A program made the position numbers and the translations under genes. DNA of 64,000 nucleotides from Anas platyrhynchos (lineage: Eukaryota; Chordata; Aves; Anseriformes; Anatidae): contig NC_092591.1 in the NCBI RefSeq assembly GCF_047663525.1, positions 34,319,001 to 34,383,000 on the forward strand, given 5' to 3'. Every line of letters begins with the position of its first letter. Position 1 is the stretch's first letter. Shown here in pieces: positions 1 through 64,000 of the stretch. The notes beneath the pieces were generated by a model. The model was not told the DNA's origin. It ran no database searches and saw only the letters and a list, made by a program, of their open reading frames with translations.

Positions 1-751
1 GAACATTAAACAGTCATTTAGAAGTTGTTCTTTTTATATACAAGCCATTCAGCAATGCTTAAGAGTTCCTAGACTATCTTTATCCAAACAGGGAATATTA
101 CAGGAAACGAATCAAAACAAAAGAAAGAGCTTGTAAAACAGCATTAGCTGTTTTGGAAACTCAAACCTGTAGGAAAACTGGGCAGAATGTAAACTGCTGA
201 GACAGAATAATGTATTTACTTCAATTTTACAGCACTAAGAAGTTTCATGCTCTACTTGCAAGCCCCAGTTTTGATAGATAGTTAGCATAGAACAGACACA
301 GCATGGACACAGACAACCCATCCAACACCTGTGCTTATTACACAATACTATTTACACAATAATATTACACGATATTATAAGATACTGTGTTATTACATCT
401 CAGTTATATCATAGTAGTGTTCCTAAGAGAGAGAGGTAGACCTATACAGAAATGCAGCATGCTTGAAGAGTTGCTTGGAATACTTTTGCTAAGGCCAGTG
501 TTGACCCAAGTCATAACAAAACTAAGGTGATACCCATCCTACTATCATGGGGGCATTTAGGATTCCTGTAAGAACAAAAAAGGGAAATTACTGGATAAGA
601 AAGTGACAAAAAAATAGTTCTGAAATATCCAAATGGTTTATACTTCGCAGAGTTTAAAACCCAGTCACCACATTTCCTTTTTTTGTGTTGCATTTTTTGA
701 TGTTAATTAAAAAAAGTCAAACATATTTTTGTTTCTAGTTTAAAGTCTAAC
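1..751. other. Intron of gene C, no exon found
   Basis: AT-rich sequence between gene C exon 7 and the left edge. I searched the minus strand for the next linker exon (143-161 nt in the sister genes) and saw none. Short frames here have no family resemblance. Confidence 0.6.
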
Positions 752-815
752 CTGAAGCTTCTTTCTTCATCTGTTTATTGTCTACCAGAACTTCCAAGCA
801 GGAAATTTCACGAGA
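752..815 (-). CDS. PLA2G4E-like: Gene C exon 7 (linker start)
   Basis: 64 nt, phase 0 to 1, encoding SREISCLEVLVDNKQ and then MKKEAS. Acceptor CTGCAG, donor GTTAGA. It is the last exon of gene C in the window; the next one (about 143-161 nt in A and B) was not found in bases 1-751. Confidence 0.88.
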
Positions 816-3800
816 CTGCAGAAAGGATGAACAATGAGACAGTTAAATATCCAAAACGAGCAACACCTGAGTCACTTCACAGCTATATATTTCTGGCTAC
901 CTAGGTTGCTGGGGTCTGAAAAACAGCCCACCTTGTGTTTGGTAGGCTTGTAAGAGAAAGATTTTGGCACTCTGACAATGTGCTGGGGTTTCAGCTGAAA
1001 GAAAAATGGCTGTGGCAGTATGGTCTGTCTCTAGGGACAGGGCTGGGAAGGGAGAGGAGATAACCAAGGAAGGAACAGGAGCATGCTGAGGACTCCTGAA
1101 GGTGAATTGATGGAACAGTCAAATCCACATCATCCAGGATACAGATGGCTGTGAGAGAGTCCCTAGAGCAGTTCTCAGAAGGGATGACACAGAGGCAGTA
1201 AGCCAATGAAAGAGCACTTCAGGCTTGCCAAGAAGTTTGCTATCAGCTGGTGATAAAGGACGTATCTGTGGGTATCCCCAGTGACTGTGTTCACTCTTTC
1301 CAAATACATACTCCTCCACAGAGCCACACAGGCAGACAGCTGCCAGCGTCTGACCCCCTTCACCTCTGTCTCCTTCAGCTCTACCTGCAGTGAGATGTTG
1401 GGGCACCTCCCACATTCATCCCTCCCAACACTAGTAGGAAAATGAACAGAAAGAGAAGATAAATAGTTTAAAATTACCACTAATACACCATTATTGACAA
1501 GACTTTCAGGAGGAACCGGACTGAAAGACAGAAAAAAAAAATGCTATCAGAACCAATATGTACTAAATACCTCTTTAAATGAACAGCAGGAATAACATTT
1601 TCCTTAAAGGTTGTCTCATCTAGCACAGTCTCTAATACACCACTGATTTTTATTTATTGCTGTTTGCAAAGATATCTGAAATATGGTTTCCTTACTTTTT
1701 TTTAGTAATGAATAGTAAGAAATATTTAGCACACTTGCTGTAGTTCTTATTATCTTTCTCCCTCCTCCAGGAAATATCAGAATAAATTAGCATCCGGGAT
1801 GATTCTTGGTAGATAAGGAACAGAGTGTTTTTGCCAATATGCAGCTAACTTGATAAACACCATATGTGGCTATGATACTATTTTAAACTACATTAAACCC
1901 TAGCACATGTTTTACAGTTCTTCAGTTCCATATGGATTTTACTCACATGCTCTCTGATGCAAATTCAACCTCCAGCAGCTCTTGTGTCTGTAAAAGATTA
2001 ATTAATTCTAAGCATTCAAATTAATTTTCTTTCTTGCTAACTATGCTTGTTAATGATTATTTGGGCTCCTGAAATCATAGAATCATAGAATATCCTGAGT
2101 TGGAAGGGACCCTTAAGGATCATCAAGTCCAACTCTTGACACCGCACAGGTCTACCCAAAAGTTCAGACCATGATATATATGCTCTTAAGATCTATATAT
2201 ATAGCTCTATAAAGATCTATTAAGATCTATATATATAGCTCTATAAAGATCTATTAAGATCTATATATATAGCTCTTAAGATCTAATTTTCCTGTTTTAG
2301 GGTATGCTGAGATGATTGAAAGCAATTGAGTTAGAGTGATTTTGGAAGGTATTCTCCCTCCTCAGACTGCCTGTGCTTGTCCATTAAGTGTTGAGGCAGA
2401 GTACAATGATCACACAGGGAATCCCCAGTCCTAAGTCTGCCAGAAGTGTTGGCTTAAAACTGTCTAAAAGCATTGGCTTTTTTGGGTAATGCTATCAGAG
2501 GACTGATAGTCTTGGATAGCACTGGGCATTCTTGATTCTTCTGATGGGAAGGGTTCCCATAACAAGGATAATACATTGATCAGCTACTTAACAAGTTTAT
2601 AGATTTCCAGCCGATATTACCTCTGTGTAAGCTGAATACCAATACTTATCCAATAAGAAAAGCAGTGAAACAGCATATCTACAAAAACATCTAAATTGAA
2701 CATCCTTGTTGATGTCATCTTATATGTATTCAGACAGACTAAAGCAATGAAATACAGCAGATGGCTATCTACCAGCTTTAACATCTCAGCATGAATCTTT
2801 GTGTCATATTTAGGAATGCATGAAAAATGTACAGTCCAGGCTATCAGTTTTTAACTGAGTACTCCAACATCTGTGTCTGCATATGTCAAAACTCGTAAGT
2901 GCTGGTCCTAGGAAAAGAAATTGTGACAGAAAAACTTCGCTCAGTGGTGATGGGATCTTCTATCCCCAGCAAAATCTATTAGAGCAACTGATCTATAAGA
3001 GCTAGCAAAAACCTTCAGCATGATATCCAACAGAAGGAGCACTTTGCATTCTATTGAACTAGGTTTGAATGGTATTTTTCAGATTAATAAAGTACAAATA
3101 AATATGAAATAAACCCTCCCACCTTCAATTGCTTTACAGTAAGTTATTTAGGAGGTAATAGCAAAAGTACGTTCCCTTTCTGTGGCCACGGGTATTTTAT
3201 TCCTCACCTCTGGATTTAATCGAAATGTCAAGTGAACAGTTTCTCCAAGCTGTATTTTAGCAACATCAAAGAGGACAGTGAAGAGGAGGTCATCTTTAGT
3301 GATTGCATTTTCATCATAGACTTTCAGTTCAAGAACATTCTGTGAATAGATGTAGAGGATTAAGAACATTTCAATTTGGAGACCTTATGGAGGAATGAGA
3401 TGATGTGCTCAGCGATTTAAGGAAGACAGACAACAGGGAGACATGAGAGAGCACGGTCAACTTTTCATCTACAATTATTAAACAGATCTCACATGGAGCT
3501 AATTACCAAGCAATCCGCGGAAACTGATATGTTTTTGTTAAATTGGCAAGAAACATGCACAGAAGCAGCAGAACAAAGGCCTATTTCCACTGGATTTCAT
3601 CCTGCACCTCTCAACCTCTTGATCCTTCCTGTCATGGCAGGGAGCTTCTCCTCTCCCTCCTCTGCCACCCATCATCTGGCTTGGTTGGAGGAGACGCAGC
3701 TCCACCAGGGGCTTCTTGCAGCTGCAGGCCAGCTGGCTCAGAGGTGCCTCCCATAACGGTGAGCAACATAACGCCAGCAGCTGTTTTCCCAATGGGGAAA

Positions 3801-6800
3801 TAATTCAGGCCCCAATAACTGAGGCAGCTCATTTTCATGAAAATTACAAGGACCTCTTATCTCAGACGTTGCTCCTGATCTGTCAGATTCAAGTGAAATT
3901 TGCCAGCGGGTTTGATGCTTATCAAAGACACACGGATAGGTTCACAATCTCACACACAAACATGTGCAAGAAGAGTGATCACATGAGCTTCATTGCCTTA
4001 AAAGTTGAGAATAAATCACATGAACTCAAAAGCCAACTCAATACACAAATGTTCTTAAAGATAGATGATCCAGTACCCAAGTATTCTGGGAAATACTGAC
4101 AGCTAACATTTCTGTAAGAAGCTGGTAAGTGAGAGATGGCAAGTGTTAGCAAACATGAATTTGCAGTTTGCTGTCAGAAAGGCTGCTGTCCTGTAAGGGC
4201 ACAAGTATAAATGAATCACATTGTGGTTCAAACAGAAAACTTTATCCTCAGTGCAGACACGGTCATCTATGGAGCTCTGAATTTCTTTCCATCACCTCTC
4301 TAAGAAAAACAGACTGGCAAGAAGCAGAGACAAGCAGCCACAACAGTTAGGTTCACAGGCTGAAGAATATAATTTAAGAGGATGAGAAAGATATATCACA
4401 GAAATATATATTACAGTAATAGATACATCTATTATTGTAGCAGACTGTCCTTATTTGGCTAAAATGGTGGACATTTTCTAGTGTAGGAGGCAGAACAGCC
4501 TCTGGATGGTTTCCTGCTCCTGACAGAGGACATGAAGGCACCAGGTGCCTTGTGGAAGCGCTGGCAGAGACACACCGTCCTAACTTGACCCTCAGAGGGA
4601 CAGGAGGCTGCCAGGTGGTGGTGGGGAGGCCGTGCAGCAGCCTGGGGAAGCCCATCCACATGTGTGGTAATCTGTCAGAAGTTCACCAGAACAGATCCCT
4701 TCCAATAAACACACTGGTTCCTGACAGGAAACAGCTGAACATCAAAATGTTTTTATATTCCATGGTGACAATGTGTTGTGTGATTTTACTGAGCTCTAGC
4801 TCCCATGATTTGGCAAGATGAATACCTGAGCTATACACATGACAAGTGAGAAGAAAATAAGCAGAGCAGCAGACTCTGGCTCTGCTCAGAAGGCAACGAG
4901 CACAGGAATTCCAGTGTATGCAGAGTAACCCGCAAGAGCCTTAACTTGGTCTTTTGAACACAGTAGTGAGGTAGCAGTGGCAGACATGCCAGTGTGTGTT
5001 GTTGTCCAAAATCTCCAGAAGATGTTTGTGCAGTTTACACTAAAGTGACAGCAGCCACTACCATGCTGCTGCTGCCGCTCACCAAAAATTGCTGGGGCTA
5101 CTGCCACGTCCTGCCACAAACTTAACTGCAGAATAAATGGAAGGTCTTCCAAAATACTCCTACTTGCAGGACTAGTTAAAGCAGCTTCCAGCAGCCACTG
5201 GCTCTGCCATGGTTTTTTGGCTATTACACCTGGTATCGCAATTTTGAAATACTTGTCAGACACAGGCCATTGCAAGGTGCCAGTGTTCTGGTGCAAGACG
5301 TACAGATCAGTGGGTGTTAGTTCTCATGCTAAAATGTTCGTGCCTTGCCTTCTGTCTTCCTGCTAAACCTGAAGGGCTTGGTGAAATTGTGCCTCAGTGG
5401 TATTTTGAAAGTAGCTGGACTTTTTTTTTTTTTTTTTTTAGGTCTGCAAGGAAAACACTGGAGTTAGGCCACAGATAATCAGACACGTTGAAGATGAAAA
5501 AGTGTACAAAACAGGACCAGCACCACCTCACCTGTGGTGAAGCTGTTCTGAGCATCCTGTTGGCATTGATGATTGGTCATTGATGATCAAGATAGGTGGG
5601 GGACTGGCCTGCTGATCAAGCACCTGGTGGAACTGCACTTCACCTGCTCTGTCGGCAGCACCAGCAACTGAAGGGTGCATGTCTTAAAACAAGGTTTGAT
5701 CGTCCTAGGCATAAGCCAACCTTTCTTCATGCTTATCTTAAGCTCTCACATTTATTACCATGGTAAAAACTTAGCTGGTCTTTTGCAAACTTGAAAATTT
5801 TGTTTTGTTTGCTTTTATTTATTTTTTTTTTAAAGAGGTAATTCCAAAGAAATAATAATTAAAAAGCACTCAGGCTTGCTTTCATTACTAGTTCATGTGT
5901 CTTTTTTTTATGCTGTTCAGTCTACTCTGAAATTCTCACCTTTACTCTTGAAAAGCAGTGACTTCAAAAAAAAAAAAAAGGAAAAAGCAGAAGAACATTA
6001 TATTGATAGTTGTGAAATATCTCATCTGTCTTCTACACAACACAAAAATAAAATTTAATTTTGCTGTTGCATGCTACTGCACATTCCCTTACCCACCATC
6101 CCTCCAGTCCCTCGCACATAGCTATTTTTATGGTACCCTTCATATAGATCACACAATGAGATCTCTGTCCACATAGACAAACAAATGCACTCTGTATCTT
6201 ACTTTTACTTGGCTCTGGATCCTGAAGCAAAACGTTTCATTCCAGATTGGATCTTTGCAGTTCTTGATGGTTTTGGTTCGGACAGTCTCAGATGAAGCAG
6301 TAGGCAAGGACAGGCTTACATAGCAGTCAGTTTGACTAACTGTATTAAAAAAAAAAAAAAAAAAAAGATATGTTGTAACTAACGTATTATGATAAAAGTC
6401 TTAGAACATAAGCTTATAGCACTGCATAGACAGTAAGCTGCAAAAAGGAGATACTGTTTTTATTACTTTCCCTAAACATCCTTACTCAGCAACCCTCACT
6501 ACTACTTGTTCTGTCAAGCAGGTTGAAACTCTGGTCATTAACAGAGATTCAGAGAAGCTACTATCCTGATATATCTATACATCCTAATATCCAATTATCC
6601 TAGTAAAAGGAACTAGTGAGGAGAGAAAAAAAAAAAAAAAAAAAAAGAGCTATTTTTATTTAACAAACCCGTTATTGATGTGTCCCCAGTTTGTTGAGAC
6701 CCTGAAGTGAAGAGCATGGCAGGACTCACTCCCTCTGTACTGTTGTTCGCTCTTACCTATCCTAGGTTCTGTACATTGTTCTGTACTTATGTTTACACAA

Positions 6801-9800
6801 CAGACATTTTATTTGTCTGCTGGGCAACCACAGTTGTCTCTATTGTCTCCAACCCCTAGAACTCATCTTGTAATCACAGTAGCAGCTCAGATTTGGTGTA
6901 ATATGAGACAGTTTGGGACTATGGGACATATGCTGAGAGGCAGTATGACCAAGCAGGTAACCTGCTGGAAAAGGTCTCATGACATGTTGGCTCCAATCCC
7001 AGCTCTGTTCCAGGCTGCTAGGTCATTGCAGGCAATTGCTTCCATTTAAATTAATCTTCTCTATCTGCATTTTCCCATCAATACAACAGTGATAATGATC
7101 ATTTCCTCTTTTGTAACTTGCTTTGACATCCCATGATTAAAAGCATCACACACAAAAAATAACTACTATTATTATTACCAGATGGCCCACAAGAAAAGAG
7201 CACCTTATCAGTAATTATGTTTTTCTTTCTGTCAGTCTTTGGTTCTCATTCCACACTTTCTTTAAACGCATTGTGTTACTCATGTGGCAATGAATAGGTA
7301 TTGCTTAAAACAATTTCTGCAATCATGTTACATATGATTTATCTTTCATGTCTTCTGATACAACCTGAACATGAAACATCTTCCAGTTTTTCAGCATGCA
7401 TTTGATAGTTTCCACCTTACTGTCCACAGTGGGGAAGAAAAGACTTCACCATTATAAATACAGACCTCTATAATACGTTTAAGGAATATTAGGATAATTT
7501 AAACTTATTACTATAATTTTTAAATGCTGAATATGTGTAATATAATTTTAGATAACAATGTATTGGTTAAGGAGGTCATAAAAGCATTTTTGGCTGTATT
7601 CCCCACAGTATTTTCTACAATTCTTCCACTGATTTTTAATAAGTGAAAAAAGAGAATATTAACTTTGCACAGGTACATCCTCAGGCAGTGCAAGAGGAGA
7701 AGGTATGTGTGTTTCTGAGAATTTGTTCACTTGTGGTCTGGGAAATCTCTTTGTCATACATACTAAATAAGAAGCTTGTTTGAGAAGATGGGCTTTAGAT
7801 AGTTTCTTTAGCAAAGAAATCAGTGCTACACTCTTGATTTGCATCTAGATAGAGCTGTGGTGAGAAATTTCTTCAATCTGTCATCCTCTCTGAACACAGT
7901 AGATCTGTAGCAAAAGTTACTCCAGTCTTTAAAACAGCTGCTCACCATTAATAAGAGCAAAACAAACTCCCACAGCTTGATGATCTACACTAACAGCAGC
8001 TCATTTAGTAACCTGTGAGGCCTCAGTCTCAACATAGCTGAAGACAAGAATGTAGATAAAGACATTTGAATATGAAAACAAGCAATTACAACTAGACCAC
8101 TGCATGAAAAATAACAAATTATGTCACAAAACTATACTGCTGTTGGACTTCAGATAACTTACAAACACAACATAGATTTATATAACATTAGGACCAGATC
8201 CCAAATACATAATGCTAGATGTAAGTGCAGGAGACTGAGATGTCTGCATACACTCCCAGCCATGGACAAGAATAAGTGGATGCCCAGCATCTTCCAGGTT
8301 CTAGCTCTCTTCCACTCACTTTCTACCTCCATCTTTAAAGACTTTTAACCATGACCAGCTACTGAAATGAAACATATCCAGATTTAAGAGGACTGTTTTA
8401 ATCAGCCTAGCATATGAGAAAGAGCTGAAGGAATTGAGTTTGCTAATTCAACAACAAAGAATGACAAAGAAGAGGGTAACAATCAGTTATGGAGTGTCCA
8501 AATGAGTGTAAAAAAGAGGACAATGATCAGTGTCTCTGCATGGCAAGGTGGAAATAAACAAAATACATAGTAGGAAAACTGTTCCATCTCTAAAAGTGCT
8601 CTAGCGAGCTCTCTTGAGAGCCTTTTTATAAATTTTCTATGAATCCTTTCAGACAGTACTCCTGCTCAGATAATTTATCAGATAAGGTAAATTTGATCCT
8701 GCTTCAGGAGAAGAGGACCAGTCCAGGTGAACCTACAAACGTATTATACGGAATCAGGACTTGCTGCCACGTGATGCCCATGTTTATGCTGGAAGGCAAT
8801 AAACAGAATAATCATGGCATGATTATTATATAGATCAATTGTATTACATGGAAACCAGCTAACCAGTCTCCCTCCCAGACTTGACTGTCCGGGAAGGAAG
8901 TGATAGAGAAATCCTTATACTGTACCACAAGCCCAAATAAAAGACTCCCAGATAATATCTGGATGATGAAAGGCCTCATTATTTGCAAAAGTACTGCAAA
9001 TGTGAGAGACAATTTTATGAACCACATTTTGAACATACAGGGCATAACATAGACAGAAATTACAGTTTGATTTTAGTTTATTTCCTCATTAGGTCTGGAT
9101 TAAAAATTTATATCAAAGCAATGGTTCATCCTGATGTAAATATTATGCTTTGGATGTGTACCATGTGCTTTGCTTCTGGCAGTCAAGTCTTCACATTGTA
9201 TATGTCTTTTCTACAAAGATGCCACTGTCAGCTTCTTTCACATCGAAGTAAACCACCGATAAACACACAGCGTCCAGACTGTCTTTTATCATAGGACTAC
9301 AACTAATCCCATTTTCACAGTTAAATGAGTTCACACTTCTGGCTGGAATCCTCCAGCACTCCCAACTGATCTAGGAGTTTACAGCAACTTTCCTGTGAAT
9401 AAGAATGAATGAAAACATTAAGAATGTATATGACTTACAAAGAACATTTTCACCCCAAACCTTTCCTGTCTACTTTTTCTTCTTGAACAGAAAGGGAACT
9501 TTGGAGAAAAATGTTGTAAAGATTGGGCCTGGATAAATAGAAGATGAATATCTTTGCCAGGCAGATGTTCAAAAAGATTGTCAATTTTATAGCAGAATAG
9601 GATATAAGCACCATCTCCAACATTTGTGAGTGAATCTCTCTTTTCAACTTCACTGGCTACTATTGCAGCACTACTTTATTGCCTCTTGCTGGATACAGCA
9701 AGACAAATTACCTGGGAGGGAAGCCATAGCCTCATGTGGAAACCCTCACGTGCCTTTTCAGTGATGCAGACTACCACTGCCATGTAAAATCTAGCTTCTC

Positions 9801-12800
9801 TTCTTACATTGGCCTCCCACATAATAGTAAATTACCTTAAGATTCTTGGCCCTTATCTGTAAGGTAATCAATGGCCTCAATTCAGCAAAAAGGTTGGCTG
9901 AAGCTCCTCTCTAGAGAACATCACTGATAAAAGTCCTCAAGGGCAAGGTTTTCCTTGGCACTGCTTCAGAGTCTTCGGGATAAACCTCCACAGGGACTCT
10001 GACATCCCACAAGCCATATCACATTGCTCTTCTAGCAAAAGGCTCACCTCAGCAGCATGCTTCATCTCATGCCTGTGAAGGAGCACTAAGAGCACACATG
10101 CATAAAACAAAGCCGCTCTCTGCTCAGCATGTACGGGAAGGAGTGAATCATTGATTACAGTATCAGTCACATTGCTTAATGCACAACTGGATGATCTGCA
10201 GATACTGTTGTCTTGATGAAACTGGAACAACCAGGACTGAATTAGAACAGATTCTGCAGGATCTTTAATAGTATGTAAGAAAATCTGTTGGTAATCAATG
10301 AACAAAAAATGTATTTTTCACATTAGAATACTGAAGGTAGGAAGTTGTACCTTCTTCTCATCAAAGGATTATCTCAGATATCTTGAAGCAAGTCCTGCAA
10401 TAAGTAAATATGTGTATCAATCTTCACGTTCTTTATGAACTTCTTGGAATGTGCCACATAACTAATAGTACTATAACAGATCTGCTGATATTCTAGTTGT
10501 GGCCACTGTTCAGTGTCAAACAAAGTATACTTTGTTCTTAAATGCAATACACTACTGTGCAATAGTAACAAGAATACAGAGTAAAAATATGATCATTATC
10601 AAAGATGATCAAAAATGCCAAGGTACAATAACTTTTAAGATGTGGGAGATGGTAAGCGTGGAAAAAGGCACTGCTCAGCTTAACTTCATAAGGACTGAGA
10701 AGGCATTACACAACTCAGCCCAAAGAAATTTATAAATACAGAATGTCTATTCAGAAATCAAAGCACATATGGCATTGCTATTATCTGTTAATAACACCTG
10801 AAGTTGCCTACATATGTTTGAAAGAAACTGAACACTAGTCTTGTGCTGTGTTTTCTATAAGCACAGCACTTCATAAAACATATCTCAGCTCTCGCTCAGA
10901 TGTCCATCCAGGTTTGCTGGAACTTTCCAAGCTCAAATATGAGCTTGTCATGTTTGAAACAAAGTCATCTGTCACAGCCTAAAGCTCTGCAATCTAAGTG
11001 GCGGAGAAAGAATGAAGGGCTATGAAGCTCTGTATAGACCTGTGACTTGTCAAAAAACATGGTTTGGTTCTACATTGCTGCCATTATCACCTACTCATTC
11101 CAGCCTCTCTTCTCCACCCAAGCTTCTCCCTTGTTCATTTCCATTGCCTCCGCCCTCTTCCAACCTGTTTTAAAACAGGTTTTGAGATTTAAAAAATTAT
11201 AAAACATTTCAAAGCCCATTTCAACTTCTCATTAGATAGGTATTTCCTCTGAACAAGAGGATAGTGAAGTCTACCAAGAGTATGTAGTACCACCACAAAA
11301 GATTTTCATAAGATCACCCCTGTTCAGTGGAAGACAACGGCTGCAGTACCACTTGTGCTGGTACAGTATTAGAGCATGGTAGCTGCTCCCAGCTTTCGCC
11401 TTTGAGACAGGGATGAGCCCGACACTTTTATCGAAAGTTGACTCCTTTCACCAGTCCTTCAGACACTAAACAGTTTATCCTTCTAATGCCCCTGTGAGGT
11501 ACCTAATACCCATTCTGCAGTCCTTAGTGTAGAGATGAGGAACCAATGCTCTGAGTAAAAACACTTTTTCCAAGACTACACCACTAGTCTACAGCAAGTC
11601 ATGAGGGAACATTGTATATAATACCTTTAACCACCAAAACAGCTTTCTATTCTTGCACACAGAAGGCACACAGAAGTCAGCATGGCTACAAGAAGATGGC
11701 CAGGTGCAATTAGTAGTTATGCAATTAGACCTTGATCCTGATCTGAACAGTTTTCATTTACAGTAAGAAAAGCCTTGCTTCAGGTATGACATCACAGGGA
11801 GGAGTTTCTGATGATCAGCAGTTGCTTCTTTTATCTGTTTTTGTTTCATTTTCTTAACCAATTAGAAAATCACTGTTTACAGGCCTTGTTGCAATTTTGT
11901 AGTTATCTACATAACTATTTCTCTGTCTTTGTTCAGGTACAAGCACTGACCTATTGTCAAGCATTTCTCTTAGGTTGCCTTTAGGATTTCTCTCAATGCA
12001 AACACGGCCCTCCTGAGGCGCTAGTAGCATGAGGAACCTAGATGAGATGTCTTACAGGGGCAGCAATGCTCTTAATCATAGGGCCACATTCGAGGATTTT
12101 CCTTAATCACAGCAAAAGTCAATGACCACATTCATTTTAACAGAAGACTGATTTCACCCTAAGGCATTAGTGCTGGCTGGCTCACACTATCTGCCTGCCT
12201 CACACTACAGCTGCTGCTGGCTTCTCACACTCATTAATACAGGCAGTGGAAAGGGTAAGAAGCAGTATATGCAGCTTGTTTAGCATGTCTTCAGTCATTC
12301 CTTTTCCTATCAAAGAGCTTCTTTTGGACAACACAGCAACTAAAGTCTTGCTATGGTGGGTTACCCAGGATTTAGATGATATAGGGAAAAAATTAGTAAT
12401 AATGCCTTTCAAGTCTTAAAATCAATGGTCACTGCAGTATTGTGAGTTTGTTATTGAAATGACACAGCAACAAGACAGATTTAGCACTACAGCAAAATAT
12501 AAAGACAAGTTTCATAATTTATGTAATGAAAACACTAATTGAGAATTAGGCTGTCATTTTAAAAATAAAATAAAAAAAAATAATATCACAGGTATTTCAG
12601 GAAACACTTTCTGGAACCTTTGCTAAATGCAAAGTAGCAAACATGGTATGGCAAACAGCCTCAATGAAAACAATATCAACAATGGGGAATTTCCACAGTA
12701 TGGGTCTAATTCCTGTTAGGCTGAAATGCAGTTGTACTTGGCTTGCAGAGAAGTCTTTCCAGAAAGAAATTCTTACAAGGTGGAAATGCAGGGTCCTGCA

Positions 12801-15800
12801 CAGAGGTGGCTTCAAAGGGGGCTGTGAAGAAATGAATGCAGGGACTTGAGGATGAAGGCTCAGCTCTCTCTTTTAAAGATCTTGGCTGGTGGATCAGCCC
12901 TTGACAAACAAGACTTTTGCAACAACTGATCTCTTCCTACACATGGTGGCAGCTTCTGAAATCCAAGCTCCACCACACCAACTGACAGAAAAAAAAACAC
13001 AAGGGAAGGTCACAGAAAGCCACTGGATGGAAGAACAAATTCAAGGCCTTTCAGAAGCAAAAGCCAAACTGATTTTGCCACTGCAAAGATGAGCGCTGAG
13101 ATAACAGCAAAGGTTTTTGTGACAAGGAAACCAGCCTGGACAAAGATTGTTGTTGATACATAAAGATTACATAGGCTCAAAAAGAGACTAGAAGAGTTGC
13201 TGCATTCATAGACATGCTGTTTGGCCTGGGATATCACCACATCTGAAGTGCTTGGAGGATGAGAGAACACTATACTGTTTCACCTTACTCTCATCCTCCT
13301 CCTGAGGCACCTGCCTTTGGCTGCTCTCAGACTTTAGCAGGATAGACCTTTGGTCAGATCCAGAGCAGCCGTTCCTGTCCCTTGTGCACTTTGATGGGAA
13401 TATAGGAATGTGGATAGGCCATGGGCCTCAGCCTGTGACTCCTGTACCTGGTGGTTCCTGCTGGCTACAGTTAACAGCTAACTCTTCTCCCAACAGCAGC
13501 AGCAGTGTCAGCTCTTCTCTGCCAGGAGAAAACAGGCATGGCCATGTACCTGCCCCTAGGAATGTGTCGCATCTCCCTGTTTTGCCTGTGTTTCAAGCCA
13601 GCCTGTTTGGATGACGGATGTTCAAACTTCAGGCAGTTAAACACATTTATCCACACACTATCCTGTACAGCTGCAGAGAAATTGCACCATCCAGACAGCG
13701 AATCCAGATTCTGCTGGAGCAGTGGGTATGTTTGTGACAGCCACAAAGCTTTCACGGTTTAAAAACAAGAGATAGTTGCAGCTATGCAGCTGTTAATGTT
13801 AAGTTGTCTTCCGGTTCTGGAATAAATGCAAGGGTGCAATTGTTTTGTGTGAGAGAGAGCCCTAAATAATATGTAGAAAAGGTCTTTTCAGGCCAGACAG
13901 AAAATATCAGAATTTCTCTAGAAGGCATTTCTGCTGCCCAAGCAAGGCAAATAAGATTAGAAATAAGAATAATAATAATATCCATAACTATTTAATTGCA
14001 ATATAAGCATACAGACCACCCCAAAGAATACCACTAAATCAGGAGCCAGACCTTGTGAGACACAGATCTCTTGGGAGATCTGTGGGAGAGTGGTGTGGTG
14101 AAAAGCATGCCTTAGTGTTTCTCCTGTCCAGAAGCATCTGCTGTAGGCCACTTCTGAGGACTACAGAACCAGATGAACCTTTGGGCTGGTCTAGTATCAC
14201 CATTATTACAACTTTTTATGGAAGAACTTTAGCTAAACTCAAATATGTCCAGAAATTGGGATGCCAATGTCTTGGGAATTATGTGTACTACTTAGACTGT
14301 AGTTGCCTGATATCCTACATATGTTGGAGCAAATTCTGATTCATGAGTAAGCCTTACTCATATCAGATTTCAACACACATTAGTAGCCTAATTCTTGTTA
14401 TTATGCTCACACCACATACAAATATGACCTTTTGTTTGACACAAAAGGAAAAACCTAGGCAATCACGATCATAGTTAATTGACATAGATATCCTGTAATA
14501 TAAAAACAAATCCTCTGTTATACAACTTGTGCAAGATTTAAGGAGGCAAAGATGCTGTGGGTAGCAGCTCCTCTGCACAGAGGAGGACACGGGCTCTCCT
14601 TTATCTGTACAGTGCCACAGAGCAAGAAAATCAAAGCATACTTGTCTTTGACACATGGTCTTCCAAAAACTACATTTTGGCCTAATCCAACTGACTCCAT
14701 CAAAGCACAGATAGGTTTTTCAGCTTGAACTACTTCTGCTCCCTCTTTCAACTCTGTCACCAACACCCTCTCTCTTAACAACTTTAAATTATACAAAAAT
14801 AGTAAATAAACCAAATAACTGTAAATGGGAAATACAACCATTGTTTTATGCTTTTCCTAAAATATGTTTTGTTTGAAATGTTTAAAATACTTACAAATAT
14901 GTGAGTAAAGTTGTGAATTACATGAGAAATACATTCCCACAAAAACTATTTTCCAAAATAATAAATAAGCAAAGAATAATCCTAAACTTGAAATTATTTG
15001 TAATTTTATTTAGAGATGCTACTGTTAGTCTTATGGATCTATAAAGTAAAAAAAAAAAAAAAAAAGTTTTTTTTTTTTTACTCAGTTTCAGTTTGCTTTT
15101 TAACAGTGAATAATTTCTCATTTATTGACCTTTAACAACACATACTAGCCTTTTAAAATGGTGAGCAAAACCTTTGAGGCCAGTCCAATATTTTTTTGGA
15201 AAGCCATGTGGTCTCCATGGAAGCAAATATTCTTGCTGAGTTCACTTGGGTTTACTTACTATGTAAAGATACATATTCACTTCCTTCTTGCTACATTCCT
15301 GCCTTGTGTCTTCTCTCTGAGACAGATTTGAGTTGTCCCATCAGCTTGGTTTGTCCTACATGAGCAACCACTGAGATTTTTTCTTTTCTACTCTCACCCA
15401 CTACACCAACCCCCCAGAAACATTTCAGTCATATTGTTTTTGCTTTACAGGCCTGGTATTTCAAATGCATTTCAGTAAACCATTCACAGAAAAAGTTGTT
15501 TGACAATAAGCCATATAATGCCTTTTTTTTTTTAAATAAGATATAGAAATATAGATGTGCCTGAATGTACTTCTACTGCCTGCAAAAGACAGACAGATGG
15601 TAGCAGAGCTCCTCATATTACCCCACAGCCTGTAGCAGCCACTCATCATCAGTGCTGGCATTTTCATCCAGAAGCAGGGGCACAGCCTGTATCACAGCAC
15701 GTCAGACACTGTAACTGACACTTACTTTTTAACAGTTAAGACACTTCACAGTATACCACGGCTGACTTTTGGTATTTCCATTAAGTGTAACACTTCTATA

Positions 15801-17270
15801 AACTGAAAGGTATTGTTTATAAAAGAGTGTATTTTAAGAATAGCACATATTCAAACATGGAACAATATCTGAAACCATGGTGACACTTTGTACACAGATA
15901 CATGTTACAGTGCTCGGTTAGCCTTACTGCTTTCTGAACTGAACTACTATCAAAGAAAAACTGTGATACTCACACAGATCTGCCTTTCTCAGATTTCTCA
16001 TCCTTATGACTTTTACAGAGAGGGAGCTGCATGGACATTCTTCACACTGCAGAAATATGACAAAACAAATAGTCGCATAAACATTAAATGGTTTATGCTT
16101 CATAAAGCATGCACTCCCATAAGAGTTTGTTGCACTTTTTAACACCATGCAGCAAAATTGGAAGACTGGTTCTCCTGCCCTCTATCACTAAGAAACCTCT
16201 AGCTTTACTCATTCTCATGGGGCTGTTTTATTGGTTAAGGACAGGGGGGAAGAGCAGAAAGGATGAGGGGCCCCATTCCACCATGCTTTGAGCACATTTC
16301 TCCCACGTGAAGACCATTGCAAGATTCTGTTCATTACTGTCCTGTCCTTTTGAAATGATAAACCTATAGATTCATAGGGTTTCTTTAATCACTTTGCTTA
16401 CACTTTCACTCTGCTTGTTTGTTAAGCCATGGAGGTCCCACACTGGAGGTCTCTGAGCCCTTCATTGGTTTCAATGAACACTTTTGCTAACATATCCCTG
16501 TTATGCAGAAATGCTCTGTAATTTCCATTTTAGAGCTAATGAAGATGACCACAGAATGATTAAGTAACTCATTCATAGTCAGACAGCAAGTTAATTTCAG
16601 AGCTGAGGAAAGGACAGAGCATGAGACTTTCTGAAGCCCAATAGAGAGTTTTGTGTCTTTCCCTGCCTATGTTCCACCAAAGGAGAGGAAGGAAAAAAAA
16701 AAAGAAAAAAAAAAAAGAAAAAGAAAAAAAAAAAGAAAAAGAATTCACAGTCCAAGATTTTCTTGGGTGTCAGCCATGCACAAACGTCAAACTAGTTCTA
16801 TCTTTGTGTCTGTGATTAACTACTGTTGTAAGTCTGTGACTCTCCTATGTAAACCACTACCAGGTGGCTGCTAGCACAGCTACCTAGGCACAGCAAACGA
16901 CAATACTCATAGCTGACAAATGCTGTGCTGAGAAAGACCCCAACATGCTTACATCAAACCACAGATTCAGCCCAGATCCTCAGCAAATTTCTGTGAGAAA
17001 CATCGGACTTCTTCCCAACCTCTGTGTGGGTCACCCAGTGCAGCTGATTTTTTCTCCACCACCAAAAATGCCTCCACAGGGATGTTAGTACCAGCAAAGC
17101 CATAGGTCTGCCTGACATAAATAAATACATGCATAAAGTTGGACTAACAGCTCCTGAGACCTATTCTAGACACCAGAATCCCAGTCACAAACACACCCCA
17201 GGTCATCTTCAGCTTGTAATGAATTTTAGTCTGAATTTCTTACCTCACGAGCACTCCAGTAGGATCCCAT
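752..17270 (-). CDS. PLA2G4E-like: Gene C: PLA2G4E-like cytosolic phospholipase A2, 5' part (exons 1-7)
   Basis: Seven coding exons run leftward: 17244-17270, 15974-16046, 6203-6339, 3208-3339, 1947-1987, 1478-1520 and 752-815. They join in frame for 517 nt and the gene continues past the left edge. Lengths and phases match gene B exons 1-7 one for one. The product seen is an N-terminal C2 domain. CBR1 shows an ADLFSQTDCYV pattern, with Asp at the positions of two calcium ligands of cPLA2 C2 domains, and CBR3 shows YDEN. The linker begins at SREISCLEV. In this family the C2 domain docks the enzyme on membranes when calcium rises, and the catalytic half would follow outside the window. The chosen start ATG has A at -3 and G at +4. 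The long second intron (6340-15973) matches a long second intron in gene B. Whether the full gene is functional cannot be judged here. Confidence 0.88.
1478..1520 (-). CDS. PLA2G4E-like: Gene C exon 6
   Basis: 43 nt, phase 2 to 0, encoding PVPPESLVNNGVLV. It aligns with [14 protein letters not shown] of gene B. Acceptor TTTCAG, donor GTAATT. Confidence 0.87.
1947..1987 (-). CDS. PLA2G4E-like: Gene C exon 5 (C2 domain end)
   Basis: 41-nt micro-exon, phase 0 to 2, encoding TQELLEVEFASES. It aligns with [13 protein letters not shown] of gene B. Acceptor TTACAG, donor GTGAGT. Confidence 0.87.
2073..2172 (-). mobile_element. CR1: CR1 LINE 3'-end fragment
   Basis: Begins with repeated ATCATAGA units, then GTTGGAAGGGACCC and a CCAAGTCCAAC-like block. 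This is the reverse complement of the avian CR1 3' end. It lies in gene C intron 5-4 and is 5' truncated. Confidence 0.85.
2186..2286. repeat. 34-bp minisatellite, about 3 copies, palindrome-rich
   Basis: Tandem units start at 2186, 2220 and 2254. Each contains the self-complementary blocks AGATCT and CTATATATATAG; CTTAAG and further AGATCT sites recur at the ends. The third copy is interrupted. It lies just beyond the CR1 fragment in a gene C intron. Confidence 0.9.
3208..3339 (-). CDS. PLA2G4E-like: Gene C exon 4 (C2 domain)
   Basis: 132 nt, phase 0 to 0. Encodes NVLELKVYDENAITKDD and then LLFTVLFDVAKIQLGE. DEN lies at the CBR3 calcium-binding loop. Acceptor TCACAG, donor GTGAGG. Confidence 0.93.
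4886..5296 (-). other. 136-codon open frame of unknown origin in a gene C intron
   Basis: This is the longest minus-strand frame in the window not explained by PLA2G4 exons or CR1. It lies between gene C exons 4 and 3, has no recognised motif, and has no splice context that fits the gene. It may be chance or an old repeat. Confidence 0.25.
6203..6339 (-). CDS. PLA2G4E-like: Gene C exon 3 (C2 domain)
   Basis: 137 nt, phase 1 to 0. Encodes [18 protein letters not shown] and ends WNETFCFRIQSQVK, a classic cPLA2 C2 signature. Acceptor ATACAG, donor GTAAGA. The usual DPYV of cPLA2 C2 domains reads DCYV. Confidence 0.93.
6340..15973. other. Intron 2 of gene C (9.6 kb), no gene seen
   Basis: Long AT-rich intron with poly-A tracts (near 6344-6366 and 6627-6646) and an A/T inverted repeat (15045-15082). 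No frame in it resembles a protein family I recognise. Intron 2 of gene B is also the longest of its gene. Confidence 0.7.
15045..15082. repeat. A18-G-T13 inverted repeat
   Basis: AGTAAA, a run of 18 A, one G, a run of 13 T, then TTTACT. The flanks extend the symmetry, giving a near-perfect hairpin in gene C intron 2. Confidence 0.9.
15974..16046 (-). CDS. PLA2G4E-like: Gene C exon 2 (C2 domain start)
   Basis: 73 nt, phase 0 to 1, acceptor CTGCAG and donor GTGAGT. Encodes CEECPCSSLSVKVIRMRN followed by LRKADL, the first C2 strand and the CBR1 Asp. Confidence 0.9.
16679..16743. repeat. 65-nt all-purine tract
   Basis: An uninterrupted A/G run made of GA4-12 units, in gene C intron 1 (between exons 1 and 2). 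Such tracts can form triplex DNA and are usually variable in length. Confidence 0.9.
17244..17270 (-). CDS. PLA2G4E-like: Gene C exon 1 (27 nt, start codon)
   Basis: Encodes MGSYWSARE and ends in phase 0 at a strong donor (GAG|GTAAGAA). The ATG has A at -3 and G at +4. It was picked because gene B has a first exon of the same length, phase and donor type (MGVFYSTSQ) at the corresponding place. There is no independent transcript evidence. Confidence 0.7.
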
Positions 17271-20200
17271 TTTGCTCCCAGCTGCATACAAGTCAGATAT
17301 GGTTGTCACGTTAGTGTTACAGGCAACAGCTGGCAGTGACTTGTGAAGCACCTCTGCAAACTTTAAGGAGGCACCTGTTGAGCACCAAGTGGCTTATCTA
17401 TGCCCCACCTTCTTTATTGCCTGAAGGGGAAAGTATGAAGAGAGAAGGGGAGGGAATTTGCTGAGTTTATTTGATAGCTAAACACCACAGGTGTGTGTTG
17501 GAGGAATGCTGTACACGCCAAGATGCTTAGAGCTATTAGCAAATCAAGATTAAGGAGTGATAGTGCACAGCACTTGCATGGATACCTATAACCTGGCAGT
17601 CTAACAACGCACAAATCAGAGAAGATAACAGTAGATATGTGTAGGATGAAGGAAAACAGCAGTTTAGCAGTAATTCAATAAACAGTCAAAAGTATTGTGG
17701 AGAAAACTTTTAAAGATTCTGCATTTCAACCAAATTTGATTTACTTTCCTAAGGTAGAGTTACACACTGGTAGATTTCCCCCCCCCCCTTTCATGTGTGT
17801 ACTTGGTCAGCTTGATTATATGTTTTCCTGCTTTCAGGACCCTCACAAACAAGCAAAAAAAGAAAACAAACAAGCAAAAAATAAACCAAGACAAAAAAAA
17901 ATACACAACACATTTTCCTCCAAATTTGGGCATACATTTATTTATCTTAAATGCTAATGTCTAGTTGTTTTCAACATGATACAGTGTAATTAAATTGGTA
18001 TAAAAATGACACTTTTTTTTTTTTTTTTCTGGCAGAAAACTGCAACAGCAGATATGTAAATACCTGTGTATGTATCCCACTACTAACAAGCCCAGATATC
18101 TGGTATGAAATCACCATTTGATGTCTGCTGGAGCTGATGCTGTATTCTCACAAAATGGTGGTAGTACCCACCACCTGTCTTCCCCTTCTACACACATCAG
18201 GAAAATGCACAATAAAAAAACTCAGTCCTGTACCTACAACATTCCCCAAAAGGCATTCTTTCTGGTAAGAGATCTTCAGCATCATAATAACATTCCTTAA
18301 ATCCTATTGCCCTGTCTACAACAATCATTCCCAAAATCAAATCATCCTGCTCTGTACAGTAAGAAATAAGTATTACCAAGCTCAATAATCAGGTAAACCA
18401 AGTAAATCCATGAAAAGATGCCGAATCAGACAAGCAGCCTTGGCTGTTTGTCCAAAGCTGAGAAATTTGATCAGGAAGTGGGTAAGCCTGGACTGTTTTG
18501 TTAGCTTCTGCAATGGTCGAGCTGTTGTCTCCTGAGTCTTCCCCTGGGAAAGTCTGACTTGAATAGTTCAAGGAAAGAAAAACTCTGGACCAGTGTCCAG
18601 ACCTCTATCCCCTCCTCCAGAGGATCTCTTAAACTCAGAGGGAGTGTCCCCTACAGTAAGCACTGGAGGGCATAGGTGGAGCTGGAGGGATCCCATCCTG
18701 GACACTGGCTAGCAAATGGCTCTGCTAGAAGGCCCAGTGGTAAGGCCCAGGACGGGCACCTGGGACACATCTAGCATGAGCATACAGAACAGGAAGAATC
18801 CAGTAACGGAAAACACAATGACAATGTCCAAGAAACTACAGTTTCTGTTTTGGTTCAGATTTTCTAATATTTTAGGGTACATCTCAAATTCTGTTAATAG
18901 ACATGCAGAAGGTGTAGCAGTCTGTAGGAGGGACCCTTAGGTCCCTTTTCTAAGGAATATGTATTTTCTAACTAGCCTGAGGCTGGTAAAACCAGGTGAG
19001 CAGGTCCTCACCATATGAACCAGGGTACCCCAGGAGACTTGGCAGACTTGGCTGATACAACACTCAGATCTTTGCAGTAACAGGACAACTCTGACAAACA
19101 TGATGAGACCCTCCCTGGTAGGCATTAAAGATTAAAACATGATGCCCATTTTGACAGTTTGGGTTCTTTATTTTGAGCTTATCAGTGGCTTTTAAGATAG
19201 AATGTCAGACAGGATTTAAGATAAGAGTGAAAATATCTACATGCCTTGCTGGTAAATATGAGTAGAGAAAAGACCCTTCTATAGCTCTTACCTACTTCTT
19301 TTAGGCCAGGCTGCACAAGGACGTAAGAGACTCTTCTGACTCTCATCCTGGCTGGCCAGCTGCCAGCTACTGTCTATGTCTCACTACCCTTTTTGTGGGT
19401 CTAGGACCAAAATAACCAGCTCCAGTTCTAGAAAAGACTAAAGACTATTCATCTTTCTCCAGTAATTTGCCTCTGAGGAAAAATTCATAACAAACTACAC
19501 TTCCCTCTATGGTGGACTTTTCTTGACTGTTCTTGACTGTTGTGTGTTTCAGTAGATTCCCTTCTCTGAGCAGCTGAGCTTTTTTTTTCTTTCTTTCTTT
19601 CGTTTTTTTTTTTTATTTTATTTTTTAAAGCAAAACAGTTAATTTTTTTTTCATAATATCTAAACAATTGCCCAAAGGGGGAGAGGATTTAGTTATGAAA
19701 TTTCTTATTAGCTGAAGTGGAAGAAATATAAGATATATATTCTGTTATATATAAACATGCAGGTGCAGTGGTGGTTGATCAACATCCATGCTTTGACGGA
19801 CAAGCTCTCACTTCTTTGGAATGACACACAACCATTTCCTGTTTCTGTTACAAACCGGTCTCCTGGACAGCCTGAAGAGGAGTGCTGCTTTTTGTTTATG
19901 GATTGCTCATCAGGTTGCCTTCATCATGTGTGTACGCACATCATTTAGTGCATTCTCAGGAAATGCTTTGGACACCTCTTCATCTGTTCTTTGGTAATCA
20001 CGCTGGTGTTGGAGAGCTGTTACATTTTTGTGTGTGCTTAAATCAGCTTTTCGCCCTCAGCCACTGAACTTCAATATACTTGTCAAATAACTAGGTTACT
20101 CTGTGACAATTGTATCTTAATTTGCACTTGCAGATGTATTTTACATTTTATGGCTGGTTAACAACTGTGATGCAGTGAACAGAATATTGCTTTCTTACTC

Positions 20201-21060
20201 CATTTCAATAGTGCGAATGAGTGGATGCAATTATCATACACCTTTCAATCCTCCTCACATGCTACTTGTTTTGGTAATATTTCAGCTCACTACATTGAAC
20301 AAGTTCCAGATGATCCTGAAGCAAAATAGCTTTTCAGGGAGATAACTGCATGTGATCTGAGACAGAATACAGCTTATTGTGGGAGAAAATGGCAGTAGCC
20401 ATTCAAAACAAATTCATCAGTTTGATTTAATTGTTAAGAAGGAACATAAAAAGACCTAAAAAGACCTAAAAGTCACTATCTCTATATATGTATCACCCAT
20501 CACAATCTGAAAAATTAAGTATCGTTCATGTGATATTTCATGACAATTCATAACAAAAAAGTATTTGGGCAACAAAAGTTTTATGAGGTAGAACACCATT
20601 TAATTCAAGTTATTAAAACCAAATAAAATATTTTTACATGTTAAAATCACCAACTTCTGTGTCTGAAGAGGGCTTCATAGATTTGTTACCAATAGTCACA
20701 ATGAAATGCCAGAATATTTTGCAGATGAAAAAATACTAACAACCAAACCATTAAGATACCACAGAGAGAAAGTTAAAACTATTTCCCTATCACACACAGC
20801 TGAATTTGCATTCTGTGCATCACAATGAGATGGTGTTAACAACAGACCAGCCTGTCTGATATCAAAACTTCTGACCAAAAAAAGCAGCTATATCAGTAAA
20901 CCAAACCATGTGGCTCTGAAGTCAGTACTTCAAGTTTTCTTTTTTGAGAAGGCTACTTAGAAAGAGATGGCGCCTGCCAAGAAAAGTGAAGTAGCTATTG
21001 CATTTGATATATAATTCTGTTTTGTCGTGATAAATATTTAATAAGAGAGGAAAATGCTGT
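17271..21060. other. Spacer between gene B stop and gene C start; gene B 3' UTR and gene C promoter
   Basis: About 3.8 kb between the tandem copies. It must hold the 3' UTR of gene B (ATTAAA candidates at 21037-21042 and 20599-20604; no AATAAA seen close by) and the 5' UTR and promoter of gene C. No clear TATA box was found above the gene C ATG. T-rich runs lie at 18012-18029 and 19579-19625. Confidence 0.55.
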
Positions 21061-21299
21061 TCAACCAGAGGCCTGTGCTTGTGATACTGGATGGCTCAGA
21101 GCTTGTTTCTTCCGTGCCACCGCCATGCGCAAGGCTTGAAGAATCATGTTCTCATTGTTCATTATGTTGTAATTAGTCAGCCTCTGAAGTTTGTTGAAAT
21201 CTTCTGCTTTCAGGGAGACCTCTCTCGTTGAGTACGGAGAGCAGAAACTGGAGAGATCAATCTTGCCCTGTTCCATTTCTGCAGCACTACGAGCCATAC
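21061..21299 (-). CDS. PLA2G4E-like: Gene B exon 20 (C-terminus, stop)
   Basis: 239 nt of coding sequence from acceptor TGACAG to a TGA at 21061-21063. Encodes [18 protein letters not shown] and [18 protein letters not shown]. It is ten residues longer than the gene A terminus. An ATTAAA (minus strand) lies about 19 nt past the stop at 21037-21042. Confidence 0.93.
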
Positions 21300-21478
21300 C
21301 TGTCAGGGGAAAAGAGGAAGGTGTTTGTATAGTCTCAGGGAATTACAGTACTCTGATAGGCTATGTCAAGAATAATTTAGAGAGATCACATATGTGGCTG
21401 ATATGAAGACAATTGCAGCACTCCAATCTCTAAAAATGTACTTCTAAACAAAACCCTTTTAGAAAACAAAGAAGAGGG

Positions 21479-21518
<40 letters not shown>

Positions 21519-24500
21519 AGAGAGAGAGAGGGAGAGAGAAAAAAAAATGCATCACTACATTCCATTGCAATCAGCACCGTCTACTGGCCAACTCACGGCA
21601 TGACATTTTCATTTTTTGAGAGTTCACAGGTCACCAAGTCATACCATGAGGGTTCTTGAGTAGAATATATACTAATGGTAAAAGGAATAATGAGATGTAC
21701 AGCACAGGAGGAGGCAGAATATTAGTAGCCTTGGAAATCATAATAAAAACAAAGGCAGTATCTCAAACAGTGGTCCAAAAGAACACTGTGACTGCATTTA
21801 TTAAGTCTTAGTTTACATACTATTGCTTTGATTTCCCAGCATATACAATCAACGTGTTAAACAGTGTAAACAGAAAGCACAGTGGGCCTCCACAGATCTA
21901 TACTCTAAAGATAATTCTTCCTAGATCTGAATGTCATAAAAATATGTATCTGAAAACTAGGCTTTGTTCTACACCCTAAAATAAAATTTTGGAAATCACA
22001 AGGTGAAATTAGATCCCATTCCTCTACTTGAGAAACACATTTCTTCTTTCACTGAACTGCACCAAGATTCAAACTAAAATTATGCCCAAGATTTCACTGA
22101 TTTTGCAAATAATTTGAGCCATCCCCTTTTGCAATGTATTCACCAGTATGTATTGGGTTAAAGAAGAAACTCTCAGGAAGTAAAGAGGTTAATTGGGTCA
22201 ATAAAACAGCTGGGTAATGCTAACTTACCAGGTGCTACGCATCTTTGGAAGGTGTCATTCACTAGTGGAAAATAAAGCAGGAGAGGAGCTCCTGGAGTGT
22301 CTGCACCATCGAACATGTAGCATTCCTTCAGGTTCTTCTCATCATCCTTCAGCTCAATGTTGGGAAATGCAATTCCCTGCTCTGAGAAGTAACTGCAAGC
22401 CTGCTTTAGAGGCTGGTCAGTGCCCAACAGCAGCAGAGTAAGAAATGGAAAAGATACACAAGATCAGGCTGCTGCTTAATTCATGCTAAGCTGCATAAAA
22501 TAGCCTGATAGCATTGGAAGGTTAGAGATAATGTGAGAACCTGCAGTCTCTAGTTCTTCTCTTGCCTAAGGAACTTTTTGAAAATAAACATGCAGGAAAA
22601 CACATGATATTAAGTTGGTAAAGAAGATTTTAGATCAGTACCAAGGCACATCTTTAAAATGGAAATATGATTTAGGAACAGAACAGGTAATTTGAAAGAT
22701 TGTTAAAGAGCATCATAAATTAAAGGAGAACTAAGAAAAATTTGCATCTAAACAAAACTAAATTTTCAGTCCAAGACAGTAAGGATTTTCAGTCATGTTA
22801 CCTGTCTATACAGCATTTATAATTTGTAAATTGACTTCAATAGATTTTAGCAGGGTTTTGAGATCAACTTCCCCATTTAAAATTTTGATTTTCAGAAATA
22901 ATATGAAATTTCAAGCTAACATATTTTAAGAGTATTAAACTTCAAAATATAACACTAAAAGCATTTATCACAAAGCTCGTTTGTGATGATGAAACTTTGC
23001 TAAATTATGTGACAAAACACTGAAGCACCACCGTTTTTTACGTGAATTAAATATTTCCAAAAGAGTTCAGACTACCAGAAGGAAATGCAGTATGAGTTAC
23101 TACATGTGGTGTTTTTTTCAGCTACAGTACAGAGACAAAAAATTTTCATGTGGCATTACAGTGTAAGAGCAGCATGAGAGTATCATCCACTTGTAAAATA
23201 ACGACAGATTCTTAACCAGTGAACTTCATATTTTCTATGGTGCCTTTCAGGAGCAGGTTTACAATTACAAGTATGCATTTGGAAGTCTAAATTTGTCTTC
23301 TTAAGTGGTAAATACCATCTCTGAAATCTATGTAGCCATTTTATAATCAGATTTTTTCAAACATAGCAAATGCATTTGATGTTTTGCTTCAAGCTCACTG
23401 CATTAGGAGAAAAAATGCATTCATAAAAAAAAAAAAAAAAAAAAAAAGACAAAATTCTTGACTCTCTAGGTTGTTCTTGGACAGCTAAAAACCACATTTA
23501 AAAAATTAAAAGAGAAATAAAAAATTACACATTTAAGGAAAATGCAGAATAAATTATACATATGAATCACAGAAAAATCTTTTCCAGCTACATTTGTGCT
23601 ATAAAATCTTATGTTAAATTGTAATGGAAGTTGCAGCTTAACCATAATAATTTCATTGTGCCACTCTGCACTTTATTGGTGAAGCAGAGATCTCTGAGTA
23701 TTTCATTTAGTATTCTTTCAAAAGTGATTTGAGGAAAAAAATGGAGTTGTTCTTCCCTCTGGGAATTTCCATTCTTCTTCTAAGGCTTGGAAACACCATT
23801 TTACTAGGTTCTGCTGATAACATTCTACAGACACCTATCTGAAAGCTGAAGAAATTAAAGGAAAAGCCATTATTAAAGTAATTTTTGTGACTTCTCACCA
23901 AGGTCTGTGATCCACCTGTGTAATTTAAGTGTATGATGACATCCACTTTCCTCTCTGGTCTCATTAGGGGTGGACAGCTGGTTTCAAAGAAGAAAGCTGC
24001 GTCCACCAGCTCCAGGTGCTCCGAGTTGCCTCTCAGGTCATTAGGAGAGGTGTCTAGTGAGGTGTCTAAAGAGTGACAGATTTGGAGTTATTTACAAACA
24101 GCAGAAAGACACCTGTCAAGTTAGAAAACAAAAGAAAGGCAAGCTTTTCTCCCATGCAGGAATTTCCCTTCATTTTTGGATATCATGCAACAATCCTAAA
24201 GCTTCCTTCAGCCTCTCTACTCACATTTTATCAGTCTTTCCAAGCCCATAAGCTGCACCAAACCAACGGCAGGTTTTCTATATGCAAAGTCCCATCCCAA
24301 TGATTTTTATTTCAGGAAGGACTGTCAGTACCAAATCACCCCAAAACTGAACAGTCCTGTTACTGGAAGTGAGGGATGTAAGGAGTTACTTCATTTTCCC
24401 TCTCTTTTCTTTCATCAAAGAATAACAGTGGACCACAAAATCCATTCTGTTTTCTGCAGGATTTACAAACATCCCACATCTGAATTCCAACCCCTGTGCC

Positions 24501-27500
24501 CGCTCAGATGAGCCACTATGGCTCATGAGCAGAAGTGCTGTCTACACCTTTCCATTTTGCAAAATGCTCGTGCTGGATGTACTCGTTGTGCATCTGGAAG
24601 CCCCTCAGGAAGTTGTGGTACTTGGAGACAGCAGGGCGGTCCGTCAGGATATCCCGGAGAGTTGTGGAGAGGCCACTGGTAGGAGTGAACATGCAGGTAG
24701 CCATCTCGTAGGGCTTCTCAGGCAAGTCCGGTTGTTCCTCTAGAGGTACATGGCATAAATTACACACAACTAAATTATAGTCACAATTAAGATGTGAACC
24801 AGATGCAAAGAAGAGAAAGGATCAATGACTTTTCCAACAGTAGTAACAATATATTTAGAGCTCTTTGTGTTCACCTTTTTAAAGGCTGGACCTGAAAGTT
24901 GCTGAGCATCAGCATCAGCAAAAAGTGTTTGTTCCAGTGTTTGACCACCCTCACAGTAAATAATTTTTTCCTTATTTATGTTTTTCCTTAGTCTGAACAT
25001 CCTGTAGTGCAGCTCTTCCCATTCACATGTATCCTGACATCAGTTACCAGGGAGCAAAGACTGGCACCTCCCTCTCCACTTCCTCTCACAAGGAAGTTGT
25101 AGAGAGTTATTTTGCCTTATGGTCTGCAGTGAGTTCCAGACAATTGTTTGATAAAACATAAACTCACTTTTGTTTTCTAAACCGCGATTGGTCATATTTG
25201 ATTGAAGTAGCATTTTTCTCATAAAACAAGAGGATTTTGGTAGACATCAAAACAATTCAGTTTTCCAAGCAAACAAAAAGCTAGTAAAATCATTTCATTT
25301 ATAAATTTGAAAAGGTTACTGGTTTTAGATTGGGCTAAATTTGAAATTTTAAGCTTATTTTGAAAAGAAAACTTGAATATTTTTAAATAAAATGTTTTGA
25401 CTTAAAACACAGTTTGTTCAGTTTGGTTTGCACATCTGAATTCAACTCAAATTTGCAATTTATATAAACCCAAATATAGTTGTTTTGTTTTGTTTTGTTT
25501 TTCCCAAAATAAACATAGCCCACAGAAATGCCACATGAGTCCATTCAACATGAAACCACTGATTTCACTTGAATTTTAACAATGAAGTTGCTCATGGGTA
25601 TTTTCAAGGAATGGTCTTTCAGTCCTGAGCTGCCCTTCTCAGCTGGCATAATAAAGCTCTACTACACTGATTTCCTTGGACCTCTGATAAATCTTGCAGT
25701 TCAGTCAGATTTTGAGGGAAGTATACACAATGCAGAGGGAACAGAAACTGAAGGAAAAAAAACAAAACTCTCAAGCTGCTCAACAAATAGAGATGCCATG
25801 AGGCTTTGATTGAAGCAATTCTTCCCAAAAGTATTTTAACTCAGCACTTTAGAGATCATGTTATATAGCCATCCTTATCTTCTTTCCATCAAGGTCTGTC
25901 TGATAGTGCCTTACCTTCTAATACAAATCTCACTAATGCCAGTCTCAGATTAAGCAAAACACTGGCTATTCAGTAACATCAAAGCACTTAATTTTCCCAG
26001 TACTTTCCCTAACCCAAGACTGAGAGCACCAGGCTGACAGATGAACACAAAACATGGGAAATGTGAGTGCAATTACTGTGTCAGAGGTATGTTATTTCAT
26101 CCCGTATCAGAGGGGCCTGGAGAAGGGAGGCCATAATTCAAAAGGCACTGGAGATTTACCGATTTCAGTCACTTTGTCTTGGGTCCATCTGTGCCAGAAG
26201 TCCTCTGAATTATCAGCTGCATGCCAGGCATCCAAGAGGTTTTTGGAGAAGATACTACTCCACATTCCTAGGAAGTCAGAGATGGATAATGAGCAGTAGT
26301 GAGGTAAACACAAGGAACTGATTTATAAATAAATAAATAAATAAATAAACAAATAAATCTCCTGCCTTCTGCTCCTTTCACAGCACTTTTCTAACTTCTT
26401 CTTTTATTAATTTCTTTCCAACTTTTACATAAGACTAGACATCTATTTCAGTGATAGACTGACAGACTTGACTCAGAATGCAAATTCATAAGAAATTTTA
26501 GTTATTTTCCTCCCACCTTGTTTTACCTAGAATGACATATGTTTTGATAAACACTGCACTATTTTCCTATTTTCATTTCCTTTTCCTTTCTATAGTGAAA
26601 TATTTTCAACCAGCTCATTCACTGATTCCCCTCCCTCATGTTCTATTTATTTCTTATTACTACCCTCAGCTTTCTCAAAGTTTCATAGACTTTCAACTTT
26701 TAAAAGGTTTTGCACTTTAAGGTCAATGGTGATGTTTCAAACACACTTGCAAAGGTACATAACTTCTCTTTTTTAGTTTCATTTTCATAGCCCCAGTGAT
26801 AAAGCTAGCTGGGCAGATGAGTGAATTTCAGGAGACATGCTGAATGTAACTGACTGGGATACTGAACCACTTCTGACATGACCCAGTACCTCTGCTACCA
26901 CACGCAGGACAATGGTTTGCTATTGATTAATTTCCAGAATCATTGGTGTTTGTATGAAATTCTTTTTCAATCCCCCAGGCTGGTGAGTCACCTTGCATGA
27001 AGCAGATCCGGGACTCAGGGAGCTTCTTCATCAGGCGACCCATGAAAAACTCGCTGCCAAAATCCTCTGCACGAATGAAGGCACCATACTTCAGGAAGCC
27101 CACCTCGTATGGCGTGAACTCCACCCACTCTGCCAACACACATGCCAATAATGTTAGTTCCAGTAACCAAGGGAAAAAAATGCTACTAAAAACAGCAATG
27201 TCAATAGACAGTGAGTGAACCTTTCAAGTGTCAGCTCTTGGAAATGGGCTGGTTTAGCTCATGCCCAAAGCAAACCGTGCTGACTGCTCCCTCTCAGGTC
27301 CAGTAGGCAATTGAACCCGCTGTTGCACTTTCCACAAGGTTGTGAAAAAAATAAAGTGAGGGCTAAGAGAAAATTTAAGTTTATTTTTATCTAGCAAGCG
27401 GGAAGCTTTCTCATGGAAGGTGGACTGGAATTCAGTCTGGCTTCTATTGCATTTATTGCCTTTAGCCAGTCATGAAAAATATACATTAAGTGAACTTAAA

Positions 27501-30500
27501 GCTTCTGTGAATCACTTTCTTTAACAATTCATAGTGTTTATGAGGCAGTGTCATGGATCTATGTCATGTTAGCAGTCTGAAGTTAATGTCTAAATATGCA
27601 CACTTAATGTGATGGGATTTTACAAAACCTTAAAGTGTTGCTGTCGACCCTATGGCTTCCCAGCTATTGTTTACATCTCTCAAGAGGACTTATGCCTTGG
27701 GCAAGAATTTAAAATGATCTGTCATTCTTTACAAGATCTATACCTATGTTAAAACACAGCTCTTTTCCCAGAATTGAAACATTACCTCTAAAATCTTTGG
27801 TAGCAACTTTGTCCTTGACATTGAGAGCAAGGTAGATGGGCAGTGGATTCTGGCCCTGACTCACTGCCCGACGTTGATCAGAAAGTCTGTGGTAGCATTT
27901 CTGGATTTAAAAAAAAAAAAAAAAAAAAAGTTTGCCAATCAGTTCCATAAAGACATCAGTAAATATGGGATGTTATTTATCTGAATTTCCTCCTAGATTT
28001 ATTTCCATACGTCCAATAAACAGAGGACAAGAAAATCATGGGAGTAGGAATAACTCTCACTAACAAAAAGAGCTATGTTCTATATTCAGTGTACGGCACC
28101 AGTAATGAAGTGCTTCACATGATCTCCTAGCTTTGTATTGTCAAATGTAAGTGAAAAAAACAAACATGGCAGATCTAGCTAATTCTGCTATTATGATATA
28201 CTTCATCTATTTGACGTGAGTTCTTCAAGGCAGCATGTTAATGATGGTTCTAATCAAGAATTTTATTGAAACTCATACTGAAGTTTAATATTCCCAGAGG
28301 GAAAATTCCCTGTGCTGCCCAATACTAATGGCTTATGTTATACATGAAATTGATATTTTGAGTGTACTTACGTCAAATGAAATATTAACACATTTTGCTA
28401 GGAAGCACTGAGGCCAGAAACACACTGTGAAATCTGATACGAAGTGGCAGTACTTTTTTTTTTTTTCCTTTTTTCACTTGGACAAAATATAAACCATTTT
28501 TTATGGGATTTTAAAATAAAATAGCTTTTTCTCCAGTTAACATCAGACTGCAAGTTTACATGGAAACTTTTGCATTTGTCATTACAACAGCATTAGAAAG
28601 GAGCAGTCCTGAGAGACCAAATCAAAAGCAGCTGAAAGGCACTGCAAAATGACAGTTCCTCAGCAAAGATCTCTCAGGAGCTCTGGATCTATACTCTAGC
28701 ACTAATTCAGCAACTACATAGGGGGGTACATCTGCAGTACATTCAATGTGTGACTTGTATAAACACTGCAAACATTGCAGCAGCAGAGACATCAAATGTA
28801 GGGCTATAAAAAACAACTAAGAATCCTGAAAAAATCGTGGACAGCTACAAATGTTAACTAGTATGCCAGTTACTTTAGAGCTAGTCTAAGCATTTCTGTT
28901 ACATTTAGTCACACTTTAGGCTTTACTGTAGACATACACTGCATCTCCAAGTTATTAATGTAAATAGATACTCTGCCTGCATACCAAGTATAGTGTTATT
29001 AGCCAGGCACTTCTTCCTAGGGTTTTATTTTCTTGTAATAATCATAAGGATCATGTCACCAACTTTATGAGAAGAAAGGTGAATAGACATTACCCCATCA
29101 TTTAACATGGATTCAATCATGAGTCCCCACAGATCAATAAAAGATGTCTTATGTCCTGCTTGGGTCCTTTGGCTCAGCTCTCTGTAATAATTCCTCAGAC
29201 TTCTCAAGGAAAAAGCACCCATCTTGCACTTGGTTGCTTGCTTCCGAGCTTCAATAATTACTTCTCCGAGATCCTTACGTGACCAATCTGCATCTTCATA
29301 CAGTTTGGTCATGGTCCTTTAAGCAGGAAATGCGATGGGGAGGGGAAAGAAATGAAGATGATGGCTTTAAAACTGAGAGGATATATTTTGCAGAGCTTTG
29401 GGCACTTCTTATTGTTTTAGCTATAGGTCACTCCCCTACTTTGAGCTTACTTTGAACAGAAATGCAAATCTAAAGGCAATAAATCATAACCTCTTGATCT
29501 GGAAGCCAACACAAACAGCTGCACCAGCTGTCTATGTTGTTTTTGTCCAACAGTAACTAAGCATACAGGATAATTTTGCATTGGATTAAGGATTTCTGCA
29601 CTACCAGTAAAGTCTCATATTTTAATTAGGGATAGATTACTTCAGAGATACCAAATATCACTGAGGGGGAGTGGAGAGGCAGGCACTAATCTCTGTTCTC
29701 TGGGGACAGCAACAGGACCTAAGGGAATGGCATGGAGCTGGAACAGGGGAGGGTCAGGCTTGGTGTTAGGAAGACATTCATCACCAAGAGGGTGGTTGGG
29801 CACTGACACAGGCTCCCCAAGACAGTAGTCACAGCACTGAGCCTGTTGGAGTTCAAGAAGTGTTTGGACAACACCCTCAGAAACATGGTCTGATTTTGGG
29901 GTGGTTCTGTGTGGAACCAGGAGTTGGACTCGATGATCCTTGTGGGTCCCTTCTAATTTAGGATATGCTGTGATTCTATGATGACTCTGTGAAAAATGTG
30001 GTGCATAACAGGCCTTTCAAGGCCTATTATGAAGGCCCTGGCATTCACAGGCCTTATATGGAAGCAGTAACTCGTGACCTTTTACCCTTGCTGAGATCTA
30101 AAAGCCTAGACAAAGCATGAGTTTTGCTTCACATAGTATCTCAACAATAGTATCAAAATGATTCCTCACCATGTTGTGCCAGATGAGCCACTGATGTATG
30201 AAATGCAATCCAGAACACGCAACTTTTGAAGACCCAAAATGCTGCCATACATGGCAGTGAGTGCTCTTATTCCACACCCTGCTGTTGTCACAGCCACTAT
30301 CGGCACCTGTTCAACACAAAGAAAAGGACATGAAGCACGGGTGGAAAAGTGACATCAAGGGACATTCACATCAAAAGAAGGCAGATGTGAAAATGCAACA
30401 TCCAGATGCTAGTAAAATAAAACACATGGATTAGAGATAAAGCAATTTTGCTCTATAAGCTATAAGGAATGTGAGTTTCTGGCCACCTTGTGGAATATAT

Positions 30501-32136
30501 TTAAACATTTGTGCACTTCATGAAAGATTTTTAAGAAAGATGGACAAGAATCATGGTTTGAAGTTCATTTAAATGATCATTTGAAAGCCAAATGGAAATA
30601 GAGAATTTGCTCATCCAGATTGCTGAGCAATCCAGCTCAGATCACCCTGGATGCAAACAGGGCCCAGGAGAAGGAGCTTCTGACATAGGTCCTCATGCCT
30701 CATCTAGACAGAGGGGAGAAAACACTCCTGTTGCCATCTCCAGGCCCAAGGGAAAGAAGAGAGAAAAAAATCCCACAGCAGTGCCTTTCCCAGCTACCTC
30801 GTGGTCTTGCAGGTCTTCCTCTAGATGAAGAACATCCTTCAGTGCAGCAGCAACCACCCTCCTCCGGTTTTGCAGGAAATTCTGTTCATCCGCGCACAGG
30901 TCAAACCCCAGGCGGGCATCTAGGTTTCTTGGCCTGAAACACAGACCCTGGGTCCTGAGACCAGGGCACCAACATTATATATTACTACTTGCTGTGGTCA
31001 ACTCTAGTTGCGCTTGTGTGTATGTTTACAAACTGGTTAATGGACAACATAATGTAATAAATGAGAAAGAGCAACACCACAGACAGGCCTCTGCTAATTG
31101 CTGTAGCTGCTACCAAGAATGCAAATGGGAATGCAGGGCAGAACATGACGTACTGCTGTGGTATTCGAATGAGGTACCTACAGCACGTTTCTGGTTTTGT
31201 TTGCTCATATAATTGATTTTTCAAGTTTCAGCAGTGCCTACCATATGTGCCTGTAACTAGGTAACTGCTGTCAACAGCCACCATGGTTAACTAGGAAAAC
31301 AGCTACCACACCTTGTCTTTATTTTGTTGGTATTATACAGAAATATTATTTCTGTGCAGAACTACTGTCTCCATCTGTGGGCATAATAGTGAACACAAAC
31401 TGAGACCTACTTGCTTAAGTGCAGTACCAGCTCAGAAACTTGGAGGAAAAGGGACCCGCAATATAGTTATCCATCACTGACTAAGGAGAACCTGGCAATC
31501 AAAAGCCTGAGACCAGAAGTGGAACACATCTCTGCTTACCAAGGTCTGAGTCTTTATGACCCCTGCTGATTTCAAATGAGCTTTGTGTACTTGCAAATGT
31601 CTCCCAGTTACAGTATAAGGCGTTGCTGGAGACTCACTTACCATTCGTTTGCCTTTACATACAAGTCGATTGTCTTGTCCTGAAAATAGCAAATGAAACA
31701 ATGTAAGCATGCTCAGGTCATTAATCCTGCATATTCCTCCGCCACACCATCTATAGGCTGAGTTTTACTCTTTTTGCTGCTGTATGTGGTCAAGCAATGA
31801 ATGGCCTGGGTTATGAGGTATGTAACAGGCTCCGGTGCAATCTGAGCTGGATAGAAGCATAGCCCCTCAGTTTTCCACAAATGAACACGTAGTTTGCCCT
31901 TTGTTTTCTAAGAAGCTCATTAAAAGCTGAACACCTGAACCACAGGCATGTGGATGTTCTGTTTTGCCTTCTGCTTCAGACTTCTCCCTTGCAAATTATC
32001 AGTATTAAATGTCACATATACTGTTAGCTCACATACAGTGTTGATAAACGTATTAGATATTCCTTTAATAAATTAGTTTCAACTCAGGACAGGGTTGAAC
32101 AGCATGCCTGGAACCACATGCATAACAAAAGCCAAC

Positions 32137-32193
<57 letters not shown>

Positions 32194-35100
32194 TTGCATA
32201 GCTATACTGTCACTGACAGTTATTCACAGTTTATAACTGCAGCATGTGTTGTACCTGACTGGATCCAAGTCACTGGAGTGTAAAATTCACATCACCCACC
32301 AAAATGAGAATGTATTGGGATGGAGTTTTATTAATAACTCACTTCTCACCTGTGCTACTGTTATTTTCTCTTGTATAGGAAGCAAGTTCAGAGCTACAGT
32401 CACAGACTCGTTCATATCCCTTTCATTTTGGCTTGATATAGACTGGAGAAAAAAAAATAATAATAATGAGGAGAGTTACACAAAAGACAAAAAGAAGTAA
32501 AAAGCAGTCTCCCCAGCCTCACATACATTCATTCACTTACCAATTCCCTGCATACACAGACCTCAGAGGTTCCCAAAGAAGCACACAGCAAAGAGCCATC
32601 TGCCCATTAGGGGTGACCACGTACCCTGCTGAGCAGCCTCCGCCGCGGCAGCGCCACAGCCAGCGCTGACTGGTGGTATTTGATGTAGTGGAACCTGGCT
32701 GGTGAAGTTGGGCACAGGCAGGAGCTCAGTGTGTGGGTCCGGGTCCCTTCATATGAGCCATCCACCGTTAGTGCAAATTTCCTCTCTGAAGGGATGACAG
32801 AAAAAACATCCTCATATCCTCACAAACAGGCCTCGCTTTCTGAAATACCCAAAACCACTGTGTATGTCTGTCCACACTTCTTAGCTATAAGAATATTCCA
32901 TCTTGTGGGGACCTGAGCTCCACCAGTGCTCACTAAATTCACCACAGACTGCAAGTAATTTATGTTGGGGGCTATGAAGGTGTTTCAAATTTAAGTCCTT
33001 CCAAAAAATGTGGTTTGCAGTATGAAAGTATCCCTTCTTTGCACCACAGCATGTGAAGTTGGAGCCATCGAGAGATGCCAGAGCACAATGTCTTAAAAAT
33101 TGCTTAGGAAATACACAGGTCCACAAGCGTAGGCTTAACACAATACCGATGTGCTACTTAAAATGTGCAACAGGTACTTTTGGTAATATATTGTGTGCAT
33201 CTCATGTTTCATCTAGTGGCACATTTTATTTTGTTACACCTAAAGAAATGTTTAAAAGTGAAATTGAGCAAGAGAGGCTCAGTCCTTATCTTGCCCATTT
33301 TCTTTTTCTCTGAATCCAGAAACAGGATTTTGCTCCATTTGAGGACTTAGAAAATTTCAACACCCTTCACAAATAATTTGGAAAGTTATAAGCATCTGAC
33401 AAGATATTATTATAGGGGAAAGTCTTCTGCAGGAAAACCAGACAACAAGCTCATCAGGCTGCACTCTGCAATTATCTCTGTGGTTTTGATCAATTACAGC
33501 CCCCTCCAGTCACTGACATTGCTGAGATTTTGCTTTGCATTGTCAACCATTTTGAACCAGAGAGTTCAAGGGTAAAATGCTGAGCACTTTTACCATAAAG
33601 CAGCCTACAGATTTTCTCTGTAAGTCAGCGAAGGCTCACCTGTGCTATCCTTCCTCATCTTGCCACCATTCACCTGCACATCTAGACAGGAAACTTCACG
33701 GGACTGGAAGAAATGATCAGAGAAAGAGAAAAGGCATTTGCTGCTGGTCAAGCCTGACCTCAGCCAAACCTCTATTCACATGCCCAGGCTGATGCCAGGC
33801 TGTCACCCCTCCACCAGGTCAAGGGAAGTGGCATTTGGCATCAGGAAAAAGGGCCCAGGGGAAGGGGTGCAGGGTGGGCACCCCAAGGAGAATGCTCAGC
33901 TTGGTTGTTCCCACGCAAAGGGGGATGATCTTCCACCCCAGTCCTGCTCAGTTTGGGCAGAGGCGAGCACTAGAGGCAGCTGCGGCCTCTCCCAGCCTGA
34001 GTCACCAGTGGGAATTGCTGGCACCAGCATTTGCCTGCTCCATGTCCAATGCCTCCATGCCACTCTATGGAGCAACTGCGCAGCACCTTTAATCCTGGTT
34101 CTGCAATAAGCATGGCCATACAGCAGGGAAAGAGTTAGGAAATAAAAATTACCACTAAGACGCCATTAGTAATAATGTTTTCAGGAGGATCCGGACTAAA
34201 AGACAAAATGGAAAACAATTAGTTCACAACTAGCACTCTCCCGGTGGTTTTTTTTGTTTGTTTGTTTGTTTTTGTTTTGTTTTTTTTTTTTTTTCTTTCT
34301 TTCATTATCTTTAAAAGCCTATCTTTGGATATGCAACATGAGTAAACAGCATATGAAATTCTAGCTGGACACTTGGTCCAATTTGCCTCTCTGAGGCTGA
34401 ACATTAAGCCTGGGTACTGTATTTATGGAGAGCTGCTGAACAGAGGAGCTCCTTGTTGCATCAGACAGGATCATTTTCTGACACAAAAGTACAGGAATGG
34501 CAGAATTAGATTATTGCCCTATATTGCTGGGCAATCAGTACTGAAAAGCTGGTGAATTCATCCAACTTACAACAGAAGCACTAGGACTGATTTTCTTTCA
34601 CATTCTCTCCATTAAAAGTACAGTCAGCATAGAAACAGGGTAAAAAATATTTGTAAATCTATACCCACAACTCAGATTTCAAGTATTTTTGCACATTCTT
34701 GTGACAAAGCAAACATCTGGGACAGACATCACAGGAAGGAGCAGGAGGGGTGTAAAACTTAAAACATCCTCCTGCACAGAGTGCCCCCTGCAGCCTGGCA
34801 AGCAGCAGCAATCAGGAGACATCTCCATGCCTCTCTCATTGCCTGTCCTAGCTCTTCAGTGTCTGGGTGCCTGGTATGGATTCACCCCTTCTCTGCTAAA
34901 TGCACAAGCATTTCCTGAACACACAAATTTCCCTCTAGTTTATTCAGACTATGACAGTGTTAGGAGGGGCTGCAAGCATAAACAGATGTTTTGTATATCA
35001 GAAGCATTTGTTTGCTTGCATTTCTGTTGATTGACTCACCTGCTCTCCATTGTGAATTCAACCTCCAGCTCCTCTTTTCCCTGGGAAAGAAAATGAATTA

Positions 35101-38100
35101 AGTCACTGCATGTGGATTCCTCTGTGCTGAAAAACACCCTACAGGAATCTGTGCTTCTCAGGGAACTGGCTCCAAGCCAGTGTCCACCTTTAGTAACTTC
35201 ACACACCACAGATTTCATTTTCTTTGCGTTTTATCTGTTATACTTCATATTACATACTTCTGATGTCATAGCCATTATATCGGCAGGCTTCTAGTTGACA
35301 CTTTGTAAGCCAAACATATTGCAGGATCTCTTGACAGTTTCTCTGCCTTTCCACAATCTTAGATTCACCCTCTACTGCTTCACAGGCCACCTGCAATTCC
35401 TCTTTCCTGCTCACAAGCTCTCAGTGCTCCCCACTAATTCTCAGCATCACCAAGACTGAATTTCTCTGGTGCATACAAATCATCCTGCCTCTCTCCCAAG
35501 CCTCACCCACAACCTGAGCAAATGGGCCTGGTGGCTCATTAACATGGCAGCACAGCTGGTCATGCAAAGCCCAGGGTGTTCTGGAGAATGAACTTTGGTT
35601 ATGAAGTCAAGACCACTATTTTTTATATCAGTTGGACATGAGTCACAGCTCAAAACCATGAGCTCCAACTGCAAAGGAAAGCCTAAAGCTCTCAACATTT
35701 TGACATCAAGTAGAGCAACCAAACAAGCATGATAATGTCGGCCAACTCTATCTGTAAAAGCAGCACCCAAAATTTACTGTAATTACTGAGGCAAAACTGG
35801 GCACCAACCCCTGAAATAGATGGGCATATTCAGATGACTAAATCGACAGTAGGAAAGGCCTCTATTCTGGGCAGGTGAGATGAAAGCTGAGAAAACCACA
35901 TTCTTGCTTGACCATGTCCCCTTAGCTTTGTCTTTAAATTTTATCCCTACCTGTGGATTCAGCTGGAAACTTAGCTGAATGTTTTCTCCAAGCTGGATTT
36001 TGGAAACATCAAAGAAAACAGTAAGGAGGTGGTCATCTTGTGTCATGTTGTCCTCATCACAAACTTTCAGCTCCAGAATGTTCTGGGAACAGAAAAAATA
36101 GATTGTATGAGATTTAACAAATATAAGATGCTACAGTTACTTCCGTTCAGCTGGAGGAATTTGGGTTAGAAGTTTAAGAAGGAATGCAAAGGAAACAATA
36201 AAATAGAAGTTTTGCAGTTATTCTCTACAGGCTCCATTGACTGTGCAGGAATACACAGTCTTATGCATGTATCAAAAGCTAAATAACTGCAGTTAGACAG
36301 TATGAATACTTCACAAAGAAACTCAGGAAGACCCACAGTGTGGGAAGCTATGGTACCATTTCATGTCTGGTAAGAAAAATGACTTTTAGGCAGGGAAGGG
36401 GGCATCTGGACCTTCAGCCTGACCATCAGGAGGTGGGTAGAAGGCAAATGCCAACTGTCAGGGATAGCTGCGGTTCCTACCTTAACCTGGCTCTGAATCG
36501 TGAAGTGGAAGGTCTCATTCCACGTTGGGTTCTTCGTGTTTGGAATCGTTTTGGTGCGGAAATGCTGCACTGAGGCTGTTGGCAGGCTCAGGCTCACGTA
36601 GCAGTCAGACTGGGTTACTGCAGAAGAGAAGGGAAGCGTGAAAGCAATGGACCAGTGGGCCACATTTAGTAGCCCGTAAGCTGTGGCACTGTATGAATTT
36701 TTAAGCTCTGTACACAGCACAATATGCAGAATGTGAGCTGGGATCCTAGATAAGGTGCCATCAAGTCAATGCTGTACAGCCAAGCTGACTTCACCCTTTG
36801 TGAAATCCTAGCATTTTTCTCTTCTTGAGAGCTACCTCTTTTCATTGTGGGAAAAGTAACAGTGAAAATAATGGGCCATGCCTTAACGTTTCTGGGGTAG
36901 CTCTGGCTGTAAGTTCTGTCCTGTCTACTTTTCAGAGTATCCTTTCTTTCCTCTAGCACATCTGGCTGCCAACACATTGGCAGTGAAAGCTATTTGCACT
37001 GAAGGTTCTTATGAAGGACCACTGCTGTCAGAGGACACGTCTCTGCTGAGGCACCTTATCTCTGGCTCCCTTCTTCCCTTTGGAAGATTAAAGGGAACAT
37101 ATACACTGTGAGAGTTCAACAACAGAGCCTTTCAATAAAAGATGTATATATTCCTTCAGAGGAAATAAATTGTATTTAATCCTTTGTGAAGTGGATTAAA
37201 ATAAGCACACGGAAGAAAGGAATTGGAAATATTGAGCAGTTTGAAGGTATAGCACTTGTTTTAAGAAGCTGTCCTGAAGGAGAGTTTTAGCCAGTAAAGC
37301 TCTATTAAAGTATTTTTAATGTCAACTCCACCTTTGTGCCTCAGAGTAGTAATGACATTTGCAATATTATGTACAGATGAAAAAGCTTGTCTGTGCTTCC
37401 CAGACCATACTGAGATGCTGCTGCTGCTTTGCACAAGATTGCATTGCTTTTGCTTTGTTGTTTCAATTAAGGGTGTGTTCAAGTCATAAAGTTCACCTAT
37501 GAATTTGAATGTGCCCAGTTGCTAAGTGGGGCAAACTTTATGGTTTTCATTTTCCTTTCCCTGATGAAGAGGTTAGCTGTGAAGTTTGGCTTCCCACATG
37601 AGCTCCTTCATAAGTGAGGAATATTTAGGACCAAGGCTTAAGAATGAAACAGTGTTTAGCAGCTGTCTGCAGTGGTTAGATCATCAATGAGCACTTTCAT
37701 TCTGAAGTCAGAATAATCTGCCTGTGAATGCTTTTTGTCATAGTCATTAAGCAATAAAATGCAAATGTGAATCATGAGATAAGCAATCCTTTGGATTCAC
37801 ACTCCAGGGTCCAGGATGACCACCATACACAATATATATATATATATTTTTTTTTTGTTAGGAGCAATAACTTATGCAAGTACCAGATGGAGTAGTGCCC
37901 AAAAATGTAAATCCCATCATCAGCATTGCTATATGTATGTCTCTTCCAACCAAGACAATTCTGTGATTCTGTGATTTAGCATTGTCCCACTTAGTTTTAT
38001 CAGGGGGTCTGACTTTTGGGAAACACCTTGGCCCCTTAGTGCACTCTATGTGTAACTGAAGAATTAACAAAGACATTTTATTTATTTTTTTGATGATTCC

Positions 38101-38934
38101 CTTTGAGACTTAAGTCATCTTTGTTTCTAACAGTCCTAATAGCTTCCAAACTTCCATGTCTATAGAGGAAAAGTCTGTATGAAAACATTTTTTGATGCTT
38201 TGTAACTCCAGATTGAGATCTACACACTGCTGTCAGATCTTGTCCCCTCTGGGAGGAGGACCCACTGAAGTTTGTGAATGACCCTGCAGTTCTGCCTGAC
38301 TGGCTGCAAGTACGAACAGGTGCGAACACTCTGCCCAAGCCCATCAATAACACAGCAAAACACCACATCACATTATATAAAGGGACTCTTTGTGTATATA
38401 TACAAGGCTCCCATTACCAGGCATGTGCAAACAAATCGTCAGTATGGTACGTAAGCCTAAAAGCCAACTGACTACAGGAGGTGAACAGCAGCAATGATGC
38501 TCACACATGATGTACCCATCAGAACTTCCCAGCAGCAACCTGTGTCCCTCCCATTGACCATGACATGTGAGCAGCTGTTGAAACATGCTTGAGATGGCAG
38601 CTGTGGTATCACCATGGGGCAATATCCTGCCAAAAGCAGGTGTGGCAGCAGGTGCTTATGAAAGCCCAGTCTCTTCATGCAGTTATTACACTAAGTTTCT
38701 AATTAGCTTCCAGGATAGCAGCAGGACTGGATTTTAATTGTGCTTTACCATTAGAAAGCATTACAGTGACATGACCAATGCTAAACAACATTGGCTTCAG
38801 TACCAATGCTGTACCCCTAGACAACAGCAGGGCACCAGCTGTTCTGGCTCAAACTGAAGTCTCATTCCTCCCATAAACAGCTCACATTCAAACAAGGTTG
38901 AACCAAAATTTTAACCATTTTTTCTCCCCTCTCT

Positions 38935-38976
<42 letters not shown>

Positions 38977-40554
38977 GTGGTCTCAAACATTGAGCTGCTT
39001 ATCCAGATCATCTCCGTGATCATGGATTTTCTTCATCTGGACCCATCCGTCTCATGAAATACAAACTATCACTACCATCTGAGGAAAGTATTATTCTTCA
39101 TCCAGCACTGGGGAGAAGAGAGACCTGGCTATGGATGGGTACAGTGGCATTGCTACCATCTAGAGTACAAATTTAGATATTTTAGATCATTAATTAATTA
39201 ATTGGGATTTTTTAAAGACATGGGTTACTTCTGTGGAAATAAACACCTTCATTTCCAAGGCCCTTAACAGACTTACCATATTCATTCAGGCCTGGGAGAA
39301 TGATTCCTGCTTCCTGGCAACATTCAACATTAATCTCCATCACCTGCTAGCTAAACATCAATAAAAAGCTTTCACACACTCTCCCATCCTACCCTTCATT
39401 AGGGTGGCACACCCTACAGGTATCCATAAAACTATCATTTTCATTCACATCTCTATAAAGCTGTCCTTTGCTGAGATTTTGCCAAACAACAATTTTTCTG
39501 TTTTCTTGGCCCTTACTGGGCTTTATCAGTCCACATCTTCTTATTTTATAATGAGATTTCAAGCAGCATCTAGAACAATAGGCTGTCAGTACATAATTGC
39601 AACTGCTTAAATATCATGGTGAAGTAAGTAATAAATAACAATGAAACTATAACAACAGTGCAAGAACCAAACACTGGAGGAAGTCTGTGGGTTCCTCTAA
39701 TAAATATCATATTGGACCATAGTTCCTCAAACAATAATGTATTTCGCTGGCTATGTTTCATTGCAGGATCTCAAGGATCTTTCCATGAATTGATTTCATG
39801 CATGTCAGAACTGCAACTGCAATGCCATAAAATATAAACTATACACGTGCTTCATAATTTTATAAATTATTATATCCAAAATATCAAGCCTTACATTAAA
39901 AAAAAGATCCAAAATGTAACTTTGCAAAATTATCAAACCTAAAAAATAGCCCCCTCCCCAGCCTCCTGAACTTCAGAAAACATCATTATTGCACTTAAAA
40001 AATGCTGAAGAATATTTTTTAACTCTATGCCAGTCCAGTTAGCCCAGTGCTCCTCAGCATCCACTGAGGGCTCTAAAATATTTTCAGGAAGCAGACCATG
40101 ATGGTTTGAAAATGCTCATCTCAACATTTCCATACGGTTTTGCTTTTTTACTTTTTTTTTTTTTTTAACCTTAATACTCTGAGGTATTTTGTTTTGTTTT
40201 AGTTTGATTTGTTGATTCCGCTTAATTATTTTTTTTCTCTCCAGAAATCATGTTCTTCAGCCCTTTTGCCCTTTTTTGGGAGAGATCTTTGGTCTTATGA
40301 AGGTTAGACATCAGTGTCAGAGGAGCCCATGACCCATATTTTGCGAATGTATGAGGAAGTTTGTTAGAGGGCAAACATCACATAATACCCTTAGCCTTCA
40401 CAGTTTGAAATTCAGAAACTTCCTAAGCCAAATTTCATTGCACTTGTTTTCTTCTATGAGTTCATCCAGTCTCTGCCTTGAACTCGCCCAAATTTTTGCC
40501 ATACATAGTCTCCTGCTGTGAGGAGCTCCCTAGGTGAAACAGCTGCAGGAAAGG

Positions 40555-40586
<32 letters not shown>

Positions 40587-43500
40587 CTTCTGTTTGTTAT
40601 CAAGCTATGATGGCTGCCCAAGGACTGGAAAAGGCTGAGCATGAAATTTGAAATTCTTTACAGAAAAAATACTGTTTTTAAAGGTGTGTTGGATTGGTGT
40701 ACATACAAGTCTCACACCATTAAGGAGTCAGGATGCAGATGAGGTCCACACCCAAATCTGGGAACTGGCAAGTGTAGCTGGTCCAGGAATATTAATAACC
40801 CCAATGAGCCTGATGGGGATGTGGGTGTGTTCAGTGGGAAGGGGGAATGTGGAGATCATAAACAAGCACTAAAGTCATAGGTGATATCAATAATGTCACT
40901 GATGCATCAATACACAAATGGAATTAGTGTTGACATATAATTTACACATTGATGAATCAGTGGGAAAAAGATGGAATAGTACAAGGATGTATGAAATAAA
41001 TTAAGGGTTAAATATTAGAATGAAGCAATTCAAATAGTCTTAGATCAAAATATTATGCACTGAACTTCCATTAAGGATGTTGTAATATCTGTTTTGTAGT
41101 AGATATTAGTGAAGTTTTGAGACTATTATGGTGTATTGATTTTCCCATTTCCATGTATTATCTAGAAGATAAAGCAGATAGAACAACAATGAAACTAAAG
41201 TGCAGTACCAAGTAGGGAGGAATTCTAAGCACTAGGTGAGTATTAAACACGGTGATACAAAGACTGTACAGAAATCATGCAATAAATGATCTTTAGAGAG
41301 AAAATAACAAAAAGGGATTCATCTCCAAAACAAAAGGATGGGCATAACTGGAGAGAAGCAGAAAGAGCTAATTTAAAGTTTAGAAGTAGTTGACACTTTT
41401 CACCTGCCTCTATACAGCAAGGTTTCCAGGAAAAGGAAAATGATATAAAAGAAAAAGGATGAATGAGAAAAAAAAAAAATCACTGTTAGTAAAACGGTAT
41501 TGTAAAGAAGTCAGCATAGCTGGTGATGGATGCCCACATGCTTCTGGGTTCCCTAAGGCTGTGCTAAGCTAATCTTTAGGGAACTGTAACAATGACTGAA
41601 AAAAACTTTAAAATATTACACAGCAATACACATACAAAAAAGCTAAATTTTGTGAGTTGTGCATTTTTCATTTTAAGTCTCCTAGTTTCCTTCTTCTCAC
41701 AGAAAGTCATATAGTTACCAACATGAAATTTGCACTAGCTTTTACATTGCCAGTAACTTTAACCAGACATTAATATATTTTAAAATTCGAATCGTGTTTA
41801 TTTTATATATTCAAGAGTACCCAATTGAAATATGTGACCTAAACAAGTCTGTCTGTATATCAAACTACATGCTGAAGCCTTAAAAGCAGACCTTCCAGAA
41901 AAATGTTAATGACAAATTTCACACTCAACAAAACATGAATGATTCTGGAAATAAACAGCAGTCAGTAAAAAAAAATTCAGAAATTAAGTGTATGCAAGGC
42001 AGTGTCATGACTGGTACAAAGTTTGTAATCCTCCAAGTACAGTGTCCTGGGTAAAAAGCTGAATTTAAGGGAGGCAACATTACTAGTTGAGTCCTTAACT
42101 CCAGGAGTGATAATATGAAATCCTAGTCAAGGCAACCAAAAACCAGACATATCATTCCTGTTTCCTTGTCTTCCACTGGATGGAGGCTTCAGTCCATTCA
42201 GACTCACAAACTGACACACTCACAGCCTGTCTGTGCTTCCTACCTGCAAATCTCCTAGTATGCCAGTTTGGATACCAAAAGACCGGCTGCCCTGCTTCAC
42301 AGGACAATTTCTTCTATACCAAAATATCATTCCTAATTTCTCTTATACATCTTGGACAGTTCTTTTAGGGATTCTCTTTCCTTACCCTGTGGAAGTACCC
42401 AACAAACAAAGAATTCACCTTTACAAGTACAGTATTTGCTTTGTTTGTGCCATCCATGGTTTGACTTACATGACCATTTCAAACAGATTATAGCTTGGCA
42501 ATATTGGTGGTGAAATGCTTGTTACTCTTTTTTTTGCAAGCAACATCCAATACATGCTTCACAGCATAAGGCAAAACAGCCTTAGCCTGGGGAGCCTGTG
42601 CAGCTCCAGACCCCAGGCCATGCTCTGAATGCATCACTGCCTTCAAACCACTCCTCTGGGCAGAGGTACAGGCTGGGAACATGCCTCTGGCTGGGAAGCA
42701 GAAATGCTCAAGCATCTCAGCACCTGGTCCAGGCCCTAAATATTTCTACTATTGGGAAGGAAAGCAGCAAGACATAGGCAACTCTCTTCAGAACAAAAAT
42801 AGTTTGAAGACAAAAACAAAATATGTTGATCTGGATGAGAATAAGACATAGAGGAGTTTTGGTAAGCTCATTCTCATGTGGAGAGCTTAATAGAACATGA
42901 ATATCTGGGGAGATATTTAAGGGCAGTATTTTTCCACACTTCTTTCAGCTCAGAGTACACTTCAGTACCTTTAAGTAGATTTCAGCTGTAGCAAGAGATT
43001 TCTGTCCAGCCTCTAATTGAACTTCAGATCTCCTTTCTACATGATACAAATTATTCATAGGGACTCTTCTTCCCCATACATTCAGCAAAAAGAAAGTATC
43101 TTACTTCTCGTCAATAAAAATGAGTGATAAATTTCTGTTCCTATGCCTTTCGGCTCTAGAGGAACAACAGAATTCGAGGCTAATCACTATGGAAAGGTGC
43201 AAAAAAATCTCTTGTACTGCATCATTTTAACTGAACAAATTTAACTTCGTGTGGTTCATACAGAAATATTCTGAACTGAGACTTTCCTATCTGTGTAAAT
43301 GAATGAACACAAGACAATCAGCCATCTCCTCAGACTGGAGGTGATTGTTACTCATACCTTTTACTCTTCTGCTTTGCAGTTCAGGTATTTATGGAGCATT
43401 AATAAAGTTCTACATACCTGTTGACTTCCAGGCACTTTGTAAACATTACTAAGAATAAAAACAGCTAATAGAGCAAGCACTCAACTAAGCTTTGAAACAC

Positions 43501-45817
43501 GCATCTCCTATAGCTGAATCAAATGGGACAGTCATAGAATCATAGAATTATTTAGGTTGGAAAAGACACAGAAAATGATCTAGTCCAATGATCACCTAAC
43601 ACCACCAAGACCACCACCAAACCATGTCGATAGGCACCACATCCACATATCTCTTAAATACCTCCAGGGATGGTGACTCTACCACTTCCCTGAGCAGCCT
43701 GTTCCAATATTTAACTAGTCTTTCTGTTAAAAATGAATCCATGACAGATGTCAAATATCCAGTCCTAAGCTCACATAAAATGATCTGTGCTATGGACAAG
43801 TTGGACATTACTGTATGAAGGAACCGTAGAAGTGACCACCATCTAAACTTCTCATTGGATCATTCCTTATGACTAAATAACTGTTCTTTGTTTTGCATTT
43901 GAATCTGCATTTTATACATTCTATGCAAAAAGAACTACTGAACTACAGCTGGCAGCTGGATCTCAGCATTACACTGGTAAAGATATATAAAAATTATATA
44001 TAAAATATATATAAAATTCTCTAATTACAGTTTTTCACCTTCACCATACCATAGTCAAACCTCTTCTCTGTCTTTCCCTCTCCTTTTATAAATACTCTGT
44101 GATGTTTGTGACACTTAGTAATTTTCCAGGTAGTTTTATAAGCACATGGACAATCCAGAGGTATAAAGATACTCACACAGGTCTGCTTTCCTGGCATTTT
44201 TCATCCGTATTATTTTTACAGTGAACAAGTTGCATGGAGAGGGTTCTGTCTGTAGAACAACATACAAAAAGCATGGGATTAACATGCAGAGAGAAAGAAC
44301 AGAAGCATAGTCATAGATGGTTGGTATTGAAATGTTTGAACACTATCTAAAATGTTTCCAGACTGAGGTTCTTCCTTATGCATCATCTTCTCTGTCTTCC
44401 CAGATTTACAGCCAAGTGTGGCCAAAGACCTCAAATGCACACTCAGCCACAGACCAAACCTCCAATGCCCTCCATTTTCCATTCTGAGGAAACTTTTGGA
44501 AACCCTCAACTTGTGGTGGCTGACTAACTCTTACAATGCAACCACAGAAAAATAAGCGATAGTGAACCTTGCTGTGTTATTAATACAGCTGATACACATC
44601 TTGGTCTGTGCAAATTCAGAGGATGTCATATATATCTACTATATTTCACAATAAATAGTTGACAATCTAGCAGGGCAGGAATTAGTAATGATATCATGAT
44701 GTAACGACACTGCGTGTCAGGTGGTTTATAGTCATATAGCTCCATTGTTATGTTTGACATAAATCAGTGCTGGCTCTCAGACAATGAAGAATAAGAAATA
44801 TCTTCCAGGGACCTATCTCAGATTTCTCAAAAGGGGACAGTGAAAACAACTGTTCTGTAATTATTTATGTCAGAATAATTCAGTTTATCCAATTTTCCTT
44901 ATGCAGAGGTCACAGAAAAGTGTCATTGGAACTCCTGTGAAACCACCTAAACATCAGTGGTTATCAAAGATATTTTACAAATCTGCCAGGGAACTGGTTT
45001 GATTTTGTCATCCTCCCTCATCTAAAGCAAGGAGTGGACAAACATGGTACTTAATCAAAAGTATGGGGTCTGAAGGTGAGGTAGTTTATCCCCTAGATAA
45101 TTGTGTTCTCTTTTTTTAAAAGGAATAAAAGGAGAAAAAAATTGCATTATTAATGCTCTGAACCACCACCAAACAACAAAAATAGAAACAAAGAATAAAG
45201 TCTCTGTAGCAATGTAACAAATATGTAAGAGAGTGCTCATGCACACTACCCATAAAGCAGGGAATATCACTGCAACAAATACATAGATAGCTGTACAACA
45301 GTGAAAGCCTTCTGTGTTACCATTCATTCCCTCATGCCCCCAAGTTCCCAGAATTTCTAAGAGAGCTCATATTTCATTCCTTACATAATACCAACTTTCT
45401 GTCTTTCCCTATGCAGTCATTGACATTAGTAATGCCTCTTTGGTTTGCCTTCGTAGCTTGTTTTGCCTAATCCCATTGGAGGGAATTGAAAGACAACAGC
45501 CAACATATAAAAAGATGTCTTTTTTTTTTTTATTGGAGATTTACAAAATATAGTAAAATTACAGCAGCATTAGAGCCTTTGCATTCCTCAAGGGAAAACA
45601 CAAATTGGGCACAAAACCCAGGCAGAAGCTTTCAAATTGGGTACAAAACCCATTGCCCTCAGCTCTGGTGCTAAAGAAGGAATCTCGGAGCTGAAGACAC
45701 AGGAACAACAACACTTCCCACAGAAGATCCCCACTACTGTTAAGGCTGCCTACACAGTTCATCCCAGAGCCTCCTCTTCCCTTTTCTTACCTGGCTTGTG
45801 CTGTAAAACACCCCCAT
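21061..45817 (-). CDS. PLA2G4E-like: Gene B: PLA2G4E-like cytosolic phospholipase A2, complete, with diverged active site
   Basis: Twenty coding exons, listed separately, sum to 2,436 nt and give 811 residues plus a stop. All introns are GT-AG and all junctions keep frame. The C2 domain spans about residues 10-150, a linker about 150-260 and the cPLA2 catalytic domain about 260-800. The nucleophile motif is GSSGT, with Ser at about 357, and the dyad Asp is at about 637 in VDAAFF. The family motif for the oxyanion hole, GGG-x-R, reads GCGIR (about 325-329). Active relatives, including gene A, read GGGTR, GLSGT and VDTGFF, so catalysis may be changed. Known group IV enzymes cleave sn-2 acyl chains of phospholipids, and mammalian PLA2G4E acts mainly as a calcium-dependent N-acyltransferase making N-acyl-PE. 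Assignment to the E type rather than D or F is an inference from memory of the family. It is the middle of three tandem copies. Confidence 0.92.
21479..21547. repeat. Poly-A / (GA)n purine tract
   Basis: A run of about 37 A followed by (GA)n and a second A run, 69 nt of pure purine. It lies in the last intron of gene B (plus-strand sense; pyrimidine on the transcribed sense), 180 nt before the last exon. Confidence 0.95.
22229..22412 (-). CDS. PLA2G4E-like: Gene B exon 19 (catalytic domain)
   Basis: 184 nt, phase 0 to 1, encoding [18 protein letters not shown] and the family signature FPLVNDTF. Acceptor ACCAG, donor GTAAGT. Confidence 0.94.
23426..23447. repeat. Poly-A tract
   Basis: Run of about 22 A in a gene B intron between exons 19 and 18. 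Confidence 0.85.
23899..24053 (-). CDS. PLA2G4E-like: Gene B exon 18 (dyad Asp)
   Basis: 155 nt, phase 1 to 0, encoding [16 protein letters not shown] and [16 protein letters not shown]. The dyad Asp is present but followed by Ala-Ala instead of the usual small residue plus Gly. A second in-frame acceptor 12 nt upstream (exon end 24065) would add four residues. Donor GTGAGA. Confidence 0.92.
24548..24739 (-). CDS. PLA2G4E-like: Gene B exon 17 (catalytic domain)
   Basis: 192 nt, phase 1 to 1. Encodes [18 protein letters not shown] and [18 protein letters not shown]. Acceptor CTCTAG, donor GTGTAG. Confidence 0.93.
26160..26267 (-). CDS. PLA2G4E-like: Gene B exon 16 (catalytic domain)
   Basis: 108 nt, phase 1 to 1, encoding [18 protein letters not shown] and then SEDFWHRW. 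Acceptor TCCTAG, donor GTAAAT. Confidence 0.93.
26325..26358. repeat. (TAAA)n microsatellite
   Basis: About eight TAAA units with one C interruption, 58 nt outside the acceptor side of gene B exon 16. Confidence 0.9.
26992..27129 (-). CDS. PLA2G4E-like: Gene B exon 15 (catalytic domain)
   Basis: 138 nt, phase 1 to 1. Encodes [18 protein letters not shown] and [18 protein letters not shown], highly conserved in cPLA2. Acceptor GGCAG, donor GTGACT. Confidence 0.95.
27786..27900 (-). CDS. PLA2G4E-like: Gene B exon 14 (catalytic domain)
   Basis: 115 nt, phase 0 to 1, encoding [19 protein letters not shown]. The GQNPLPIY block is a family signature. Acceptor ATCCAG, donor GTAATG. Confidence 0.94.
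29094..29316 (-). CDS. PLA2G4E-like: Gene B exon 13 (catalytic domain)
   Basis: 223 nt, phase 2 to 0. Encodes [18 protein letters not shown] and [13 protein letters not shown]. Acceptor TAAAG, donor GTAATG. Confidence 0.94.
29660..29985 (+). mobile_element. CR1: CR1 LINE 3' fragment
   Basis: Runs from a GGGGGAGTGGAGAGGCAGGC-type block to GTTGGACTCGATGATCCTTG and a GTGATTCTATGATG end, the plus-sense CR1 3' terminus. It lies in gene B intron 12 (between exons 13 and 12), antisense to the gene. Decayed, no usable frame. Confidence 0.9.
30170..30306 (-). CDS. PLA2G4E-like: Gene B exon 12 (oxyanion loop and nucleophile Ser)
   Basis: 137 nt, phase 0 to 2. Encodes [15 protein letters not shown] and, further on, [10 protein letters not shown] with a split Trp codon. 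The Ser of G-x-S-G is kept. The oxyanion motif GGGxR has Cys in place of the second Gly, and the residue after the first Gly of GxSG is Ser rather than Leu. Acceptor AACAG, donor GTGAGG. Confidence 0.94.
30798..30933 (-). CDS. PLA2G4E-like: Gene B exon 11 (catalytic domain start)
   Basis: 136 nt, phase 2 to 0, encoding [18 protein letters not shown] and then [16 protein letters not shown]. This is the well-conserved LGFxLCxEE segment of group IVB/D/E/F enzymes. Acceptor TTTCAG, donor GTAGCT. Confidence 0.93.
31642..31679 (-). CDS. PLA2G4E-like: Gene B exon 10 (38-nt micro-exon)
   Basis: 38 nt, phase 0 to 2, encoding [12 protein letters not shown] and two bases of a split Trp codon. Acceptor TTTCAG, donor GTAAGT. 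Same length as in gene A. Confidence 0.86.
32137..32191. repeat. (TAA)n microsatellite
   Basis: About 18 uninterrupted TAA units in gene B intron 9, 159 nt below exon 9. Likely length-variable between individuals. Confidence 0.96.
32350..32442 (-). CDS. PLA2G4E-like: Gene B exon 9 (linker)
   Basis: 93 nt, phase 0 to 0, encoding [19 protein letters not shown]. Acceptor CTCCAG, fixed by frame because the nearer AG would shift it. Donor GTGAGA. Confidence 0.86.
32625..32785 (-). CDS. PLA2G4E-like: Gene B exon 8 (linker)
   Basis: 161 nt, phase 1 to 0, encoding [18 protein letters not shown] and a basic end, LPRRRLLSR. It is 18 nt longer than its gene A counterpart. Acceptor CTTCAG, donor GTACGT. 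Confidence 0.88.
33640..33703 (-). CDS. PLA2G4E-like: Gene B exon 7 (linker start)
   Basis: 64 nt, phase 0 to 1, encoding [18 protein letters not shown]. Acceptor TTCCAG, donor GTGAGC. Confidence 0.9.
34153..34195 (-). CDS. PLA2G4E-like: Gene B exon 6
   Basis: 43 nt, phase 2 to 0, encoding [14 protein letters not shown]. Acceptor TTTTAG, donor GTAATT. Confidence 0.88.
34248..34302. repeat. (TTTG)n / poly-T tract
   Basis: TTTG units followed by a run of T, about 50 nt beyond the acceptor of gene B exon 6. Looks like a degenerate A-rich tail in the transcribed sense. Confidence 0.85.
35040..35080 (-). CDS. PLA2G4E-like: Gene B exon 5 (C2 domain end)
   Basis: 41-nt micro-exon, phase 0 to 2, encoding [13 protein letters not shown]. 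Acceptor TCCCAG, donor GTGAGT. Confidence 0.88.
35951..36082 (-). CDS. PLA2G4E-like: Gene B exon 4 (C2 domain)
   Basis: 132 nt, phase 0 to 0. Encodes [17 protein letters not shown] and then [18 protein letters not shown] lies at CBR3. Acceptor TCCCAG, donor GTAGGG. Confidence 0.94.
36481..36617 (-). CDS. PLA2G4E-like: Gene B exon 3 (C2 domain)
   Basis: 137 nt, phase 1 to 0. Encodes [19 protein letters not shown] and ends [14 protein letters not shown]. Acceptor CTGCAG, donor GTAGGA. Confidence 0.94.
37942..37976 (+). mobile_element. CR1: Short CR1 3'-terminal remnant
   Basis: TCTTCCAACC followed by TTCTGTGATTCTGTGAT, the plus-sense CR1 terminus. Only about 35 nt are recognisable. Confidence 0.6.
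38938..38973. repeat. Poly-T tract (36 nt)
   Basis: Uninterrupted T run after a CT-rich stretch, in gene B intron 2. Confidence 0.95.
43531..43780 (-). mobile_element. CR1: CR1 LINE 3' fragment
   Basis: Opens with GTCATAGAATCATAGAATT and GGTTGGAAAAGACA, then continues into reverse-complement CR1 ORF2 C-terminal sequence (translated: [19 protein letters not shown]). 5' truncated, in gene B intron 2. Confidence 0.9.
44177..44249 (-). CDS. PLA2G4E-like: Gene B exon 2 (C2 domain start)
   Basis: 73 nt, phase 0 to 1, encoding [18 protein letters not shown] and then ARKADL. Acceptor CTACAG was chosen over a second AG four bases downstream because it gives the same length as gene C. Donor GTGAGT. 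Confidence 0.9.
45791..45817 (-). CDS. PLA2G4E-like: Gene B exon 1 (27 nt, start codon)
   Basis: Encodes MGVFYSTSQ and ends in phase 0 at CAG|GTAAGAAAAG. The ATG context is favourable (A at -3, G at +4). An equivalent exon of identical length and phase exists in gene C, which is the main support. An in-frame upstream ATG exists on the same strand (a 129-codon frame beginning at 46129), so a longer N-terminus cannot be excluded. Confidence 0.7.
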
Positions 45818-48800
45818 CGTGGTCTTCTCCGCGTTCAAGACAGATGTGAAATGTAGCAGTGGATGGGTGCTGAGGAATGACCACGAGGCAGCTTCTCCTG
45901 CTTTAAGCTGCCTGGAGCAGACAGACAGGTGTGTGGGTGCCTGACTCAGAGCCCGCCTCACCCCAGCCACTTGAGCAATTCCCCAGTTCCTCCTCCTCGC
46001 TGCTGGCAGGTGAGTGCCTGCAGCTGACACACGAACAACCCAGCTCTGGCAGTGCAGGACAGCCTTGGGAACTGGGGCCAGAGGGGCATCAAGACCCAAC
46101 AAGGATCTCCCCTTCAGAGTTCTGGGCACTGAACAAATATTTGGTACTCATGAGCAGCCCCATTCCTTCTTTAGGAGGCCACAGAGCTTTTGCATTATGG
46201 AGGGCTGTCAGACTGCCACCTCTTGTGTGGAGTCAGCTGGCATCAGGCACTGTCCATCTGTCTGCCCAAGAGTAGGAGTCAAGGGCTTCTTTGGCCAAAG
46301 ATATCCAAACAAATCATTGTGCAGACAAAATGATTGTAGTTTTTTTATTGCCTATAGGGAGAAGATGGGTATTTGCTTAAATACAGATCTGAAAGACAAT
46401 TTTTCATTCCTATGAATGCTTATGAATTCCTATTTCAGCTTCTTCTGTGATGGTTTTATGCAAGAAATTCTCATTCAGACAAGCAGTTACTGCAGTGAAA
46501 AATAGTGCATGAAAATTTGCAAATCAGCTGTTGAGACTGTAAGAGTTTCCATAGTAAAGGCAAAGCTTTAACAGTTCACTCGCGTTCTCAAAAGGTTTAA
46601 TTTTGCACACCTAAATTAAAAGTTTTGAAGCCAACAATCTCAGAATACATTAGGGTGTCACTTGAAATTAATGTTAATTATGCTTCGTGTTCTAGCATAT
46701 TCTTTATGTCCCTGCATTTATGAGACCTCTCTGTGCAGGGCACTGTTAGCATCATATTAGGCGGTCTCTGAGTGAGGGAGTACACAAAGTGAATACACAA
46801 GACATAACGAGATGGAAGACAAAAAAAAATATGTTACCATTGATATTACGAAATTTAATTAAAAAATGGAACACAAAATAATTTCACTTCACTTTGCAAT
46901 GGAATGAGAATTGACTGATAAATTTAACTTCACAGACATGCTATAACTTAAATGTCATAACAAACACCATCCAAATGTTAAACAGATGAAGGATGGATAA
47001 CTAACAGATCACAAAAAGCAGTAGTCAAAGGAAATATTCCTAAAGAGATTGCAAACAGCTCAGTTTTAAGCCTATTGCAGGTTTTATAAATAAAAAATAT
47101 TTTTGGCACCCTGTTTCAAACAGATGATACTGAAATTGGGAAGATAAAGAACTGTGGAGTGATCTGAGGACAGGAGGAACTCCCTTTAAAGAAGAAAAAG
47201 CCAGCTTTTGTATCAGCCAGCAGGACATAATGCAGGGATACCCCAAGGCTGACATGGGAAGGAGCATAGCTATGTCAGTGCAGTAATTAGTCATAGTTAA
47301 AAGATGGACTAATTAGTTCTTATGAAAAGTAGGGTTAATGTGGCTGAGGCTGTCTCATGTGCCTATCTGTCTTTTTTTTTTTTTGTCCTGTTGTTGAACA
47401 TGTTTTCCTTGTAAAATGGACAGAACACAGCTTCCATTCTTCCCAGTTTCATTTCCACCAAAAAAGGCCTAGGAACCATGACAGTCAAACCAAAGATAAC
47501 CCTGGGAAACACCCAGATCCCTTGAGCTGATTCTAGTGTTCTGAAGCTGAACCATAATTAGCATTGCTTCATACCATGCAGGACTAATAATGTCAATCTA
47601 CACATGCAGTACTGCACGCAGTTACACTGTGTCCTTCAAAGTGCTGCAGTAGCATGAACACAATGAACACTCTCATAGGTCAAAAACATGGCCCAGTCCT
47701 TCTCTTTCACCACCCAAACTGCTCCAGATACACCATCAGCTGTTTTTCCCATAGCACAGAAGTATTTTTTCTATTTCCTAGAACTTGATTACACATAAAC
47801 AAATTTGTCACTTCAGAGCATAATCAATCACAGAATCACAGAATTTCTAGGTTGGAAGAGACCTCAAGATCATCGAGTCCAACCTCTGACCTAACACTAA
47901 CCAGTCCTCCACTAAACCATATCCCTAAGCTCTACATCTAACCGTCTTTTGAAGACCTCCCGGGATGGTGACTCCACCACTTCCCTGGACAGCACTTTCC
48001 AATGTCTAACAACCCTTTTGGTGAAGAAGTTCTTCCTGACATCCAACCTAAAACTCCCCTGGGGCAACTTAAGCCCATTCCCCCTCGTCCTGTCACCAGG
48101 CATGTGGGAGAACAGGCCAACCCCCACCTTGCTACAGCCTCCTTTAAGGTAGCTGTAGAGAGCAATAATGTTGCCCCTGAGCCTCCTTTTCTCCAGGCTG
48201 AACAAGCCCAGCTCCCTCAGCCGCTCCTCATAGGACTTGTTCTCCAGACCCCTCACCAGCTTCATCACCCTTCTCTGGACTTGCTCAAGCACCTCGATGT
48301 CCTTCTTGTAGCGAGGGGCCCAAAACTGAACACAGTACTCGAGGTGCGGCCTCACCAGAGAGAGTACAGGGGGACAATCACTTCCCTAGCCCTGCTGACC
48401 ACGCTGCTTAAAGACTCTCCCCTGATCTCAACACCTGTACTATCCTGGAGCTCAAAGAATACTTTTGACCATATGAAACAAAAGATGACCTGATTCAGAG
48501 TGGGTTTTGATTAATATTTTTTAATGGATGGTGAAAAGTCTGTATATTTTAACACTGATTGTAACTTGAAAAAAAGCTTATTTTCAAAGACAGGTGAAGA
48601 AAGACAGCTGAATTAAAAAATTTATAGTAGACAAACACATCAGATATAACAAGTTTTAGGGTGTCAATAATTAAGATAAGCAATAACAAACAATGGATTA
48701 GCTATCAATGAGCGAAACTCCTGTTCAAGGGATTGCTGTTCTGCTGAACAGAAAAACACATATGAATACTGGTTTGATTCACATTTTTAATGTGCTACGA

Positions 48801-49104
48801 TATTTCATTATCTCAGAAAACATGATGTTAAATTATATGGAATATATCTCCATTAGTAAAGTAACAAGGTAACAAAACTAAATGTAAATATGCTGCTTTG
48901 TAATTTACAGTGGTTTAATCAAAAACAAGTTTCAATATGTTCATCTGAACAGTCAAATAGGAGGAATTGAAGTTCAGCAAGTCCTCAGGATGACACATTT
49001 TCTACTACACATTAAAGTGTCAAGTATCAAACATTTTAATCTCACAAGATCACAGACAACCCCAGAAATATTGCATTTGAAAGGTTAAAACTAGCAGATG
49101 ATGG
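45818..49104. other. Spacer between gene A stop and gene B start; GC-richer zone above gene B exon 1
   Basis: About 3.3 kb. Positions 45640-46290 are clearly richer in G+C and CpG than the surroundings and cover gene B exon 1, so the promoter and 5' UTR probably lie here. No clear TATA box. Open frames cross this zone on both strands (to 133 codons on the plus strand), which GC content alone can explain. A CR1 copy fills 47826-48420. Confidence 0.5.
47826..48420 (-). mobile_element. CR1: CR1 LINE, 3' 0.6 kb with open ORF2 C-terminus
   Basis: Starts with AATCACAGAATCACAGAATT and reads back through CR1. The minus-strand frame 47912-48355 encodes the ORF2 (reverse transcriptase) C-terminus, including [19 protein letters not shown] and [16 protein letters not shown]. 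The reverse transcriptase core is missing. The frame is still open, which suggests a rather young insertion. It sits 0.7 kb past the end of gene A. Confidence 0.93.
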
Positions 49105-49313
49105 CTAATAGTTTCTCTGCTTCCTCCGTGCCACTGCCATGCGCAAGGCCCGAATAATCAACTTCTCATTATTCAGGACATTGTAATCAGTCAGCTTCAC
49201 CAGTTTGTCAAAATTCTCTTCACTGAAGCACACCTCCCTTGTTGTAAATGGGGAGAGAATCGTGGAGACATCAACTTTGCCTTCAGACATCTCTTCAGGG
49301 CTCCTTTCCACAC
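49105..49313 (-). CDS. PLA2G4E-like: Gene A exon 20 (C-terminus, stop)
   Basis: 209 nt from acceptor CCTCAG to TAG. Encodes [18 protein letters not shown] and [15 protein letters not shown] possible ATTAAA poly(A) signal (minus strand) lies at 49035-49040, about 65 nt past the stop. Confidence 0.94.
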
Positions 49314-52300
49314 CTGAGGGAAAAACCACAAGATACACCAATCAGGTTTTATTGCAGCATGTAGTTCCTATCATTCATTTAAGTAATTATAGGCAGAAAA
49401 TGGAGATTTGGAGGAGAAAAGAGGATTTGCCAGAGGGATGTAAAAGTGGTCCAGTAGTATCATGTTTTTCAGAGCTTGTCCAAACCTGATGTACACCCAA
49501 ATGTCTGGGAAGGAAAACAGCACATATCAGCAGAAACATTTGTAGACCACTCATTAGACAACAAAGTCTTGGCTGCTCAAACTGGGAAAGAAGAAGCAAG
49601 AGAAAAACCAATCATCTTATACTGGGTGAAATAACATTCACTGAAAGATCAGGAGAAATGATGGCCCTTCAGAGAGATATCATAGCTCATATAAAAAACA
49701 ACAAAAACAAAAGATCTCAGTGCACTCAGTTCTGAAGTGATGAAGTATCCCTGAAATCTTCCAGAAGGTTCTGCTTCTTTTTGCAGAGAGTGGTGCATAA
49801 CAAGTGTATGTCAATAGAGTAGAGAACCTGCTACCTATGCTGTGTGTATTTTGGGAGTTTCACCTTCATGCTATATTTAAAAAATCCTGTGGAATAAACA
49901 CCGGTTTTAATCTTAGATGTATTAGGAGAGCTTCTGTAGTTCCTACAGTTCAGATGTAATGAGACAGTATTTATTTTTGTCAGTGATGAGACTGACAATA
50001 TCAACATTAGAAAGTTAGAAAGAAGGTCAGAATTGGTAGTGAGATATTAGATATGAAATGGAGAGGACACACCAGGAAATTGACTTTTTATTAAAATTGC
50101 TTGCCACAGATGACTCACCAGGAGCTTTGTAATTCTTGAAGGTGTCATTTACTAGGGGAAAAAACAGCACCGTTGGAGCATGTGGACTGTCAGAATCTTC
50201 AAACACATAGCATTCCTTCAAGTTTTCCCTGTCTTCCTCGCTTATTTCAATTTTGGGAAATGGAATTCCTTGCCCCGATATGTATTTTGCAATCTGGTCC
50301 AGAGGCTGGATAAATAAATAAAATAAGAAGAATCAAATATCAAAAGAGACCTAGAGTTTTTTTGGGGGCTTTTTTAAAATAAAAAGTAAAACAACTTCAG
50401 CAGCTAATATTAATATTCCAAGGCTTGGATTTTCCCCTGGGAAGATGTTAATTTTCAGAGAGAAATGGCTGTAACCACAGCATACATTACAGTTTATCTT
50501 ATTTCCTGCATTGCTTCAGGCAAAACAAGAAAACAGTCACTTTATATAAACTTGCAAATACAGCCAAAAGCCAGAGGACTGATTTTACAGTTCCAATTAA
50601 ACATGTTCTATAAATGGGTTCAGAAGGGAAAGGCAAAGAAACCGGAAGAACAGAGAAGGAACCAATCAGTCCAGATATTCTGCATCACTTCGACTTCTTA
50701 ATTGTTTACAACTTTCCCAGTCTTTCTGTCCTCTGCATGGTTTGTGATTGTTTGCTAATGACTTCCTATTAACAATTATCAACATACCTTATGATATCAT
50801 TAAAAAAAAAACAAACAACAATTTGTTTTAACAGCTATATTAACTATAAGCCTATGTTTATTTTCATATTAACCTCCCTAAGAACGCAACAGTAATTATA
50901 TTACTTCTCATTATTAATCAAGTCCAGTTTCAGCCAGTCCCTTTCCCTAAGACTGATAGAAGAAAAAAAAATGATGACAGAAAAGGATCCCAGATGCCAT
51001 GACTTTTCTTACCAGCGTCTGGGACCCTCCACTGTAATTTAAATGCAGGATGACATCCACCTCCCTTTTTGATCTCAAAAGTGGTGGGTAGCTGGTATTG
51101 ATGAAAAATCCCGTATCAACCAGGGAGAGCTCATCATCTGCTGTTTCCATCAGCTTATTTGGGAAGGAGTCTATCACTGTGTCTGAAATACAAATATTTA
51201 TTGTCAGTAAGCGAAAAACAAGATTGACTGCTCCTCATAGAAAGTTAAAGATGGAAGAATGGAACCCCGTTTTCCTTGCCTTCCTTCGATGACTCACAAA
51301 CAGCACTGATTTACAGGAATGAATGGCACAATACAGTTTCTTCCTTCCTGGACACCTCATACAGCTTTGGCCCTAAAGAATAGGTTATTCCCGTCTCCTC
51401 AGGTTGAGCTTGCATTGTCCACTGGAACACAATCCCCAGACAACCAAGCTCAAATTTACCCCCAAAACAAACAAACACAAAAATGAAATGCATTTGAAAT
51501 CTGGTTCCCATTTCTTCCATCTAAGGAAGGGAGAAGTGCAGTTTCAGGAAGTCAGTCACATTTTTTCCTGTCTCCACATCAGAAATCGTAAATGAATTCC
51601 CAAGCCTAAACCTGCCCAAATTGTTACTGAAGGATGCGCTATGTTACTGTGCCTTTCCAAGTAGAGAATCCATCACTCTCCAGGTACTTGCTGTGCATCT
51701 GGAAGCCTCTGATAAAATTGGGGTACTGTGCAATTGTTGGGCGTCCTGTTAAGACATCTCTCAGAGCAGAGGAGAGAGTGGATGAGGGAGTGAGTAGACA
51801 TGTGTCAATCTCGTAAGGATTCATGGACAGAAAGGGTTCTTCCTCTGCAAGAAAGGAAGCAGTTCTGAGTTTAGGACACTTTCCTGAAACAATATTTTTA
51901 AAAACTGAATAACTAATAAACACAGTTGTCACCTGAAGGTAAAACAAATGTAGCTATTAGCCCTGAAACTTATAACTGAGCCCAAATCAAACTCAGAATT
52001 ATGCTCTGAATTAAATGACAGATACCTGCAAGCAGCAAGATCAAGGCAAACTCAACCTCACACTCTAGGCTTCATCAAATGATGCACACCTCTGCAGCAG
52101 TGTGAGGTGCAGAGAAGATCCAAGTGCTAAAACACAGGTAAACAGTACTGGCCTTTGAACAGGAAACCTCCAGAAAACATGTGACTGTCACTCAGCTGTA
52201 AACATTGGCTAACTTAGGGGGCCAGTCACTCTAGTGCTAAAAATAAATAAATATCTCACCGATATCTTTTACTCTGTCTCTGGTCCACCTACACCAGAAG

Positions 52301-55300
52301 TCCTCTGAATCAGCAGCCAAATTCCAGACATACATCACATCTATGGAAAATATACTACTCCACATGCCTGTAGTGTGAAAGAGAGAATATAAACTGATTG
52401 ATGGAGTAGTTTTGGAAGAATTTTAATTGATACATACCTTCAGTCATTGGATACTTCCTTTCTGTCTGGATAGATATCTTCATGGGCACACTTGCTAAGT
52501 ACCTCCTCACTAAAGCAATCTCACACCTGCTCAACCTGTTTGCTGGTGTCTTCACAGGGCTGTCCTCCACAAACCATGTGCTCACTAGCACCAGCTCTCT
52601 TTTGAGTAGACCAATTTTCCCTCTATGCAATAGTCACCTTGCATGTAGCAGATCCGAGTCTCTGGAAGCCTCTTCACTAGCCTTCCCATAAAGAACTCAC
52701 TTCCAAAATGTTCTGCAGGAATAGACGCTCCGTATTTCAGGAGACTGACTTCATAAGGAGTGAACTCCAACCACTCTAATGGAGACAACAGCCAGATTGT
52801 GAAAAGGCAATGAAGTGTTAACTACTGCTAAACAGAATAGTGACAATGAATCACAGAATCACAGAATTTCTAGGTTGGAAGAGACCTCAAGATCATCGAG
52901 TCCAACCTCTAACCTAACACTAACAGTCCCCACTAAACCATATCCCTAAGCTCTACATCTAAACATCTTTTGAAGACTTTCAGGGATGGTGACTCCACCA
53001 CCTCCCTGGGCAGCCTGTTCCAGTGTACAAATTGAAAAGATACTGTCCAGCTCATAACATGCTGTTCACCAGCTAGTGCTGTACCTATATTGCTCACAGC
53101 ATGCTGAGAGAACACATGATCCTTTCACATCAAGGGAAGGTAGTCCTAGGCTGTGAAGTCTTTTGACACAGCAGTCTCCAGCAGACAAACCTTGGTCTAA
53201 ATGAAACTGTAAGCATTCTCTGCAGTTAATATTGCCCAAAAGTGCGTATTGCTCAGGCATAGAGTGGTTCCTTTAGGGCAACAGCAGCAGAAAACCTAAC
53301 ATTCATCTGGCATCATGTACTCAGCTGTTCATATTAAACAAATATCGTGAAAATCAATAGCAGAGGAAACAGTGATTTTTGTGCCACTAGACCTAAAAAC
53401 TCAGAGTTCTCTCTATAACTATTCCAAATAGGAGTAGGTGTAAACATTGTAAGTTAAATTAAAATGTTCCTGTGACCAGGATAAATTGTGAGTTTAGCAT
53501 CTCCTCTGGTATAAATATATTTTTGCTCCTAGCAACATTTAGAAATGATCTTTTTGTGATTAGAACGAAAGGACTATTGTATTATTGAAGCTGATTACAT
53601 CCAATTAGTCTTAGTTCAGATTACTTAAATTACAAAAGTATGAGAAAACTTTATTATCATTACCTCTGAATGCCTGAGCACTATAGTTGGACTTGAGGTT
53701 GATGGCCACGTAGATGGGCAATGGGTTCTGACCATTATCCACTGCCTGCCGCTGATCGGAGAGTCTATGTTCGTCTTTCTGGTTTTAATTAAAACTGGTT
53801 AATGGAATGAGGTGACAAACAACTTGTACTTGAAATTATATAACATCAACTATTAGTTTTATCCAGACTCTCCTTCCTGATTTCATCTCACTATACTGTT
53901 CAGAAGAGTATCTGCCTTGGAATATTCCAAACTTGGCAAGTATCCTGCAAACAGCAGCCCCTATATGGGTTCTCAGATTTTGAGATATGAAGAGAGGTTG
54001 TGAGTAGATTTGGCAAGGAAAAAAACAGTTCCCGGGAATAAATACGTGGCTAAGTGAAAGGTGAGGTACTTTCTTTGGCTGGATTTCAGGTAGCAGATTT
54101 TATCAGGTTTTAATATCATTCTCAAGCATATTCATATGCAAGAATATATTGTAATCACACATGACAACGTAAAACTTCCTTGGATAAGCATAAACCAGAA
54201 GTAAACTATTAAGTTATGCTATTTTAAATGTAATGATATTTCTATCAATCTTTCTTAAGCCTTGATAACAAATTTAGAGAATGGCTTTTCCTACTATTTG
54301 AATAATCCCCCTATATAAAGCCTGTAACTAAGGCACTTTGTAAAAGCATATGTTCAATTATGTGAGTGAAGTAAATCATTTCTAATTTTTAAGCACCCCT
54401 TCTAGTCATGTTTTGTAATATTTAATGTTCAAAGTGATTAGGGTACATTTCCAAATACATTTTTCATAAGGTTGTTTGTGTTTCTGTTTTTTTCTTTTTC
54501 AAGAAGAGAACACTTTTGAAATGCCATGGCTCCATCAAGGTCAATCTCACTTTAAAATGAGAGTAGTGTTTTAATAATGAACCTCAATATACAGCATTTA
54601 ATCAAACATTAAGTTAATTATTTGCATTAGTAGTATTTAACAGTTTCCCAGGAATTATTTTTTCTCCTTTACAGTTACAGATGTTCATCAGGCTTCTGGG
54701 AAAAAAAAAGGAGCAATACCTTATCATGTAGCATGGATTCAATGACAAGCCCCCACAGGTCTATAAAAGATGTGTTATGTCCCTCCTTAGTCCTCTCCAT
54801 CAAGTCATTATAATAGTACTTCAGACAGTCCAGACTAAAACAGCAGATCTTGTTTTTGGTTACTTGCTTGCGAGCTTCCTTGATCGCCTCTTCCAGATAC
54901 TTTTGTGACCAATTAGCATCTTCATACAGGTTTGCCATTGTCCTGAATAAACATTAGAAGGGAACAATGAAAGAGAACTGTGTTGTTTGGCTTTAGAGTA
55001 CATTTTTGCAAGCTATTTGCCTGTTTCAATTCATATGGGGATTCACAACTGAAAACTAAACACACTTGTTTGCCCTTGAAATAAGAGGATTTCAAAACCT
55101 CTCCCAAGCTTTCTTTGCTTTGATGGTAAGACTTTGCGGGCTCAAGAATAATCTGAGAAATTCAAGGAACTAAAAAAACTGCCCAAGGCTATTAAATACA
55201 CTGACTCCACAAGTCCTCAGAAAATCCTTTTTTTTTGGAAGGTGGGAAACACTTTAGCAAACAGCCATTACAAGTTTGCTCTAGTCTAATATTTTTTCCC

Positions 55301-58300
55301 AGGTATCTGCTGCTGACTCCTGTCTGTGAGAGGACTGGGCAGTTCTCAGGTCCTGGTATGACCAGTCTTATCTGTCTCCTCAAAATCACAGACAGGTACA
55401 CTCAGATCTCCACATGCATACAGCGAAGCTGAAAGAATACTTAGACAAGCCTGCCATTAAGTTTTGGACATGTATAAAGGACTGACAAAATGCAATGCAA
55501 AAATTGTCTCCACTTTCAGATGAGTGTAGAGGAGTGGATCTAGCTAGAACCCACATGGTTAACTACTTTTAAGTTATTTTAAATGTGACATTGTCTGCTG
55601 TATACCCACTGGGAGAAGAGAGCACTTCATAATGAACAACAACAACTGCAGTCTGAGGCTGGTAGCTCAGAGTCATTTTCTGGATCATCTTCAACAACAT
55701 TAATTCCACTGGACCCAAAAATGTCCTTTACCAGAGGGAGATGCACTCTAAATCCAAAATGGAAGTGAGATTAACCAGCAAATGGCAGGCATAAATTCTT
55801 CTTCCCATCTTTCTTCAATTTCCCGTATAAAGACAAATTCACTGCATTCAGTCTAAGGTATAATTGATAAAATATGAAAAGGTAATACAGCATTTACATT
55901 AAATATCAGGCACAGACTGTGTCAATGTGGTGAAAAAAGCAGCTGATGAATGTGATGATTAATTGCTTATTGGGTATGTTTGTTTCTTGGTTCTAGGTGG
56001 AAACAGGAAAATTGAAATCTTCTGCTTTACTAAATGCATCATAAGTTGATGGTGCTGTACAAATAATCAATAATATCAAGCACAGAGAACAAACATGTCT
56101 TGTTTGGGTCATTCTTACCATGTGGTACCCGATAAACCACCGATGTAGGAAATACAGTCTAACAGATTGAGTTTCTGGAGTCCCAGTAGGCTGCCATACA
56201 TTGCTGTCAGTGATCTTGTCCCTCCCCCAGTAGTCGTGATGGCCACCACTGGCACCTGTTCAACACAGCAAGGGAAAATGATAGAAAAAGCCATGCACAT
56301 AATAGAGACAAACCTCTTACTGCAGAAATCAGATAATAGGTTACAGGCACTGATAACAAGCAATGGCATTACTTTGTGTAAAAAGGGTGTGATGCAAAAG
56401 GCTTCCATCGTCACCATCTGATTGATTGGAGAGGTAAGGCTCATGTCTTACCCACTCACATTGGGTCGGAGGAGGCTGTTTACTTAATACATAATTGGAA
56501 ATCAACCTCATCGCCCTGGAATTCTTCTCAAGGTGTATTATTAGAAGCCGGCATAAAAAAAAAAAAAAAAAAAAAAAAACAGGATTTACCATGGCAGGGC
56601 AGATTAGGGATTTGTGATTCTGCCTCTAACAATGATCAGTGTCTCAGAAGAATGCACAGCACCCTGTAATCAGCCAAACCACACAATAGCTGAAGCCTTC
56701 CTGACCTCAGGCCAGAAATTACTTTATGTCCTGAGGCACAGTCATCGACAGGGCTTTTTTTTTCCTTCCTAAATTCCAAGTGCAATTGAAGAGACTATTC
56801 TTCTCTTAATCTTTTCCTAATCTAGTACACCATTTGCTTCCATTAACATCTTGAGTTGTGTGGATGCTTACATGTTGTATGGGAAATGTCTATTTTTACC
56901 TTTAAAGTACTAACTTCTAATTTCATCAGGTGATCAATTATTCTAAAGACAATTAATAGAACTCGAAGAAAATATTTCTCCCTTTTTACAAAACTAGAAG
57001 AAACAAAAATAGATGGTGTTCTAACCCTGAACTTAGTAAGAACTTAAAATATAGGAAATTATACAATAATAATGAGGAAAAATCTTCATTGAAATCAGAA
57101 TATATGTTCTGGTTTTACTTTTTCAGCACAAATTAAAATTCTAATACCTTTGAACTGATTTTTTTTTTTTTAAGTTGGTAAACAAGGGAGTTGGGATATT
57201 TTCAAAATTTTAAGATTAAATACATGAGTAGCAGTGCCAGAAAAACTAGACTTTTTTCAAAAACAAACTTTGGTCTTACCATTTTGGCCTTACCATGTCT
57301 CAGGTAACTCAGACCACTACGTAAAAGCATTCCCTTTTAACTGTCAACTAACGAAGATTCTTGCAGCTGGTGTGTTTGTACTTTCTTGATTTTCTACAGT
57401 CCAACCAGGCTTAAGCAGTTAAAAATGTTATACATAAATATGGAAACAGGAGCAGGACCTACAGTGATAAAGCTAAACAACTTCTAATCGACAATGTAAT
57501 CTGTACAGCTCAACTATGCTACAAGATTCACCCTCTTTTTTCCAGCTTGACAGATTTATTCTGATAGTTGTTTTCCCAACAATGTATCTTTTCTGCTGCA
57601 GAAAAAAATGAAGTATTTTTAACTATAGTTTCTGCGCAAAAATTTAGCTTCCTCATCTCAGAATCCTCTTATGAATGCCATGAATATTGCCTTGCCTCTC
57701 CTACTGAGATAGAGCAAGCTATTCCCCAAACACCCCCCAGCTGTTCTGTATCTGCTCACCACAAATTTTCTTCCTGAGCAATACCAGGAATAAACAGGAA
57801 TGGGTTAAACTGGTTCTGTAAAGGCACATCATGCCATCTCCACACAGACCAGAATACTGGCTTCTCTTGCAAATCTCTTATTCTAGGTGGCTGGGCCTGC
57901 CCTAGAACAGCAGGATTAATTAAGCTATTTTAGTTTTTCACATTTCAGTTTGTGAGCCAGGCCCCAATCCCTGGAGAAGAATCACTACCAGGGACCGTAT
58001 GGCTTGCCTCATGCTCTTTCAGATCTTCCTCCAAATTAAGAATCTTTTTCAGAGCAGCAGCAACATATTTCTTCCTTTTCCGCAGGAAGTCCTGTTCCTC
58101 CATGCACAGACTAAATCCCAAGCGCACATCCAGGTCTCCTGAGCTGGAACAGACAACAGGACTAATCAATGCACATCAGTTATAGCCAATTTCAGGACCT
58201 GTAAGGGCAGTCAGTCAGTGAACTCCAAAAACAAGCTGTTTTTAAGTCTACATATTGATCAAAAAAATAGAAGAAAAGGAGCATCTCTATTGGCAGCAAA

Positions 58301-61300
58301 AAGTAGTGAAGGTAAAAGGAGTGTCCAAGGCACCTTAGATTTCTTGTAGATGAGAGCACAAAAGGTAAGTCACACAAGCTAGAGAAAGAGTGACAAAATA
58401 GGTGAGATTTTTCCTGTATCCATTACTTTCTGTCACCACAACATCCTGGAAAACTCAACTGATGCCAACATCACCTGTTCTCAGGTTTTGACTGCTCACT
58501 AACATTATCTGAAAGTGAAGCTCTTAACAATGAGTTTGATAGAGCTTGAAAACACAGGACAAGTCCTACACCATCACCCTGCTGCTTAGACTATCTCATG
58601 AGAGCCAGCTAGAACTGGAAGCTTTGCAGCATTGCCTGTCTTTGCTTATGTTGGATAAATAGATGAGTAATCCTAGGCAGTGCACATGACCCTTGGGGAG
58701 AGCATAAGTTCTGCACAGTGTTCTGCCTTTGTTGGTTTGGGGTGGTTGCTTCACCTGCACTTATCCATATGCTCACTTGCAGCTCCACTGATTTGTAACG
58801 CCTTTCACCTGCGTGCTGAGTAGATTTCTAGGTAAGCCTCATACAACAAATACATAAGAATATCCATCATTTTTTTTCTGCACAGGCAGCCACACTGCAT
58901 TCTCTTCCCTGAGAAGTGTGAAATACAAGCCAAAGGTTTTGCAGAAAAAAAGTACAAAACCAAACAAATGGCAATTAAGTTTTTTGTGCTTTTCAAAAAG
59001 GCAAATATGCTTATTACAGAAAGGGGCACTCAATATTGCTCAAATCTTGTGTATCACATCCCCCTCTAGTGGCTGCAAAATATTATTTTGAGCATTACTT
59101 TCATTAGTATTCCATGAACACAAATGTTTCAAGGGTTAATGTCAGTATCTTCTGTTCTCCAGAAGAATTTGTACATGATAGCTTAATTTTGAGAACAGAA
59201 TAAGGTGATTTGATTGACCTAGAAAGCAAGCAACTTTTTTAGTGTAGATGTAAAAACAGTAGCACTTTCTTTTGTGCAGTTGCTCTCTCTATAATCTGTA
59301 AAATTGACATTTCAGTAGATCTGTTATGGGCTGAGATTGATAAAATAGATCTCTGTCCTATGCTCTGAATTTTATCTACACAGACTCCTCCCATGCTCTG
59401 AACATCAGAGTTGCTTCCTCTATGTATGTTACACAATAGTGAGGATGCTGTTAACCATATAGGGTCTTCAGCTGTACCATAAAGCCTCATTCTTTTCAAT
59501 TTTACCCATCACTACTGCCATTCTGTTCCTGTAAAGTGCAGAGGTGCAGCTGGTCAGGTCCAAGATCACATTTTGCTCAGAAACAGAAGGAGCAGAAGCC
59601 AGACCACCCTTCAGTTTGATTGCTTAGGAGTTGGATTTTTTTGTTTTGTTTTGGTGAGCTTGCAAAGTCAAAGAGGGATAGAGTTTATTTCACTCGTTGT
59701 GCCAATAGACAGATTTGCATAAAGTGGTAACAAAAATAATATCCAAAAAGTGTAATTTTATTCATGTCTAAGAGTGGTAGTCATAAAATGAGATAACTTA
59801 CTCTGAAAAGAAAAAAAAAGAGTCAAACTCACATTGACTTGCACGATCCTGAAACTACAATGGATTTGCACTTACCTCAGGCACCACCTGAGTACAGGAG
59901 AAAGCACTCACATGGTGTTTTCCTCTCTCCACTGACTAGAGAAAAAAATAGTTTACAGTAATCCTGCACACTAGGACAAGAAGAGGCTATCTTACCATTT
60001 TCTTGCTGTCAAGCACACCTCAAAGGACTGATCCTAGAAATCAAGAAAATAAAGTTAACTACCACCAAATTTTAAAATGTTTCTTTCCTTTAAGCTCAGA
60101 CAAGGCTCATTCAGTAAGAAAAGAGATTCTCAAAAAATAGTTCATGTGACTAGGATTCATATTGTTCTGGAACCAAACTCACTCTTATCTAATAAGCTTG
60201 CTTGGAGTAATGAACTTGCATGTTACGCTAATTCATAGCATTCATACTTAGAAGAAACACAAGAACCAGAAAAGTTCTCACTAAATATATATATATACAC
60301 ACACACCACTCTGAACATCAATATTTAGGCAACATCTGAATTTAAAAAAATCAATCCAGAATATGAGCTTAATAGTTATTGTGGAATTACTCCCAATAAG
60401 CATAAAGAAATTTTGGAATACATGTGCATATGACCATCACTTTTGTTCCTTGAAACCACCTAATTCTAATTTTGGTGTGTGGCTTTGCAAAGATTTAACT
60501 GTTATTACAGTGATTGCTACCACCTGCTTCCTTTAAAAGAGAATAGGATGGTCTTATTTAAAAAAATTTTTGGATAAGTATCCATATAATTTTACACAAT
60601 GACTTTGCTCAGTTAGTAACCTTATCTCTAGCAGGATATAATTAAGCACAATTTGAAAATATTTATTTCAAAAGGTTCACAGAACTCACCTCTTCTACTA
60701 TTATTTCCTTCTGCAAAGGGAGTGAATTCAGAGGGAAAGAAAGGACCCCATATCTCTGTGTTTCATTTTTATCTGCCAGCTGAAACAACGCAAAAAACAG
60801 TGGGGATACATGTGAAAGGTTTATCCTGTCTAGTACTTCTCCTCTTAAGAGGGCTAGTTGACTTCACTGTTGACACTCAGTTCTTCTGCTAATTTCACTA
60901 TGGTTAATGCTAACATACAGAAGGGGAATATACCTCTTCTGGTAATGTGATATCCAGTCTTGTCTGATCATTTATGACGCAGTGAAATACGATGTTCTGA
61001 AGACCAGGGTCAGAGCCCAGTGAAATCTTCTGGCTTCCTTCATGGGATCCTTTCACTGTAAACATAAGCTCCTGATCTAAACAAAAAGGCAGGGAACAAA
61101 GAATTTTAACTATTTTTTAACTACTCCAAGCAAACACACATAAAGGCATATTTTATTTATCAGTTAACACGTATGCTTTTTGTCTGACCTTTCTTATACC
61201 CCAATGGTTAAGTAAACTATGTGTGGCCAAAAGAGATCAAAATAATAAAAAACACTGGGTAGATCTGTATAAATCATAAATACACAGAAATTACACACTT

Positions 61301-62946
61301 TTGAAGTCCTGTAGTGTGTCATTATGCTCTTCGTAAATACATAAAACCAAAATTTAGATTTAAAGGTGTGTCAGTTTAAAGAAGCTTTGGATAATTCACA
61401 CAATAAAAAAAATCATTTATTTGGTGTCAGTCTGTTCTGGTTCACCTTGTATATATTTCCTTTCCTATATTTCACCTTGTATATATGTGTCATATTTCCT
61501 AGGCAGGCGTTTCAGACTCAAAGCCATACAGAAATACTTGACACATGCCCTCTGCCATTACTCTTCCACGATAATTGTGTCACCAAAACTGAAAATGCCT
61601 GCCAACACAAAGTCTGTTTCTTCACAGAAAAGTGTCGGCATTCACAGAGACACGGAATACTGTTCCCTTGCAAGATCATTGCATAATTTTAAGCAACTAG
61701 CCTTTCCTCCTCATGCTACATTTCAGACTGAATCTTCTTACCATACAACTCAGCCATTGCTACAATTTTTTTCATAAAGGTCAATTTTCCACTTGTGAAC
61801 TAACTAGAAACAACTGATTTCTTGAGATCTGCCCCATGAGCACCATTACATGAGCGGTTTGTTTTAACTGAATGAACTTAAAGACTATTGAGGAGTTTTG
61901 TTATATTTATAAGGGCTATATTTTACAGACAAAGTCCTGTTTTGGTAGTGGTTTGCATACTCAACCCCAAATTAAACATACAGGATAAGCCTTCCCTATA
62001 TTAACTTGATTATAAGATAATTTAAGGATTCAACTTAGTTAACAATTCTAATTTTGAACTGACGATAACTAAAGAGAATGCACCTTCTCCCCTCCACTCT
62101 CCCCCCTCAAAAAAATTAATTCTGGTATATGTGGCACTAGTTTTGCATCAATTTAAGATCTGCTAGGGAACCAAATACTTGAATAACTTGAATTTAGCAG
62201 ATACAATCTTTCTGAGCGTGGCAAAGCTAAGTGTTCCGTGACACAGCTAGTGTTGCATGCACAACAGATTATTAGTTTTTCAACATCTGTTATGACAACT
62301 GAATCACAACACAAAAACAATAGGTTAATGAAGCAATAACCTCACTTGTGGATTGCTGCTTCAGCTTGGCTGTATCCACTCTAACCTCCAAACAGGAAAC
62401 CTCACGTGCCTGCAATAAGAGAGGATAAACGATGATTAAGAGATGTGTAAATATCTTTGCAAGTTATTCATACAGTCCTTCACCAACCCCTCTAGTGGAT
62501 CAATGGGCAACATAATTATTATCTATTATTATCTGCTCAGATGACGAAAGGATAATACTGACATAGTATTTTTTCTAGGTTGGAAAGTAAAGAGGAACAA
62601 TTCATGAACTGCTTGAACCTGGAGAGCCAATGAAGTGATAAAGATGAGACCTATTCAAAATAACAGGTGTAATGAGATACTGGTCTCTTTTTATGAGTGT
62701 TTTATCACTTTCTTCATTAACCATTGTTAGTTCTGGGCATACTGTATAAACAATGGGTACAAAATTACTCATTAGTACCAACTACAGACCTTTATTCTCA
62801 GTAGGACAACATGGCTGACAGTACTGGCTTTGGGGCATAACTCAGTTTCCAAAGTTAAAAGTATTATGAAGTCATAGGGAAGACTGTAAGAAATAAACAT
62901 TACCACTAGTACTCCATTAGTAATGATGCCATCAGGATAGTCCCAA
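49105..62946 (-). CDS. PLA2G4E-like: Gene A: PLA2G4E-like cytosolic phospholipase A2, 3' part (exons 6-20), two GC-AG introns
   Basis: Fifteen coding exons, listed separately and numbered by homology to gene B, join in frame for 1,993 nt and end at a TAG at 49105-49107. The first C2 exons lie beyond the right edge. The visible product has the end of the C2 domain, the linker and the whole catalytic domain, with intact motifs: TTTGGGTRS (oxyanion loop), GGLSGTTW (Ser nucleophile) and LVDTGFFIN (dyad Asp). It therefore looks like a competent phospholipase/acyltransferase acting on membrane phospholipids. The C-terminus is short and basic (ARRKQRNY); a polybasic tail in mammalian PLA2G4E is known to bind phosphoinositides and endosomes. 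Two donors are GC instead of GT, after exon 11 and exon 17. At both places gene B has GT and the same phase. Without those splices the frame soon hits a stop. Confidence 0.91.
50119..50305 (-). CDS. PLA2G4E-like: Gene A exon 19 (catalytic domain)
   Basis: 187 nt, phase 0 to 1, encoding [18 protein letters not shown] and [14 protein letters not shown]. Acceptor ATCCAG, donor GTGAGT. Confidence 0.94.
51013..51182 (-). CDS. PLA2G4E-like: Gene A exon 18 (dyad Asp)
   Basis: 170 nt, phase 1 to 0, encoding [18 protein letters not shown] and [16 protein letters not shown]. The dyad Asp sits in a normal D-small-G context. Acceptor TTTCAG, donor GTAAGA. Confidence 0.95.
51653..51844 (-). CDS. PLA2G4E-like: Gene A exon 17 (catalytic domain, GC donor)
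   Basis: 192 nt, phase 1 to 1, encoding [18 protein letters not shown] and [15 protein letters not shown]. The donor reads AAAG|GCACAG. Gene B has AAAG|GTGTAG at the same base. The nearby GTAACA five bases on would put exon 18 out of frame, so the GC donor is preferred. Confidence 0.87.
52260..52367 (-). CDS. PLA2G4E-like: Gene A exon 16 (catalytic domain)
   Basis: 108 nt, phase 1 to 1, encoding [18 protein letters not shown] and then SEDFWCRW. Acceptor CTACAG, donor GTGAGA. Confidence 0.93.
52638..52775 (-). CDS. PLA2G4E-like: Gene A exon 15 (catalytic domain)
   Basis: 138 nt, phase 1 to 1. Encodes [18 protein letters not shown] and [18 protein letters not shown]. Acceptor ATTAG, donor GTGACT. 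Confidence 0.95.
52848..53028 (-). mobile_element. CR1: CR1 LINE 3' fragment
   Basis: Nearly identical over about 150 nt to the start of the 47.8 kb copy, so the same subfamily. 5' truncated, in gene A intron 14 (between exons 15 and 14), same orientation as the gene. Confidence 0.92.
53664..53778 (-). CDS. PLA2G4E-like: Gene A exon 14 (catalytic domain)
   Basis: 115 nt, phase 0 to 1, encoding [18 protein letters not shown]. Acceptor AACCAG, donor GTAATG. Confidence 0.94.
54720..54942 (-). CDS. PLA2G4E-like: Gene A exon 13 (catalytic domain)
   Basis: 223 nt, phase 2 to 0. Encodes [18 protein letters not shown] and [13 protein letters not shown]. Acceptor TTCAG, donor GTATTG. Confidence 0.94.
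56119..56255 (-). CDS. PLA2G4E-like: Gene A exon 12 (oxyanion loop and nucleophile Ser)
   Basis: 137 nt, phase 0 to 2, encoding [15 protein letters not shown] and [10 protein letters not shown]. It has the canonical GGGxR and GLSGT motifs. Acceptor AACAG, donor GTAAGA. Confidence 0.95.
56547..56579. repeat. Poly-A tract
   Basis: Run of about 31-33 A in gene A intron 11, between exons 12 and 11. Confidence 0.9.
58008..58143 (-). CDS. PLA2G4E-like: Gene A exon 11 (catalytic domain start, GC donor)
   Basis: 136 nt, phase 2 to 0, encoding [17 protein letters not shown] and [10 protein letters not shown]. The donor reads GAG|GCAAGC, a good match to the GC-donor consensus. Gene B has GAG|GTAGCT here. 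Reading on would give 17 more residues and then a stop. Acceptor TTCCAG. Confidence 0.88.
59996..60033 (-). CDS. PLA2G4E-like: Gene A exon 10 (38-nt micro-exon)
   Basis: 38 nt, phase 0 to 2, encoding [12 protein letters not shown]. Acceptor TTCTAG was chosen over an AG six bases downstream because it equals the gene B length; the other is also in frame. Donor GTAAGA. Confidence 0.82.
60284..60307. repeat. (AT)n(AC)n microsatellite
   Basis: AT units followed by AC units, in gene A intron 9 between exons 10 and 9. Confidence 0.85.
60690..60779 (-). CDS. PLA2G4E-like: Gene A exon 9 (linker)
   Basis: 90 nt, phase 0 to 0. Encodes [17 protein letters not shown] and LQKEIIVEE. Acceptor TTTCAG, donor GTGAGT. 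Confidence 0.88.
60934..61076 (-). CDS. PLA2G4E-like: Gene A exon 8 (linker)
   Basis: 143 nt, phase 1 to 0. Encodes [18 protein letters not shown] and RLDITLPEE. Acceptor GTTTAG, donor GTATAT. Confidence 0.88.
62346..62409 (-). CDS. PLA2G4E-like: Gene A exon 7 (linker start)
   Basis: 64 nt, phase 0 to 1, encoding [18 protein letters not shown]. Acceptor TTGCAG, donor GTGAGG. Confidence 0.9.
62904..62946 (-). CDS. PLA2G4E-like: Gene A exon 6 (first exon seen)
   Basis: 43 nt, phase 2 to 0, encoding [14 protein letters not shown]. Acceptor TTTCAG, donor GTAATG. The 41-nt exon 5 that should precede it was not found up to 64000. Confidence 0.87.
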
Positions 62947-64000
62947 CTGAAAAATAAAGTGGAGAATGCAATGTTATCCATGGAACAACTTGGATAAATA
63001 TTTGATTCTATCAGTTAATACACAGGTCATTTCACTCACCCACCCCATCCCACATCAACTTTGACATTTAACGTTCATTCTCATTTACAAATTCTTTAAA
63101 GCTGTTAACAAACAAGATTCTACCAGACTACCCCATCCTTCTCTCACAATAGAATACGAAGTTGAACTTGTACTGCTGTGCTTTTTCATCATTGCTTTAG
63201 AAAAACATGTAATGAATACTAATACAGAACATAAAGATTGAGAAGAACTGGAGACTGTTGCATCTATCCTGATTGTTTCAAGCATTATACAGTTTGTCCC
63301 AAGTTTTTATACTAAAAAAAGCATTTGTCCAGATTTCCACAGAAACATTAAGGTGGGAGACATTTTATTCACTTCTATAGAAAGATTTGCAATATAGACA
63401 TGAAATTTTAACATATCACGATGTGAGATGTGTTTCCACTTACCCATTTAAGGGCAGAAGTAGGTTGATATACTGCAGAAACCAATTTTTATAAATATCT
63501 TTCCCTCAAAGAATAAAACAAAGCACACACCACATAGGCAGTTCCTCATTAAAGATTATCTTATAATTTAATATCTTATTAAATTGTCATATCTCATAAC
63601 TTATATTAGTCCTAAGGGAATATGCAAACAGAAAATTGTATGGATTTAGCAGCAGCTCCTCAATCTGACATAGACAGCATGAGTCATTTATTCAGACTTA
63701 TTATACATCCTGTATTCTCACAGTTACATAGTTAAGATTTGTATTGAATCTCAGCAAAAACTATTCAATAAGTTTCCTTTAAAATCAGATTCATAACTTA
63801 ATTAAAAAATTTGTTGGATTATTTTCATAAACTATTAGATACCAGCACAAACACATGACAAAAAAATACCTAAACGCAGCAAACACCACTCAAGAAAAAC
63901 TACAGTGGAAAGAAACAACAGTTAAGCTCTGGAAAACATTACTTAAGAATTTTGTAGGATCATCCCATACTGAAAGTGTATTTTAAGAGTTCAAAGAACA
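62947..64000. other. Intron 5 of gene A, no exon found
   Basis: AT-rich sequence above exon 6. I looked for the 41-nt exon 5 (pattern xQELLEVEF) and did not see it, so this intron runs past the right edge. Confidence 0.6.

Follow-up and report, generated by a model that had tools for sequence, protein, structure and literature searches.

Does the active site of gene B, the middle member of a group of cytosolic phospholipase A2 (cPLA2) genes in the duck Anas platyrhynchos, depart from that of its relatives in a manner that points to a new or a lost function? A sequence-only reading had compared gene B with its neighbor, gene A, and had proposed that three positions supporting the catalytic residues changed together in an otherwise intact gene, indicating either new substrate use or a lipid-binding pseudoenzyme. 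The window analyzed is a stretch of 64,000 nucleotides (C5:34319001-34383000, contig NC_092591.1) of the 1.26-Gb genome, and its minus strand carries three genes of the same family, namely, gene A (right), gene B (middle), and the first exons of gene C (left). The gene B model comprises 19 exons, running from 44249 down to 21061 on the minus strand, and encodes 806 residues followed by one stop. Its frame is open and all 18 introns have GT and AG ends, in agreement with the intact splice sites described previously; the boundaries were picked by homology at AG/GT sites, and independent support comes from the frame and the similarity kept throughout. A tentative first coding exon of 27 bases, based on weak paralog similarity, would bring the number to the 20 exons counted earlier. 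The span initially assigned to the gene (23899 to 30306) corresponds to exons 11 to 17 of the model and not to the whole gene. The features, all on the minus strand, are as follows, with the evidence in brackets.

45791..45817, minus: tentative first coding exon of gene B (MGVFYSTSQ) (length and donor, AGGTAAGA, match a gene C candidate; weak)
44177..44249, minus: gene B model exon 1, start of the C2 domain (paralog homology, AG/GT, Pfam C2)
36481..36617, minus: gene B model exon 2, C2 domain (homology, exon model, Pfam)
35951..36082, minus: gene B model exon 3, C2 domain (homology, exon model, Pfam)
35040..35080, minus: gene B model exon 4 (exon model)
34153..34195, minus: gene B model exon 5 (homology, exon model)
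33640..33703, minus: gene B model exon 6, cPLA2_C2 linker domain (homology, exon model, Pfam)
32625..32785, minus: gene B model exon 7, cPLA2_C2 linker domain (homology, exon model, Pfam)
32350..32442, minus: gene B model exon 8, linker (homology, exon model)
31642..31679, minus: gene B model exon 9, linker (exon model)
30798..30933, minus: gene B model exon 10, 3' end under the goose forward primer (exon model, primer match)
30170..30306, minus: gene B model exon 11 (exon 12 of the sequence-only reading), AGCGIR loop and GSSG elbow, Arg200 and Ser228 kept (exon model, alignment)
29094..29316, minus: gene B model exon 12 (exon model)
27786..27900, minus: gene B model exon 13 (exon model)
26992..27129, minus: gene B model exon 14, of all catalytic exons the one best conserved in the family (exon model, alignment)
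26160..26267, minus: gene B model exon 15 (exon model)
24548..24739, minus: gene B model exon 16 (exon model)
23899..24065, minus: gene B model exon 17 (exon 18 of the sequence-only reading), VDAAFF, Asp549 kept (exon model, alignment)
22229..22412, minus: gene B model exon 18 (exon model)
21061..21299, minus: gene B model exon 19, including the stop codon (exon model)
49105..62946, minus: gene A, adjoining paralog, model exons 5 to 19 within the window (homology, exon model)
752..16046, minus: gene C, adjoining paralog, first six modelled exons, with the catalytic exons left of the window (homology, exon model)

The gene B product matched the Pfam families C2 (PF00168; 70.2 bits, cut-off 22), showing that the N-terminal C2 domain is present, PLA2_B (PF01735; 91.1 bits, cut-off 23), and cPLA2_C2 (PF18695; 91.7 bits, cut-off 26.8). 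Together with the Ser in GxSG, the Asp of the dyad, and Arg200, these domains are the features of group IV cPLA2s. The glycine-rich loop has the form G-x-G-x-R (G-C-G-I-R), and the strict G-G-G is lost in gene B as well as in its paralog Z. Human PLA2G4D (cPLA2-delta, PDB 5IXC) aligned with 535.6 bits and was 45.9% identical over exons 10 to 19. There was no Rfam match at the gathering score in the whole window, and no NCBIfam match in the part of the catalytic half of gene B that was searched.

The motif letters reported earlier, AGCGIR and GSSGTT (30170-30306) and VDAAFF (23899-24065), were read again in an open frame on the minus strand. In cPLA2-alpha numbering, counted along alignments to 1CJY, the loop is Ala195-Gly196-Cys197-Gly198-Ile199-Arg200, the nucleophile is Ser228, and the base is Asp549; the catalytic Ser and Asp are thus present as claimed, and so is Arg200. 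The corresponding segments of cPLA2-alpha are SGGGFR, GLSG, and VDSG. A genome-wide search with part of gene B as query gave at least 70 matches, and among those listed were exons of nine copies on C5 and one on C8, besides hits to three sites on C28. Exon-by-exon models were built for the nine C5 copies (F, E, D, C, B, A, Z, Y, and W), leaving out those on C8 and C28, and were aligned with human PLA2G4D, resulting in ten sequences. Copy W lies approximately 280 kb from gene B on the opposite strand. The exon finder takes only open exons of near-template length, and the open frames of the paralogs are therefore partly a matter of construction. It did not find exon 8 in copies F and E, exons 1 and 6 to 8 in copy Y, or any exon before 11 or after 18 in copy W.

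The third motif is D-x-G in five of the ten sequences (E, D, A, Y, and W) and D-x-A in the other five (F, C, B, Z, and human PLA2G4D). Gene A, with VDTGFF, belongs to the first set, whereas the human enzyme reads VDAAYF, similar to the VDAAFF of gene B. The consensus of this motif has been written as "DGA/G" in a review on patatins (PMC12871566). Human PLA2G4D is described as active, the phospholipase activity of the mouse enzyme is lost on replacement of the Ser by Ala, and transacylase activity has been reported (PMC11621493). The D-x-A of gene B is an accepted form of the motif, one of two, and is found in an active enzyme. The elbow also varies within the family, with L, I, A, or S at the x position of GxSG: GLS was observed in F, E, D, A, and Z, GSS in B and C, GIS in Y and human PLA2G4D, and GAS in W. 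Gene A is therefore not a neutral reference for the elbow and the Asp motif. The proposal of three coordinated changes was rejected because relatives share the gene B state of two of the three motifs; it was an artefact of the comparison with gene A alone.

The oxyanion loop is the only one of the three motifs for which gene B has a state of its own. GGG was found in eight of the ten sequences, G-C-G in gene B, and A-G-G in copy Z. Position 197 is Gly in all nine sequences aligned with gene B and in cPLA2-alpha, whereas it is Cys in gene B. At position 195 gene B has Ala and the other nine sequences have Thr or Ser; position 199 is widely variable in the family, Ile occurring in gene B only. 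Cys197 is hence the one change of the loop at an otherwise invariant place, and what had been described as a rewritten GGG loop is an altered loop that has lost one of its three glycines. Human PLA2G4D differs from gene B in the loop (TGGGAR versus AGCGIR) and the elbow (GISG versus GSSG). Copies Z and D depart from the family at comparable places, copy D with Lys instead of Arg200 and copy Z with Ala after the nucleophile, besides its A-G-G loop. When private departures from otherwise invariant columns were counted excluding gap positions, gene B had two and the other nine sequences between 3 and 18; the 23 departures listed for copy W include gap positions of missing exons, and its true changes are three, over a shorter length. 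The possibility that gene B is a relaxed copy was rejected, as its number of private departures is the lowest of the ten sequences.

The dN/dS analysis, based on paralogs and no orthologs, gave 0.254 for the gene B branch and 0.253 for the background, and a value of 1 was rejected on this branch (LRT 53.1). A second parameterisation of the fit left the result unchanged. The branch is under ordinary purifying selection, although the estimate averages over a long branch and a recent loss could be missed. We also considered gene conversion for the near-identical exon 14 of genes B and C. This was rejected, because the two exons share 43 of 45 amino acids but just 8 of 16 fourfold sites, and the intron flanks are no closer than shuffles; the likeness is due to constraint.

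Published primers provided information on an ortholog. The goose "epsilon-like-2" qPCR pair, with a listed product of 143 bp, was used to measure a transcript in granulosa cells (PMC12788666). Both primers are exact on the gene B model and on none of the eight other C5 models (the model of W has no exon 10), and the product predicted on gene B has the published length. The forward primer crosses the exon 10/11 junction and the reverse primer overlies the I-S-G-S-S-G codons, whereas the Cys197 codon lies between the primers, outside both. Because of the exact match and the agreement in length, the goose transcript very probably has the exon 10/11 splice and the GSSG of gene B. Gene Z is matched by the goose epsilon-like-1 pair, with a single mismatch (in the reverse primer) and the listed product of 129 bp. 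A result was available for 7 of the 26 primers of that study (PMC12788666), including three exact (both gene B primers and the Z forward primer) and three with one mismatch (Z reverse, DGKI-F, and DGKQ-R); NEU2-F gave two-mismatch matches only, as did the control. That gene B is a decaying pseudogene, or that the motif codons are assembly errors, appears extremely improbable, with nothing found in its favor, in view of the 806 open codons, the usable splice sites, the rejection of a dN/dS of 1, and the goose primers, which match over the junction and the GSSG codons and leave the Cys codon uncovered. The view that this is not a decaying gene, already put forward on the basis of the sequence, is thereby upheld.

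Cys197 is without precedent among the group IV proteins compared (the nine aligned and cPLA2-alpha), and a literature search of limited breadth found no description of a Cys at this position of a cPLA2. A Pfam Patatin search detected at least five patatin exons in the genome, and the loop, visible in four of them, reads G-G-G (L031), G-S-G (L032), A-C-G (L033, on C1, which we take to be PNPLA4), and G-C-G (L034, C5:46255792). L034 reads SFAGCGFLG...GASAG and has the A-G-C-G of gene B at the same place, with a nearly equal spacing between the Cys and the nucleophile (32 residues in L034 and 31 in gene B, compared with 31 from Gly to Ser in gene A). This locus is presumably PNPLA2/ATGL, because of the Pfam Patatin match, its likeness to the ATGL sequence, and the location of PNPLA2 on chromosome 5 in chicken. 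It differs from gene B in being a member of the Pfam Patatin family and in having FLG after the loop instead of IRA, with no Arg; PNPLA2/ATGL is also not known to have a C2 domain. By analogy, the Gly197-to-Cys swap would be unusual but precedented in the locus read as ATGL, a working lipase, an analogy that spans distant families, involves a locus without Arg200, and uses a label that is presumptive. The chicken location comes from a paper on chicken patatins, in which the consensus of the loop, (G/A)XGXXG, allows any residue at the middle position (PMC2435558). The oxyanion hole of ATGL has been modelled as Gly14-Phe17, and Ala at Gly14, Gly16, or Gly19, which are the flanking glycines and not the middle place, has been argued to be still able to present the backbone NH (PMC3198459).

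These data bear on two alternatives. According to one, the product has an oxyanion hole blocked by the Cys and acts only through membrane binding. We consider such a pseudoenzyme very unlikely and found no positive evidence for it: no residue of the dyad is lost and the Arg is kept, just two otherwise invariant columns are affected, the dN/dS is that of the family, the presumed ATGL locus has Cys in the same position, and the argument on backbone NH groups, made for the flanking glycines, points in the same direction. In its favor, all nine other aligned sequences have Gly197, which together with Gly198 forms the oxyanion hole of cPLA2-alpha (PMC5539244). The other alternative is an active enzyme in which Ala195, Cys197, and Ile199 reshape the loop for another acyl donor or acceptor, such as neutral lipids. 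The three letters found only in gene B, in its only catalytic motif with a private state, would agree with this, as would the cluster of divergent copies, a common setting for specialisation, and the A-G-C-G shared with L034. However, gene B retains the phosphate-holding Arg200 that L034 lacks, its dN/dS is not elevated, and position 199 is widely variable across the family. We regard a change in specificity as unlikely. It seems quite unlikely that Cys197, near the nucleophilic Ser, represents in itself a functional change, either to another acyl donor or acceptor or to sensitivity to oxidation or acylation.

Gene B belongs, as an intact copy, to an avian cluster of PLA2G4E/D-like cPLA2s and probably encodes an active serine lipase or transacylase that is recruited by calcium. 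At membranes, to which the C2 domain would take the product, Ser228 would attack a phospholipid ester with Asp549 as the base, while the G-C-G loop would hold the oxyanion through its backbone NH groups and Arg200 would hold the phosphate. The replacement of Gly197 by Cys would leave a backbone NH, in a loop equal to that of L034, assumed to be PNPLA2/ATGL. Activity, substrate, calcium dependence, and tolerance of the Cys are what we infer from sequence and analogy. Avian genes named PLA2G4E-like ("cytosolic phospholipase A2 epsilon-like"), which we compared by name and by the goose primers, are multicopy like the cluster of gene B, and include EL5 and EL6 in chicken (PMC10666442) and EL2, EL3, EL4, and EL7 in crested ibis (PMC7356354). 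Their namesake PLA2G4E (cPLA2-epsilon) is a calcium-dependent N-acyltransferase with a C2 domain and a Ser-Asp dyad (PMC11989323); the domain and the dyad, likened by description and not by sequence, are common to gene B.

Taken together, these data replace the idea of a rewritten or dead cPLA2, probably a false lead, with one testable residue, Cys197. They also illustrate a trap, in that a comparison of two paralogs makes family-wide variation resemble coordinated change. The PLA2G4EL family matters modestly in view of the expression changes listed for its members, which are upregulated in the skin of breeding-season ibis (PMC7356354), differ between two populations of chick scale keratinocytes (PMC8742010), and decrease in goose granulosa cells on co-culture (PMC12788666); the available parts of these three papers report no activity for any single avian copy. 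If Cys197 is functional, birds would have a cPLA2 that combines a phospholipase scaffold with an ATGL-like chemistry of the loop.

Exon 14 of the homology-based 19-exon model, the best conserved of the family's catalytic exons, was compared between gene B, the cPLA2 gene of the minus strand in mid-window, and its paralog gene C, both on contig C5:

window 26992-27129 (-), exon 14 of gene B
C5:34313114-34313251, exon 14 of gene C

The two copies were identical at 43 of 45 residues, whereas only 8 of 16 fourfold sites matched. Taken together, the aligned sequences indicate that this stretch is under strong constraint, and the mismatched fourfold sites rule out gene conversion between B and C at this exon.

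Three further paralogs on the contig were inspected in the alignment of ten sequences (nine C5 paralogs and human PLA2G4D):

C5:34434183-34453950, gene Z (L023-L025), outside the window
C5:34266378-34289268, gene D (L016-L018)
C5:34245255-34259639, gene E (L014-L015)

In gene Z the oxyanion loop reads A-G-G and the nucleophile elbow GLSA instead of GLSG; two glycines are thus lost in an open gene, making Z odder than B by this measure. Gene D carries Lys in place of Arg200 (cPLA2-alpha numbering). It is also the sole sequence to differ at nine columns that are otherwise invariant, more than any of the other close copies (A, B, C, E, F and Z).

Other features were recorded in the window and on a second contig, C28:

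window 51653, GC donor, end of gene A model exon 16
window 58008, GC donor, end of gene A model exon 10
window 2073-2162, 29708-29983, 43620-43761, 47822-48082 and 52845-53030, dispersed repeats
C28:4314834, 4467499 and 4583396, PLA2_B exon matches

The gene A donors (GCAC and GCAA) could represent either genuine GC-AG introns or slightly misplaced boundaries. The repeats are mutually similar and presumably CR1-type avian elements. The C28 matches are similar at all three places, with identical scores at two, and may be copies of a different cPLA2 gene that duplicated recently.

The dN/dS of the gene E branch was 0.153, as compared to 0.266 for the rest (P = 0.004, uncorrected), and gene E may therefore be the most constrained copy.
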